Of a DNA stretch of 42,694 nt, positions 1 through 42,694 are shown piece after piece (position 1 is the first letter of the stretch; the number at the start of each line of letters is the position of its first letter). This DNA is from Rhodospirillaceae bacterium. Its GTDB lineage: Bacteria > Pseudomonadota > Alphaproteobacteria > UBA2966. The stretch is from positions 1-42,694 of the forward strand of contig NZDS01000193.1 in NCBI GenBank assembly GCA_002690215.1. The letters are read 5' to 3'. The notes below the pieces were generated by a model. That model saw only the letters and a list, made by a program, of their open reading frames with translations, had not been told where the DNA came from and did not search any database. Position numbers and translations under genes: made by a program.

Positions 1-111
1 ATATTCCAGTACGCATGCCCCAGACTCGCACATACGGCCTGTTCAAGGAATCCCCTTTCGGACTCTTCCGTTAGGTGGGATCCACTAGCGGACAAAGGAC
101 ACCGAACTGCT
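1..111. other. Left-end non-coding stretch
   Basis: No gene is supported here. The stretch runs up to the stop codon of the minus-strand epimerase. It contains a BamHI site at 78-83 followed by ACTAG. A second BamHI site (122-127) directly abuts an EcoRI site (128-133) inside the 3' end of the epimerase gene. Such abutting sites can be chance, but they resemble a linker, so sequence identity at this end should be treated with some care. Confidence 0.5.
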
Positions 112-963
112 TTAGATCGGCGGATCCGAATTCCCGGCGATCAGCTTTTTGAAATCGTATTGGGGGTCAAAACCTAGTTCCCTGACGGCCTTTCCGATGG
201 CGTAGACACGATCGATCCTGGTTGGCAACGGCCAACCCCGGTCACGAAAATACGCGGACATGCCGGGTAATTTTTGTTCGATGATCCCGTCCGCCTCGTT
301 CCACAGACGAGTACAGTCCGATTCCTCAAAGGGTGTGCGAGCACCGATATTGTAGGTCGGGTCAGCCGATGACGGCGCGTTCAAAGCCAGGACATGTGCC
401 TGGACGACATCGCGGCGGTCGACGCCTCGGTACAAACGGTAAAGGGCGATTTTCCTCGCGCTTTCCTTGAAGCAGCGGGACATGCGCAGGACGAGAGTTG
501 CCATTTTGCTGTCGGCGGCTTGGCGCACGACGTTTTCCGCTTCCAGTTTCGTTTCGTCATAGATGTCGCGCGGCACAGGCGTGAGGGTTTCATCCACCCA
601 GACCGCTTTGTCCGAAGGCTCCATTGCGTGGCCGTAAACGGATGTCGAACTGGTGTAGACCAGTTTCTCGATGCCGTTCCGCTTGGCTGCGTCGATGAGG
701 ATCTCCGTCGCCTGGACATTGATACGCCAGAAATCCCCGTCTGGGGAAACCCGCACGTGGGGGGCGTGCAGGGCGGCGGTGTGGATGATCGAACTCACGC
801 CCACCGTCGCACGCAACAGTGTTTCGAGATCGCGGATGTCCCCTATGTGGTTGGTTTGAGGGCCGGGCTTCACGTCCAGCCCGACGACCTTCGTGCTCGT
901 GCACAGCCTCGCGGCAATGGCGCTGCCGATAAAGCCGCTCGAGCCGGTAACGAGAATACTCAT
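112..963 (-). CDS. NAD-dependent epimerase/dehydratase (extended SDR)
   Basis: The 283-residue protein opens with an NAD-binding glycine motif (GSSGFIG, residues 7-13), followed by an acidic residue after beta-2 (GLDVKPG) that favours NAD over NADP. A serine triplet (TSSTSVYG) and YDETK provide the catalytic Ser-Tyr-Lys of extended short-chain dehydrogenases. Members oxidise, epimerise or dehydrate sugar nucleotides or related hydroxy compounds in the cytoplasm; the substrate cannot be read from sequence. The length is close to the usual 290-320, and the C-terminus ends at the typical ELGFDPQYDF stretch. It is transcribed divergently from the isomerase at 1169 and has no strong ribosome binding site. 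The last codons include the abutting EcoRI/BamHI sites near the left end, so the extreme C-terminus deserves checking. Confidence 0.85.
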   Translation of the reverse strand: MSILVTGSSGFIGSAIAARLCTSTKVVGLDVKPGPQTNHIGDIRDLETLLRATVGVSSIIHTAALHAPHVRVSPDGDFWRINVQATEILIDAAKRNGIEKLVYTSSTSVYGHAMEPSDKAVWVDETLTPVPRDIYDETKLEAENVVRQAADSKMATLVLRMSRCFKESARKIALYRLYRGVDRRDVVQAHVLALNAPSSADPTYNIGARTPFEESDCTRLWNEADGIIEQKLPGMSAYFRDRGWPLPTRIDRVYAIGKAVRELGFDPQYDFKKLIAGNSDPPI

Positions 964-1168
964 TCCAGCAGTATTTCGGGGCTCGGACGAATTGAACCCC
1001 CCCCCTCGAATACGATAGAGCCGGCGTTTCCCGGATAGCCTTCCGTTTCGTGGAAATCTTACCCTTGCGCCATCGTCGAGGAAACAGATCGTTAGGGGTT
1101 GATGGGGTGGGCAAATAACCCCGAGTATTCACAACAGCCATCGATATCACCCATATCCAGGAGGCCAC
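964..1168. promoter_or_regulatory. Divergent intergenic region
   Basis: This 205-base gap separates two divergent genes and presumably carries both promoters, though I cannot place a convincing -35/-10 pair. A run of nine C at about 997-1005 lies upstream of the epimerase. A clear Shine-Dalgarno, AGGAGG at 1159-1164, sits four bases before the ATG at 1169 and fixes that start. Confidence 0.5.
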
Positions 1169-1804
1169 ATGACGGACGACAGGCAGGACAACGGAGCTGA
1201 AGGCGGGACGAACATCGATTTCTACTTCGATTTCCTCTCTTCCTACGGCTACATGGGTTCTTGCAAGATCGACGAGTTGGCGGCGCGCTTTGGCCGCCAG
1301 GTAACCTGGCGGCCCATTCTTCTGGGCATCACCATCTTCAAGGTGATGGGCCTCAAGGCGCCGCTGGAGACGCCGCTGAAGGGCGACTACATCCATATTG
1401 ATTCGCCGCGCATGGCCAAGTACCTGGGCGTGCCGTACAAGCATCCGGCGCAACAACCCAATCCGCTCAATTCGGCCCGCGCCTATTATTGGCTGCGCCA
1501 GCGCGATGCCAGTCTGGCCAAGGACTTGGCCAAGGCGCTGTTGGTCCGCCAGTGGGCTCAGGGCATCGACATCTCCAGCGCCGAGTTGGTGGCCGACGAA
1601 GCCGCGGCGCTCGGCGTCGAACGCCAGGAAACCCTGGCCGCATTGCAAGATCCGGCTGTCAAGCAACTGCTGGCGGATGCCGTCGACCAGGCCATTGCCG
1701 AGGGGGTCTTCGGCTCGCCCTTCTTCGTCGTCGATGGCGAGCGCTTCTGGGGCGTCGACCGCCTGCCGCTGGTAGAGCACTGGCTTGAGCATGGTTCATG
1801 GTGA
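1169..1804 (+). CDS. 2-hydroxychromene-2-carboxylate isomerase-like (DsbA/kappa-GST fold)
   Basis: The 211-residue protein has the kappa-class GST/HCCA isomerase layout. An N-terminal thioredoxin-fold strand (FYFDFLSSYGYMG, about residues 11-23) carries Ser in place of a CxxC active site, a helical insert follows, and the terminal PFFVVDGERFWGVDRL segment with its cis-Pro loop is typical. In naphthalene catabolism the family performs glutathione-dependent isomerisation of 2-hydroxychromene-2-carboxylate. Many homologues have other, unknown aromatic or GSH-linked roles, and no naphthalene genes are nearby. The start is secured by AGGAGG at 1159-1164. There is no signal peptide, so the protein is cytoplasmic. 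The gene ends just before the FNR-type box at 1810. Confidence 0.85.
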   Translation: MTDDRQDNGAEGGTNIDFYFDFLSSYGYMGSCKIDELAARFGRQVTWRPILLGITIFKVMGLKAPLETPLKGDYIHIDSPRMAKYLGVPYKHPAQQPNPLNSARAYYWLRQRDASLAKDLAKALLVRQWAQGIDISSAELVADEAAALGVERQETLAALQDPAVKQLLADAVDQAIAEGVFGSPFFVVDGERFWGVDRLPLVEHWLEHGSW

Positions 1805-1809
1805 TACGC

Positions 1810-1823
1810 TTGATATGGATCAA
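1810..1823 (+). promoter_or_regulatory. FNR/Anr-type box upstream of bacteriohemerythrin
   Basis: The sequence TTGATATGGATCAA is a perfect TTGAT-N4-ATCAA palindrome, the consensus of FNR/Anr/FnrL oxygen-sensing regulators. Its centre is at 1816.5. A class-II activated promoter (site at -41.5) would start near 1858, upstream of every possible start codon of the hemerythrin gene. No sequence clearly matching a -10 was found. Confidence 0.65.
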
Positions 1824-1942
1824 TGGCCAAAACAGGGACTTCCCATAGCGACGGCCGTGCCTTATGAGAGTTTTTTGGAATGGCGCCGTGTGGTGCGGTG
1901 GGATTGGTTTTCAGGCGTAGTGCTGATAGCAACGGCATAGCA

Positions 1943-2398
1943 ATGACTGCCCAAGCCCAAATAGATATGAGCACAGCGAAATCACTCAAACCCATAGTGT
2001 GGCTCGAAAGCTTCGAGATCGGTCACCGGGAAATCGATCAGGAGCATCGAAAAATCCTCGGTTCGCTGAACGATCTTGTGGCCGCTAGCAGCGCGGGCCG
2101 CACCGCTGACATGTTCGAGCTGTGCGAGTCATTTCGCCACCGGCTGGGTTCGCACTTTGCTACGGAAGAAGCGGTCTTGCGCCAGAGCGGGTTTCCCCGC
2201 GCCGACGACCACGTCGAAACCCACCGTCAGCATTTCGACAATGTCTATGCCATCGTCTCGGGCTGCGGCGCCAAATGCACGCGTGGCCAGCAGCACGACT
2301 GTGCCGGCCGTTTCGCCCACATTCTGGTCGATCACATGATCCGCGACGACCTCGACTTCAAGTCCTTCCTCAACCATCACCTGGGCGTATCGGCTTAA
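1943..2398 (+). CDS. Bacteriohemerythrin (O2-binding di-iron protein)
   Basis: Counting from the ATG at 1943 (151 residues), all seven di-iron ligands are present with family spacing: H35 (IDQEH), H71 and E75 (HFATEE), H90 and H94 (HVETH), H131 and D136 (HMIRDD). Such single-domain cytoplasmic four-helix proteins bind O2 reversibly and serve in oxygen delivery, sensing or scavenging. The loop between H94 and H131 is cysteine-rich (C108, C112, C120), which is unusual. The start is uncertain: an in-frame ATG at 1880 has a weak GAGAG motif, but the extra 21 codons include rare AGG and ATA and do not resemble the family; ATG 1967 is also possible. The FNR-type box at 1810 suggests induction at low oxygen. 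The 3' end overlaps the convergent HyuB1 gene by 29 bases. Confidence 0.9.
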   Translation: MTAQAQIDMSTAKSLKPIVWLESFEIGHREIDQEHRKILGSLNDLVAASSAGRTADMFELCESFRHRLGSHFATEEAVLRQSGFPRADDHVETHRQHFDNVYAIVSGCGAKCTRGQQHDCAGRFAHILVDHMIRDDLDFKSFLNHHLGVSA

Positions 2399-4214
2399 GG
2401 CACAGCTCGCGTTCGCCGACCAACCGAACTTCGGCTATGTCCAGTGGCTGGTGGAAGAGGCGCAGATAGACCGGGGTTTCGCCACTGCCGACCGTACGCA
2501 TTTCCTGCCGCGCCGTTGCGGTTGCGGCGGCGTCGAGCGTTAGGCTTTGCGGCTCTATGACGCACCCGTAGACGAGGCGGGCGTAGTCCAGCGTGATGTA
2601 TTCCTCGATGACGTCGGCCAACCCCCGTTCGGGGTCGCGCTCCAGCGCCGCGCCGTGACCGCCGCCGCCGGCCGAGATGTGGCAAAGCACGTCGCCATCT
2701 TCGAGTTGCACGGCCTCCATCGGCATCACCGGCAAGAGGCGCTGGTCGGGACCGGGGTTGAGGATATTCCAGGACGGTGTGCCCGGCGAGCCGCCGGCCA
2801 AACCATAGGGCAGAAACCGGCGCCGGTCCGAGCGGATGACCAGGCGCGCCTCCTGGGTGCGCAACCGGTATTGGCGCACGAAGGCAGGGGCGCCGCGAAA
2901 ACGCCCGGGGCCGCCGGAATTTTGCACCAGTCCATAGCGCTCGATCTCGACCGGGTAGAGCGCCTCGATCATCTCCACCGGCTGGTTGGTGATGTTGCCG
3001 CCCGGATTGGGGATGCCGTGGACGCCGTCGCGGTCGGGCAACGCACCCCAGGCCCCGGCCAGGGTTTCTGTGCAGACGAAGGGCCGGCCTTCGTGCCAGC
3101 CGCCGATGGCTGGGAAGCTGACGCCGCCTTCGCCGGCCGCCGGGATGCGTTCGGGCACGACCTGGGCGAAGGCGCCAAAGAGCGCGTCCAACATGCGCCA
3201 GCCAATGATGGCGCGGGCACCGCAGGCACCGGGCAGGCGGGGATTGACCAGCGTGCCTTCCGGGGCCACCAGATGGATGGGCCGGATGAAGCCCTGGAAG
3301 TTGGGGATCTCGGCCTCCGTCAGGCATTTGACCACCAGAAAGGCCGCCGATTTGGTGAACGGAATCGGGCAGTTGATGGCGCCGGGCACTTGATCCGAGG
3401 TGCCGCTCCAGTCGACTGTCAGGTGGTCGCCGTCGATGTCGACGCTCACCTTCAGCGTCAGCGCCTCCGGCGCTTCGCCCAGGCCGTCGAGATAGTCGGT
3501 AAATTCGTAACGCCCGTCGGGCAGCGCCTCGATCTCGGCCCGCATGAGAGCCTCGGCGTGATCGTGCAGCGCCTCGATTGTGGCCCGGAAGGTGTCCACG
3601 CCGTGGCGCTCCAGCAACGCCAGATAGCCTGCCTCGGCGCTACGACAAGCCGCCACCTGGGCTCGCATGTCACCGGCCACCTTGTCGGGCAGGCGGGTGT
3701 TCTTGGCCATCAGCTTGAAGAATGTCTGGTTGGGCCGGTCTTCCTCGTACATCTTGATGATGGGGATGCGCAGCCCCTCCTGGTAGATCTCGATGGCGAA
3801 GACGGCACCGCTGCCAGGCGCAATACCGCCCATGTCGGTCTGGTGTACCAGCGTTGCGGCGAAGCCTTCGAGCTGCCCCTCGAAGAAGATCGGCTTGACG
3901 ATGTAGACGTCCGGCAGGTGCATGCCGCCGCCGCCGTAAGGATCGTTCCAGACGAACATGTCGCCGGGCCGCATGTCGCCCTCATAGTCGGCGATGAGCT
4001 GGGCCAGGGCGTCGGGAAACGAACCAAGATGCAGCGCCATGGTCAGGCCGTGTGCGATGGCCCGGCCCTGGCGATCGCAAAGCCCCGTCGAATAATCCAT
4101 GGAATCGCGTACGATCGAGGAATATGCGGTACGCATGATGACCAGCGCCATCTCGTCGGCGAGCGAGCCCAGCGCGTTCTGGATCACCTCCATGGTCACG
4201 GGATCGGCTTTCAT
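2370..4214 (-). CDS. hyuB: Hydantoinase B/oxoprolinase family, beta subunit (HyuB1)
   Basis: The 614-residue protein starts DPVTMEVIQNAL, carries the family signature NDPYGGGGMHLPD, and has the glycine-rich C-terminal SAGGGGHGAALERDPERG. HyuB proteins pair with HyuA to form ATP-dependent amidohydrolases that open lactam or hydantoin rings (5-oxoprolinase, N-methylhydantoinase), or carboxylases such as acetophenone carboxylase. Its ATG overlaps the HyuA1 stop codon by one base (TAATG), indicating translational coupling and a 1:1 complex. The tail is about 40 residues longer than in the two other HyuB proteins of this window. The frame stays open upstream to 4349, but that extension is arginine-rich and lies inside hyuA1, so it is not believed. 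Substrate unknown. Confidence 0.9.
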   Translation of the reverse strand: MKADPVTMEVIQNALGSLADEMALVIMRTAYSSIVRDSMDYSTGLCDRQGRAIAHGLTMALHLGSFPDALAQLIADYEGDMRPGDMFVWNDPYGGGGMHLPDVYIVKPIFFEGQLEGFAATLVHQTDMGGIAPGSGAVFAIEIYQEGLRIPIIKMYEEDRPNQTFFKLMAKNTRLPDKVAGDMRAQVAACRSAEAGYLALLERHGVDTFRATIEALHDHAEALMRAEIEALPDGRYEFTDYLDGLGEAPEALTLKVSVDIDGDHLTVDWSGTSDQVPGAINCPIPFTKSAAFLVVKCLTEAEIPNFQGFIRPIHLVAPEGTLVNPRLPGACGARAIIGWRMLDALFGAFAQVVPERIPAAGEGGVSFPAIGGWHEGRPFVCTETLAGAWGALPDRDGVHGIPNPGGNITNQPVEMIEALYPVEIERYGLVQNSGGPGRFRGAPAFVRQYRLRTQEARLVIRSDRRRFLPYGLAGGSPGTPSWNILNPGPDQRLLPVMPMEAVQLEDGDVLCHISAGGGGHGAALERDPERGLADVIEEYITLDYARLVYGCVIEPQSLTLDAAATATARQEMRTVGSGETPVYLRLFHQPLDIAEVRLVGERELCLKPIRPGDG

Positions 4215-6301
4215 TACTCGTCCTCGGCGGTGACGACGATGTTGGCGCTGGCGTCGAGCCTGGCCCGCCAGCCCGGCGGCACGACGCAAGTGGCGTCGTA
4301 TTCCTCGACGATCAGCGGCCCCGGCCTTTCGTCGCCGATCAGATCGCACCGCGCCAGCACCGGGGTCTCGAGCCGGCCCTGGTCGGGCCCGAAGTAGGCG
4401 GTTCGATTGCCGCCCGAGCTGCCGCGCTCAGCTGCCACGGCGGGCAGGGGATCGTAGCCCAAAGGCGGTGGCGGTACCCGGCCGGCAACGCGTAGCGCCA
4501 CGCACTCGACCGCCTCGTCTTCGGCACGATGGCCGTAGGTGCGCTCGTGTTCGTCACCAAAGGCCAAAGCCAGGGCGGTCAGGTCGCTGCGGCTATCGGC
4601 GCCGCCGTTGGGCAGCACTAGCTCGTGGGCCTGGCCGAAGTATCGCAAATCGGCAAAGCGCAGGATCTCCACCGCTTCGGGACCGAAGCCCTCGACCGTC
4701 ATGGTCCGGCGCAGCTCCGCCAGCAAGGGCTCATACGCGCTATCCAGATCGTCCGCCGAAAGCTCGTCGAGGCGCTTGAGGTACGCCCGGTTGGTCTCGT
4801 GCTCGACGGCCGAGAGCAGCAGCCCGAAGGCGCTGAAGACGCCCGGATTGGGCGGTACCAGGATTTCCGTCATGCCCATCAGCCGGGCCACCTCGGCGGC
4901 CACCACCGGACCGTTGCCGCCGAAGGCGAAAAGCGCGAAGTCGCGCGGATCGCGGCCGCGGTAGGTCGATACGGCCTTGACCGCCCGCACCATGGTGCTG
5001 CCGGCCACCTGGTAGACACCGTAGGCTGTCTCCTCCAGCTCTTTCTGCAGCGGCCCGGCGACGCGTTCCGCCAATACTTCTCGGGCCTTCCCGGCGTTCA
5101 GCGCCAGGGCCCCGCCGACCAGGTGATGCGGATTGAGATAGCCCAATGCCACCATGGCGTCGCTGAAGGTGGGGTCTACGCCGCCCCGGTCGTAGGCCAC
5201 CGGGCCGGGATCGGCGCCCGCACTTTCCGGCCCCACGTGCATCAAACCCCCGGCGTCGACGGCAACGATGCTGCCGCCCCCGGCACCGATTTCCGAAATG
5301 TCGATGACAGGCAGCTTGAGCGCAAATCCGCCGCCCATGACAAGCTTCGACGAGAGATTGATGCCGGCGCCGACCTCGTAGTCGCCGGTCTTGTCGACCC
5401 GTCCCTCTTCGACCATGGCCGCTTTGGCCGTGGTGCCGCCCATGTCCAGCGTGATGCAGTCGGGACCGCCGATCATTTTGGCCACCTCGGCGGCGCCGAT
5501 GACGCCGGCGGCGGGTCCGGATTCGACGATGTAGGCCGGCCTTTCGGTGGCTGCTGCCAGACTCATGGTGCCGCCGTCCGACTTCATCACCTGCAAGGGC
5601 GCCTGGATGCCGGCGGCGGTCAAGTGTCGGGACAGCGAGTGGAAATAGCGCTCCAGAATGGGTCCGAGATAGGCGTTGATGACGGTGGTGCTGGTCCGTT
5701 CGTATTCGCGGATCAGCGGCAGGATGTCGCTGGAACAAGTGATGAAGGCGCCGTCCAGGTGACGGCGCAGGATCTCCGCCACGCGGTGTTCGTGTTCGGG
5801 GTTGGCGTAAGCATGCAATAGCGAGATTGCCACGGCCTCGACGCCCGCAGCCCGGAGCCGTTCGGCGGCACGCACGACGCTGGCTTCGTCGAGTTCTCGA
5901 CGCAGCTCACCGAGTGGGCCAAGTCGCTCGTCGACCTCCAATCTCAGCCGGCGCGGCACCAGCGGCTCGGGTTTGGGGTAGTTGAGCACGTACATCTCGG
6001 GAATGCGCAAGCGCCGCATGTCGAGTACGTCGCGAAATCCCCGCGTCGTAACCAGGCCGGTCAAGGCGCCCTGGCGCTCCAGGATGGCGTTGGTGGCGAC
6101 GGTGGTGGCGTGGACGATGCTTTCGACGTCCTCCGGTCCGGCTCCGCGCTCGGCCAATGCCTGGCTCAGGCCGGCGACGATGCCGCGACCGTAGTCGTCC
6201 GGCGTCGACAATACCTTGCGGCTTTGTTGGCTGCCGTCGGCGCCAATCAGGATGACGTCGGTGAAGGTGCCGCCGATGTCGATGCCGACGCGATAGCGCA
6301 T
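4214..6301 (-). CDS. hyuA: Hydantoinase A/oxoprolinase family, alpha subunit (HyuA1)
   Basis: The 695-residue protein contains the actin-like ATPase phosphate motifs VGIDIGGTFTDV near the N-terminus and TLDMGGTTAKA in the middle, plus a conserved ATTVATNAILER segment. This is the N-terminal and core hydantoinase A architecture of 5-oxoprolinase-type enzymes, in which ATP activates the ring carbonyl before hydrolysis. The ATG at 6301 is preferred because an AGGA lies ten bases upstream and homologues begin right before the GIDIGGT strand; a start 12 codons further up is possible. It forms a two-gene operon with hyuB1 and is divergent from the PyrK-like gene across an 80-base gap. It is one of three HyuA paralogues here, and nothing in the sequence identifies its substrate. 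Confidence 0.9.
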   Translation of the reverse strand: MRYRVGIDIGGTFTDVILIGADGSQQSRKVLSTPDDYGRGIVAGLSQALAERGAGPEDVESIVHATTVATNAILERQGALTGLVTTRGFRDVLDMRRLRIPEMYVLNYPKPEPLVPRRLRLEVDERLGPLGELRRELDEASVVRAAERLRAAGVEAVAISLLHAYANPEHEHRVAEILRRHLDGAFITCSSDILPLIREYERTSTTVINAYLGPILERYFHSLSRHLTAAGIQAPLQVMKSDGGTMSLAAATERPAYIVESGPAAGVIGAAEVAKMIGGPDCITLDMGGTTAKAAMVEEGRVDKTGDYEVGAGINLSSKLVMGGGFALKLPVIDISEIGAGGGSIVAVDAGGLMHVGPESAGADPGPVAYDRGGVDPTFSDAMVALGYLNPHHLVGGALALNAGKAREVLAERVAGPLQKELEETAYGVYQVAGSTMVRAVKAVSTYRGRDPRDFALFAFGGNGPVVAAEVARLMGMTEILVPPNPGVFSAFGLLLSAVEHETNRAYLKRLDELSADDLDSAYEPLLAELRRTMTVEGFGPEAVEILRFADLRYFGQAHELVLPNGGADSRSDLTALALAFGDEHERTYGHRAEDEAVECVALRVAGRVPPPPLGYDPLPAVAAERGSSGGNRTAYFGPDQGRLETPVLARCDLIGDERPGPLIVEEYDATCVVPPGWRARLDASANIVVTAEDE

Positions 6302-6381
6302 GCTGCGATCATCCTTTGCCCCGATGGTGGTCAACATTTCATGCTAGAACGCGGAAGCACGCAAGCAGCGGGGAGCGGGGC

Positions 6382-7194
6382 GTGACGGCACCAGCCAAAC
6401 CGATCGGCGAATTCGTCTGCCGGGTTCGCGAGAACACCTGGGTCAATCCGGAATACAAGCATCTGGTGCTGGAGGCTCCGGCCGCCGCTCTGGGGGTCGG
6501 GCCGGGCCAGTTCTTCCACCTGCTCTGCCCCGCCACGGCTACCGAGGCGCCCTTCCTGCGGCGGCCCATGAGCGTTTACCGCAGCGACCAGGCGGCCGGC
6601 CGGCTGGAATTTCTCTACAAGGTCGTTGGGGCCGGCACCCGCGTTATGGCGGCGCTGGAACCGGGCGACGACTTCGAGGTGCTGGGGCCGCTGGGCCACG
6701 GCTTCGAAATCGATCCGACCTGGCGGCGAATCGTCATCGTCGCCCGCGGCGTCGGCCTGGCCACCCTGGCGCCGCTGGTGACGGCCGCCAAGGCCGCCAG
6801 CATCGGCGTCAGCGCCATCCTCAGCGCGCGTTCGCCCGAGCTATTGATGTCGGCAGACAGCATGGCTGCGGACGGTGCCGACGTGGTGACGCTGACTGAC
6901 GCAGAGGGCAGCTCCGATCCGGCCGAGGTCGAAGATTTGGTGCGTTCGCTGGTCGTCACCACACCCATCGACGCCTTCGCCACCTGTGGCTCCAACCGCC
7001 TGCTCGCGCTCTTGCAGCGACTAGGCGCGGAATACGACATCCCCGGCCAGGTGGCGCTGGAACAGACCATGGGCTGCGGCCTGGGGATGTGTTTTTGCTG
7101 CGTGCGCCGCGTCCGCACGCCGGACGGTGAAGTCTACAAGCGCGTATGTTGGGAGGGCCCGGTGTTCGACCTGCAGGAGGTTATCGTTCCGTGA
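6382..7194 (+). CDS. PyrK-like FAD/[2Fe-2S] electron-transfer subunit
   Basis: From a GTG start at 6382 (270 residues) preceded by a GGGGAG/GCGGGG purine tract, the protein follows the PyrK layout: an FAD-binding barrel with RRPMSVY, a GPLGHGF loop, a nucleotide-binding region (GVGLATLAPLV), and a C-terminal [2Fe-2S] site with C-x4-C-x2-C (CGLGMCFCC) and a final cysteine in RVCWEGPVF. In class 1B dihydroorotate dehydrogenase PyrK passes electrons between NAD(H) and the PyrD subunit. A PyrD-like gene lies downstream on the same strand, separated by an opposite-strand reductive-dehalogenase-like gene whose 3' end overlaps this one by 14 bases. It may therefore serve PyrD, the dehalogenase-like protein, or both. 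The nucleotide-binding loop departs from the usual GGG pattern. Confidence 0.85.
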   Translation: MTAPAKPIGEFVCRVRENTWVNPEYKHLVLEAPAAALGVGPGQFFHLLCPATATEAPFLRRPMSVYRSDQAAGRLEFLYKVVGAGTRVMAALEPGDDFEVLGPLGHGFEIDPTWRRIVIVARGVGLATLAPLVTAAKAASIGVSAILSARSPELLMSADSMAADGADVVTLTDAEGSSDPAEVEDLVRSLVVTTPIDAFATCGSNRLLALLQRLGAEYDIPGQVALEQTMGCGLGMCFCCVRRVRTPDGEVYKRVCWEGPVFDLQEVIVP

Positions 7195-8422
7195 CTCCGG
7201 CTTCCTGCCACCAGTCGGCCGGCAGCTTGCGTTTGCCGAAGCCGAGCCGGATGTCGAGCCATAGTGCCAGGCGCCTGAAGCGGCTGCCCATCAACCAGCG
7301 CAGTGCCCGCATGGCCGGCTTTGAGAAGTCCTTGTTGTAGGGGCAGACGCGCATGCAGATGCTGCAGTCGGTTTTGATTCGAGTCCAGTAGTCGAAACAC
7401 TTTTCGGCGTCCGACGTCCATTTCTTGACGCCGGCCAGGCCCGAACGATTGGCCACTTCGAAGCTCGGCGGACCGAACGGCAGGGCGCGGGGCGGGCAGG
7501 CGTCGGCGCAGCGGTCGCAAATATCGCAAAACTCGCTGACGCCGAAAGGCTGGGGCCGGTCGACGGCCAGAGGCATGTCGGTGAAGACTTTGGAAAAGCG
7601 CACCCGGGGCCCGAATTCCTTGCTGATCACCATCTGGTGCCGGCCGTATTCGCCGAGCCCCGCCTTAACCGCGAAAGGGATGGCCAAAGCTGTGTCGTTC
7701 ATGTTGGCCACGGCTTCGTACCCGAGATTGCGGATGTACTGGGCCAGCATGGCCAGATTTGCGGCTTCGGCCGAATATCCCTTGCCCACGGCGGCGCTAC
7801 CCGTCGCCGAGGGGAAAGTGTTGATGAGCCCGTAGTCCATGGCGTGGCCGACGACGATGACGGTCTTCAGGCCTGCGGGCAGCTCGTTGGGCCGCGCCTC
7901 CTTGGCGATGATGCTGAATTTCTGCGTATAGACCCAGCGCTCGTCGTATTCGGCGATGCCGACCAGGTCGGCGCCGAGAAAACGGGCGACGCGCTTGACC
8001 TCATTCGTGATCTGGGCCGCGTCGTCGACGGGCAGTTTTTCCGCCGCCGGCGGGTGGTAGGGGTCGATAGGATCCTGGAAGCCCTCGCGTTTGCCTTCGC
8101 TCTGGCCGCGTTCGGAGTAGGTCCGTGCCACCACCCATGAGGCGTTCCGCAGCGCAAAGTCACGCTGGCGAAAGCCATCGGCCTTGCGCGGCTTGGGATC
8201 CTTCTGCTGGGCGTAGAAGTCAGCCACGGCGTCGGACATGACGCTCTGGTCCCACTGCACGCGGCAGAACATGTCGTTGCGTTGGTCGAAGGGCTCGAAG
8301 TCGTCGCGGATCTCGAAGCCGGCCTCGCGGTCGCCGGCCCGCAGGCGTTGCTCGCGCGCTTCTTCCTCAGGCGGCCGGTTGGCCGGCCAACTCTCCCCCG
8401 GTGGCTTTTGGCCTGTTAACAT
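7181..8422 (-). CDS. Soluble reductive-dehalogenase-like corrinoid/Fe-S protein
   Basis: The 413-residue protein ends in two [4Fe-4S] motifs: C299-x2-C302-x2-C305-x3-C309-P and C342-x10-C353-x2-C356-x3-C360-P. The core (GLGEYGRHQMVISKEFGPRV, FTDMPL) matches the RdhA/QueG cobalamin-dependent superfamily; an N-terminal region with RNDMFCR and GFRQRDFALRNAS is typical of the RdhA branch. There is no twin-arginine signal, so unlike respiratory RdhA it should be cytoplasmic. It also lacks the C-terminal flavin/ferredoxin reductase module of catabolic enzymes such as BhbA/NpRdhA, so it needs an external electron donor; the neighbouring PyrK-like protein is a candidate. No RdhB anchor gene is present. 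Dehalogenation is plausible but unproven; a different corrinoid redox reaction is equally possible. Confidence 0.8.
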   Translation of the reverse strand: MLTGQKPPGESWPANRPPEEEAREQRLRAGDREAGFEIRDDFEPFDQRNDMFCRVQWDQSVMSDAVADFYAQQKDPKPRKADGFRQRDFALRNASWVVARTYSERGQSEGKREGFQDPIDPYHPPAAEKLPVDDAAQITNEVKRVARFLGADLVGIAEYDERWVYTQKFSIIAKEARPNELPAGLKTVIVVGHAMDYGLINTFPSATGSAAVGKGYSAEAANLAMLAQYIRNLGYEAVANMNDTALAIPFAVKAGLGEYGRHQMVISKEFGPRVRFSKVFTDMPLAVDRPQPFGVSEFCDICDRCADACPPRALPFGPPSFEVANRSGLAGVKKWTSDAEKCFDYWTRIKTDCSICMRVCPYNKDFSKPAMRALRWLMGSRFRRLALWLDIRLGFGKRKLPADWWQEAGVTER

Positions 8423-8450
8423 GGGGTCAGTTTACATGCCGGGGGCAGCC

Positions 8451-9386
8451 ATGGTCGATCTCAGCGTAGCTATCGGCGAAGTGACGCTCGCCAACCCCAT
8501 CATGCCGGGCTCAGGCACTTTCGCCGATGGCATGGACCGGGTCATCGATCTCGACCGCCTGGGGGCGCTGGTTTCCAAGACCATCACGCCCGACGTGCGC
8601 GAAGGCAATCCACAGCCCCGGGTTACCGAGTACCGCGATGCCATGCTTTGTTCCATCGGCATACCCAGCAAGGGGCCGGAGCACTACGTCGACGAAGTGG
8701 TACCCTTTTATCGCAATTTCCGGCCGCCGTTGGTTTGCAGCATCTCGGCCTCCACGGCGGCGGCCTTCGGCGAGCTGGCGGCGCGCGTCAGCGTCGATGG
8801 CGTGGCGGTGATCGAGGCCAACATCTCGTGCCCCAACCTGGAACAGGATGGCCGCGCCTTCGCCATGGAAGAAGCTGCCACGCGGTCCGCCATCGCCGCC
8901 ATCAAGGCGGCCAGTGACCGTCCGATATGGGCCAAGCTGACGCCCAACGTCGGTGACATCACGCTGATCGCCCGGGCTGCGGCTACGGGCGGCGCCGACG
9001 CCTTGGTAGTGGCCAACGCCCTGCTGGGTATGGCCATCGACACTGAAAGCTTTCGGCCCAAGCTGGGCAATTTGATGGGCGGTCTGACCGGCCCGGCGGT
9101 CAAGCCGGTGATCCTGCGCATGGTTTATCAGTGCGCCCAGGCAGTGGACCTTCCCATCATCGGCTGCGGCGGCATCGCTACTTGCGAGGATGTCGTCGAA
9201 TACCTGCTGGCCGGCGCCAGCGCTGTGCAGGTGGGCACAGCCAGTTTCCGCCATCCCAGCACCATGACGCGCCTGCTCGACGAGCTGCCGGCCTGGTGCG
9301 AGCGCAAGGGCATCGCCCGGGTTGCCGACCTCACGGGCGCCATGATCGCCGACGTCGCCGAGCCCGAACGCGAGGCCGCGGTTTAG
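8451..9386 (+). CDS. Dihydroorotate dehydrogenase-like (class 1B PyrD family)
   Basis: The 311-residue FMN TIM-barrel protein starts with the family pattern LSVAIGEVTLANPIMPGSGTF. It contains the NISCPN loop with C127, the catalytic-base cysteine of class 1 enzymes, and C-terminal FMN phosphate motifs (IIGCGGIATCEDVVEYLLAG, AVQVGTASF). Class 1B enzymes oxidise dihydroorotate together with PyrK; a PyrK-like gene lies 1.3 kb upstream on the same strand. The catabolic surroundings make a related dihydropyrimidine, imide or lactam oxidoreductase possible. ATG 8451 is chosen because homologues begin at this point; ATG 8436 and 8421 are in frame. The 5' end nearly abuts the divergent dehalogenase-like gene. 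The TAG overlaps the stop of the convergent amidase by a few bases. Confidence 0.8.
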   Translation: MVDLSVAIGEVTLANPIMPGSGTFADGMDRVIDLDRLGALVSKTITPDVREGNPQPRVTEYRDAMLCSIGIPSKGPEHYVDEVVPFYRNFRPPLVCSISASTAAAFGELAARVSVDGVAVIEANISCPNLEQDGRAFAMEEAATRSAIAAIKAASDRPIWAKLTPNVGDITLIARAAATGGADALVVANALLGMAIDTESFRPKLGNLMGGLTGPAVKPVILRMVYQCAQAVDLPIIGCGGIATCEDVVEYLLAGASAVQVGTASFRHPSTMTRLLDELPAWCERKGIARVADLTGAMIADVAEPEREAAV

Positions 9387-10756
9387 GTTTTTGTCAGCGC
9401 CTCAAACGCCTGACCCAGGCCGAGCAAGTTTTCGTCCGCGTTGGGCCGGCCGACGAGTTGGAAGCCCAGCGGTAAGCCATTGCTTGTGCCACAAGGAAGC
9501 GCCAAGGCCGGCAGACCGAGGTAGTTTATGGCACGCGTGAAGTAACCGGCGTCGGCCGGGGTGGCCAAGTCGAAGGCGGCGCCGGACAGCACCGGCTCGG
9601 CCGCTCGCGCCTCGACGTCGGCGAACCTGGGTGCCACGTCGGGGGTGCTGGGCAGCAACAGCGTGTCGACCTCGGCAAAGGCGCGGGCCAGGAAATCGGC
9701 CTGCGCCGCACTTCGCGCCTCGACGGCCTGCAAATAGTCGCTGGCCGTGAAGCCGAAGCCGATGAGCAAGCGTTCGCGCACCGCCGGGGTGAAGTCGGCG
9801 GCCCGTTGGCGCAGGCTGTCGGCGTGCGTGGCCGCCACCTCGCAGGCAAAAATGATGCCGGCCAGGGAGTTGAGGGAGGCGAAATCGGGCAGCTCGACCT
9901 CGACAATTTTGGCGCCGGCCTCGGCGCAGGTGTCGATGCTGGTGCCTAGCGCCGCCCCGAGCGCTGCCGGCAATCCCGCCAACGTCGCCGGCGGCGGTAC
10001 GCCAAGCCGCTGTCCGGCCAGGGCCAGTGGCGGCGCCGATGCAGTACCGACCAGCACGGCAAACAGCAGCGCGCAATCGGCCGCCGTGCGGCCCATCGGC
10101 CCGGGGCCGTCGAGCGAGGCGCTGGAAACCACCATGCCGCGGCGTCTCAGGCGACCGAAACTGGGCAGCAGCCCGACCACGCCGTTGAGTGCCGCCGGGC
10201 TGCGGATCGAGCCGCCGCTGTCCGAGCCCAGCGAACCGAAGACGAAGCCCGCCGCCAATGCCGCAGCCGAGCCGCCCGAGGAGCCACCGGCGACGTGACT
10301 TGAATTCCAGGGATTGCGCGCCGGCCCCATCAGCACGTTCATGCCATCGGGATGGAAGGCAAATTCCGACATGTTGAGGGAGCCGAGATCGATGGCCCCG
10401 GCTGCCTCCAGGAATTCCAGCAGGGAGGCCGAATAGCCCGGCACGAAGTCCGTCCAGAGCTTTGAGCCGCAAGTCGTTGGGCGCCCGGCGCGGCAAAAGA
10501 GATCCTTGTGGGCCAGCGGCACGCCATGCAGCGGACCCAGCGCCCCCAGTTCCCTTCCGCGCTGGAACCCGGCGTCGGCAGCTTCTGCGGCCTGGAGAGC
10601 GCGTTCGGGCTCCAAGGTAATGAAGGTTCGCAATTCGCTATCGCGGGCGGCGATGCGGGCCAGGCAGGCCTCGGTCAGCTCGAGCGATGAAAGCGCGCCC
10701 TGCCGCAGCGCCCGGGCCGCTGCAACCAGAGTGAGTTCACAGGGATCTTCGCTCAT
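9383..10756 (-). CDS. Amidase signature family enzyme 1 (AtzE/GatA-like)
   Basis: The 457-residue protein carries the complete Ser-cisSer-Lys triad: K84 (LAHKDLF), cis-Ser S159 (GGSSGGSAAALAAG) and nucleophile S183 (DSGGSIRSPA), with the exact 24-residue S-S spacing of the family. Such enzymes hydrolyse amides, ureas or imide-derived products in the cytoplasm. Its start overlaps the stop of a small upstream gene (ATGA), and that gene encodes an AtzG/GatC-like helper, so an AtzE-AtzG type complex is likely. AtzE hydrolyses 1-carboxybiuret, but this substrate cannot be assigned here because no cyanurate or allophanate genes are visible. It is not a GatA for tRNA: no GatB is adjacent and a second similar pair occurs at 20-21.7 kb. 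Confidence 0.9.
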   Translation of the reverse strand: MSEDPCELTLVAAARALRQGALSSLELTEACLARIAARDSELRTFITLEPERALQAAEAADAGFQRGRELGALGPLHGVPLAHKDLFCRAGRPTTCGSKLWTDFVPGYSASLLEFLEAAGAIDLGSLNMSEFAFHPDGMNVLMGPARNPWNSSHVAGGSSGGSAAALAAGFVFGSLGSDSGGSIRSPAALNGVVGLLPSFGRLRRRGMVVSSASLDGPGPMGRTAADCALLFAVLVGTASAPPLALAGQRLGVPPPATLAGLPAALGAALGTSIDTCAEAGAKIVEVELPDFASLNSLAGIIFACEVAATHADSLRQRAADFTPAVRERLLIGFGFTASDYLQAVEARSAAQADFLARAFAEVDTLLLPSTPDVAPRFADVEARAAEPVLSGAAFDLATPADAGYFTRAINYLGLPALALPCGTSNGLPLGFQLVGRPNADENLLGLGQAFEALTKT

Positions 10757-10917
10757 GTCGCGTCGGCGCCATGGTCACGGCGTCCCAGGCGGGCCAGCAC
10801 CTCGGCGAGCACCCGGCGTTGGGCGGCGACGTAGCGCACTACCGCCTGGGCCGTCTCGTCGCCCACTTCAATGCCCTGCAGGTGCAGGCGCTCTTTCAGC
10901 TCTTCGGCGCTTTCCAT
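10753..10917 (-). CDS. Small AtzG/GatC-like amidase partner 1
   Basis: This short helical protein (54 residues from ATG 10917; a GTG at 10941 would give 62) lies directly upstream of amidase 1 with an ATGA overlap. Its pattern, GIEVGDETAQAVVRYVAAQR followed by a Leu/Val-rich helix, parallels the small protein upstream of the second amidase (GLELTEATAQRLAGELERL). In AtzG (DUF4089) and GatC, such small proteins wrap around and stabilise the amidase subunit. ATG 10917 is preferred because a GGGAG tract precedes it, while the GTG has none. Family assignment rests on position, size and helix pattern, not on a strong motif. Confidence 0.65.
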   Translation of the reverse strand: MESAEELKERLHLQGIEVGDETAQAVVRYVAAQRRVLAEVLARLGRRDHGADAT

Positions 10918-10982
10918 CCGCTCCCGTCCGTCTCGTGCCACGTGTTAGGATACTCGGATCTGGTTTTCCAACGCTATCGACT

Positions 10983-12143
10983 ATGCCCACGCTGGAAGTC
11001 CGCTACTGGCCCAAACGCCTGCGCATCGGCCCAGGCTCGGTGGCCGATTTGCCCGACCTGATGGCCGAGCAGCGCCGCCAGCGCGCACTCGTGGTCTGCG
11101 GTCGCACCGTGGGCGGCGGCGACATGCTGGTTGGCGTGCGCCGTGCGTTGGGCGCCGGCCTGGCGGGGGTTTTCACCGGGGTCGAAGCGCACACGCCGCT
11201 GGCTGCCGTCGAGGCCGGCCTCGAGGCGGCGCGAGAATGCCAGGCCGACACAATCATCAGCGTCGGCGGCGGCAGCACCATCGACGCCGCCAAAGGCATC
11301 GTGATCCTTGATGCCAGCGGTGGTGAGTTCGCGCTTTATCAGGTCGTCCGTGGCGACGGCGGGGCCGCCGAGCGGCCCGTTCTGGGCGGCGGATCGCTGG
11401 CCCACATTGCTGTGCCGACGACCGCCGGCTCGGCTTCGGAAGCCATGCCCACGGCTGGGATTCGTGATCCCCAGGCGGGTCGCAAACTGCTCTTTTGGGA
11501 CGATCACCTGGTGCCGGCGGCGGTGGTTCTGGACCCCGAGATGGCGGTCCATGCTGGGCCCGAACTCAGCGCTGCCACTGGCATGACGGCCATGGCACGC
11601 TGCCTCGAGGGGCTCTATTCCCGTGACCGCCAGGCCATCTCGACGGGCCTGGCACTGCACGCCGCCGGCTTGTTGATCGAGGCTCTGCCGCGGAGCATCA
11701 CGGCGCCCGACGACTTGGAGGCGCGCCAAGCCTGCCAATTGGCGGCGCTGATGTCTGGCGTGGCCTCGATCAATGCCATGGCCTCGGTTGTCCACGCCAT
11801 CGGTCACGGCGTCGGCGGGCGTTATGGGCTGCAGCACGGCATCTCGCACGCCATGCTGTTGCCGTCGGCGGTGCGGCTGCTGCTGCCGGCGATCGGCGGC
11901 GAGGGCTCCACTGTGGCGACCGCATTGGGCGGCAGCGGCGACGATCCAGCCGAAGCCGCGGCTTCCGCCATCGAATCCCTGCTCGACAAGCTGCCCCTGC
12001 CGCGGAGTTTGCGTGAGGTCGGTGTTGGTGAGGACGAGATTGCCGAATTGGCGGCCGGCACCATGGACGACTACATGATGGACTATGCGCCCCGGCCCGT
12101 GTCCGAGGCCGAGATCGCTGCCCTGCTGACCGCGGTCTGGTAG
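10983..12143 (+). CDS. Iron-containing alcohol dehydrogenase-like / maleylacetate reductase-like
   Basis: The 386-residue protein has the Fe-ADH Rossmann motif SVGGGSTIDAAKG (about residues 93-105), PTTAGSASEAM and the helical C-terminal domain. Two of the four metal ligands are missing: the usual Asp and His of the GMDAxxH motif are T202 and R206 (GMTAMARCLE), while H271 and H285 remain. Maleylacetate reductases in this superfamily also work without metal, so NAD(P)H-dependent reduction of an activated keto or ene compound is plausible. It begins 65 bases from the divergent AtzG-like gene and heads an operon with MmgE/PrpD, HyuA2 and HyuB2; the next gene starts two bases after its stop. Annotation as a plain iron alcohol dehydrogenase would be misleading. 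Confidence 0.85.
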   Translation: MPTLEVRYWPKRLRIGPGSVADLPDLMAEQRRQRALVVCGRTVGGGDMLVGVRRALGAGLAGVFTGVEAHTPLAAVEAGLEAARECQADTIISVGGGSTIDAAKGIVILDASGGEFALYQVVRGDGGAAERPVLGGGSLAHIAVPTTAGSASEAMPTAGIRDPQAGRKLLFWDDHLVPAAVVLDPEMAVHAGPELSAATGMTAMARCLEGLYSRDRQAISTGLALHAAGLLIEALPRSITAPDDLEARQACQLAALMSGVASINAMASVVHAIGHGVGGRYGLQHGISHAMLLPSAVRLLLPAIGGEGSTVATALGGSGDDPAEAAASAIESLLDKLPLPRSLREVGVGEDEIAELAAGTMDDYMMDYAPRPVSEAEIAALLTAVW

Positions 12144-12145
12144 CG

Positions 12146-13492
12146 GTGGCGACGATATCCCAGATCCTGGCGGCCTGGATTGTCGCGGCCGAGGTGCCGG
12201 CGGCACAGCAAGGGAAGGCGACGCTGCGCGTCCTCGATACCCTTGGCCTGGTGGCGGCGGCGCTCGACACTCCGCAGGCCGAGGCGGTGCGCGAATTTGC
12301 CTGTGACCAGGGCGGTGGGTCGCAAGCCGGATTGGTCGGCGGGACGCGTTTGCCGGCCGGCCTGGCGGCGCTGGTCCACGGCACGCTGGCCCATGCCTTC
12401 GACTTCGATGACACGTTTGCCGACAGCGTCGTCCACCCCGGTAGCGTCGTCGTCCCCACGGCCCTCGCGGCAGGCGAGGCCCATGCCGCCACGGGGGCGG
12501 CCGTGCTCGATGCCGTGGCCGTCGGTTACGAAGTGGCGGCCCGGCTGGGGGCCGTCGCCGGGCGCGGCTTTCACGGCCGCGGCTTTCATGCTTCGGGGAT
12601 CATCGGGCCGCTGGCCGCGGCCGCCGTGGCGTCACGGCTTATGGGTCTGACGGCTGATCAGACCGCCCAAGCGCTGGGGCTGGCCGGCAGCATGTCGGGC
12701 GGTCTGTTGGCCTTCGTCGAGGATGGCTCGTGGTCCAAGTGGCTGCACCTGGGGTGGGCGGCCCAGGGCGGCATCACGGCAGCCGGTCTGGCGGGCCGGG
12801 GTTTTCGCGGTCCGGTTTCGGTGCTGGAAAGCGATCACGGTCTCTATGCCGCGCATCTCGGCAGTACCGAAGGGGTGGAGGCCATCTGCGATGATCTGGG
12901 CGGGGTTTGGCAGGGTGACCAGGCGCTCCCGAAGACCTATCCCTGCGCCCACGTCATCCAACCGTTCCTCGACACTGCCATCGAGGCGCGAAGCGAGGAG
13001 AATTTGGCAGCCGATACCATCGCCCAGGTCATCTGTACCTTGGCACCGTGGGCCGTGCCCATCGTGGCTGAGCCGCGGTCGCTCAAGCTCGAGCCCAGCG
13101 GACCGCTCGACGCCATCGCCAGTTTGCCCTTCATGGTCGCCGCTGCGTTGGTCGAGGGCCGCGTCGATCTCGATACCTTGGCGCCTGAAAGCCTGGTGCG
13201 GCCAGACATCCTTGCCCTGGCGGCGCGCGTCGAGCACGAGGCCGACGCGACGCTGGGGCAGGGCTTCGACGGCCGGCTGGAGATCACGACCGGCCGCCGG
13301 CTGCGCTATGAGGTGCGGGCCCATGTTGCGGTGCCGGCGCAACTCCGCGAAAAATTCCGCCGCAATGCCGGGCGCAATTTCGCTCCTGGCGCCGTGGCTG
13401 CCATCGAGAGTGCCGTCGACGGTCTGGCCGAGGACGGGTTCGCGCCGCTCTGGCAGGCCTGCACCACCTCGCGAGGAACGGAAAACCCATGA
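12146..13492 (+). CDS. MmgE/PrpD family protein
   Basis: The 448-residue protein shows the all-alpha plus small alpha/beta layout of MmgE/PrpD, with the recognisable HGTLAHAFDFDDT motif (about residues 78-90), YEVAARLG and a HASGIIGPLAAAA segment. The superfamily contains 2-methylcitrate dehydratase, cis-aconitate decarboxylase and iminodisuccinate epimerase; all act on small polycarboxylates at acidic alpha-carbons. The start is GTG at 12146, two bases behind the Fe-ADH stop, and the stop overlaps the HyuA2 ATG (ATGA), so it is translationally coupled on both sides. Next to HyuAB, epimerisation or dehydration of a cyclic or amino-dicarboxylate intermediate is a reasonable inference. There are no prpB/prpC genes, which argues against a methylcitrate role. 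Confidence 0.85.
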   Translation: MATISQILAAWIVAAEVPAAQQGKATLRVLDTLGLVAAALDTPQAEAVREFACDQGGGSQAGLVGGTRLPAGLAALVHGTLAHAFDFDDTFADSVVHPGSVVVPTALAAGEAHAATGAAVLDAVAVGYEVAARLGAVAGRGFHGRGFHASGIIGPLAAAAVASRLMGLTADQTAQALGLAGSMSGGLLAFVEDGSWSKWLHLGWAAQGGITAAGLAGRGFRGPVSVLESDHGLYAAHLGSTEGVEAICDDLGGVWQGDQALPKTYPCAHVIQPFLDTAIEARSEENLAADTIAQVICTLAPWAVPIVAEPRSLKLEPSGPLDAIASLPFMVAAALVEGRVDLDTLAPESLVRPDILALAARVEHEADATLGQGFDGRLEITTGRRLRYEVRAHVAVPAQLREKFRRNAGRNFAPGAVAAIESAVDGLAEDGFAPLWQACTTSRGTENP

Positions 13493-15567
13493 GCGAAGTG
13501 AAATCCTCTCAACCGAGCCTTCGCCTGGCCGTCGACGTCGGCGGCACTTTCACCGACGTCACGTTGTTTGATGCGATCAGTGGCGCGCTGACCTCGGCCA
13601 AGGTGCTGACCACGCCCGCCGACCGCGCGGCCGGCGTATTGGGTGGCATCGAGGCGGCGCTGGGATCGGCGGATGGAGCGGCGGTGCGTGAGGTGATCCA
13701 CGGCTCGACCACCGGCACCAACGCCCTGATCGAGCGCAGCGGGGCCAAGGTCGGGCTCCTGACCACCCGGGGCTTTCGTGACGTGCTCGAGATCGGCCGC
13801 ATCCAGCGGCCCATGGCCGGGCTTTACGACATCTCGGTCGACCGGCCGCCGCCGCTGGTGCCGCGCCACCTTTGCCTGGAGGTCGACGAGCGCCTGGACG
13901 CCACCGGTTCTGTCCTCAGGCCGCTGGACGAGACGGCGGTCGGTGCCGCCGCTGAGACATTCGCCGCGGCTGGCGTCGAGGCCGTGGCGGTGTGTTTCCT
14001 GTTTTCCTACCTCGACCCGATTCACGAGGAGCGCGCGGCCGAGATCCTGGCGGCGGCGCTGCCCGGCGTGCCGATGACGCTGTCGTGCCGCGTCAGTCCC
14101 GAATACCGCGAATACGAACGCGCCTCGACGGCCGTCATGAACGCCTACCTGACGCCCATCATGGCGGCCTATCTCGATGACCTGGAGCAGCGCCTGGACC
14201 ATACCCTGGGTGCCGCCAAGCTTTTCATCATCCAGGCCAACGGCGGCTCGACCTCTGTGCAGGTGGCCCGCCAGCGTGCCGTCACTACGGTCAACTCGGG
14301 TCCCGCGGGTGGCGTCGTGGCGGCCGCCTATTACGGCCGGCGGCACGACCGCGAACGCCTGGTTTCGGTCGACATGGGCGGAACCTCGTTTGATATCGGT
14401 TTGATCGAGGGCGGCGTCTCCAAGGTCACCACGGAAGGAGCCTTCCAGGACTTGCCGGTCAAGATTCCCATCATCGACCTGCACATCATCGGTGCCGGCG
14501 GCGGTTCCATCGCCTGGCTCGATCCAGGAGGCGCGCTCAACGTCGGGCCGCGTTCGGCCGGAGCCGATCCCGGCCCGGCCTGCTACGGCCGCGGCGGCGA
14601 CCAGCCCACGGTGACCGATGCCAATCTGGTGCTGGGCCGTCTCAACCCGGATTACTTCAACGGCGGCCAAATGGCGCTGGATACCGAAGCGGCGCGCCGG
14701 GTAGTGGGCGAGCTGGCGGCCGAGATGGGGCTGGGTCTCGAAGAGACCGCGCTGGGTATCGTTAAGGTGGTCAACGCCAACATGATCCGCGGCATCGCCA
14801 CGGTAACCATCCAACGCGGCATCGACGCGCGCGATTTCTCGCTCTGCTCGTTCGGCGGGGCCGGCGGCGTGCATGCCGTCGACATCGCCCGCGAGCTGGC
14901 CATGAAGGAAACCATCGTGCCGCCGCTGGCGGGCACCTTCTCGGCCGTGGGCTTGCTGGTTACCGAGATGCGCCACGATTTCGTCACCGCCTTGGGCGGC
15001 GTGCGAGCCGAAGACACCGATCTGGCCGAGTTGGAAGCACATTATCAGCGCATGGAAGAGGAGGGCCGGGACGCCCTGGCGACCCAGGGGTTTGCTAGAT
15101 CAGGTATTAAATTGAATCGTTCAGCCGATCTCAAGGTGGCGGGGCAGACCTACGAACTTTCGCTGCCCTTGCCGCAAGAAGGGGCGCTGGATCCGGCCGG
15201 CCTGGAGGCGTTGCTGGTGGCCTTTGGCGATCTCTACCGCGAGCGCTACGCCTTCTTCTTTGCCGGCGAGCCCATCGAGCTTGTCAACCTCAGGGTCCAG
15301 GCCCTGGGCGCGTCGGAATCGGTCGAGTTGCCGGGGCAGTCGGGCGGCGAGGCGGCCAAGGCTGCCCGGCCCGTCTATTTCGAAGGCCCGGGCTTCGTCG
15401 AAACCGCAGTTTACGAACGCCAGGGACTGGCCCCGGGCAGCATCATCGTCGGCCCGGCGGTGATCGAGGAGGAAACCGCCTGCACCGTGGTACCACCATT
15501 GGGCCGCGCCGAGGTGGCTGAAGACCTCGGCCTTTTCATCGATCTGATCAGGGGAGAGTCCACATGA
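13489..15567 (+). CDS. hyuA: Hydantoinase A/oxoprolinase family, alpha subunit (HyuA2)
   Basis: The 692-residue protein has the ATPase motifs LAVDVGGTFTDVTLF near residue 13 and VSVDMGGTSFDIGLI in the middle, GSTTGTNALIER, and the RSAGADPGPACYGRGG segment of hydantoinase A. It should activate a ring carbonyl with ATP and act with HyuB2. The ATG overlaps the MmgE/PrpD stop by four bases, and its own stop overlaps the HyuB2 ATG in the same way. The HyuA1 and HyuA3 proteins differ at many positions outside the motifs, so this is an old paralogue or separately acquired gene rather than a recent duplicate. Substrate unknown; hydantoins, lactams and imides are candidates. Confidence 0.9.
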   Translation: MSEVKSSQPSLRLAVDVGGTFTDVTLFDAISGALTSAKVLTTPADRAAGVLGGIEAALGSADGAAVREVIHGSTTGTNALIERSGAKVGLLTTRGFRDVLEIGRIQRPMAGLYDISVDRPPPLVPRHLCLEVDERLDATGSVLRPLDETAVGAAAETFAAAGVEAVAVCFLFSYLDPIHEERAAEILAAALPGVPMTLSCRVSPEYREYERASTAVMNAYLTPIMAAYLDDLEQRLDHTLGAAKLFIIQANGGSTSVQVARQRAVTTVNSGPAGGVVAAAYYGRRHDRERLVSVDMGGTSFDIGLIEGGVSKVTTEGAFQDLPVKIPIIDLHIIGAGGGSIAWLDPGGALNVGPRSAGADPGPACYGRGGDQPTVTDANLVLGRLNPDYFNGGQMALDTEAARRVVGELAAEMGLGLEETALGIVKVVNANMIRGIATVTIQRGIDARDFSLCSFGGAGGVHAVDIARELAMKETIVPPLAGTFSAVGLLVTEMRHDFVTALGGVRAEDTDLAELEAHYQRMEEEGRDALATQGFARSGIKLNRSADLKVAGQTYELSLPLPQEGALDPAGLEALLVAFGDLYRERYAFFFAGEPIELVNLRVQALGASESVELPGQSGGEAAKAARPVYFEGPGFVETAVYERQGLAPGSIIVGPAVIEEETACTVVPPLGRAEVAEDLGLFIDLIRGEST

Positions 15568-17279
15568 CCGACATGATCACCATGCAGGTGATCCGCTATG
15601 CCCTCGAGCAGATCGCCGACGAGATGGGCTACACGCTGGTGCGCACCGGCCGTTCGACCATCATCACCGAAATCAAGGACATCTCCTGCGTCGTCACCGA
15701 TGCCCGTGGACAGACCGTGGCCCAGGCCCACCACACACCCAGTCTGTTGGCCGGTTTCGAGATCACCATGAAGGAGCTGGTGGCGGCCTATCCGCCCGAA
15801 GATCTGGTGCCGGGCGACGTCATCATCACCAACGATCCCTACAAGGGCGGCCAGCACATCATGGATCTCTATGCCATCGCGCCGGCCTTTCATGGCGGCG
15901 AGCTGGTCGGCTTTGTAGGCAACATCACGCATCACTCGGACCTGGGCGGTGTGGCGGCGGGCGGCGTCGCCGGCGGTATTCGCGAGATCTACCTGGAAGG
16001 CCTCAGGCTGCCCATGGTCAAGCTGGTCAAGGCCGGCGTCGAAGACCGCGAGATCTTCGGCATCATCGCCAACCAGATACGCTTGCCCGAGAAGACCTTG
16101 GGCGACATCCGGGCCCAGATCAGCTCGCTGATGGTGGGGACCGAGCGCCTGGACCGACTTTTCGTGCGCTACGGCGACACCGTGGTGCGCCAGGCCTGGA
16201 GCGACCTCTTGGACTATTCCGAGCGGCGTATGCGCAAGGGATTGCAGGCATTGCCTGATGGCGTCTATCAGGCCGAGGATTTCATCGACGACGACGGCGT
16301 CATTGATCAACCCATCCGCGTCCACGTCAGCGTCGAAATCCGTGACGACCAAGTCATTGTCGATTTGAGCCAGTCCGACCCCCAGGCCCAAGGCAACACC
16401 AACTCGACCATGGCCAATACCCATGCCGCCATCTATTACGTCATGATTGCCGTGGTCGATCCCCAGACGCCGCCCAATTCCGGCTGCTACCGGCCGATCA
16501 AGGTGGTGACCAAGCCCGGCACCGTGGTGCATCCACTGCCACCCGGCGCCGTGGCGGCTCGCACCAACTGTTCGCAAAAGATCGTCGAGGCCATGTACGT
16601 GGCGCTCTCCGAAGTCGTGCCCGAGCGCGTCACCGCCGGCTCGCACGGGCAAATCTCGACTTGCGGCTTCGGCGGTTTGGACCCGGCCACCGGCGAGCCT
16701 TTCATTTTCACCGACATCCAGGGCGGCGGTAACGGTGCCCGGCCCTTTGCCGATGGTGCCGACGGCCAAGACAGCCATCTTCCGCGCTTCATGAATACCC
16801 CGGTGGAAGCCGTGGAGAGCCGCTTTCCTGTGCGCATCGAACGCTACGAGTTCATCCCCGATTCGGGTGGTGCCGGGCGCTACCGGGGCAGCCTGGCGCT
16901 GGTTCGCGACATCCGCTTGCTGGCCGACAAGGTGAGTTTTGCGCGCTATGGCGACCGCCACAAGTTCGCTCCCCAGGGCCTTTTCGGCGGCTTGCCTGGG
17001 GCCTGTGGCGCGTTCGTGCTCAATCCGGGAACGGCGACCGAAGTGGCGCTCAAATCCAAGGGCCTGGATACTTTGGCTGAGGGCGACCTGGTCAGCCTGC
17101 GCCTACCCGGCGCCGGCGGCTACGGCGACCCTGCCGAACGTGATCTCGACGCCATCGAGCGCGACCTCGAAAACCAGAAGATCACACCCGAAGCCGCCGA
17201 ACGCGACTACGGCGTGGTGCTTGATAATAGCGGCCAGCGCGTCGACCGGGGCGCTACGGAGGCCAAGCGGAGGGGCTAG
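15564..17279 (+). CDS. hyuB: Hydantoinase B/oxoprolinase family, beta subunit (HyuB2)
   Basis: The 571-residue protein begins DMITMQVIRYALEQIADEMG, carries NDPYKGGQHIMDLY and ends with the PGAGGYGDPAERD signature of HyuB proteins. A GGGGAGAG Shine-Dalgarno five bases before the ATG, inside the end of hyuA2, and an ATGA overlap indicate coupled translation of the two subunits. It closes the Fe-ADH, MmgE/PrpD, HyuA, HyuB operon; the REPIN-like inverted repeat 35 bases downstream could end transcription. Length is at the normal size for the family. As with its partner, the ring substrate cannot be deduced from sequence. Confidence 0.9.
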   Translation: MTDMITMQVIRYALEQIADEMGYTLVRTGRSTIITEIKDISCVVTDARGQTVAQAHHTPSLLAGFEITMKELVAAYPPEDLVPGDVIITNDPYKGGQHIMDLYAIAPAFHGGELVGFVGNITHHSDLGGVAAGGVAGGIREIYLEGLRLPMVKLVKAGVEDREIFGIIANQIRLPEKTLGDIRAQISSLMVGTERLDRLFVRYGDTVVRQAWSDLLDYSERRMRKGLQALPDGVYQAEDFIDDDGVIDQPIRVHVSVEIRDDQVIVDLSQSDPQAQGNTNSTMANTHAAIYYVMIAVVDPQTPPNSGCYRPIKVVTKPGTVVHPLPPGAVAARTNCSQKIVEAMYVALSEVVPERVTAGSHGQISTCGFGGLDPATGEPFIFTDIQGGGNGARPFADGADGQDSHLPRFMNTPVEAVESRFPVRIERYEFIPDSGGAGRYRGSLALVRDIRLLADKVSFARYGDRHKFAPQGLFGGLPGACGAFVLNPGTATEVALKSKGLDTLAEGDLVSLRLPGAGGYGDPAERDLDAIERDLENQKITPEAAERDYGVVLDNSGQRVDRGATEAKRRG

Positions 17280-17313
17280 CGGGCTTAGCTATTCAGAGTA
17301 TTTCATTATTTTT

Positions 17314-17418
17314 GTCATTCCCGCGGAAGCGGGAACCCAGGTGTTGTGCTTTATTCTGCCTTTGCCCAGCTTCTCGAAAACCTAACCAAACCTGGGTTCC
17401 CGCTTTCGCGGGAATGAC
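17314..17418. repeat. REPIN-like inverted pair of REP sequences
   Basis: Two 28-base arms (17314-17341 and 17391-17418) are inverted copies with 27/28 matches, starting GTCATTCCCGCG and ending AACCCAGG. Each arm is itself a small palindrome (CCCGC...GCGGG), and the spacer is 49 bases. This arrangement, two REP-type hairpins in inverted orientation, is that of a REPIN. It sits between the convergent hyuB2 and racemase-family genes, where the folded RNA could also act as a bidirectional terminator, although no U-tract follows. No RAYT transposase gene is in the window. Confidence 0.75.
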
Positions 17419-17448
17419 TCAATTAAGCGATGGTCAGATAGTCCCTAG

Positions 17449-18156
17449 CTACATCTGCAGCAATCGGCCGTAGCCAGCGACAGGTTGATCGAATCCCAGC
17501 GTTCGCAAGGTCGACCAGATGGTGGCCTGGTTGGAGGTGACGACGGGCTTGCCGGTGTCTTCTTCCAGGCGCTGGGCCACGCCCATGGTGTTCCAGTTGG
17601 TGCAGGACAGAAAAACAGCGTCGCAGTCTGAATCCATCGTCTGGCAAACGAAGTCGACGATGGCGTCGTCGGGATCGGCGCCGATCTCCAGGTTGCTGCC
17701 ATGCGCCCGGCCCTCGATGGCCAGCACCTCGTAGCCATTGCCCTGAAGGTATTCGCCGACCTTCTGCGTCATGGTCAGTGGATAGGGTGTCGCCACACTC
17801 AGCTTGTGCGCCCCCAGGCGTTCCAGGGCTTCAAGTACGGCCGTCGAGGTGGGCACGGCGGGAATGCCGGAAAGATCTTCGATGCGCGCCTTGATCTTTT
17901 GGTCGTAGCCCGGCCCCTCGACCAGACTGCCGCCGGTGCAGGCGTAGACAATGACGTCGACGGCGGCCGAAGCCAGGTGTTCGGTGGCCGTCTCCATGTC
18001 CTGGTTCATGCGCTCGAGGCCATCGGCGTCGGAACCGGTCAGCCACATGCGGGCCGAATGCACCGAGGTCTCGGCCGGCAGCACACGCTGAAAATCCCAT
18101 TCCACCGTGGTGTTGGAGGAAGGGAGCATAACGCCGATTCGGGTGCGCTGGCTCAT
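17449..18156 (-). CDS. Maleate isomerase / arylmalonate decarboxylase-like (Asp/Glu racemase superfamily)
   Basis: The 235-residue protein has the PSSNTT motif near the N-terminus (residues 12-17) and two cysteines in racemase-type contexts, C73 (YACTGGS) and C185 (SCTNW). Maleate cis-trans isomerases and related racemases use such a cysteine pair to attack or deprotonate the substrate; arylmalonate decarboxylase keeps only one. Both cysteines are present, favouring isomerase or racemase chemistry. A GAGGAG tract a few bases upstream supports the start. Substrate is undetermined: in this setting a hydantoin- or maleamate-derived acid is plausible, because maleate isomerase follows imide hydrolysis in aerobic nicotinate and pyridine routes. 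It is convergent with hyuB2 and divergent from the GST gene. Confidence 0.8.
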   Translation of the reverse strand: MSQRTRIGVMLPSSNTTVEWDFQRVLPAETSVHSARMWLTGSDADGLERMNQDMETATEHLASAAVDVIVYACTGGSLVEGPGYDQKIKARIEDLSGIPAVPTSTAVLEALERLGAHKLSVATPYPLTMTQKVGEYLQGNGYEVLAIEGRAHGSNLEIGADPDDAIVDFVCQTMDSDCDAVFLSCTNWNTMGVAQRLEEDTGKPVVTSNQATIWSTLRTLGFDQPVAGYGRLLQM

Positions 18157-18222
18157 CTTCTCCTCGCTCGTTTGCCCGGGCAGTCTATCTTATTGTCGAA
18201 GTGGCACCAATGGAGGCAGCCC

Positions 18223-19167
18223 ATGGGACGCATGGTCGACGGCGTTTGGCACAGTGAAGAAGTGATGGAGATGGACCAGCGCGGGGCCTGGGTGCGGCCC
18301 GAGACGCGCTTTCGCAATCGGCTGAACAGCGACGGTTTCGCCGCCGAGGCCGGACGCTATCACCTCTACGTCGCCCTCAACTGCCCATGGGCCCACCGCA
18401 CCATCATCTACCGCAAGCTCAAAGGCCTCGAGGACGTCGTCTCGCTCTCGTTCGTGTTGCCCCGGCGCACGGAGGAGGGCTGGGTTTTCGACCCGGACGA
18501 TGAGGCCTACCGCGATCCGCTATCAGGGAAGCGGGCCCTGCATGAAGTCTACAGCCAGGCTGACCCCGATTTCAGCGGACGGGTGACGGTGCCGGTGCTG
18601 TGGGACCGGCAACGGGGCACTATCGTCAACAACGAATCGGCCGAGATCATCCGTATGCTGGACAGCGCCTTCGCCGGTATTGCCGACGAGACGCCCGAGC
18701 TCTGCCCCGAGGCCTTGCGCCCGGAAATCGACGCCATCAACGAGCGCACCTATGCCACGATCAACAACGGCGTCTACCGGGCCGGCTTTGCCCGATCGCA
18801 AACCGCCTACGATGAGGCTTTCGCGGAGGTGTTCGCCACTCTGGACTGGCTCGAAGCACGCTTGTCCGAACGCCGATATCTGCTCGGTGATCAGGCCACC
18901 GAGGCCGACTGGAGGCTCTTTCCCACGCTGGTGCGTTTCGATGTGGCCTACCATGGCGCTTTCAAGTGCAACCTACGCCGCTTGATCGACTATCCCAACC
19001 TCTGGCCCTATACCCGCGACCTCTACCAGACCCCGGGGATTTCCGAGACCGTCGACCTGGAGACCTACAAGCGGGGCTACTATTCGCCGAGCCTTCAGCG
19101 AAACCCGAGCGGCATCGTGCCCCTTGGGCCCGTAATCGATTTCAGCTTTCCCCACGATCGCGGTTAG
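18223..19167 (+). CDS. Glutathionyl-hydroquinone reductase-like GST (Xi class, YqjG/ECM4 family)
   Basis: The 314-residue protein contains NCPWAHRT with the catalytic C54, as in Xi-class glutathione transferases (YqjG, PcpF, ECM4). It also has a typical N-terminal FRNRLNSDG segment, and YFSP-like residues (KRGYYSPS) near the C-terminus. These cytoplasmic enzymes reduce glutathionyl-hydroquinones back to hydroquinones, protecting cells during quinone metabolism. The start is set by GGAGG at 18212-18216, six bases before ATG. The gene is divergent from the maleate-isomerase-like gene by 66 bases and its stop overlaps the convergent quinone oxidoreductase stop by four bases. A neighbouring quinone oxidoreductase supports some link to quinone or aromatic handling. 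Confidence 0.9.
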   Translation: MGRMVDGVWHSEEVMEMDQRGAWVRPETRFRNRLNSDGFAAEAGRYHLYVALNCPWAHRTIIYRKLKGLEDVVSLSFVLPRRTEEGWVFDPDDEAYRDPLSGKRALHEVYSQADPDFSGRVTVPVLWDRQRGTIVNNESAEIIRMLDSAFAGIADETPELCPEALRPEIDAINERTYATINNGVYRAGFARSQTAYDEAFAEVFATLDWLEARLSERRYLLGDQATEADWRLFPTLVRFDVAYHGAFKCNLRRLIDYPNLWPYTRDLYQTPGISETVDLETYKRGYYSPSLQRNPSGIVPLGPVIDFSFPHDRG

Positions 19168-20096
19168 CGTACCTCGAGCACGATACGGCCGCGGCTGTGT
19201 TCGCTGGTCTCCAACAGGCGGTGAGCCTCAGCGGCTTGAGCGAGCGGTAGGGTGCGGCCGACCTGGGGGCGGACGGCGCCGCTGGCGACGAGATCGACCA
19301 CGGCCTGCAACACGTAGGTGGCGTCGTGGATGTCGGCCCGCAGCACGTTGACGCCATGTTCGGCGCCGAGGTCCTGGATGGGCTGGGCGATCAGCCAGAC
19401 CAGGTTGCCACCGGGTTTGAGCACGGCGTAGGAGCGCCGGTGGATATCGCCGCCAACGAGATCCAGCACGACGTCGTAGTCGTTGAGCTCCGTGGCGAAG
19501 TCGCGTTCGTCGTAGGGGATGACGGTGCCGGCTCCCAGGCTGCGTACATAGTCGGCGTTGGCGGCGCGGCAAGTGGCGGCGACCTCGGCACCCAGGTGGC
19601 GGGCGATCTGCACCGCCATGCCGCCGACGCCACCCGAGCCGCCATGCACCAACACGCGCTGGCCGGCCGTTACGGCGATGGTCTCCAGCAGAGAGATCCA
19701 GGCGCAGACGCCGGCGTGCACGGCTGCCGCGGCCTCGGTAAACGAGACGTTGGCGGGGCGGCGCACGACTTCGGCGGCGGGACGCACCACCAGCTCGGCA
19801 TAGCTGCCGTTCTCGGTGTGGGCGGTGATGAAGCAGACCTCGTCGCCGGCGCCGATGCCGCTCACCCCGGGCCCCAGCGCCAGCACAGTGCCGGCGCCGT
19901 CGCGGCCGGGGATGGTGGGAAAGGTCTGGGGAAAGATTTGCTGCAAATGCCCCGCCCGCACTTTCCAGTCGCCGGGCGCCACGCTGGCGGCATGCACGGC
20001 GATCAGCACTTCGCCGGGGCCCGGCTCGGGGTCGGGAAGGTCGGTGTATTGCAGCACCTCGGGGCCGCCGTAGCGGTCGAGAAGGATGGCCTTCAT
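19164..20096 (-). CDS. NADPH:quinone oxidoreductase-like (zinc-independent MDR)
   Basis: The 310-residue protein begins [16 protein letters not shown] and holds PGRDGAGTV and the nucleotide motif VHGGSGGVGGMAVQIA (about residues 150-165), the layout of medium-chain quinone oxidoreductases (Qor, zeta-crystallin). Catalytic zinc ligands are absent, as expected in this branch. It should reduce quinones or alpha,beta-unsaturated carbonyls with NADPH in the cytoplasm. It is the last gene of a four-gene minus-strand operon; its ATG overlaps the stop of amidase 2 (ATGA). Reduction of an enone or enoyl product made by the upstream amidase and CoA-transferase steps is conceivable but unproven. Confidence 0.85.
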   Translation of the reverse strand: MKAILLDRYGGPEVLQYTDLPDPEPGPGEVLIAVHAASVAPGDWKVRAGHLQQIFPQTFPTIPGRDGAGTVLALGPGVSGIGAGDEVCFITAHTENGSYAELVVRPAAEVVRRPANVSFTEAAAAVHAGVCAWISLLETIAVTAGQRVLVHGGSGGVGGMAVQIARHLGAEVAATCRAANADYVRSLGAGTVIPYDERDFATELNDYDVVLDLVGGDIHRRSYAVLKPGGNLVWLIAQPIQDLGAEHGVNVLRADIHDATYVLQAVVDLVASGAVRPQVGRTLPLAQAAEAHRLLETSEHSRGRIVLEVR

Positions 20097-21508
20097 GAAA
20101 ACATGCCCCCAGGCACCTTAAGATGCCATTCGGTTTCGCGCTGATAGAGATGCCCGGCGTTGAGTACCAGCGCCTCCGCAAAGGGCCGGCCGACGAGCTG
20201 AAAGCCGCTGGGCAGGCCACCGAGGAAGCCGCCCGGCACCACCAGTGCAGGCAGGCCGAGGTAGCTGAAGGGCCGCGTCAAGCGGCCGAAGGTGGCCATC
20301 ACGTGGGCTGCACCGTCGGCCTGTTCGGGGTTGCAGGCGGCCATGGTGGGGGTAGCGTATTCGTAGACCGGTGTGTGCAGGAGATCGACCTGGGAGAACA
20401 CGTGGTCGAGGAATTCATCGAGTGCCGGGCCGCGGCTGCGTAGCGCGTTGAGGTAGAGCGCCGCCGGGATGAAGAGGCCCGCCTCCATTTCGCTGCGGAT
20501 GCCTTCGCTGTAGTCGCCTGGGCGTTCCTGGATCCAGCGCTGGTGCAGCGCCGCGGCCTCGGATTTGAGGATGATCTGGGCCTGGGCGAACCAGCGTTCG
20601 GGATCGGGCACGGCAAGCTCGACGATGTCGGCGCCCAGGTCGCGAAAGACCTCGAGGCTCTGACTGAGCAGTGCCTGCATCTCGGGGCCGATATTGTCGT
20701 GAAAAAAGTTCATGGTGGTGCCGATACGACGGCCCTTGAGCGGTGCCTCCAGGCTGGCCTCGTAGTCGGGCACGGCCACCTGGGCGGTGCTGGGATCGGT
20801 GGGGTCGGGGCCGGCGATAACGCCGAGCAGCCGGGCCAGATCGCGTACCGTACGGGCCAGCGGGCCGACGGCATCGGCCGACCAGCAGCGCGGCATGATG
20901 CCGTAGCGGCTGACCCGGCCGTAGGTTGGCCTGAGCCCGGCGACGCCGCAAAAGTAGGCCGGCAGGCGCACCGAGCCGCCGGTATCGGACCCCAGCGCGC
21001 CATAAAAGAGCCGCGCCGCCAGACCCACCGCCGATCCCGTCGACGAGCCGCCCGGCGTGTGCCGGTGGTCCCAGGGGTTCAAACAATCGCCGAAGGTGGC
21101 GTTGTGGCCGGTGGCGCCGGCCGCGAATTCGGCCATGCTCAGCGTGCCCAGTTCCAGCGCCCCGGCGGCGTCGAGGCGGTTAAGCACTGTCGCGGTGCGG
21201 TCGGCGACCACGTCCTGGCGGATGCGCGAGCCGCAGGTCGAGATCCGGCCGGCACGGTAGAACATGTCCTTGTGGGCCAACGGCACACCGTGCAGCACCC
21301 CACCGGGGCCGGCCTGGCTCAGGGCTGCGTCGGCAACCCGAGCGGCGGCTCGGGCGGCTTCGGGGTCGAGGGTGATGAATGCGTTGAGATCCTGGTGCCG
21401 GGCGGTCTGGTCGAGGCAGGCTTCGGTCACTTCCAGGGAAGAAAATCGCTTCTGCCGGATGCCGTCGGCGACTTCGGTCAGCGTCAGGCGGCAGAGCTCG
21501 TCGCTCAT
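20093..21508 (-). CDS. Amidase signature family enzyme 2 (AtzE/GatA-like)
   Basis: The 471-residue protein has the full triad K80 (LAHKDMF), S155 ([11 protein letters not shown]) and S179 ([10 protein letters not shown]), again 24 residues apart. Its N-terminus ([29 protein letters not shown]) closely parallels amidase 1 at 9383-10756, but the two diverge strongly in the C-terminal substrate region, where this one has a longer [11 protein letters not shown] to [17 protein letters not shown] section. They are probably paralogues with different amide substrates. It is coupled by ATGA to the small AtzG-like gene upstream and by ATGA to the quinone oxidoreductase downstream. Cytoplasmic, no signal peptide. 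Confidence 0.9.
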
Positions 21509-21702
21509 GAGGCCGGGTCGGTACGGGCCAGGCGGCGGGCGAAGTCGCTGCCCGGCTCGATGTCGAAATCGGCGGCTCTGACCTGGCTGGCCTGGTTGGC
21601 CAGGCGCTCCAGTTCCCCTGCCAGGCGCTGGGCGGTCGCCTCGGTTAACTCCAGGCCCCAGAAATCGCGGGCCAGTGCGGCGATCTGCTCAGGCGTTGGC
21701 AT
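21505..21702 (-). CDS. Small AtzG/GatC-like amidase partner 2 (DUF4089-like)
   Basis: The 65-residue protein has two predicted helices followed by an acidic linker and an extended tail (FDIEPGSDFARRLARTD). This matches AtzG-like proteins, in which the tail with its E-P motif binds the amidase, much as GatC wraps GatA. It lies six bases behind the CoA-transferase stop and its own stop overlaps the amidase start (ATGA). The resemblance is clearer here than in partner 1 at 10753. It should have no catalytic role of its own. Confidence 0.75.
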   Translation of the reverse strand: MPTPEQIAALARDFWGLELTEATAQRLAGELERLANQASQVRAADFDIEPGSDFARRLARTDPAS

Positions 21703-21708
21703 GGCGCC

Positions 21709-22905
21709 TCAATTGATGACCCCCTGTTCGCGCAACCGGGCGCAATCGTCGGCTGAATAGCCCACCTCCTGTAGCACGGCATCGGTATGCTCGCCGTGAC
21801 GCGGCGAAAAGCCGTATTCCATGGTCGGCGTCTCGATGTCCACGGCCATGGGCTGCATGCCGATGCTCTGGCCGTCGGGCAGTGTGGTCCGGGTGACCTT
21901 GCTGCTGATGGCCTCCATGGCGCGGACCTGGTCGATGGTCTGGATAGCGGCTTGGGGGATCTTGGCGGCCGCCAAGTCGGGCTCCAGTTCATCACGATCG
22001 TATTGGGCGGTGATGGCCCCCAGCTCGCGATAGATGTCTTCGCGCTCCTGGTAGCGGACCTCGGCCGTGTCGCGCCGGCCATTGTGGCTCAGCGACGCGA
22101 ACTTCTCCAGGGCGGTGAGGCGCGTCCACTGCACGTTGCTGCCGAGCGCCAGGTAAATGAAACCGTCCTTGGTGGGATAGACGTTGGTCGGGATGAACTT
22201 GCGGTGCGCATTGCCCCAACGCGTGATCTCCTCGGGCCCGCATTTCATGTCGACCAGCGGCAACAGCGTGATCAGCCATGATGCCGCGGCTTGCAGCATC
22301 GAGACGTCGATGCGCCGGCCCTGGCCGCTCTCGGCCCGCTCCAGAAGCGCCATCAAGACGTTGGCGTAAACCTCGTCGCCGGCCTTGAGGTCGACCAGTG
22401 GTACGCCGGCCAGCGTCGGCGGTCCGTCGGCAAAACCGGTCACGTCCATGTAGCCGACCATGGCCTGGATCACCGGGTCGTAGCCCGGCACGTTGGGATA
22501 TTCAGGACCCATGGCCGAGATGGCGGCCCAGATGAGGTCGGGCTTGACCGCCTTCAGAGTGTCGTAGTCGATGCCGAGCTGCTGGTAGCGCACCGGCACG
22601 GTGTTGCAGCAGAAGACGTCGGCGTCGAGCTCGCGGATGATGCGCTGCAGTGCTTCCTGACCCTCATTGGTTTTGAGGTTGAGGGATATCGCCTCCTTGC
22701 CGACGTTGGGGGCGATGTAATAGGAACGCCGGTCCTCATCCGCCACCTGGCTGCCGATATAGCGGTTGGGATCGCCGGGATGTTTATTGCCGCCCTCGGC
22801 CGTCGCTTCGACGCGGATCACGCGCCAACCCAAATGCACGAAGCGTAGCGTGGCGTAGGTCAGCGACAGCGCCTGTTCCATGGAGACGACGGTGCGTGGT
22901 TTCAT
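21709..22905 (-). CDS. Family III CoA-transferase (CaiB/BaiF family)
   Basis: The 398-residue protein shows the family III pattern: an N-terminal domain with RVIRVEAT and [11 protein letters not shown], the [23 protein letters not shown] stretch, [13 protein letters not shown], and a [16 protein letters not shown] segment preceding the [10 protein letters not shown] region of the active-site aspartate. These enzymes move CoA between carboxylic acids such as formate/oxalate, carnitine or aromatic succinates. A GAGGA tract five bases upstream supports ATG 22905. It leads the operon with the AtzG-like protein, amidase 2 and quinone oxidoreductase, so it may activate an acid connected with the amidase product. 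The N-terminal cofactor loop is slightly shortened compared with typical members. Acid and CoA donor are unknown. Confidence 0.85.
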
Positions 22906-22995
22906 ATTCGTCCTCGAGCCGAAATGGACAATGGGGAGCGGCGATCGGCGGCGTCCAGCATTTTAGGGAGATGGTGCCCAATCGAAGCCTGCGCC

Positions 22996-23283
22996 AGCCC
23001 GCATTTCCCGCCGGGTCACGGCCTGCGTCGCTCCCAGGTGATGCGATCCGCTAGGAAAAGACCGAAGAGCGTAGTGGTACTACGCACTTCGGTCTTTGAC
23101 AACGCGGGCGCGCGCACAAGGACTCTGCGGAGCGACCCTTCGGGCGGCGCTGTCGCACCGACAGGGTGCGTCACGCTGCTTGCCCGATGTCCCACATCGC
23201 GCTGCGCAGCGTTCCTACCCTGTCGGCGCGCCGAGGGACGCCACTGGGCCGCGCAGGCCATGACCCGGCGGGAAAAGCGGGCT
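22996..23283. mobile_element. MITE-like element, 288 bp, with 32-bp terminal inverted repeats
   Basis: The gap 22906-23325 has no gene but contains a nested inverted-repeat structure. Arms at 22996-23027 and 23252-23283 match at 30 of 32 bases (outer end AGCCCGC, inner end GGCCTGCG). Inside are a 41-base palindrome at 23057-23097 and further small inverted repeats (CGCACC/GGTGCG near 23155-23170; CGACAGGGT near 23159 with ACCCTGTCG near 23216). There is no coding capacity, and CTGCGC occurs just outside each end (22989-22994 and 23287-23292), a possible but offset target duplication. This fits a non-autonomous MITE. It lies between divergent CoA-transferase and crotonase genes and so could affect both promoters. 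Confidence 0.65.
23057..23097. repeat. Internal 41-base palindrome of the MITE-like element
   Basis: Bases pair symmetrically around 23077: 18 of 19 positions match, with one A-A mismatch at 23068/23086 and a three-base loop. The outer bases are AAAGACCGAAG and CTTCGGTCTTT. As RNA it would be a very stable hairpin, and read on either strand it ends in a short U-tract. It could therefore act as a bidirectional terminator inside the element. Confidence 0.8.
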
Positions 23284-23325
23284 AGACTGCGCGGGCTAGT
23301 ATTCACTTATCCCCACAGGATCACA

Positions 23326-24132
23326 ATGGACCACGCTAGGGGCGCCCGGGGCGACCGCATTCGCGGCGAAATCGAGGCCGGCATCGGCTGGCTGACCATC
23401 GATAATCCCGAACGGCGCAATGCGCTTACCTCGGAAATGTGCCAGGCCATTACCGCTGAGCTCGCGGCATATGCGGAAGACCCGGCGGTGCATGTAGTGG
23501 TGCTGCGAGGCGCCGGCGACAAGGCCTTCATCTCGGGCGCCGACATTTCGGAATTCGCCACCGAGGCCGATACCTCGCTGGCGGCGGCCAGGGTCGACGA
23601 GGCATTTGGTGCATCGGTGGCGGCGCTAGAAAGCTGCCCGCTGCCGGTTATCGCCATGATCCGGGGCTTTTGCATGGGCGGCGGTGTGGCCATGGCCTGC
23701 GGTGCCGACCTGCGCATCGCCGCTGACGATGCGCTTTTCGCCATTCCTGCCGCCAAGCTCGGCATAGCCTACAATTATGTCAGCCTGCGCCGCCTGGTCG
23801 AGACCGTGGGCCAGGCCGCGGCTAAGGATATCCTTTTTACCGGCAAGCGCTTCGACGCCCAGGAGGCCTATCGCATCGGCCTGGTGGACTATTTGGTGCC
23901 GGCCGCAAAGCTCGAGACCGAGACCCAGAATTTGGTCGAAACCATAGCCGGTAACGCGCCGCTATCGATCCGGGCGGCCAAAGCCGGCATTCACGAAATC
24001 GTCCAGAAAGGGCCGCAGGCCGACCTCGAAATGGTTGCCGGCATGCTGCGCCAATGCGTCACCAGCGAGGACTTCCGCGAGGGCCAGGCAGCCTTTCGGG
24101 AAAAGCGCCAGCCCGTGTTCAAAGGCCGCTGA
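23326..24132 (+). CDS. Enoyl-CoA hydratase/isomerase family protein (crotonase fold)
   Basis: The 268-residue protein has the crotonase core: the FISGADISEFA oxyanion strand (about residues 68-78), GFCMGGGVAMACGADLRIA and FAIPAAKLGIAYN. The two catalytic glutamates of classical enoyl-CoA hydratase (E144 and E164 in the rat enzyme) are replaced by alanines at about A122 and A142. Simple hydration is therefore doubtful, and a different acyl-CoA reaction is likely; many proteobacterial homologues share this IPAAKLG variant. ATG 23326 is chosen because AGGA lies five bases upstream and the conserved sequence begins shortly after; the frame is open further upstream only through the MITE-like element. 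The next gene downstream follows an FNR-type box. Confidence 0.85.
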   Translation: MDHARGARGDRIRGEIEAGIGWLTIDNPERRNALTSEMCQAITAELAAYAEDPAVHVVVLRGAGDKAFISGADISEFATEADTSLAAARVDEAFGASVAALESCPLPVIAMIRGFCMGGGVAMACGADLRIAADDALFAIPAAKLGIAYNYVSLRRLVETVGQAAAKDILFTGKRFDAQEAYRIGLVDYLVPAAKLETETQNLVETIAGNAPLSIRAAKAGIHEIVQKGPQADLEMVAGMLRQCVTSEDFREGQAAFREKRQPVFKGR

Positions 24133-24150
24133 GCGGAAAGATGTTCCTTT

Positions 24151-24164
24151 TTGATTTCGATCAA
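24151..24164 (+). promoter_or_regulatory. FNR/Anr-type box upstream of the OYE-Fn3 gene
   Basis: TTGATTTCGATCAA is a perfect TTGAT-N4-ATCAA palindrome in the 240-base gap between the crotonase stop and the oxidoreductase gene. With a site at -41.5 the transcript would begin near 24199 and leave a leader of about 170 bases before ATG 24373. That leader shows no recognisable riboswitch, and the ATG has no clear Shine-Dalgarno. Activation or repression cannot be told from sequence. Confidence 0.6.
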
Positions 24165-24372
24165 GGATTGGCCCTGGCCGCTCATGTATCCCTGAAGTCG
24201 TGGGCACCTTGGATCGGGTGCCGGCGGGGCGGCCGGGCCGAATTCAGGCACCGAATAGTCCGAGTGTTGGGGGAGGAACCAATCCCTGCGGTTCCTTGTG
24301 AGGCCTCGATTTGTCGGACCTGCTGCTAACAGCCGGCCCCGATCCACTTTTTTCCGAAACCGGTCCCATGCC

Positions 24373-25803
24373 ATGAAACTTTTCGAGCCCCTCGACATCA
24401 ACGGCTGCGTGATACCTAACCGCATCCTGGTGCCGGCCATGGTGACGCGGCTCTCGGGCGAAGACGGTCTCGTCAACCGGGATATCACGGATCGCTACGT
24501 ACGTTACGCCGAGGGCGGCGCCGGCCTGATCGTAGTCGAGGCCATGGCGGTTCACGGTGCCAAGTCGGGCCCGCTGTTGCGCATCAGCGACGACAGTTAC
24601 CTGCCGGGCTTAAGCGAAATGGTGCGCCGCGTTCACGATACTTCGGATAGCAAGATCGTGCCCCAGATCATCCATTTCCTGAAGATCGCGCGCTCGGGCT
24701 GGCGCCAGACGATCGACATGCTGGACGAGGCCGACATCGACGCCATCGTGGGGCATTTCGGGGCCGCCGCGGCGCGTGCCCGCGAGGCCGGTTTCGATGG
24801 TGCCGAGCTGCATTCGGCGCATGCCTACACGCTGTCCTCGTTCATCTCGCGGCGCAATCCGCGCAATGACGACTACGGCGGCAGCCTGGAAAACCGGCTC
24901 AGGCTGATCGGCCGGGTGATGAACGAGGTGCGGCGCCAGGCCGGCGACGATTTTGCCGTCGGCGTACGCATCGATGCCGAGGAATTCATCCGCGGCGGCT
25001 ATACCGTCGAAGAAGGCAAGCTGATCGCGCTACGCCACGCCCAGCTCGGCTGCGACTACATCTCGCTCTCCGTCGGCGGCAAGTTCGAAGATGCCGAGCA
25101 CCACCCGGGCAAGGTGCTGCACGCCTACTCAGGCTATTCCGGTGAACGCGCCATGCCTGATGCCTGGCACCCCGACATGACCCACGTCGACCTGGCGGCC
25201 GAGACCAAGAGCTTTATCAACGCCAAAGGGTTCCAAACCCCCATCGTCACCGCCGGCAAGATTTGGAAGCCCGAGGATGCCGAGCAGATCCTCGAGGAGG
25301 GCCGGGCCGACGTTTTGGGTATCGCGCGCCAAATGCTGGCCGATCCCGACTGGCCCAACAAAATCAAGCGCGGCGAATCCGAGCGCATCGTGGTTTGCGA
25401 TTTTTGCAATATCTGCAAGATCCTGGACGGCGAGCATCGGCCGGTCAACTGCTACCTCTGGCCCAAGGGCGCCGTACAAGCACCGCCCGATGCGCCCGGA
25501 GAAGGACCGACCTGGGGCCCGGGCGGCGGCGATTTGCAGGTCGCGTTTCAGGGCGGCGAGGCGCGCCTGACGTGGTCGAAAGCGGAGGGCAGCGTTGCCG
25601 GCTACGACGTCTATCGGGCTGCAGACGATGGCGCCATGTCGGTGATCGAGGCCTCCAAGTCAAGACGTTGGAACGACCGCTCCGCCATGGCTGGTATGCG
25701 CTATCACTACTACGTGCGGGCCTACGACCCGGCCGGCCGCCCCAGTCCGCCCTCGAACACGGTGCTGCTGGAGCCCGAGCTGCCGAATTATGGGGCCCGC
25801 TAG
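24373..25803 (+). CDS. OYE/2,4-dienoyl-CoA reductase-type flavin oxidoreductase fused to a fibronectin III domain
   Basis: The 476-residue protein starts with an FMN TIM barrel of the NADH:flavin oxidoreductase family (residues 1-340), with ELHSAHAYTLSSF and the NPRNDDYGGSLENR loop. A [4Fe-4S] motif follows, C342-x2-C345-x2-C348-x11-C360, slightly different from the usual C-x2-C-x3-C. Instead of the C-terminal FAD/NADPH module of 2,4-dienoyl-CoA reductase it has a Gly/Pro linker and one fibronectin type III domain (about 386-467) with ARLTWSKAEGSVAGYDVYRA, W433, GMRYHYYVRAYDPAG and SNTVLLEP. Fn3 is usually found on extracellular proteins, and there is no signal peptide. Electrons must come from a partner protein, and the Fn3 may be the docking surface. 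The FNR-type box upstream fits low-oxygen expression. Confidence 0.9.
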   Translation: MKLFEPLDINGCVIPNRILVPAMVTRLSGEDGLVNRDITDRYVRYAEGGAGLIVVEAMAVHGAKSGPLLRISDDSYLPGLSEMVRRVHDTSDSKIVPQIIHFLKIARSGWRQTIDMLDEADIDAIVGHFGAAAARAREAGFDGAELHSAHAYTLSSFISRRNPRNDDYGGSLENRLRLIGRVMNEVRRQAGDDFAVGVRIDAEEFIRGGYTVEEGKLIALRHAQLGCDYISLSVGGKFEDAEHHPGKVLHAYSGYSGERAMPDAWHPDMTHVDLAAETKSFINAKGFQTPIVTAGKIWKPEDAEQILEEGRADVLGIARQMLADPDWPNKIKRGESERIVVCDFCNICKILDGEHRPVNCYLWPKGAVQAPPDAPGEGPTWGPGGGDLQVAFQGGEARLTWSKAEGSVAGYDVYRAADDGAMSVIEASKSRRWNDRSAMAGMRYHYYVRAYDPAGRPSPPSNTVLLEPELPNYGAR

Positions 25804-25815
25804 CGCGGCGCCGAA

Positions 25816-25924
25816 CCCCCTCCCTATCCCTCCCCCTGGAAGGTGGAGGGGACTCGAGAGGCGCAGAATTGGACGGCTGATGCCCGCTCCCTCCACCGAT
25901 TCGGGGGAGGGTGAGGGAGGGGGG
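25816..25924. repeat. Dispersed G/C-rich intergenic inverted repeat, copy 1
   Basis: Arms of about 21 bases at 25816-25836 (C-rich, CCCCCTCCCTAT start) and 25903-25924 (G-rich) are inverted copies with 19/21 matches. The left arm is followed by a short GGAAGGTGGAGGGG hairpin partner. It fills the space between the convergent OYE and SDR genes and shares an exact 21-base core with copy 2 at 29184. The G-rich arm has four close G-runs and could form a quadruplex. It may also serve as terminator. Confidence 0.7.
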
Positions 25925-25925
25925 C

Positions 25926-26693
25926 TTACGGCCGGGGCGCGGCGATCGTCGCGCCGCCGTCGATCACCATGGTCTGGCCAGTCATAAAGCCCGCCGAATC
26001 GGAAGCCAAATAAACTGCCGCGCCGGCGATCTCGTCGGGCTCGGCGATACGGCGCAGAGGCGCGTTGCGCACGGTGCGTTCGTAGATCTCCGGGTTCTCC
26101 CACAGCGCCCGGGCGAAGTCGGTGCGCACCAGGCCGGGTGCTATGCAGTTGATGCGCACGTTGGCCGGGCCCCACTCCACCGCCAGGCTGCGCGCCACCT
26201 GGAAATCGGCAGCTTTCGAGATGCAGTAGGCCGCCAAGGCCCCATCGCCACGGTAGCCGCCCACCGAGGAAACAATAATGACCGAGCCGGAGCCTTTTTC
26301 GGCCATCTGCGGATAGACCATGTTGCAGATCCAGATGTTGCTGCGGATGTTGCATTCCAGGGTGCGGTCGAGGGCGTCGTCGGGGATGTCGGCGAGTGGC
26401 CCGAAGTGGGGATTGACGGCAGCGTTGCAGACCAAAACGTCGATCGAGCCCCAGGCCGCATTGGTTTCGTCGATCAGGTTCTGAAGCTGTTCCTTGTGGC
26501 GGATGTGGCAGGGAATGGCCATGGCCTGGCCGCCCTTTTCGCGTATGCCGGCCGCCACTTCCTCGCACTTGTCCGCCTTGCGGCTGGAGATCACAACCTT
26601 GGCGCCGAACTCGGCGTAGCGCTCGGCGATGGCCCGGCCAATACCCTTGGTCGAACCCGTGATCACCGCCACCTTGTCTGTCATCTGGAACAT
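25926..26693 (-). CDS. Short-chain dehydrogenase/reductase (classical SDR)
   Basis: The 255-residue protein has the classical SDR motifs: the TGSTKGIG cofactor loop (residues 12-19), CNAAV (about 89-93), catalytic S143, Y156 and K160 (SSVGGYRG, AAYCISK), and a C-terminal GQTMVIDGGATI end as in FabG/BDH-like enzymes. SRK after beta-2 favours NADP. ATG 26693 is preferred: AAGGA lies a few bases upstream and the cofactor loop follows at the right distance, while the frame's upstream extension to 26807 is not family-like. It is convergent with the OYE-Fn3 gene and divergent from the MetE-like gene. It should oxidise or reduce a hydroxy/keto compound; the substrate is unknown. Confidence 0.9.
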   Translation of the reverse strand: MFQMTDKVAVITGSTKGIGRAIAERYAEFGAKVVISSRKADKCEEVAAGIREKGGQAMAIPCHIRHKEQLQNLIDETNAAWGSIDVLVCNAAVNPHFGPLADIPDDALDRTLECNIRSNIWICNMVYPQMAEKGSGSVIIVSSVGGYRGDGALAAYCISKAADFQVARSLAVEWGPANVRINCIAPGLVRTDFARALWENPEIYERTVRNAPLRRIAEPDEIAGAAVYLASDSAGFMTGQTMVIDGGATIAAPRP

Positions 26694-26824
26694 TCTTTTT
26701 CCTTCGTCTCGAGCCCCGTTGGCGACAATAAAGAGCGGCTGGCGACGGTTCAAGCCGGGGTGGTTTGGCGGCGTCGGGCTCCTATATCGCTCGTTGAAGA
26801 AGGACATCCAGCGAGGAAGAGTAA

Positions 26825-27925
26825 GTGGCTCCGAACAATCCCCCTTTTCGCGCCGAACACGTCGGCAGCCTGCTGCGCCCCAAGAAGCTGACCCAGGCCT
26901 TTCGCGCCCACGGCGAGGGCCGGTTGAATGATGCCGAATTCGCTGCCATCCAGGACCAGTGCATCCGTGACGTGGTCAAACTTCAGGAAGACATTGGGCT
27001 CAAGTCGATCACCGACGGCGAGTTCCGCCGCGCGTCTTATTGGTCCCACTTCGTGGAAACCGTCGAGGGCTTCGGCGTGCGCCCGGCGCGCTTCAAGTTT
27101 CGCGACGCCGAGGGCGTCGAGCAGGATTTCCTCGCTCCCATCGCCGAGGGCCGGGTGGCGCGCAACCGGAGTATCTCGGGCGGCGAATACGAATTCCTCG
27201 CCGCCACCACCCGCGAGACTCCCAAGGTCACGATCCCTTCGCCGCCGACCATGCATTTCTGGGGCGGTGCCGGCGAAACCGATTCGGTCTATCCGGACGT
27301 CGAAACCTTCTTCGCCGACCTGGCCTTGGTCTACCGGGCCGAGATCGGCGCCCTGGCCGAAGCCGGCGCGCGCTACGTCCAGGTCGACGAAGTGCCGTTG
27401 GCCATGCTCTGCGACCAAAACGTCCGAGATCGCCTGGCGGAAGGCGGCGAGGACGCGGAACGCCTGATCGAGCGCTACATCGAGCTCATCAACGCCTGCG
27501 TCGGCGACCGCCCGCCCGGCCTGACCATCGGCCTGCACCTCTGCCGCGGCAACTTCAAGGGGCGCTGGCTGACCCAAGGCGGCTATGACGCCGTGGCCGA
27601 GAAGATGTTCACTGGCATCGACGTCGACGCCTTCTTCCTCGAATACGACACGCCGCGGGCCGGAGACTTCGCCCCATTGCGCTTCGTGCCGGAGGGAAAG
27701 TCGGTGGTGCTCGGTCTGGTCACGACAAAATCCCCGGAACTTGAAAAGCCCGACGACCTAAAGAGCCGCATCGACGAAGCGGCAAAGGTCGTGCCCTTGG
27801 ATCGGCTGGCGCTGTCGCCACAATGCGGGTTCGCTTCGACGGTTGCCGGTAACCCGGTGACAGAAGAGGACGAGATCAAGAAGCTCTCGTTGATTGTCGA
27901 CGTGGCGCGCGAGGTGTGGGGGTAG
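26825..27925 (+). CDS. Short cobalamin-independent methionine synthase-like protein (MetE C-terminal/UROD-like fold)
   Basis: The 366-residue protein aligns with the C-terminal catalytic half of MetE only. It has RAEHVGSLLRP at the start, KSITDGEFRR, YVQVDEVPLAML, GLHLCRGNFKGRW and LSPQCGFAST, with the histidine/cysteine positions that bind zinc. MetE proper is about 750 residues; these half-length forms (COG0620) are methyl- or alkyl-thiol transferases whose acceptor is often unknown, and include epoxyalkane:CoM transferase-like enzymes. The start is GTG 26825 behind a GAGGAAGAG tract. It is divergent from the SDR gene and ends six bases before the stop of the convergent MFS gene. No metH or met genes are adjacent, so a methionine role is uncertain. 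Confidence 0.85.
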   Translation: MAPNNPPFRAEHVGSLLRPKKLTQAFRAHGEGRLNDAEFAAIQDQCIRDVVKLQEDIGLKSITDGEFRRASYWSHFVETVEGFGVRPARFKFRDAEGVEQDFLAPIAEGRVARNRSISGGEYEFLAATTRETPKVTIPSPPTMHFWGGAGETDSVYPDVETFFADLALVYRAEIGALAEAGARYVQVDEVPLAMLCDQNVRDRLAEGGEDAERLIERYIELINACVGDRPPGLTIGLHLCRGNFKGRWLTQGGYDAVAEKMFTGIDVDAFFLEYDTPRAGDFAPLRFVPEGKSVVLGLVTTKSPELEKPDDLKSRIDEAAKVVPLDRLALSPQCGFASTVAGNPVTEEDEIKKLSLIVDVAREVWG

Positions 27926-27931
27926 CTCCAC

Positions 27932-29116
27932 CTACGCCCTTCGCCGAACCAACCCGATCGTCCCCAGCGACAGCACCAGCACCACGCCCATCAAGACAAA
28001 CACTAGATTCGGCTGCCCGGTGTCGAGGATCAGGCCGAACAGCACGGGCGTGACCGCAGCGCCGACGTTCAGACCCGTCATGACGAAGCCGAAGACGCGG
28101 CCCGAGGCGCCTGGCGGGGTGGCAGCGCGGACCATCATGTCGCGGGTGGGGCGGATGGCGCCGAGCATGAGGCCGACGAAGCCGAGCGAGAGGCCGAGCG
28201 CCACGGCGCCGAGGGGGAGGCCGGCAACGGCGAAAAGTACAATGGCGCCGAGGATCAAACCGATTGCCGTCACCAGGCCATGGCGGTGGGTGCGGTCGGC
28301 AAGCGGGCCGCCGAGCAGGATGCCCAGCGTCGAGACCACCAGGAAGACGGTGAGGACCGAGTTCGCCGTTCCCAGGGCCAGGCCGTGATGGTCGACCATG
28401 GCGCTGACGCCGAAAGCGTGCATGCCCGAGGTGACGGTCGCCATCAGGACATAGAATCCGAACAGTATGAGGATCTGGGGTGCCAGCAGCATCCGTGCCG
28501 TGGCCGCTGGGGCGCTGGCCCGGACCTCGCTCGGTGTCGTGTCATCCTGCAGCCAGTGGCCCCAGAGCAGCAGCGGCACCGCGATGGCGGCGATGGCCAG
28601 ACCAACGCCAACGACGGCAGGACGCCAGCCCAATTCTGCCGCCAACACCGTCATGGTCATGGGCGCCAGCGCGAACCCGGCGTAGCCGGCGAAGGTATGC
28701 AGGCTGAAGGCGCGGCCGATGCGGGGCGTGGCGACGGAGCCGTTCAAGATCGCGTAGTCGGCCGGGTGGAAGACGCTGTTGCCCAGGCCCGATAGTGCCG
28801 CTCCGGCGACGATGGCCCAGTAGCCTGGCGCCAAACCGATCACTGCGATTCCCAGCCCGGTCAGCGCTACCCCCGCCACCAGCACCGGCCGGGCGCCGAT
28901 GCGGTCGACCAGGAAGCCGGCCGGGATCTGTCCGATACCGGACGCCACGCTCATCGCCGTCATGATCAGACCTAACGCCGCGTAGCTGACGCCGAACTCG
29001 ACCTTGAGCAGCGGAAACAGCGGCTGCACGGTGAGAAAGGCGAAGTGGCTGGCGGCGTGGCCGATGCCGATCAAGGCGATGATCGGGCCGAAGCGGCTGA
29101 CGGTGGTGTCGGTCAA
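27932..29116 (-). CDS. MFS transporter
   Basis: The protein (about 394 residues from a TTG at 29116) has around 12 hydrophobic segments. It carries the MFS loop motif GFLVDRIGARPVLVAG between helices 2 and 3, FHPADYAIL in the region of helices 4-5, and PLADRTHRHG in the second half. No ATG lies in frame near the first helix (FGPIIALIGIGHAASHF). A TTG with a GGGGAA tract just upstream is the most likely start. Upstream the frame stays open to 29365 only through the G/C-rich repeat, giving an unbelievable proline/glycine-rich leader. As the last gene on this strand after the HyuA3/HyuB3 operon it may import the substrate or export a product, though 175 bases of repeat-rich DNA separate them. 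Confidence 0.85.
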   Translation of the reverse strand: MTDTTVSRFGPIIALIGIGHAASHFAFLTVQPLFPLLKVEFGVSYAALGLIMTAMSVASGIGQIPAGFLVDRIGARPVLVAGVALTGLGIAVIGLAPGYWAIVAGAALSGLGNSVFHPADYAILNGSVATPRIGRAFSLHTFAGYAGFALAPMTMTVLAAELGWRPAVVGVGLAIAAIAVPLLLWGHWLQDDTTPSEVRASAPAATARMLLAPQILILFGFYVLMATVTSGMHAFGVSAMVDHHGLALGTANSVLTVFLVVSTLGILLGGPLADRTHRHGLVTAIGLILGAIVLFAVAGLPLGAVALGLSLGFVGLMLGAIRPTRDMMVRAATPPGASGRVFGFVMTGLNVGAAVTPVLFGLILDTGQPNLVFVLMGVVLVLSLGTIGLVRRRA

Positions 29117-29183
29117 GGTGTTCCCCGCATGCCCGCCAGCATAGGCGATATGGGGCGAACACTCGTCGGCAATTTCGTCACAG

Positions 29184-29281
29184 CCCCCTCCCTCACCCTC
29201 CCCCGGTTCTGGGGAGGGAGCTGTTATCGGTCGTACCTTTCTTCCCCCTCTCCCGCTTGCGGGGGAGGGCCGGGGAGGGGG
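29184..29281. repeat. Dispersed G/C-rich intergenic inverted repeat, copy 2
   Basis: A C-rich arm at 29184-29204 is identical over 21 bases to the reverse complement of the G-rich arm of copy 1 (25903-25923). It is followed by a short hairpin (CCTCCCCC, GGTTCT, GGGGAGG) and then a G-rich arm at 29261-29281. It occupies most of the gap between hyuB3 and the MFS gene. If the two genes share a transcript, it may attenuate readthrough to the transporter. Confidence 0.7.
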
Positions 29282-29291
29282 TGGTTCCAAC

Positions 29292-31022
29292 TCATCGTGG
29301 CTTGGCACGCAGCGCGGCGGTCGCCGCTTCGTCCAGCGCCAGATCTTCACCGACTGCCACGCCAAACAGCTTGCGGGCCTGTTGGCGGCTGTAGTACCCG
29401 CGCACCAAGTCCTCTACCACTAGCGCCGGATCGCGCTCGAAGGGATCGCCATAGCCGCCACCGCCGGGCGTAGAGACCCGCACCAGATCGCCGGCCTGGA
29501 GTTCTATGTCCTGGGCCTTGGAAAGGTGGGGCGGCGTGTAGCTGTCGCCGCCGTGTTCCACCGTTACCCGATTGACGCCGCCCGTGTGGCCACCAAGGGC
29601 CCCGTTGGGTCCTACCCGGCCGTGGTCCATGACCATCGAGGCGCGGGCCTCGCCGCGGCGCAGCCGAACCGCGTAGTTGACACCGAAGCCGCCGCGGTGG
29701 CGGCCGGCGCCACCCGAGCCCTGGTGCAGCGAATATTCCTCGAACAGCACGGGATAGCGCTGCTCCATGACCTCGATGGGCGTGGTTTTGGAGATGCCGA
29801 TGGTCGAGCAGCCGTTGCTCAGGCCGTCGCTGTGGCGCGAGCCGCCGTAGCCGCCGCCCGAGATCACGTACATGACGTAACCGCGGTCGCCGGCCGGATC
29901 GACCCCGCCCAGCGCGAAGTTGCCCGAGGTGCCGGCGGGAGCGGCGAACAGGCGCTCGGGCAGGACCTCGACCAGGGCGTCGAAGACCGCTTCGGCGATG
30001 CGCTGGCTGACCTCGGCAGCGCAGCCCGAGACCGGCCGCGGGTAGTGGGCGTGCAAAAAAGTACCGTCGGGCGGCGTGATGTGCAGGGGCTCGAAGGTGC
30101 CGGCGTTGATCGGCACCTCGGGGAAGATGTGCTTGATGGCTAGATAGACCGACGACATGGTGGTGGCCAGCACCGAATTCATGGGACCGCGGCAGGGCGG
30201 ACTGGAGCCGGCGAAATCGAAATGGAGCGCGCTTTCGCGCTTTTCGATACTCACCTTGATGTCGAGAGGCTGGTCGACCACGCCGTCAGAATCGACGGAC
30301 GCCTGGCCCTGGTAGGTGCCGTCCGGGATCTCGTCCAAGCGCGCCCGCATCTGGCGCGCGGCGCGGCGGCGCAGCTCGGCGATGCCATCGAGAACGACAT
30401 CGCGTCCATAGCGGTCCAAAAGTGCGGCCAGCCGCCGCTCGCCCACCGCCAGGGCCGAGGCCTGGGCGCTGATGTCGCCGATGCGCTGGTCGGCGATGCG
30501 GATGTTGGAGAGGATGATGGCCAGGATCTCGTCGTCGACCTGACCCTCCTTGTAGAGCTTGACCGGCGGCAGCCTCAGGCCTTCCTGTTCGACCTCGGTG
30601 GCATTGGCCGAAAAGCCGCCCGGCACCATGCCGCCGGTGTCGGGCCAGTGACCTGTGTTGGCCAGCCAAAAGAGCATCTCGCCTTCATAAAAGAACGGCC
30701 GATAGAAGCGCACGTCCATCAGATGGGTGCCGCCGAGGTAGGGATCGTTGGCTATCACGACGTCACCGGGCCGCGGGTCCTTGATGCGCTCGGCAACATA
30801 GCGGGTGCCGAACTGCATGGTGCCGACGAAGACCGGCAGCCCGAGGTCACCCTGGGCAATGAGGGCGCCGTCGTCAGGGCCGTAGATGCCGTCCGAGCGA
30901 TCCAGCGCCTCCGAGATCACCGGGCTGAAGGCGGCCCGCACGAAGGCCAGGTCCATCTCGTTGCAGACCTGCTTGAGGCCGTTCTGGATGACCGCCAGGG
31001 TGACCGGGTCGAGGCCGCTCAC
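29292..31022 (-). CDS. hyuB: Hydantoinase B/oxoprolinase family, beta subunit (HyuB3)
   Basis: The 576-residue protein begins SGLDPVTLAVIQNGL and holds the signatures NDPYLGGTHLMDVR and PGGGGYGDPFERDP. The start is GTG 31022, which overlaps the HyuA3 stop codon (GTGA); the open frame further upstream to 31181 is an arginine-rich shadow of hyuA3. It should form the beta subunit of an ATP-dependent cyclic amidase with HyuA3. It is the last gene of the operon with the Mo-hydroxylase and the 6-hydroxynicotinate-reductase-like gene, so ring opening of a reduced lactam is the natural guess. Carboxylase-type relatives (acetone or acetophenone carboxylase) carry extra small subunits that are not found here. 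Confidence 0.9.
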   Translation of the reverse strand: MSGLDPVTLAVIQNGLKQVCNEMDLAFVRAAFSPVISEALDRSDGIYGPDDGALIAQGDLGLPVFVGTMQFGTRYVAERIKDPRPGDVVIANDPYLGGTHLMDVRFYRPFFYEGEMLFWLANTGHWPDTGGMVPGGFSANATEVEQEGLRLPPVKLYKEGQVDDEILAIILSNIRIADQRIGDISAQASALAVGERRLAALLDRYGRDVVLDGIAELRRRAARQMRARLDEIPDGTYQGQASVDSDGVVDQPLDIKVSIEKRESALHFDFAGSSPPCRGPMNSVLATTMSSVYLAIKHIFPEVPINAGTFEPLHITPPDGTFLHAHYPRPVSGCAAEVSQRIAEAVFDALVEVLPERLFAAPAGTSGNFALGGVDPAGDRGYVMYVISGGGYGGSRHSDGLSNGCSTIGISKTTPIEVMEQRYPVLFEEYSLHQGSGGAGRHRGGFGVNYAVRLRRGEARASMVMDHGRVGPNGALGGHTGGVNRVTVEHGGDSYTPPHLSKAQDIELQAGDLVRVSTPGGGGYGDPFERDPALVVEDLVRGYYSRQQARKLFGVAVGEDLALDEAATAALRAKPR

Positions 31023-33079
31023 GGCTCTACCTTGACGATGAGATTGCCGATGGCGTCGAGGTGAGCCCGGTCGCCGGGCTCGATGACCGAGGTGCAGTCG
31101 CTCTGGCGCACGATGGCCGGGCCGGTGATGACGGCATCGGCCGGCAAACGGGAGCGGGCGTAGACCGGTGTCTCTTGCCAACCCTCGGTGAACCAGGTGC
31201 GCCAGCGCGCGATCTCGGCCCCGGCCAGCGTGGCGGCGCGCTCGCCCGTCGCCAGGGCGGCGAGATCAAAACCCTGGCGGCGGCCGATGGCGGCGGTGTG
31301 CAGGTTGACCAGCAAGGGCCTGATCTCCGGCAGCTCGACCATGAAGCGCTGCCAGTAGGCCTCGGCGAAGGCGTCGCGTAGCCCCGTGACAGTCAATTCC
31401 CGGCCCGGCACGGGCACGGTCAACACGTGGGTCTGGCCCTGGAACTGGAGATCGGCAAAATGCAGGAATTCGATCCGCTCGACGGCCACGGCCTCGCGCT
31501 CGATGGTTTGGCGGCCGTTGGCAATCTGCTCGGCGATGATGCTGCGGGCGGCTTCGATGTCCAAATCGGCGAGCAGCACGTTCAACGTGTTGACGTAGTC
31601 GTGGCGGACGTCGGCGCTGAGACAGCCGATGGCGTTGGTGATGCCGGGCCGGGCCGGCAGCAGCACCTCGGGGATGCCGAGTTCGCGGGCCAGGGCGGCG
31701 GCGTGCATGGGGCCGGCACCGCCGAAGGCAAAGAGCTTGAAGTCGCGCGGATCGTGGCCTCGCGAGAGGCTGACCATGCGGATGGCGCCGGCCATCAAAT
31801 TGTTGCCGACGCTCAGGATGGCGGCTGCGGCCTGCTCGCCGTCGAGGCCGAGAGGAGCGCCGATGTGTTGCGCCATGAGGTCGCACACGTGATCGCGGCT
31901 GACCGGGTTGTCGACCGCCAAAAGATCGTCCGGATCGAGGCGCCCGAGCACCAGATTGGCATCCGTCATGGTGGGGGTTCGGCCGCCGCGGCCATAGCAG
32001 ATGGGGCCGGGATCGGCACCGGCACTTTCGGGTCCCACGACCAGCATGCCGGCGTCGTCGATGCGGGCGATGGAGCCGCCGCCGGCACCGATGGTGTGAA
32101 CGTCGACCATGGGCACGTGGATCGGCGTGGCGTACATCAAATCGAGCTCGGCGGTGACCTGGGGCACGCCATGGAGTACCAGGCCGACGTCCGAAGAGGT
32201 GCCGCCCATGTCGTAGGTAATGACACGGTCGATGCCGGCCGCCCGGGTGGTGGCGGCGGCCGCCATGACGCCCGAGGCCGGTCCCGACATCACCGTGTGA
32301 ACCGCGGCTTCGCTGACGATGGAGGCCGAAACGGAGCCGCCGTTGCCTTGCATGACCATCAGCTCATGGCCAAAGCCCTGTTCCGCCAGCTCGTTCTGCA
32401 GGCGCTCGATGTAGGCTGCCAACACCGGCTGCACGGCGGCATTGACGGCGGCCGTGGTGCCGCGTTCGTACTCGCGAAATTCAGACAGAATGCGGTGCCC
32501 GGCGGTGACGTAGCGGTTGGGCCAGTGCGTACGAGCCAGTTCCAGCACCCTGAGTTCATGCACCGGATTGCGGTAGCTGTGCAGGAAATGCACGACCAGG
32601 GACTGGCAGCCGGCCGCCGCCAGCTCGGCCATGGCGGCGATCACCGCGTCTTCGTCGAGCGCCACCACGACCTCGCCCTCGGCGTCCAGGCGTTCCGGCA
32701 CCTCGAGCCGGAGCTGGCGCGGGATCAGGGGCTCGAAGCTGCCCAGCAGGCCATAGGGTTGGGGCCGGGTACGGCGGCCGAGCTCCAATACGTCGCGAAA
32801 GCCCTGGGTGGTGATCAGGCCGCAGCGCGCGATCTTGCGCTCCAGGAGTGCGTTGGTGGTGGTCGTGGTGCCGTGGTTGAGGCTTTGCAGCCGCTCCAGC
32901 GCCACCTCTGCCTCGTCCAGCGCCGCCAGCACGCCGAAGGCCTGATTATCGGGTGTGGTCAGCACCTTGGCGATGCGCACGCTGCCGCTGGCCTTGTCGA
33001 CCACCATGAGGTCGGTGAAGGTGCCTCCCACGTCGACACCCACATCAAGGCCCGCAGGAGCGCTTTTATTGGCGCTCAT
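31019..33079 (-). CDS. hyuA: Hydantoinase A/oxoprolinase family, alpha subunit (HyuA3)
   Basis: The 686-residue protein has the ATPase phosphate motifs GVDVGGTFTDLMVV (about residue 13) and ITYDMGGTSSDVGLV, LNHGTTTTTNALLER and ESAGADPGPICYGRGG. Its ATG overlaps the UPF0280 stop (ATGA) and its stop overlaps the HyuB3 GTG, so three proteins are translated in a chain. In the reductive nicotinate route of Eubacterium barkeri the reduced lactam, 1,4,5,6-tetrahydro-6-oxonicotinate, is opened by an amidohydrolase (enamidase). No such gene is present here, and HyuA3/HyuB3 occupies its place. That role is inference from order; the sequence itself only supports ATP-dependent hydrolysis of some cyclic amide. 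Confidence 0.9.
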   Translation of the reverse strand: MSANKSAPAGLDVGVDVGGTFTDLMVVDKASGSVRIAKVLTTPDNQAFGVLAALDEAEVALERLQSLNHGTTTTTNALLERKIARCGLITTQGFRDVLELGRRTRPQPYGLLGSFEPLIPRQLRLEVPERLDAEGEVVVALDEDAVIAAMAELAAAGCQSLVVHFLHSYRNPVHELRVLELARTHWPNRYVTAGHRILSEFREYERGTTAAVNAAVQPVLAAYIERLQNELAEQGFGHELMVMQGNGGSVSASIVSEAAVHTVMSGPASGVMAAAATTRAAGIDRVITYDMGGTSSDVGLVLHGVPQVTAELDLMYATPIHVPMVDVHTIGAGGGSIARIDDAGMLVVGPESAGADPGPICYGRGGRTPTMTDANLVLGRLDPDDLLAVDNPVSRDHVCDLMAQHIGAPLGLDGEQAAAAILSVGNNLMAGAIRMVSLSRGHDPRDFKLFAFGGAGPMHAAALARELGIPEVLLPARPGITNAIGCLSADVRHDYVNTLNVLLADLDIEAARSIIAEQIANGRQTIEREAVAVERIEFLHFADLQFQGQTHVLTVPVPGRELTVTGLRDAFAEAYWQRFMVELPEIRPLLVNLHTAAIGRRQGFDLAALATGERAATLAGAEIARWRTWFTEGWQETPVYARSRLPADAVITGPAIVRQSDCTSVIEPGDRAHLDAIGNLIVKVEP

Positions 33080-33927
33080 GCCACGTGGCGCAGCGCGTCG
33101 GGCAGCACGGTGCGGCGCCGGCCCTTGAGTCCGAGATAGGCGGATTCGATCTGGCCTGCGCGCAGCATGTCCTCGGCCCGGGTCTGGCCGCGGCCCAGGG
33201 CCTTGTCGATGGTACCGGGGGAAAGATCTCCGACGGCGACGGTGACCAGCCTGTCTCCCAGGTCGCTGTCATCGTTCAGCGCTTGCGCTGAGTGGCGTTC
33301 TATGGCGGCGTCGTCGCTATTGACGGCGTTGGCGATCAGGGTGGCGGCGGCGTCGGCGGCCGCGGCTGAGCGCGCCAGCACGGTGACGGCATCGGCGATG
33401 CCCAGCGATTGCGAACGGCCACGCCAGCCGGAGGTCGCCAGGCCGCGCGCCGGCTGGTCGAATTCGAGCCTGACCTGGCCATCGACGTGGGGCCGGTCGG
33501 CGTTGTCGATAACAGCGGCCGTGAGCATGCGGCCGGGCGAGAGCCAAAACGCTATGTCGCCGCCGTTGTTCACGTAGGCCCGCGAAATGTCCGGGCCGGC
33601 CAGCAGCGACAACAGGTGATCGGCGACGGCTCCTGCCACAGCCGCCATGGGGGTGATGAATTCGCCGGCGTGGGGTGCTACGGCCGCTGCCATGCGCCGC
33701 GCAACGGGACCTGCCAGATCGGGCCGGGCCGGGGCTGGTCGGCGCAGCTCGTCAAGCTCATCCACCAGGTTCTGCAGCACGGACTGGAAGGCTTGGACGG
33801 TCCTTTGGTAGGCCCCGGCCACGGCCTCGGGCGAGCCAAAGGCTTGGGCGATGATGTCGATCGGGCCGTGGTGCAGGTGCAGCCGTTGGCCGTCCGGCAG
33901 CAAGCTTGCCTGGGCACCGCTCATCAC
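33076..33927 (-). CDS. UPF0280 family protein (ApbE-like fold)
   Basis: The 283-residue protein shows the UPF0280 pattern: FITPMAAVAGAVADHLL in the middle, YVNNGGDIAFWL, and ATSGWRGRSQSLGIADAVTV followed by an alanine-rich helix with DAAATLIANAVN. The family has no firmly proven function; structurally it is placed, from memory, with ApbE-like proteins, which attach FMN to target proteins or handle flavin. The start is either GTG 33927 or ATG 33924; the latter overlaps the stop of the 6-hydroxynicotinate-reductase-like gene by a single base (TGATG). Its stop overlaps hyuA3. Such tight placement between the reductase and HyuAB suggests it is needed by one of them, perhaps for flavin maturation. 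No signal peptide or membrane segment. Confidence 0.85.
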   Translation of the reverse strand: MMSGAQASLLPDGQRLHLHHGPIDIIAQAFGSPEAVAGAYQRTVQAFQSVLQNLVDELDELRRPAPARPDLAGPVARRMAAAVAPHAGEFITPMAAVAGAVADHLLSLLAGPDISRAYVNNGGDIAFWLSPGRMLTAAVIDNADRPHVDGQVRLEFDQPARGLATSGWRGRSQSLGIADAVTVLARSAAAADAAATLIANAVNSDDAAIERHSAQALNDDSDLGDRLVTVAVGDLSPGTIDKALGRGQTRAEDMLRAGQIESAYLGLKGRRRTVLPDALRHVA

Positions 33928-35384
33928 AGGCGATCCAGCGGCCAGGGGTTTTCGGGCAGCGCCGGCCGGGTTTCATGGCCGCCCTCGGCCAGCACTTGGT
34001 CGAGCCGCACCACGCTGGCGACGTGGCCACCGAGCGCGGCGTAGTCCTCCAGCGTCAGGGTGAATTCGATGGGCGAGACCAGGGCCGGTGTCGGTACGTA
34101 GCCGAAGGAATTTTCCGGCATGCGCGAGACGTCGACCATCAGCGTGATGCCGCCACCCGGCCAGATGTAGCAGGGCGCACCGCCGCAGGTGACACGGGTG
34201 ATGGCTTGCTTGACCGAGCGCGTCAGACGAACGGGGTTCTCCGTCACGCCGGCCCGCAACGAGCCCCCGGCGCCGGCCATGTAGAGCACGGTCGAGAGCG
34301 CCGGTTCGCAGTTTTCGGCAATGCGTTCGGCAGTTTCGAGAATCACCGCGGGCATCTCGGCGGCGACCGGTTCGAGATCCTGGTTCAATTTGTACCAGGC
34401 GGCGTTCTGGCCAGTGGTCGAGACCATCAGCAACCGCAACCCTGGCCAGGCGACCTTGGGGTCGATGCGCTCGATGATCTCGAGCGGGTTGCTGAGTGTC
34501 GTGCCACCCCAGGCGTTGCCGGCCTCGGCCACTTGGAAGTAGCGCCCCGGTGTCGAGCGCCGGCCGCGCACCCGGATGCCGGCCGCTGGCAGGCCGAGGA
34601 ACTTGCCGGCCATATGTTCGCTGAGCACACCGGTGATCTGGTCGTCGACGACGATGACTTCGTCGGCGTGACCCTGCCATTGCCGGGCGAACATGCCGAT
34701 GGTGGCCGAGCCGCAGCCCACGCGCATGAGGGTTTCGCGCTGGCCGTCGACGATGGGTGCGGCGCCGGCTTCGACCACCAGCCCGCAGCCGCCTTCGATG
34801 TCGAGCTCGACCGGCTGGCTGTTGCACATCTTCATGAGCGCCTGGCAGGTCACGTCGCCCTCGCGCCGCGAGCCGCCGGTGAAATGTTGCACGCCCCCCA
34901 GCGCCAGCATTTGCGAGCCGTATTCTGCCGTGCTGACGTGGCCGATGACTTCGCCCTGGCAGCGCACGGCGGCCGCCTCGGGACCCAGGTGGCGGTCGGT
35001 GTCGATCTTCACCTTGACGCCGCAGTAGCTGAAGATGCCCTCCGAGACCACGGTCACCATGTCGATGCCGTCGACTTCGGCCGAGACGATGAAGGGGGCG
35101 GGCTTGTAGTCGGGATAGGTAGTGCCCGAACCGACGCCGGTGAGGAAGCGTTCGCCGGCCATCAGTTCGCCGTCCCATTGCGCGCTTTCTTCCAAGAACG
35201 GCACGAGTGCCTCGGCCCGGGCCGTCACAAGCAGTGGATCCAGGCGCAACAGCGTCCCTTCGCGGTTGGCATAGCGGTCGCAAGCACCGGCCTGGCCCTC
35301 GCGGATGCGGCACAGCACCGGGCAGGCGTCGCAGCGGATGACGTCGTCTGCGTTCCCTGTGGCGTTCTCTGTCGTGTTGCTCAC
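33924..35384 (-). CDS. 6-hydroxynicotinate reductase-like Fe-S flavoprotein
   Basis: The 486-residue protein starts with a cysteine motif C18-x2-C21-x3-C25-x9-C35 (CDACPVLC...GACDRY), consistent with an Fe-S cluster. It continues with long stretches I recognise from 6-hydroxynicotinate reductase-type proteins: GSGTTYPDYKPAPFIVS, EGIFSYCGVKVKIDTDRHLG, GCGSATIGMFARQW, KGRRSTPGRYFQVAE-like VRGRRSTPGRYFQV, GAGGSLRAGVTENPVRLTRS and WPGGGITLMVDVSRMPENSFG. The E. barkeri enzyme uses reduced ferredoxin to convert 6-hydroxynicotinate to 1,4,5,6-tetrahydro-6-oxonicotinate. It is coupled by overlaps to the Mo-hydroxylase gene upstream and UPF0280 downstream. The exact substrate may be nicotinate-derived or another hydroxylated N-heterocycle. 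Confidence 0.85.
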   Translation of the reverse strand: MSNTTENATGNADDVIRCDACPVLCRIREGQAGACDRYANREGTLLRLDPLLVTARAEALVPFLEESAQWDGELMAGERFLTGVGSGTTYPDYKPAPFIVSAEVDGIDMVTVVSEGIFSYCGVKVKIDTDRHLGPEAAAVRCQGEVIGHVSTAEYGSQMLALGGVQHFTGGSRREGDVTCQALMKMCNSQPVELDIEGGCGLVVEAGAAPIVDGQRETLMRVGCGSATIGMFARQWQGHADEVIVVDDQITGVLSEHMAGKFLGLPAAGIRVRGRRSTPGRYFQVAEAGNAWGGTTLSNPLEIIERIDPKVAWPGLRLLMVSTTGQNAAWYKLNQDLEPVAAEMPAVILETAERIAENCEPALSTVLYMAGAGGSLRAGVTENPVRLTRSVKQAITRVTCGGAPCYIWPGGGITLMVDVSRMPENSFGYVPTPALVSPIEFTLTLEDYAALGGHVASVVRLDQVLAEGGHETRPALPENPWPLDRL

Positions 35385-38140
35385 GATTGCTGTTCCCGCA
35401 GCGCCTGCCAGAGCCGGTGGGGCAGCACCGGCAGGTGGGTCAGGCGCACTCCGGTGGCGTGGCGGATGGCGCCCAGGATGGCGGGCGCCGTGGGGATCAG
35501 ACCGGGCTCGCCCACGCCTTTGGCGCCCGAAGGTCCCTGGGGGTCGGGGTCTTCGATCAACATGATCTCAATCTCCGGCACGTCGCCGAAAGTGGGAATC
35601 AGGTAATCGTGCAGGTTTTCGGTGAGCGGGCTTTGGTATTCCTCCATCAACGCCAGACCCAGGCCCTGGGCGATGCCGCCGTGGACTTGGCCTTCCAGCA
35701 GCTTGGGATTGATGGCTCGGCCGACCTCGTGGGCGGCGATAATCTTGACCACACGAGTGGTGCCGAGCTCGACGTCGACCTCGACCACGGCCACGTGGGC
35801 GGCGAAGGAATAGCTCGGGTAGGGGTTGCCCTGACCCTGGGCGTCGAGCGGGCTGGTCGGTGGGTCGAAGGTGCCGCTGCCCAGCAGCGCCAGGCCGCGG
35901 CCGGCGGTGGCCGGCAGCTGAGAAAGTTCAATGCGGTGGTCGACACCGCTCTCGCTGACCAAAAGCTCCGTACCCTCAAGCGCGAGGCGAGCCTCGTCGC
36001 CGGCGTTGACGCGGCGCAGGACTTGCTGGCGCAGGTCGCGCCCCGCCAGTTCCGCCGCCTTGCCCGAATAGTAGGTCTGGCGCGAGGCCGAGGTCTTGCC
36101 GGCATCGGCGGTGCGATCGGTGTCGCCGAAAACGTAGCTGAAATTCTCCACCGGCAGGCCCAGGGCGTCGGCGACGATCTGGGCCAGAATGGTATTGGCG
36201 CCCTGGCCGATGTCGACGGCGCCGGAGTGCAGCACCAGCTCGCCGGCCGCACCCAGGCCCACCTCGATGGTAGAGGGGTTGGAGACGCCGGTATTGCCGA
36301 CGCCGTACCACATGCAGCCGATGCCGACACCATGGCGCAAAGTTCCGCCATCGCTGCCGCTAGCGGCGTTGTTGGCGGCGTTGTTTTCTGCGGCGGCGGC
36401 CAGTTCGCGCTGCCAGGGTTTCTCCAGCGCCTCGAGGCAGGCCGCAAATCCGATGCCGCCCTCCAGCACTTGCCCCGTGGCTGTGCTGTCGCCTGTCACC
36501 AGGGCGTTGCGCCGACGGATTTCCAATCGATCGAGGCCGAACTCCTGGGCCAGGTCGTCGAGTAGAGTCTCGTGAGTGAGCGCTGCCTGGGGTACGCCGA
36601 AGCCGCGGAAGGCGCCGCTCGGCGCCTGGTTGCTCAGGATGGCCCGGGTGCCGATGTCGACGTGAGGCGCGCGATAAGGCCCGCTGACGTGTACCGGCAC
36701 CCGCGATGTCACGGCCGGGCCCCACGAGGCATAGGCGCCGGTATCGAAATCGCCGGCGAAGCTGATGGCGGTAATGTGGCCCTCGGCATCCGAACCCATG
36801 CGCGCCGTAATGCGGGCGGCATGGCGCTTGGGTGTGGCTTGCATGCTCTCGCGCCGGTCATAGACGCAGGCCACCGGCCGGCCCGTCAGCCAGGCCGCCA
36901 GTCCCACCACGGGCTGTACCGAGAGATCCATCTTGCCGCCGAAACCGCCACCGCAGGCCGTCGGCACAATGCGAACCGCTTCCTTTTCCAGTCCCATGAT
37001 GTGGGCGATTTCGTCTCGGTTGCCGTAAGGCGCCTGGGTCGAGACGTGAATTTCGATGCGCTCGCCGACTCGTTGCGCCCAGCCGGCCTCGGGCTCGATG
37101 GCGGCGTGTTCGACAAACGACGTGGCGACGTCGACCTCGGCCACCGAGGCGCTGCTCGCCAGGGCGGCTGCGGCATCGCCGCACCGGATACGACCCTCGG
37201 TGAGCACATTGTTCGGGTAATCGGGCTGCACCGCCGGGGCGTCGAGGGCCGTGGCTTCCGCCAATCCAGGGACTGAGGCCAGCGGCTGATAGTCGATCGG
37301 CAGCTCGTCGTCGGCGAGGTTTGCCAAGGCCAGGCGCTCGCCGATCAGGGCCAGGACCGGTTCGCCACGAAAGCGCATGACGCCGTCGGCCAGCACCTGC
37401 TGGTCGCGCATGTCGGGAAAGACCCCGTAGGCGTTGACCGGCACGTCGGCCGCCGTGAGGATGCGTTCGATCCCGGGATGACGGTTCCGGAAGGCCTCGA
37501 GGTCGCCGAGTTGGAAGCGCGCTGCCGGGTAGGGCGAACGCATGATACGGGTCCAGAGCGCATCTGCCGGAATGCCGTCGGCGCCGAAGCTCGCCTTGCC
37601 CAGGACCTTGTCGGGGCCATCGACCCGATCCAGCCGGGCCCCGACAGCTTCGCCGGGGCCGGGAATTTCCGGGGCCCTGTCGGTGGCCGCGTCGAGCACC
37701 GCATCGACGATCTTGTGGTACCCCGTGCAGCGGCACAGCACGCCGCTCAGCGCCACCTCGACCTGACCGCGGCTGGGTTCGGGATTGGTCTGCAGCAGCG
37801 CCGTCGCCGTTAGCAGCATGCCGGGCGAGCAGATGCCGCACTGGGCGGCGTCGTGGCGCAAAAAGGCGCGCTGCAAGGGCGCCAACCCGTCTTCGCCGGC
37901 CAGGCCTTCGATCGTTACCACGCTGCGCCCTGCCAGGCGCGCTGCCGGCAGCAGGCAGGCGCAGACCGGGTTGCCGTCGAGCAGGATGGTACAGGCGCCG
38001 CAGTCGCCAGCCTCGCAGCCCAGCTTGGTGCCGGTCAGGTCGAGCCCGTGGCGCAACACCTCGGCGGCATGGGCGCCGGGCTGGCAGCTCGTCGAAACCA
38101 CCTGGCCGTTGAGGGTAAAGGCAACAGCGGTTTCGCTCAT
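35381..38140 (-). CDS. Fused [2Fe-2S]/molybdopterin subunit of a xanthine dehydrogenase-family hydroxylase
   Basis: The 919-residue protein joins two subunits that are often separate. Residues 1-160 form the small iron-sulfur domain with C42, C47, C50, C62 (plant-ferredoxin-type cluster) and C101, C104, C136, C138 (second cluster, CGICSPG and CRCTGY). From about residue 170 it is a molybdopterin-binding subunit with CGGGFGGK, SGAFRGFGVPQ and the catalytic glutamate E878 (KGVGEPGLIP). Such enzymes hydroxylate purines or N-heteroaromatics next to the ring nitrogen, with water as oxygen source. The FAD subunit is encoded immediately upstream (ATGA overlap) and the 6-hydroxynicotinate-reductase-like gene downstream (overlap at 35381-35384). 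Nicotinate 6-hydroxylation is the best guess from context; CO dehydrogenase is excluded by the lack of its active-site cysteine loop. Confidence 0.9.
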   Translation of the reverse strand: MSETAVAFTLNGQVVSTSCQPGAHAAEVLRHGLDLTGTKLGCEAGDCGACTILLDGNPVCACLLPAARLAGRSVVTIEGLAGEDGLAPLQRAFLRHDAAQCGICSPGMLLTATALLQTNPEPSRGQVEVALSGVLCRCTGYHKIVDAVLDAATDRAPEIPGPGEAVGARLDRVDGPDKVLGKASFGADGIPADALWTRIMRSPYPAARFQLGDLEAFRNRHPGIERILTAADVPVNAYGVFPDMRDQQVLADGVMRFRGEPVLALIGERLALANLADDELPIDYQPLASVPGLAEATALDAPAVQPDYPNNVLTEGRIRCGDAAAALASSASVAEVDVATSFVEHAAIEPEAGWAQRVGERIEIHVSTQAPYGNRDEIAHIMGLEKEAVRIVPTACGGGFGGKMDLSVQPVVGLAAWLTGRPVACVYDRRESMQATPKRHAARITARMGSDAEGHITAISFAGDFDTGAYASWGPAVTSRVPVHVSGPYRAPHVDIGTRAILSNQAPSGAFRGFGVPQAALTHETLLDDLAQEFGLDRLEIRRRNALVTGDSTATGQVLEGGIGFAACLEALEKPWQRELAAAAENNAANNAASGSDGGTLRHGVGIGCMWYGVGNTGVSNPSTIEVGLGAAGELVLHSGAVDIGQGANTILAQIVADALGLPVENFSYVFGDTDRTADAGKTSASRQTYYSGKAAELAGRDLRQQVLRRVNAGDEARLALEGTELLVSESGVDHRIELSQLPATAGRGLALLGSGTFDPPTSPLDAQGQGNPYPSYSFAAHVAVVEVDVELGTTRVVKIIAAHEVGRAINPKLLEGQVHGGIAQGLGLALMEEYQSPLTENLHDYLIPTFGDVPEIEIMLIEDPDPQGPSGAKGVGEPGLIPTAPAILGAIRHATGVRLTHLPVLPHRLWQALREQQS

Positions 38141-38982
38141 ACCCGGGCTCCGTTGGCACAGGATTCCAGTGTTCGGCGCAGCAGTACGAGCGCGCCGTCA
38201 CGGCGGTAGGCGGCCGTCGCCCGCACGTCGTCGATGGGGGCCAGCGCCGCCAGGTGGCCGGCCTCGAGGCGTTCGCCCAAGCCAGACGCGCAAGGTGCGC
38301 CGGCCAGCGCCGCCTCGGCCTCGGGCAGACGCAACGGGGCTTCGGAACAGGCGCCGACAGCGAGCCGGGCGCCGGCCACGCTGCCGCCCTCGAGCAGCAG
38401 CAGCACCGCCACCGAGGCCACCGAAATCACCATGTAGCGCCGGGCCCCCAGCTTGGCGAAGCGCGCAGCCGCCGGCTGCGGCGGCTTGGGCACGATGATG
38501 GCGCTGACGATCTGGTCGGCGGCCAGCGCTGTGCGCCGGTTGCCGAGCACGAAGTCCTCCAGGGCAAGCGTCGTGGTGGCGGCGGCCGAGGCCAGTTCGA
38601 CGCGGGCCTCCAGCGTCAGCAACGGCGGCACTCCGTCAGCCGCCGGCGAGGCGTTGCAGAGGTTGCCGCCCAGCGTGCCGACGTTCTGGATCTGGGGCCC
38701 GCCGACCTCGCGGGCGGCTTGCTTGAGACCTTCGAAGCAGGGCGGCAGTTCGGCTCGGGCCAGCTCGCTCCAAGTGGTCATGGCGCCCAGGCGCCAGTGG
38801 TCGTCGCTCTCGGTAATGCCGCCGAGTTCCGCGATCGCCGTCAGATCGAGCAGTGGTCCGGGCAATGGCCGTCCGGCGTGAGCCGGATAGAGATCCGTGC
38901 CGCCGGCAATGATGGTGTGTGGCCTTGCCGCCAGTGCCGCCAATGCCGCTTCAAGCTCGGCCGGCCTCAGGTATGCCGTCAT
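38137..38982 (-). CDS. FAD-binding subunit of the molybdenum hydroxylase (CoxM/CutM family)
   Basis: The 281-residue protein has the two FAD-contact motifs of the family: IIAGGTDLYP (residues 24-33) and QIQNVGTLGGNLCNASPAAD (residues about 97-116), followed by the CO_deh_flav_C-type domain. It transfers electrons from the iron-sulfur clusters of the partner subunit to NAD+ or another acceptor. The stop overlaps the start of the fused Fe-S/Mo gene. It follows the PaaK-like gene after 57 bases, in the same direction, so cotranscription is likely. The size is normal for the family. Confidence 0.9.
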   Translation of the reverse strand: MTAYLRPAELEAALAALAARPHTIIAGGTDLYPAHAGRPLPGPLLDLTAIAELGGITESDDHWRLGAMTTWSELARAELPPCFEGLKQAAREVGGPQIQNVGTLGGNLCNASPAADGVPPLLTLEARVELASAAATTTLALEDFVLGNRRTALAADQIVSAIIVPKPPQPAAARFAKLGARRYMVISVASVAVLLLLEGGSVAGARLAVGACSEAPLRLPEAEAALAGAPCASGLGERLEAGHLAALAPIDDVRATAAYRRDGALVLLRRTLESCANGARV

Positions 38983-39039
38983 GGGTGCACCCCCGGGAAA
39001 CGCCGGCCGATCCTATCAGCCCCAGCCCGGCGGCCAACC

Positions 39040-40374
39040 CTATTTGTCTCGGATGATCACCCGTTCAGCCTTGCCCTCGTAGCGCGGCAGGGTGCCCAAG
39101 TCGTGACATTCGACCTTGAGGCGGACGCCGAGGCGGGCGCGCAGCGTATCGGCCACCTGCTTCGCCAACTGTTCGGTGCCAGCATTGCTCTCGGGCCGCC
39201 GCTCGATCGCCACTGTGCCTTCCTCCAGCACCCGGTCGGAGCGGTCGATGTATATCTGCCAAGCTTCTTTGACGGTACCAGGTGTGGCGGCAATGACGTC
39301 CTCGACCTGCGAGGGGAAGACCATGGTGCCACGGATCTTCAGCATGTCGTCGGAACGTCCGACGATGGGGCCGATCAGCGGCAGGCCGCGGCGTCCGCAG
39401 GGGCAATCGTAGGGATTCTCGGAAAGCCTCACCAGATCGCGGGTGCGCCAACGCACCACCGGCGAGGCCTCCTTTTCCAGCGTCGTCAGCACGATCTCGC
39501 CTTCGCCGCCGGGGCCCACTGGTTCCAGCGTCTGGGGATCGAGGATCTCGGTCAGCACCGTGTCCTCGTTGATCAAATGCATCTCGTTCCGATCGTGCGA
39601 ATGGGGGCAGGCGATGCCGACGTTGGGGCCACCGGCTTCGGTGGTGCCGTAGGAATTGACGGCCTGGAAGCCCTCGGGCATCTCGGCTTCCAGTTCACTG
39701 CGAAAGCCGGCCGAGATGGATTGGCCGCCGAAGAAGCCGAGCCGTAGGCGCCAGTCGCGCTTGGGGTCGATGCCGGCCTCCTTGGCTTGGGCTACCACCG
39801 ACATGAGCCAGAAGGCGGACACCGAACAGACCGTGTGACCCTGATCGCGGAGCCACTGGATGGCCAATTCGCCGCGCCCAGGGCCAACTGGAAAGCAGGT
39901 GGCGCCGATGGTCTCGGCGCCGAGGTCGAAGCCCAGGCCGCCGAGCCAGAGGCCGTAGCCGTAGCCCTGGTAGACGATGTCGCCGGCCCGGGCGCCGCCG
40001 GCGACATAAATGCGCGCCATCTGACGCGGCAACAGGTCGCCTAGATCGCGTTCGGTGAAACCGAACATGACGGGCAGGCCGGTAGTGCCGGAGGTGGCGC
40101 AAAAACGGCGCACCTGAGACCGCTCCACGGTCAGTAAGGGATAGGGATAGAGAGCTCGCAGGTCGGTCTTTTCCAGCATTGGCAACTCGCCGAAGGCCTC
40201 GGGGTGGCCGATATCCTCGGGCTTCATACCGGCCGTGGCAAAGTGACTGCGCCAAGTTTCGCTGGCCGCCAGTCGTTGGCCCAGGACCGTTAGCTTATGT
40301 TGCTGTAGGGCGACCATATCCTGGCGCGAGAGGCGCTCGATATCGGGCTCCCAATAAGCGGTATCAGTGATCAT
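39040..40374 (-). CDS. Phenylacetate-CoA ligase-like acyl-adenylate enzyme (PaaK family)
   Basis: The 444-residue protein has the PaaK core: the ATP loop ATSGTTGLPVMFGFT (about residues 93-107), NSYGTTEAGGP, the GEGEIVLTTLEKEASPVVRWRTRDL segment with a cysteine pair (CPCGRRG), GRSDDMLKIRGTMVFPSQVE and a C-terminal lysine in YEGKAERV. PaaK-type enzymes form CoA thioesters of aromatic or related acids through an AMP intermediate. No other paa genes are present, so phenylacetate is not implied; an acid generated by the nearby catabolic genes is more likely. The start overlaps the 3' end of the FAD oxidoreductase gene by 11 bases, and the gene runs on toward the Mo-hydroxylase genes. Confidence 0.9.
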   Translation of the reverse strand: MITDTAYWEPDIERLSRQDMVALQQHKLTVLGQRLAASETWRSHFATAGMKPEDIGHPEAFGELPMLEKTDLRALYPYPLLTVERSQVRRFCATSGTTGLPVMFGFTERDLGDLLPRQMARIYVAGGARAGDIVYQGYGYGLWLGGLGFDLGAETIGATCFPVGPGRGELAIQWLRDQGHTVCSVSAFWLMSVVAQAKEAGIDPKRDWRLRLGFFGGQSISAGFRSELEAEMPEGFQAVNSYGTTEAGGPNVGIACPHSHDRNEMHLINEDTVLTEILDPQTLEPVGPGGEGEIVLTTLEKEASPVVRWRTRDLVRLSENPYDCPCGRRGLPLIGPIVGRSDDMLKIRGTMVFPSQVEDVIAATPGTVKEAWQIYIDRSDRVLEEGTVAIERRPESNAGTEQLAKQVADTLRARLGVRLKVECHDLGTLPRYEGKAERVIIRDK

Positions 40375-41683
40375 GTTGTCTCCCGTCCTCGGCGATGATG
40401 GCTTCTACCACACGCCGGGCCGTTTCGGCACAGGCCTGGGTGCCGCCCTCGCCGTATTCCTTGACCCCGTCGCCGACGTTCCAGAGGCCGGCCACTGGCG
40501 TCGCCTGGGGCATATCGAAACCGGCGCAGGTACGCTGGGCAGGCCAATCGCCCCGCATCACCCGTATGGCCAGCACTCGGGCCTGATCGAAATTGGCGAA
40601 CTCGGCTCGAAGATCCTGGAGCGCCAGCTCGCTCTCGTGCTCGGCGTCGAAATCGCCCATGGCCGGCACCGGTACGGCGTAGGCGACGTAAAGGTGCCAG
40701 CCTTCGGGCGCCAGTTCGGGGCAGGTGGCGCTGAGGTTAGCCATGTTGCAAAGCCGTTCGGTCTTGCCGAAGGTGACGATGCCGGGGTCGTCGAACAGGG
40801 GCTCTGGGCTGGCCAGGTGGATGGCGATGTTGGCCGTCGGCCGGATCAGCTTGCGCATGGTTTGGAGATAATCGGGCGAAAAGCCCTGCTCGCCGGCCAG
40901 CGCTACGGTGGCTCGGGGGCCCAGGTTGCTGACCACGTAGCGGGCCGAAACCTCGATGCAATCGCTGCCATGACGTATCCGGGCGCCCCGCACACGGCCG
41001 TCCTCGACGACGATTCCCTCGACCGGGCTCTCGAGCCAGACCTCGCCTCGACGCTGGATGGCGGTGGTCAGTTCGCCGAACAGGCCGCCGGTGCCCCGGG
41101 GGCAATAGCCGAAGCGGCGGAAGGCGCCCTTCTGGGTGAAGTAGGTGAGGAAGGCGCGGGCCGGCAGTTCGTCGGCGTTGACCGCGAAGATGGCGGCGCA
41201 AAGATTACGGAAAATCGCATGCACGGTTTCGTTGCCGGTGAAGCCGGCCACCCAGGCCTGGGTGGTGAGGTCCTCGTCGGGCAGCTTGCCCTGCTTGGCC
41301 TCGGCCATGGTGGCCATGATGCCGGCCGCCCGCTTGGTCAGGCCGTTGAGCAGGAATCCCCAGCCGCCGCGGCTTACGTCAACGCGCTTGCCGCTCAGCC
41401 GGAAGCTGGCGGCCGGGCTAGGCTGGCGTAGGTCAAATGGCGCGCCGACCAAATCGAAGGTTTCCTCCAGCACGCCGCCCGGCTCGATAGCGATGGCGCC
41501 GGTGTTGATGTGGAATCCGTCGATCACTTCCGTGCCGGCGCGGCCGCCGACTCGCTCGCCGGCCTCGACCAGCAGCGTGCGAAAGCCCAGATGGCTAAGC
41601 CGTGCCGCGGCGCAGAGGCCGCCGACGCCGGCCCCTAGGACCAGGGCGTCTACTTCAAGCTGCGAACTTTTTTCGTGGGTCAT
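40364..41683 (-). CDS. FAD-dependent oxidoreductase, CrtI/phytoene desaturase-like
   Basis: The 439-residue protein opens with an FAD-binding dinucleotide motif, LVLGAGVGGLCAAARLSHLG with the following VEAGERVGGRAGT (residues 15-50), and ends with a second FAD contact in PVAGLWNVGDGVKEYGEGGTQACAE. This is the layout of CrtI/MAO-type desaturases and related dehydrogenases. No carotenoid genes are nearby, so a catabolic dehydrogenation or an isoprenoid/fatty-chain reaction is possible. A GAG tract a few bases before the ATG supports the start. It begins seven bases after the TetR stop and overlaps the PaaK-like gene, so the three probably share one transcript. Confidence 0.8.
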   Translation of the reverse strand: MTHEKSSQLEVDALVLGAGVGGLCAAARLSHLGFRTLLVEAGERVGGRAGTEVIDGFHINTGAIAIEPGGVLEETFDLVGAPFDLRQPSPAASFRLSGKRVDVSRGGWGFLLNGLTKRAAGIMATMAEAKQGKLPDEDLTTQAWVAGFTGNETVHAIFRNLCAAIFAVNADELPARAFLTYFTQKGAFRRFGYCPRGTGGLFGELTTAIQRRGEVWLESPVEGIVVEDGRVRGARIRHGSDCIEVSARYVVSNLGPRATVALAGEQGFSPDYLQTMRKLIRPTANIAIHLASPEPLFDDPGIVTFGKTERLCNMANLSATCPELAPEGWHLYVAYAVPVPAMGDFDAEHESELALQDLRAEFANFDQARVLAIRVMRGDWPAQRTCAGFDMPQATPVAGLWNVGDGVKEYGEGGTQACAETARRVVEAIIAEDGRQHDH

Positions 41684-41690
41684 GTCGATC

Positions 41691-42275
41691 TCATTTGGGG
41701 GACTCGAGCCTCAGGCCCGAAAGGAAAATGCGCTGGATGGTTTCGGCCAGGCCGGCGGCGCCCAATGGCCCGCGGGGATCGTACCAATTGTGCAAACCGT
41801 TCATCAGCGAAAGCAGCATGAAGGCGGCCACGGTCGGGTCCATGTCGGTCAACTGACCGGCCATTTGACCCTCGTGGATGATGCCGCGGATCAGGTCGAG
41901 GTATTGGCGCTCGATGGCCTGCACCTCGGCACGCCGTGCCTCTGGCAATTGGCCCAATTCGTAGGTCAGTACCTTGAGGTTGTCGGGGTGGTCATGGAAA
42001 TAGAGTGAGTGCACCCGGATGATGGCAGCCAGTTGGGCCAAGGGATTGTCTTCGTCCGCCACCGCCGGCCGCACTTGGGCCAGGATGGCCTCGATGGAGG
42101 CGACACAGACATGGTAGAGCAGGTCTTCCTTCTCGCGGATGTGATAGTAGAGCCCGGCCTTGGAAAAGGCCGCCTGGGCCGCCACCTCGCGAATGCTGGT
42201 GGCCGCGAAGCCCTGCGACGAAAACAATCGCGCCGCCGTATCCAGCACCTGATCCCATCGTGCTTCTCGTGCCAT
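41691..42275 (-). CDS. TetR family transcriptional regulator
   Basis: The 194-residue protein has an N-terminal TetR helix-turn-helix (residues about 8-52: LFSSQGFAATSIREVAAQA followed by SKAGLYYHIREKEDLLYH) and an all-helical ligand domain. The DNA-recognition region resembles KstR2/FadR-like repressors of acyl-CoA-linked catabolism, whose ligands are CoA thioesters. It is the first gene of the minus-strand run with the FAD oxidoreductase and the PaaK-like ligase. An operator-like palindrome in its own promoter (42316-42329) suggests autorepression, relieved by an acyl-CoA or another catabolite. A GGGGAA tract nine bases upstream supports ATG 42275. Confidence 0.9.
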   Translation of the reverse strand: MAREARWDQVLDTAARLFSSQGFAATSIREVAAQAAFSKAGLYYHIREKEDLLYHVCVASIEAILAQVRPAVADEDNPLAQLAAIIRVHSLYFHDHPDNLKVLTYELGQLPEARRAEVQAIERQYLDLIRGIIHEGQMAGQLTDMDPTVAAFMLLSLMNGLHNWYDPRGPLGAAGLAETIQRIFLSGLRLESPK

Positions 42276-42304
42276 GACGGTTTCCCCGAAAGTCGCCGCA
42301 AGGA

Positions 42305-42332
42305 ATTTTAACTAAACCGACCGATCGGTAAA
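42305..42332 (-). promoter_or_regulatory. Putative sigma-70 promoter of the TetR-led operon
   Basis: On the minus strand a -35-like TTTACC (42327-42332) and a -10-like TAAAAT (42305-42310) are separated by 16 bases and lie 30-57 bases upstream of the TetR start. The operator-like palindrome fills the spacer. Both hexamers are imperfect (four and five matches of six), so the promoter is tentative. Confidence 0.4.
42316..42329. promoter_or_regulatory. TetR operator-like palindrome
   Basis: ACCGACCGATCGGT contains the perfect 10-base palindrome ACCGATCGGT (42320-42329). It lies 41-54 bases upstream of the TetR start codon, inside the putative promoter. Sites of the form ACCGACCG-N-NGGT are known, from memory, for TetR repressors of fatty-acid and phenylacetate metabolism such as Thermus PfmR. 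The presumed ligand is the TetR protein encoded just downstream. Confidence 0.6.
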
Positions 42333-42694
42333 GTATCACTATGATAGCAGCAGGGTGGCATGCGTCAAGGCGAGATGGTTCGCGAGGATTGTTGGCAAGT
42401 GGTGGTGAGGAAGCGAGTCTGGTCAGCAAAAAAAATCTATTCATGTTAGCGGTAACTAGTGGGCGGTATGCATATGTGATATTATCCCCAAAGACTGTGG
42501 GGAATTGACTTGGTCCGGCCGTATTTATTGGTCGGAGCGTCGATAGTCTGAGGGAAGTGAGGATGGTCGTTGCCGAACCGGCATTGGCCGGTGCGACTTT
42601 AGCCGATATTTCCCAGATAGCATTCGTATCGTAGCAAATCGTAGGCGAACCCGACCACCGATGGAAGGAATTTTGCTCTGCGGTCATTCGGCAG
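42333..42694. other. Right-end non-coding stretch
   Basis: Together with the TetR upstream region this is about 420 bases without a supported gene. It is clearly more AT-rich than the rest of the window. It contains a short imperfect inverted repeat, CCCCA...TGGGG, near 42485-42505. An ATG at 42661 on the plus strand opens a frame to the window end (11 codons) without a Shine-Dalgarno, too short to judge. Confidence 0.5.

Follow-up and report, generated by a model that had tools for sequence, protein, structure and literature searches.

In this study, we propose that the pyrK-like and pyrD-like genes of a Rhodospirillaceae bacterium encode an NAD(P)H-linked, two-subunit flavoenzyme of the class 1B dihydroorotate dehydrogenase (DHODH) type that acts on a ring other than orotate and is linked to the neighboring HyuAB. 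We are moderately confident in this reading, and the pair would probably work within a ring-breakdown pathway. The computed evidence comprises the homology of both subunits, the retention of cofactor and catalytic residues, the change of two substrate contacts, the independence of the pair and the reductive dehalogenase (RDH)-like gene that lies between them, and a separate class 2 DHODH. From these observations we infer complex formation, reaction direction, the link to HyuAB and the substrate. The genes lie in a stretch of 42,694 nucleotides (contig NZDS01000193.1, assembly GCA_002690215.1), hereafter called the window.

An earlier note on this DNA described a pyrD/pyrK pair split by an opposite-strand RDH-like gene, and we recovered the same arrangement. 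All three ORFs are intact and tightly packed, with unchanged coordinates (Table 1). PyrD likely starts at the ATG at 8451, a Met common to its relatives, and the alternative in-frame ATG overlaps the start codon of the RDH-like gene. The stops of pyrK and the RDH-like gene overlap by 14 bp, and the starts of the RDH-like gene and pyrD are so close that there is little space for separate promoters. The trio is present in identical order at locus L066 of the sister species G001, the sole other species of the genus compared, with protein identities of 84-89%. The dN/dS values between the window and G001 were 0.193 for PyrK, 0.113 for the RDH-like protein and 0.130 for PyrD, indicating purifying selection on all three. 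Conservation of the layout in the sister species, together with this selection on each gene, shows that the arrangement is not a product of chance. The trio is restricted to these two species of the genus, and no PyrD match (E<=1e-30) was obtained among the 13 remaining genomes of the order.

The layout matches what has been defined as a noncontiguous operon: co-directional genes with an opposite-strand gene between them (PMC7154746). The stop overlap and the start gap, both conserved in the two species, also agree with mutual antisense repression of the RDH-like gene and pyrK-pyrD. This reading, made from the gene layout, is tentative and in our view rather doubtful, as pyrD may have its own promoter inside the RDH-like gene. 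Being about regulation, it does not conflict with the flavoenzyme explanation that we favor.

Table 1. Genes, intergenic regions and changed codons around the pyrK-pyrD locus of the window
Feature	Position	Strand	Remarks
HyuB-like subunit	2370-4217	-	best NCBIfam match caprolactamase beta, below cut-off
HyuA-like subunit of an ATP-dependent lactam/hydantoin hydrolase	4214-6337	-	best NCBIfam match caprolactamase alpha, below cut-off
Divergent start region of hyuA (-) and pyrK (+)	6338-6381	no strand	44 bp, equal length in G001
PyrK-like FAD/[2Fe-2S] electron-transfer subunit	6382-7194	+	270 aa, GTG start
RDH-like corrinoid/2x[4Fe-4S] protein	7181-8422	-	413 aa
Divergent start gap of RDH-like gene and pyrD	8423-8450	no strand	28 bp
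PyrD-like FMN barrel	8451-9386	+	311 aa; alternative in-frame ATG at 8421
PyrD codon 67	8649-8651	+	Cys replaces the orotate N1/O2-bonding Asn (Asn68 of LbDHODH)
PyrD codon 190	9018-9020	+	Ala replaces the orotate O2-bonding Ser/Thr (Ser196 of LbDHODH)
Amidase	9383-10756	-	between pyrD and the Fe-ADH gene; missing at this place in G001
Iron-containing alcohol dehydrogenase (Fe-ADH) family	10983-12143	+	syntenic in G001

The PyrK-like protein matches the Pfam models FAD_binding_6 and DHODB_Fe-S_bind and retains the Cys ligands MGCGLGMCFCC...C, with the four [2Fe-2S] Cys aligned. It also matches the NCBIfam PyrK models, with scores under the model (equivalog) cut-offs. The PyrD-like protein scored 317 bits against PRK07259 (cut-off 269), passed two DHODH models, and retains the catalytic Cys127 and Lys43. 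The pair thus has the features of class 1B, an FMN barrel with Cys and Lys and a partner with an FAD domain and [2Fe-2S] Cys, as in Lactococcus lactis PyrDB/PyrK (PDB 1EP1-1EP3). Unlike the L. lactis enzyme, it has two changed orotate contacts, an antisense gene between its subunit genes, a second DHODH in the genome and a PyrK below the equivalog cut-offs.

In LbDHODH, Asn68 and Asn195 bond ring N1/O2 and N3/O4, O2 is bonded by Ser196, and the carboxylate is held by Lys44 and backbone atoms (PMC12481576). We compared these positions (LbDHODH numbering), which fall in unambiguous motif blocks, across the PyrD relatives. All N-type members (14/14; 12 in recognized orotate-type loci and 2 unannotated) carry Asn68, Asn133, Asn195 and Thr196. 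The window species and G001 carry Cys68 and Ala196, a version present in these two genomes only, and the PyrD of Paroceanicella carries Phe68 and Ala196. A further four loci from Alphaproteobacteria carry Gln68 and, in place of Asn133, Thr133. The catalytic Cys and Lys are retained across all of these groups. Neither species of the window genus has the complete orotate-contact set of class 1B DHODH (Asn68->Cys, Ser/Thr196->Ala); the window PyrD retains the carboxylate-binding positions and most orotate contacts. To judge from these residues, the loss of the N1/O2 contacts with the others kept suggests that the substrate may be a carboxylated lactam or pyridone.

The window genus groups with Paroceanicella as a single clade of the PyrD tree (support 98/97), where the Gln68 group is a separate clade (support 100/100); the PyrK tree did not resolve the former grouping. 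The Gln68/Thr133 loci (L099, L101, L102 and L103) lie outside orotate-type operons, and the annotation of the c8/c9 clusters there revealed nothing clear. Class 1 DHODH-like proteins are able to switch substrate, as reported for fungal dihydrouracil oxidases (PMC9585004, PMC10395836). Like the proposed window enzyme, these class 1A DHODH-like proteins combine the DHODH fold and catalytic Cys with a changed substrate; they differ in being single-subunit oxidases with no PyrK.

We then considered how the family is distributed. In a class sample of 289 Alphaproteobacteria genomes, PyrK matches (E<=1e-20) were found in seven, six of which also had a strong PyrD match (G000, G029, G074, G117, G222 and G228). 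In five of the six carriers, pyrK and pyrD lie next to each other, head to tail and co-directional, the exception being the window genome (G000); they are also adjacent on plasmids. Plasmid records with PyrK relatives numbered 97, including 53 from Klebsiella. The annotated relatives show the order transporter - pyrK - pyrD - Zn-dependent hydrolase of the carbamoylase type - dihydroorotase and/or orotate phosphoribosyltransferase (OPRT). Judged by this gene content, these operons apparently serve orotate breakdown or salvage. Operons of this kind were seen at L104-L109, L113 and L116-L118, many of them plasmid-borne. Our literature search found no paper on an orotate-breakdown operon, which is not proof of absence.

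The PyrK-PyrD pairs from apparent orotate operons of, for example, Nitratireductor sp. OM-1, Pseudomonas putida p716811-VIM and Klebsiella plasmids belong to the same family, with the same subunits, at 43-60% identity to the window pair. They differ from it in having adjacent genes, the Asn/Thr contacts and neighboring dihydroorotase, carbamoylase or OPRT genes, whereas the window pair is accompanied by HyuAB and the RDH-like gene. We consider the window pair to be derived from, or sister to, this family of orotate breakdown, with an altered active site. Outside the genus, the nearest PyrD in our searches (60%) is that of Paroceanicella profunda plasmid pD4M1C (L112), which likewise has Ala196 and has lost Asn68. 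It differs in carrying Phe rather than Cys at position 68 and in its operon, where a molybdenum hydroxylase and an asparaginase accompany a Rieske oxygenase with ferredoxin. At L112:5055-11063, PyrK-PyrD is flanked by this Rieske oxygenase on one side and by its ferredoxin on the other, and the annotation shows no further reductase within 8 kb; this PyrK may serve the oxygenase.

An alternative explanation is that the window pair still reduces orotate in catabolism, or oxidizes dihydroorotate, and simply tolerates the two substitutions. PyrD passes the DHODH cut-offs and keeps the Cys, Lys and carboxylate-binding positions, so that it may retain weak or residual activity on orotate, and its nearest family members lie in orotate-type operons. 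However, both side chains that form hydrogen bonds to the N1/O2 edge are lost in the window lineage, and changes at positions 68/196 occur only in groups outside recognized orotate operons. Furthermore, no dihydroorotase, carbamoylase or OPRT was recognized near the pair in the window, where HyuAB, the amidase, Fe-ADH and the RDH-like gene are found instead. Biosynthesis is also covered by another enzyme: the separate housekeeping DHODH that the earlier note had asked for is present as a quinone-type class 2 enzyme at G000:C230, and class 2 DHODH exceeded the cut-off in all seven pair-carrying genomes checked. The window pair is therefore dispensable for pyrimidine biosynthesis, although it may have a biosynthetic role. 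Overall, we regard the orotate explanation as unlikely. That note had set against its own proposal the case of a trio found only here, with pyrD/pyrK as the genome's sole DHODH; the first half holds at the level of the genus, and the second does not.

Annotation pipelines would label the window PyrD a biosynthetic dihydroorotate dehydrogenase. Our comparison points to a PyrK-PyrD family outside biosynthesis in which the residues at two contact positions differ by genomic context (Asn/Thr in the orotate type; Cys/Ala and Phe/Ala elsewhere). The residues at positions 68/196 thus offer a simple sequence rule to flag class-1B-like enzymes that possibly act on other rings, and the comparison provides a small set of proteins for assay.

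The altered substrate contacts and the 44-bp divergent region, which is kept in G001, make plausible the suggestion that, next to HyuAB, the pair oxidizes or reduces a cyclic imide. The proposed link to HyuAB comes from this gene position and from the likeness of HyuA and HyuB to caprolactamase, which is below cut-off. Under the flavoenzyme explanation, NAD(P)H would reduce the FAD on PyrK, whose [2Fe-2S] cluster would relay electrons to the FMN on PyrD. PyrD would then reduce a ring C=C with Cys127 as acid/base, and HyuA/HyuB would use ATP to open the resulting lactam or imide. The opposite-strand RDH-like gene would be a stand-alone member of its own family, placed between pyrK and pyrD in an ancestor of the genus.

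The RDH-like protein scored 174.8 bits against NCBIfam TIGR02486 (cut-off 160.35). It has a corrinoid domain and two 4Fe-4S motifs with aligned Cys, as in PceA and NpRdhA/JtRdhA, and its Y216, N242 and R275 align with Y246, N272 and R305 of PceA. Retention of this Tyr/Asn/Arg set makes a corrinoid reductive reaction plausible. The absence of a Tat signal and a fused reductase claimed earlier was borne out: unlike these enzymes, the 413-aa protein shows no Tat motif on inspection and lacks a match to a reductase domain of the kind fused in self-sufficient dehalogenases. The rdhB gene that a respiratory RDH would have is not adjacent; the immediate neighbors are pyrK and pyrD. RdhA homologues without Tat have already been described (PMC3939436).

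This raises the explanation that PyrK, with or without PyrD, is an NAD(P)H-dependent reductase that feeds the soluble RDH in place of a fused reductase, as the earlier note proposed for its corrinoid trio. It would suit an RDH-like protein without its own reductase but with the PceA residues, in a trio kept under purifying selection in both species, and the Paroceanicella locus hints that PyrK might act for several partners. However, synteny in a single sister species is not independent evidence for an RDH-PyrK link, and the two units occur apart elsewhere. RDH relatives (E<=1e-80) were present in 11 of the 289 class genomes and overlapped with the six pair carriers only in the window genome. 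PyrK or PyrD had no match near the two other RDHs of this genome (C116, C130) or near 30 RDH loci of public genomes (44-61% identity; some loci short). Among the 89 RDH-flanking proteins, taken from a simple gene caller, no flavin reductase or ferredoxin recurred in the 25 commonest Pfam families. In addition, L. lactis PyrK depends on PyrD for cofactor loading (PMC8097209). We consider this explanation improbable, and the tempting claim of an NADH-driven dehalogenase was removed as unsupported. Co-occurrence of RDH and PyrK as a functional link was rejected, as was, among these 25 commonest flanking families, a common redox partner beside the RDH relatives. The RDH and the PyrK-PyrD pair are separate units, and the position of the RDH-like gene between pyrK and pyrD is most likely due to chance.

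A broader scheme would join all these elements: the RDH dehalogenates a carboxylated (possibly halogenated) N-heterocycle, PyrK-PyrD reduces a pyridone-like ring without the orotate N1-H/C2=O edge (e.g. 2-oxo-pyridine-4-carboxylate), HyuAB opens the lactam, and RDH and pyrKD form a cross-regulated noncontiguous operon. We regard this scheme as highly improbable. A literature search for links to citrazinate or isonicotinate found none.

The window contains three HyuA/HyuB pairs (2370-6337, 13489-17279 and 29292-33079), and the subunits scanned against NCBIfam matched caprolactamase or acetophenone carboxylase models, all under cut-off. Besides HyuA/HyuB, the region 29292-38982 encodes a UPF0280-type protein, a molybdenum hydroxylase and a homologue of plasmid proteins annotated as 6-hydroxynicotinate reductase (63-66% identity). 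This cluster suggests N-heterocycle breakdown.

RDHs over the model cut-off numbered three in the window genome and three in the sister species. In the RDH tree, two outgroup rows (L072, L080) were very long, so we relied on the close clade only. A 924-aa "fusion" at L036 was rejected as an open frame extending upstream of the normal RDH start. At G000:C30:17812-19271 and G000:C35:2670-3944, we observed a side-by-side pair of divergent RDH-superfamily genes as well as an RDH frame of 725 aa that matched RDH twice. The Chloroflexota RDH relatives (L046-L057) lie next to an ABC transporter (permeases, binding protein and ATPase), and this block is conserved.
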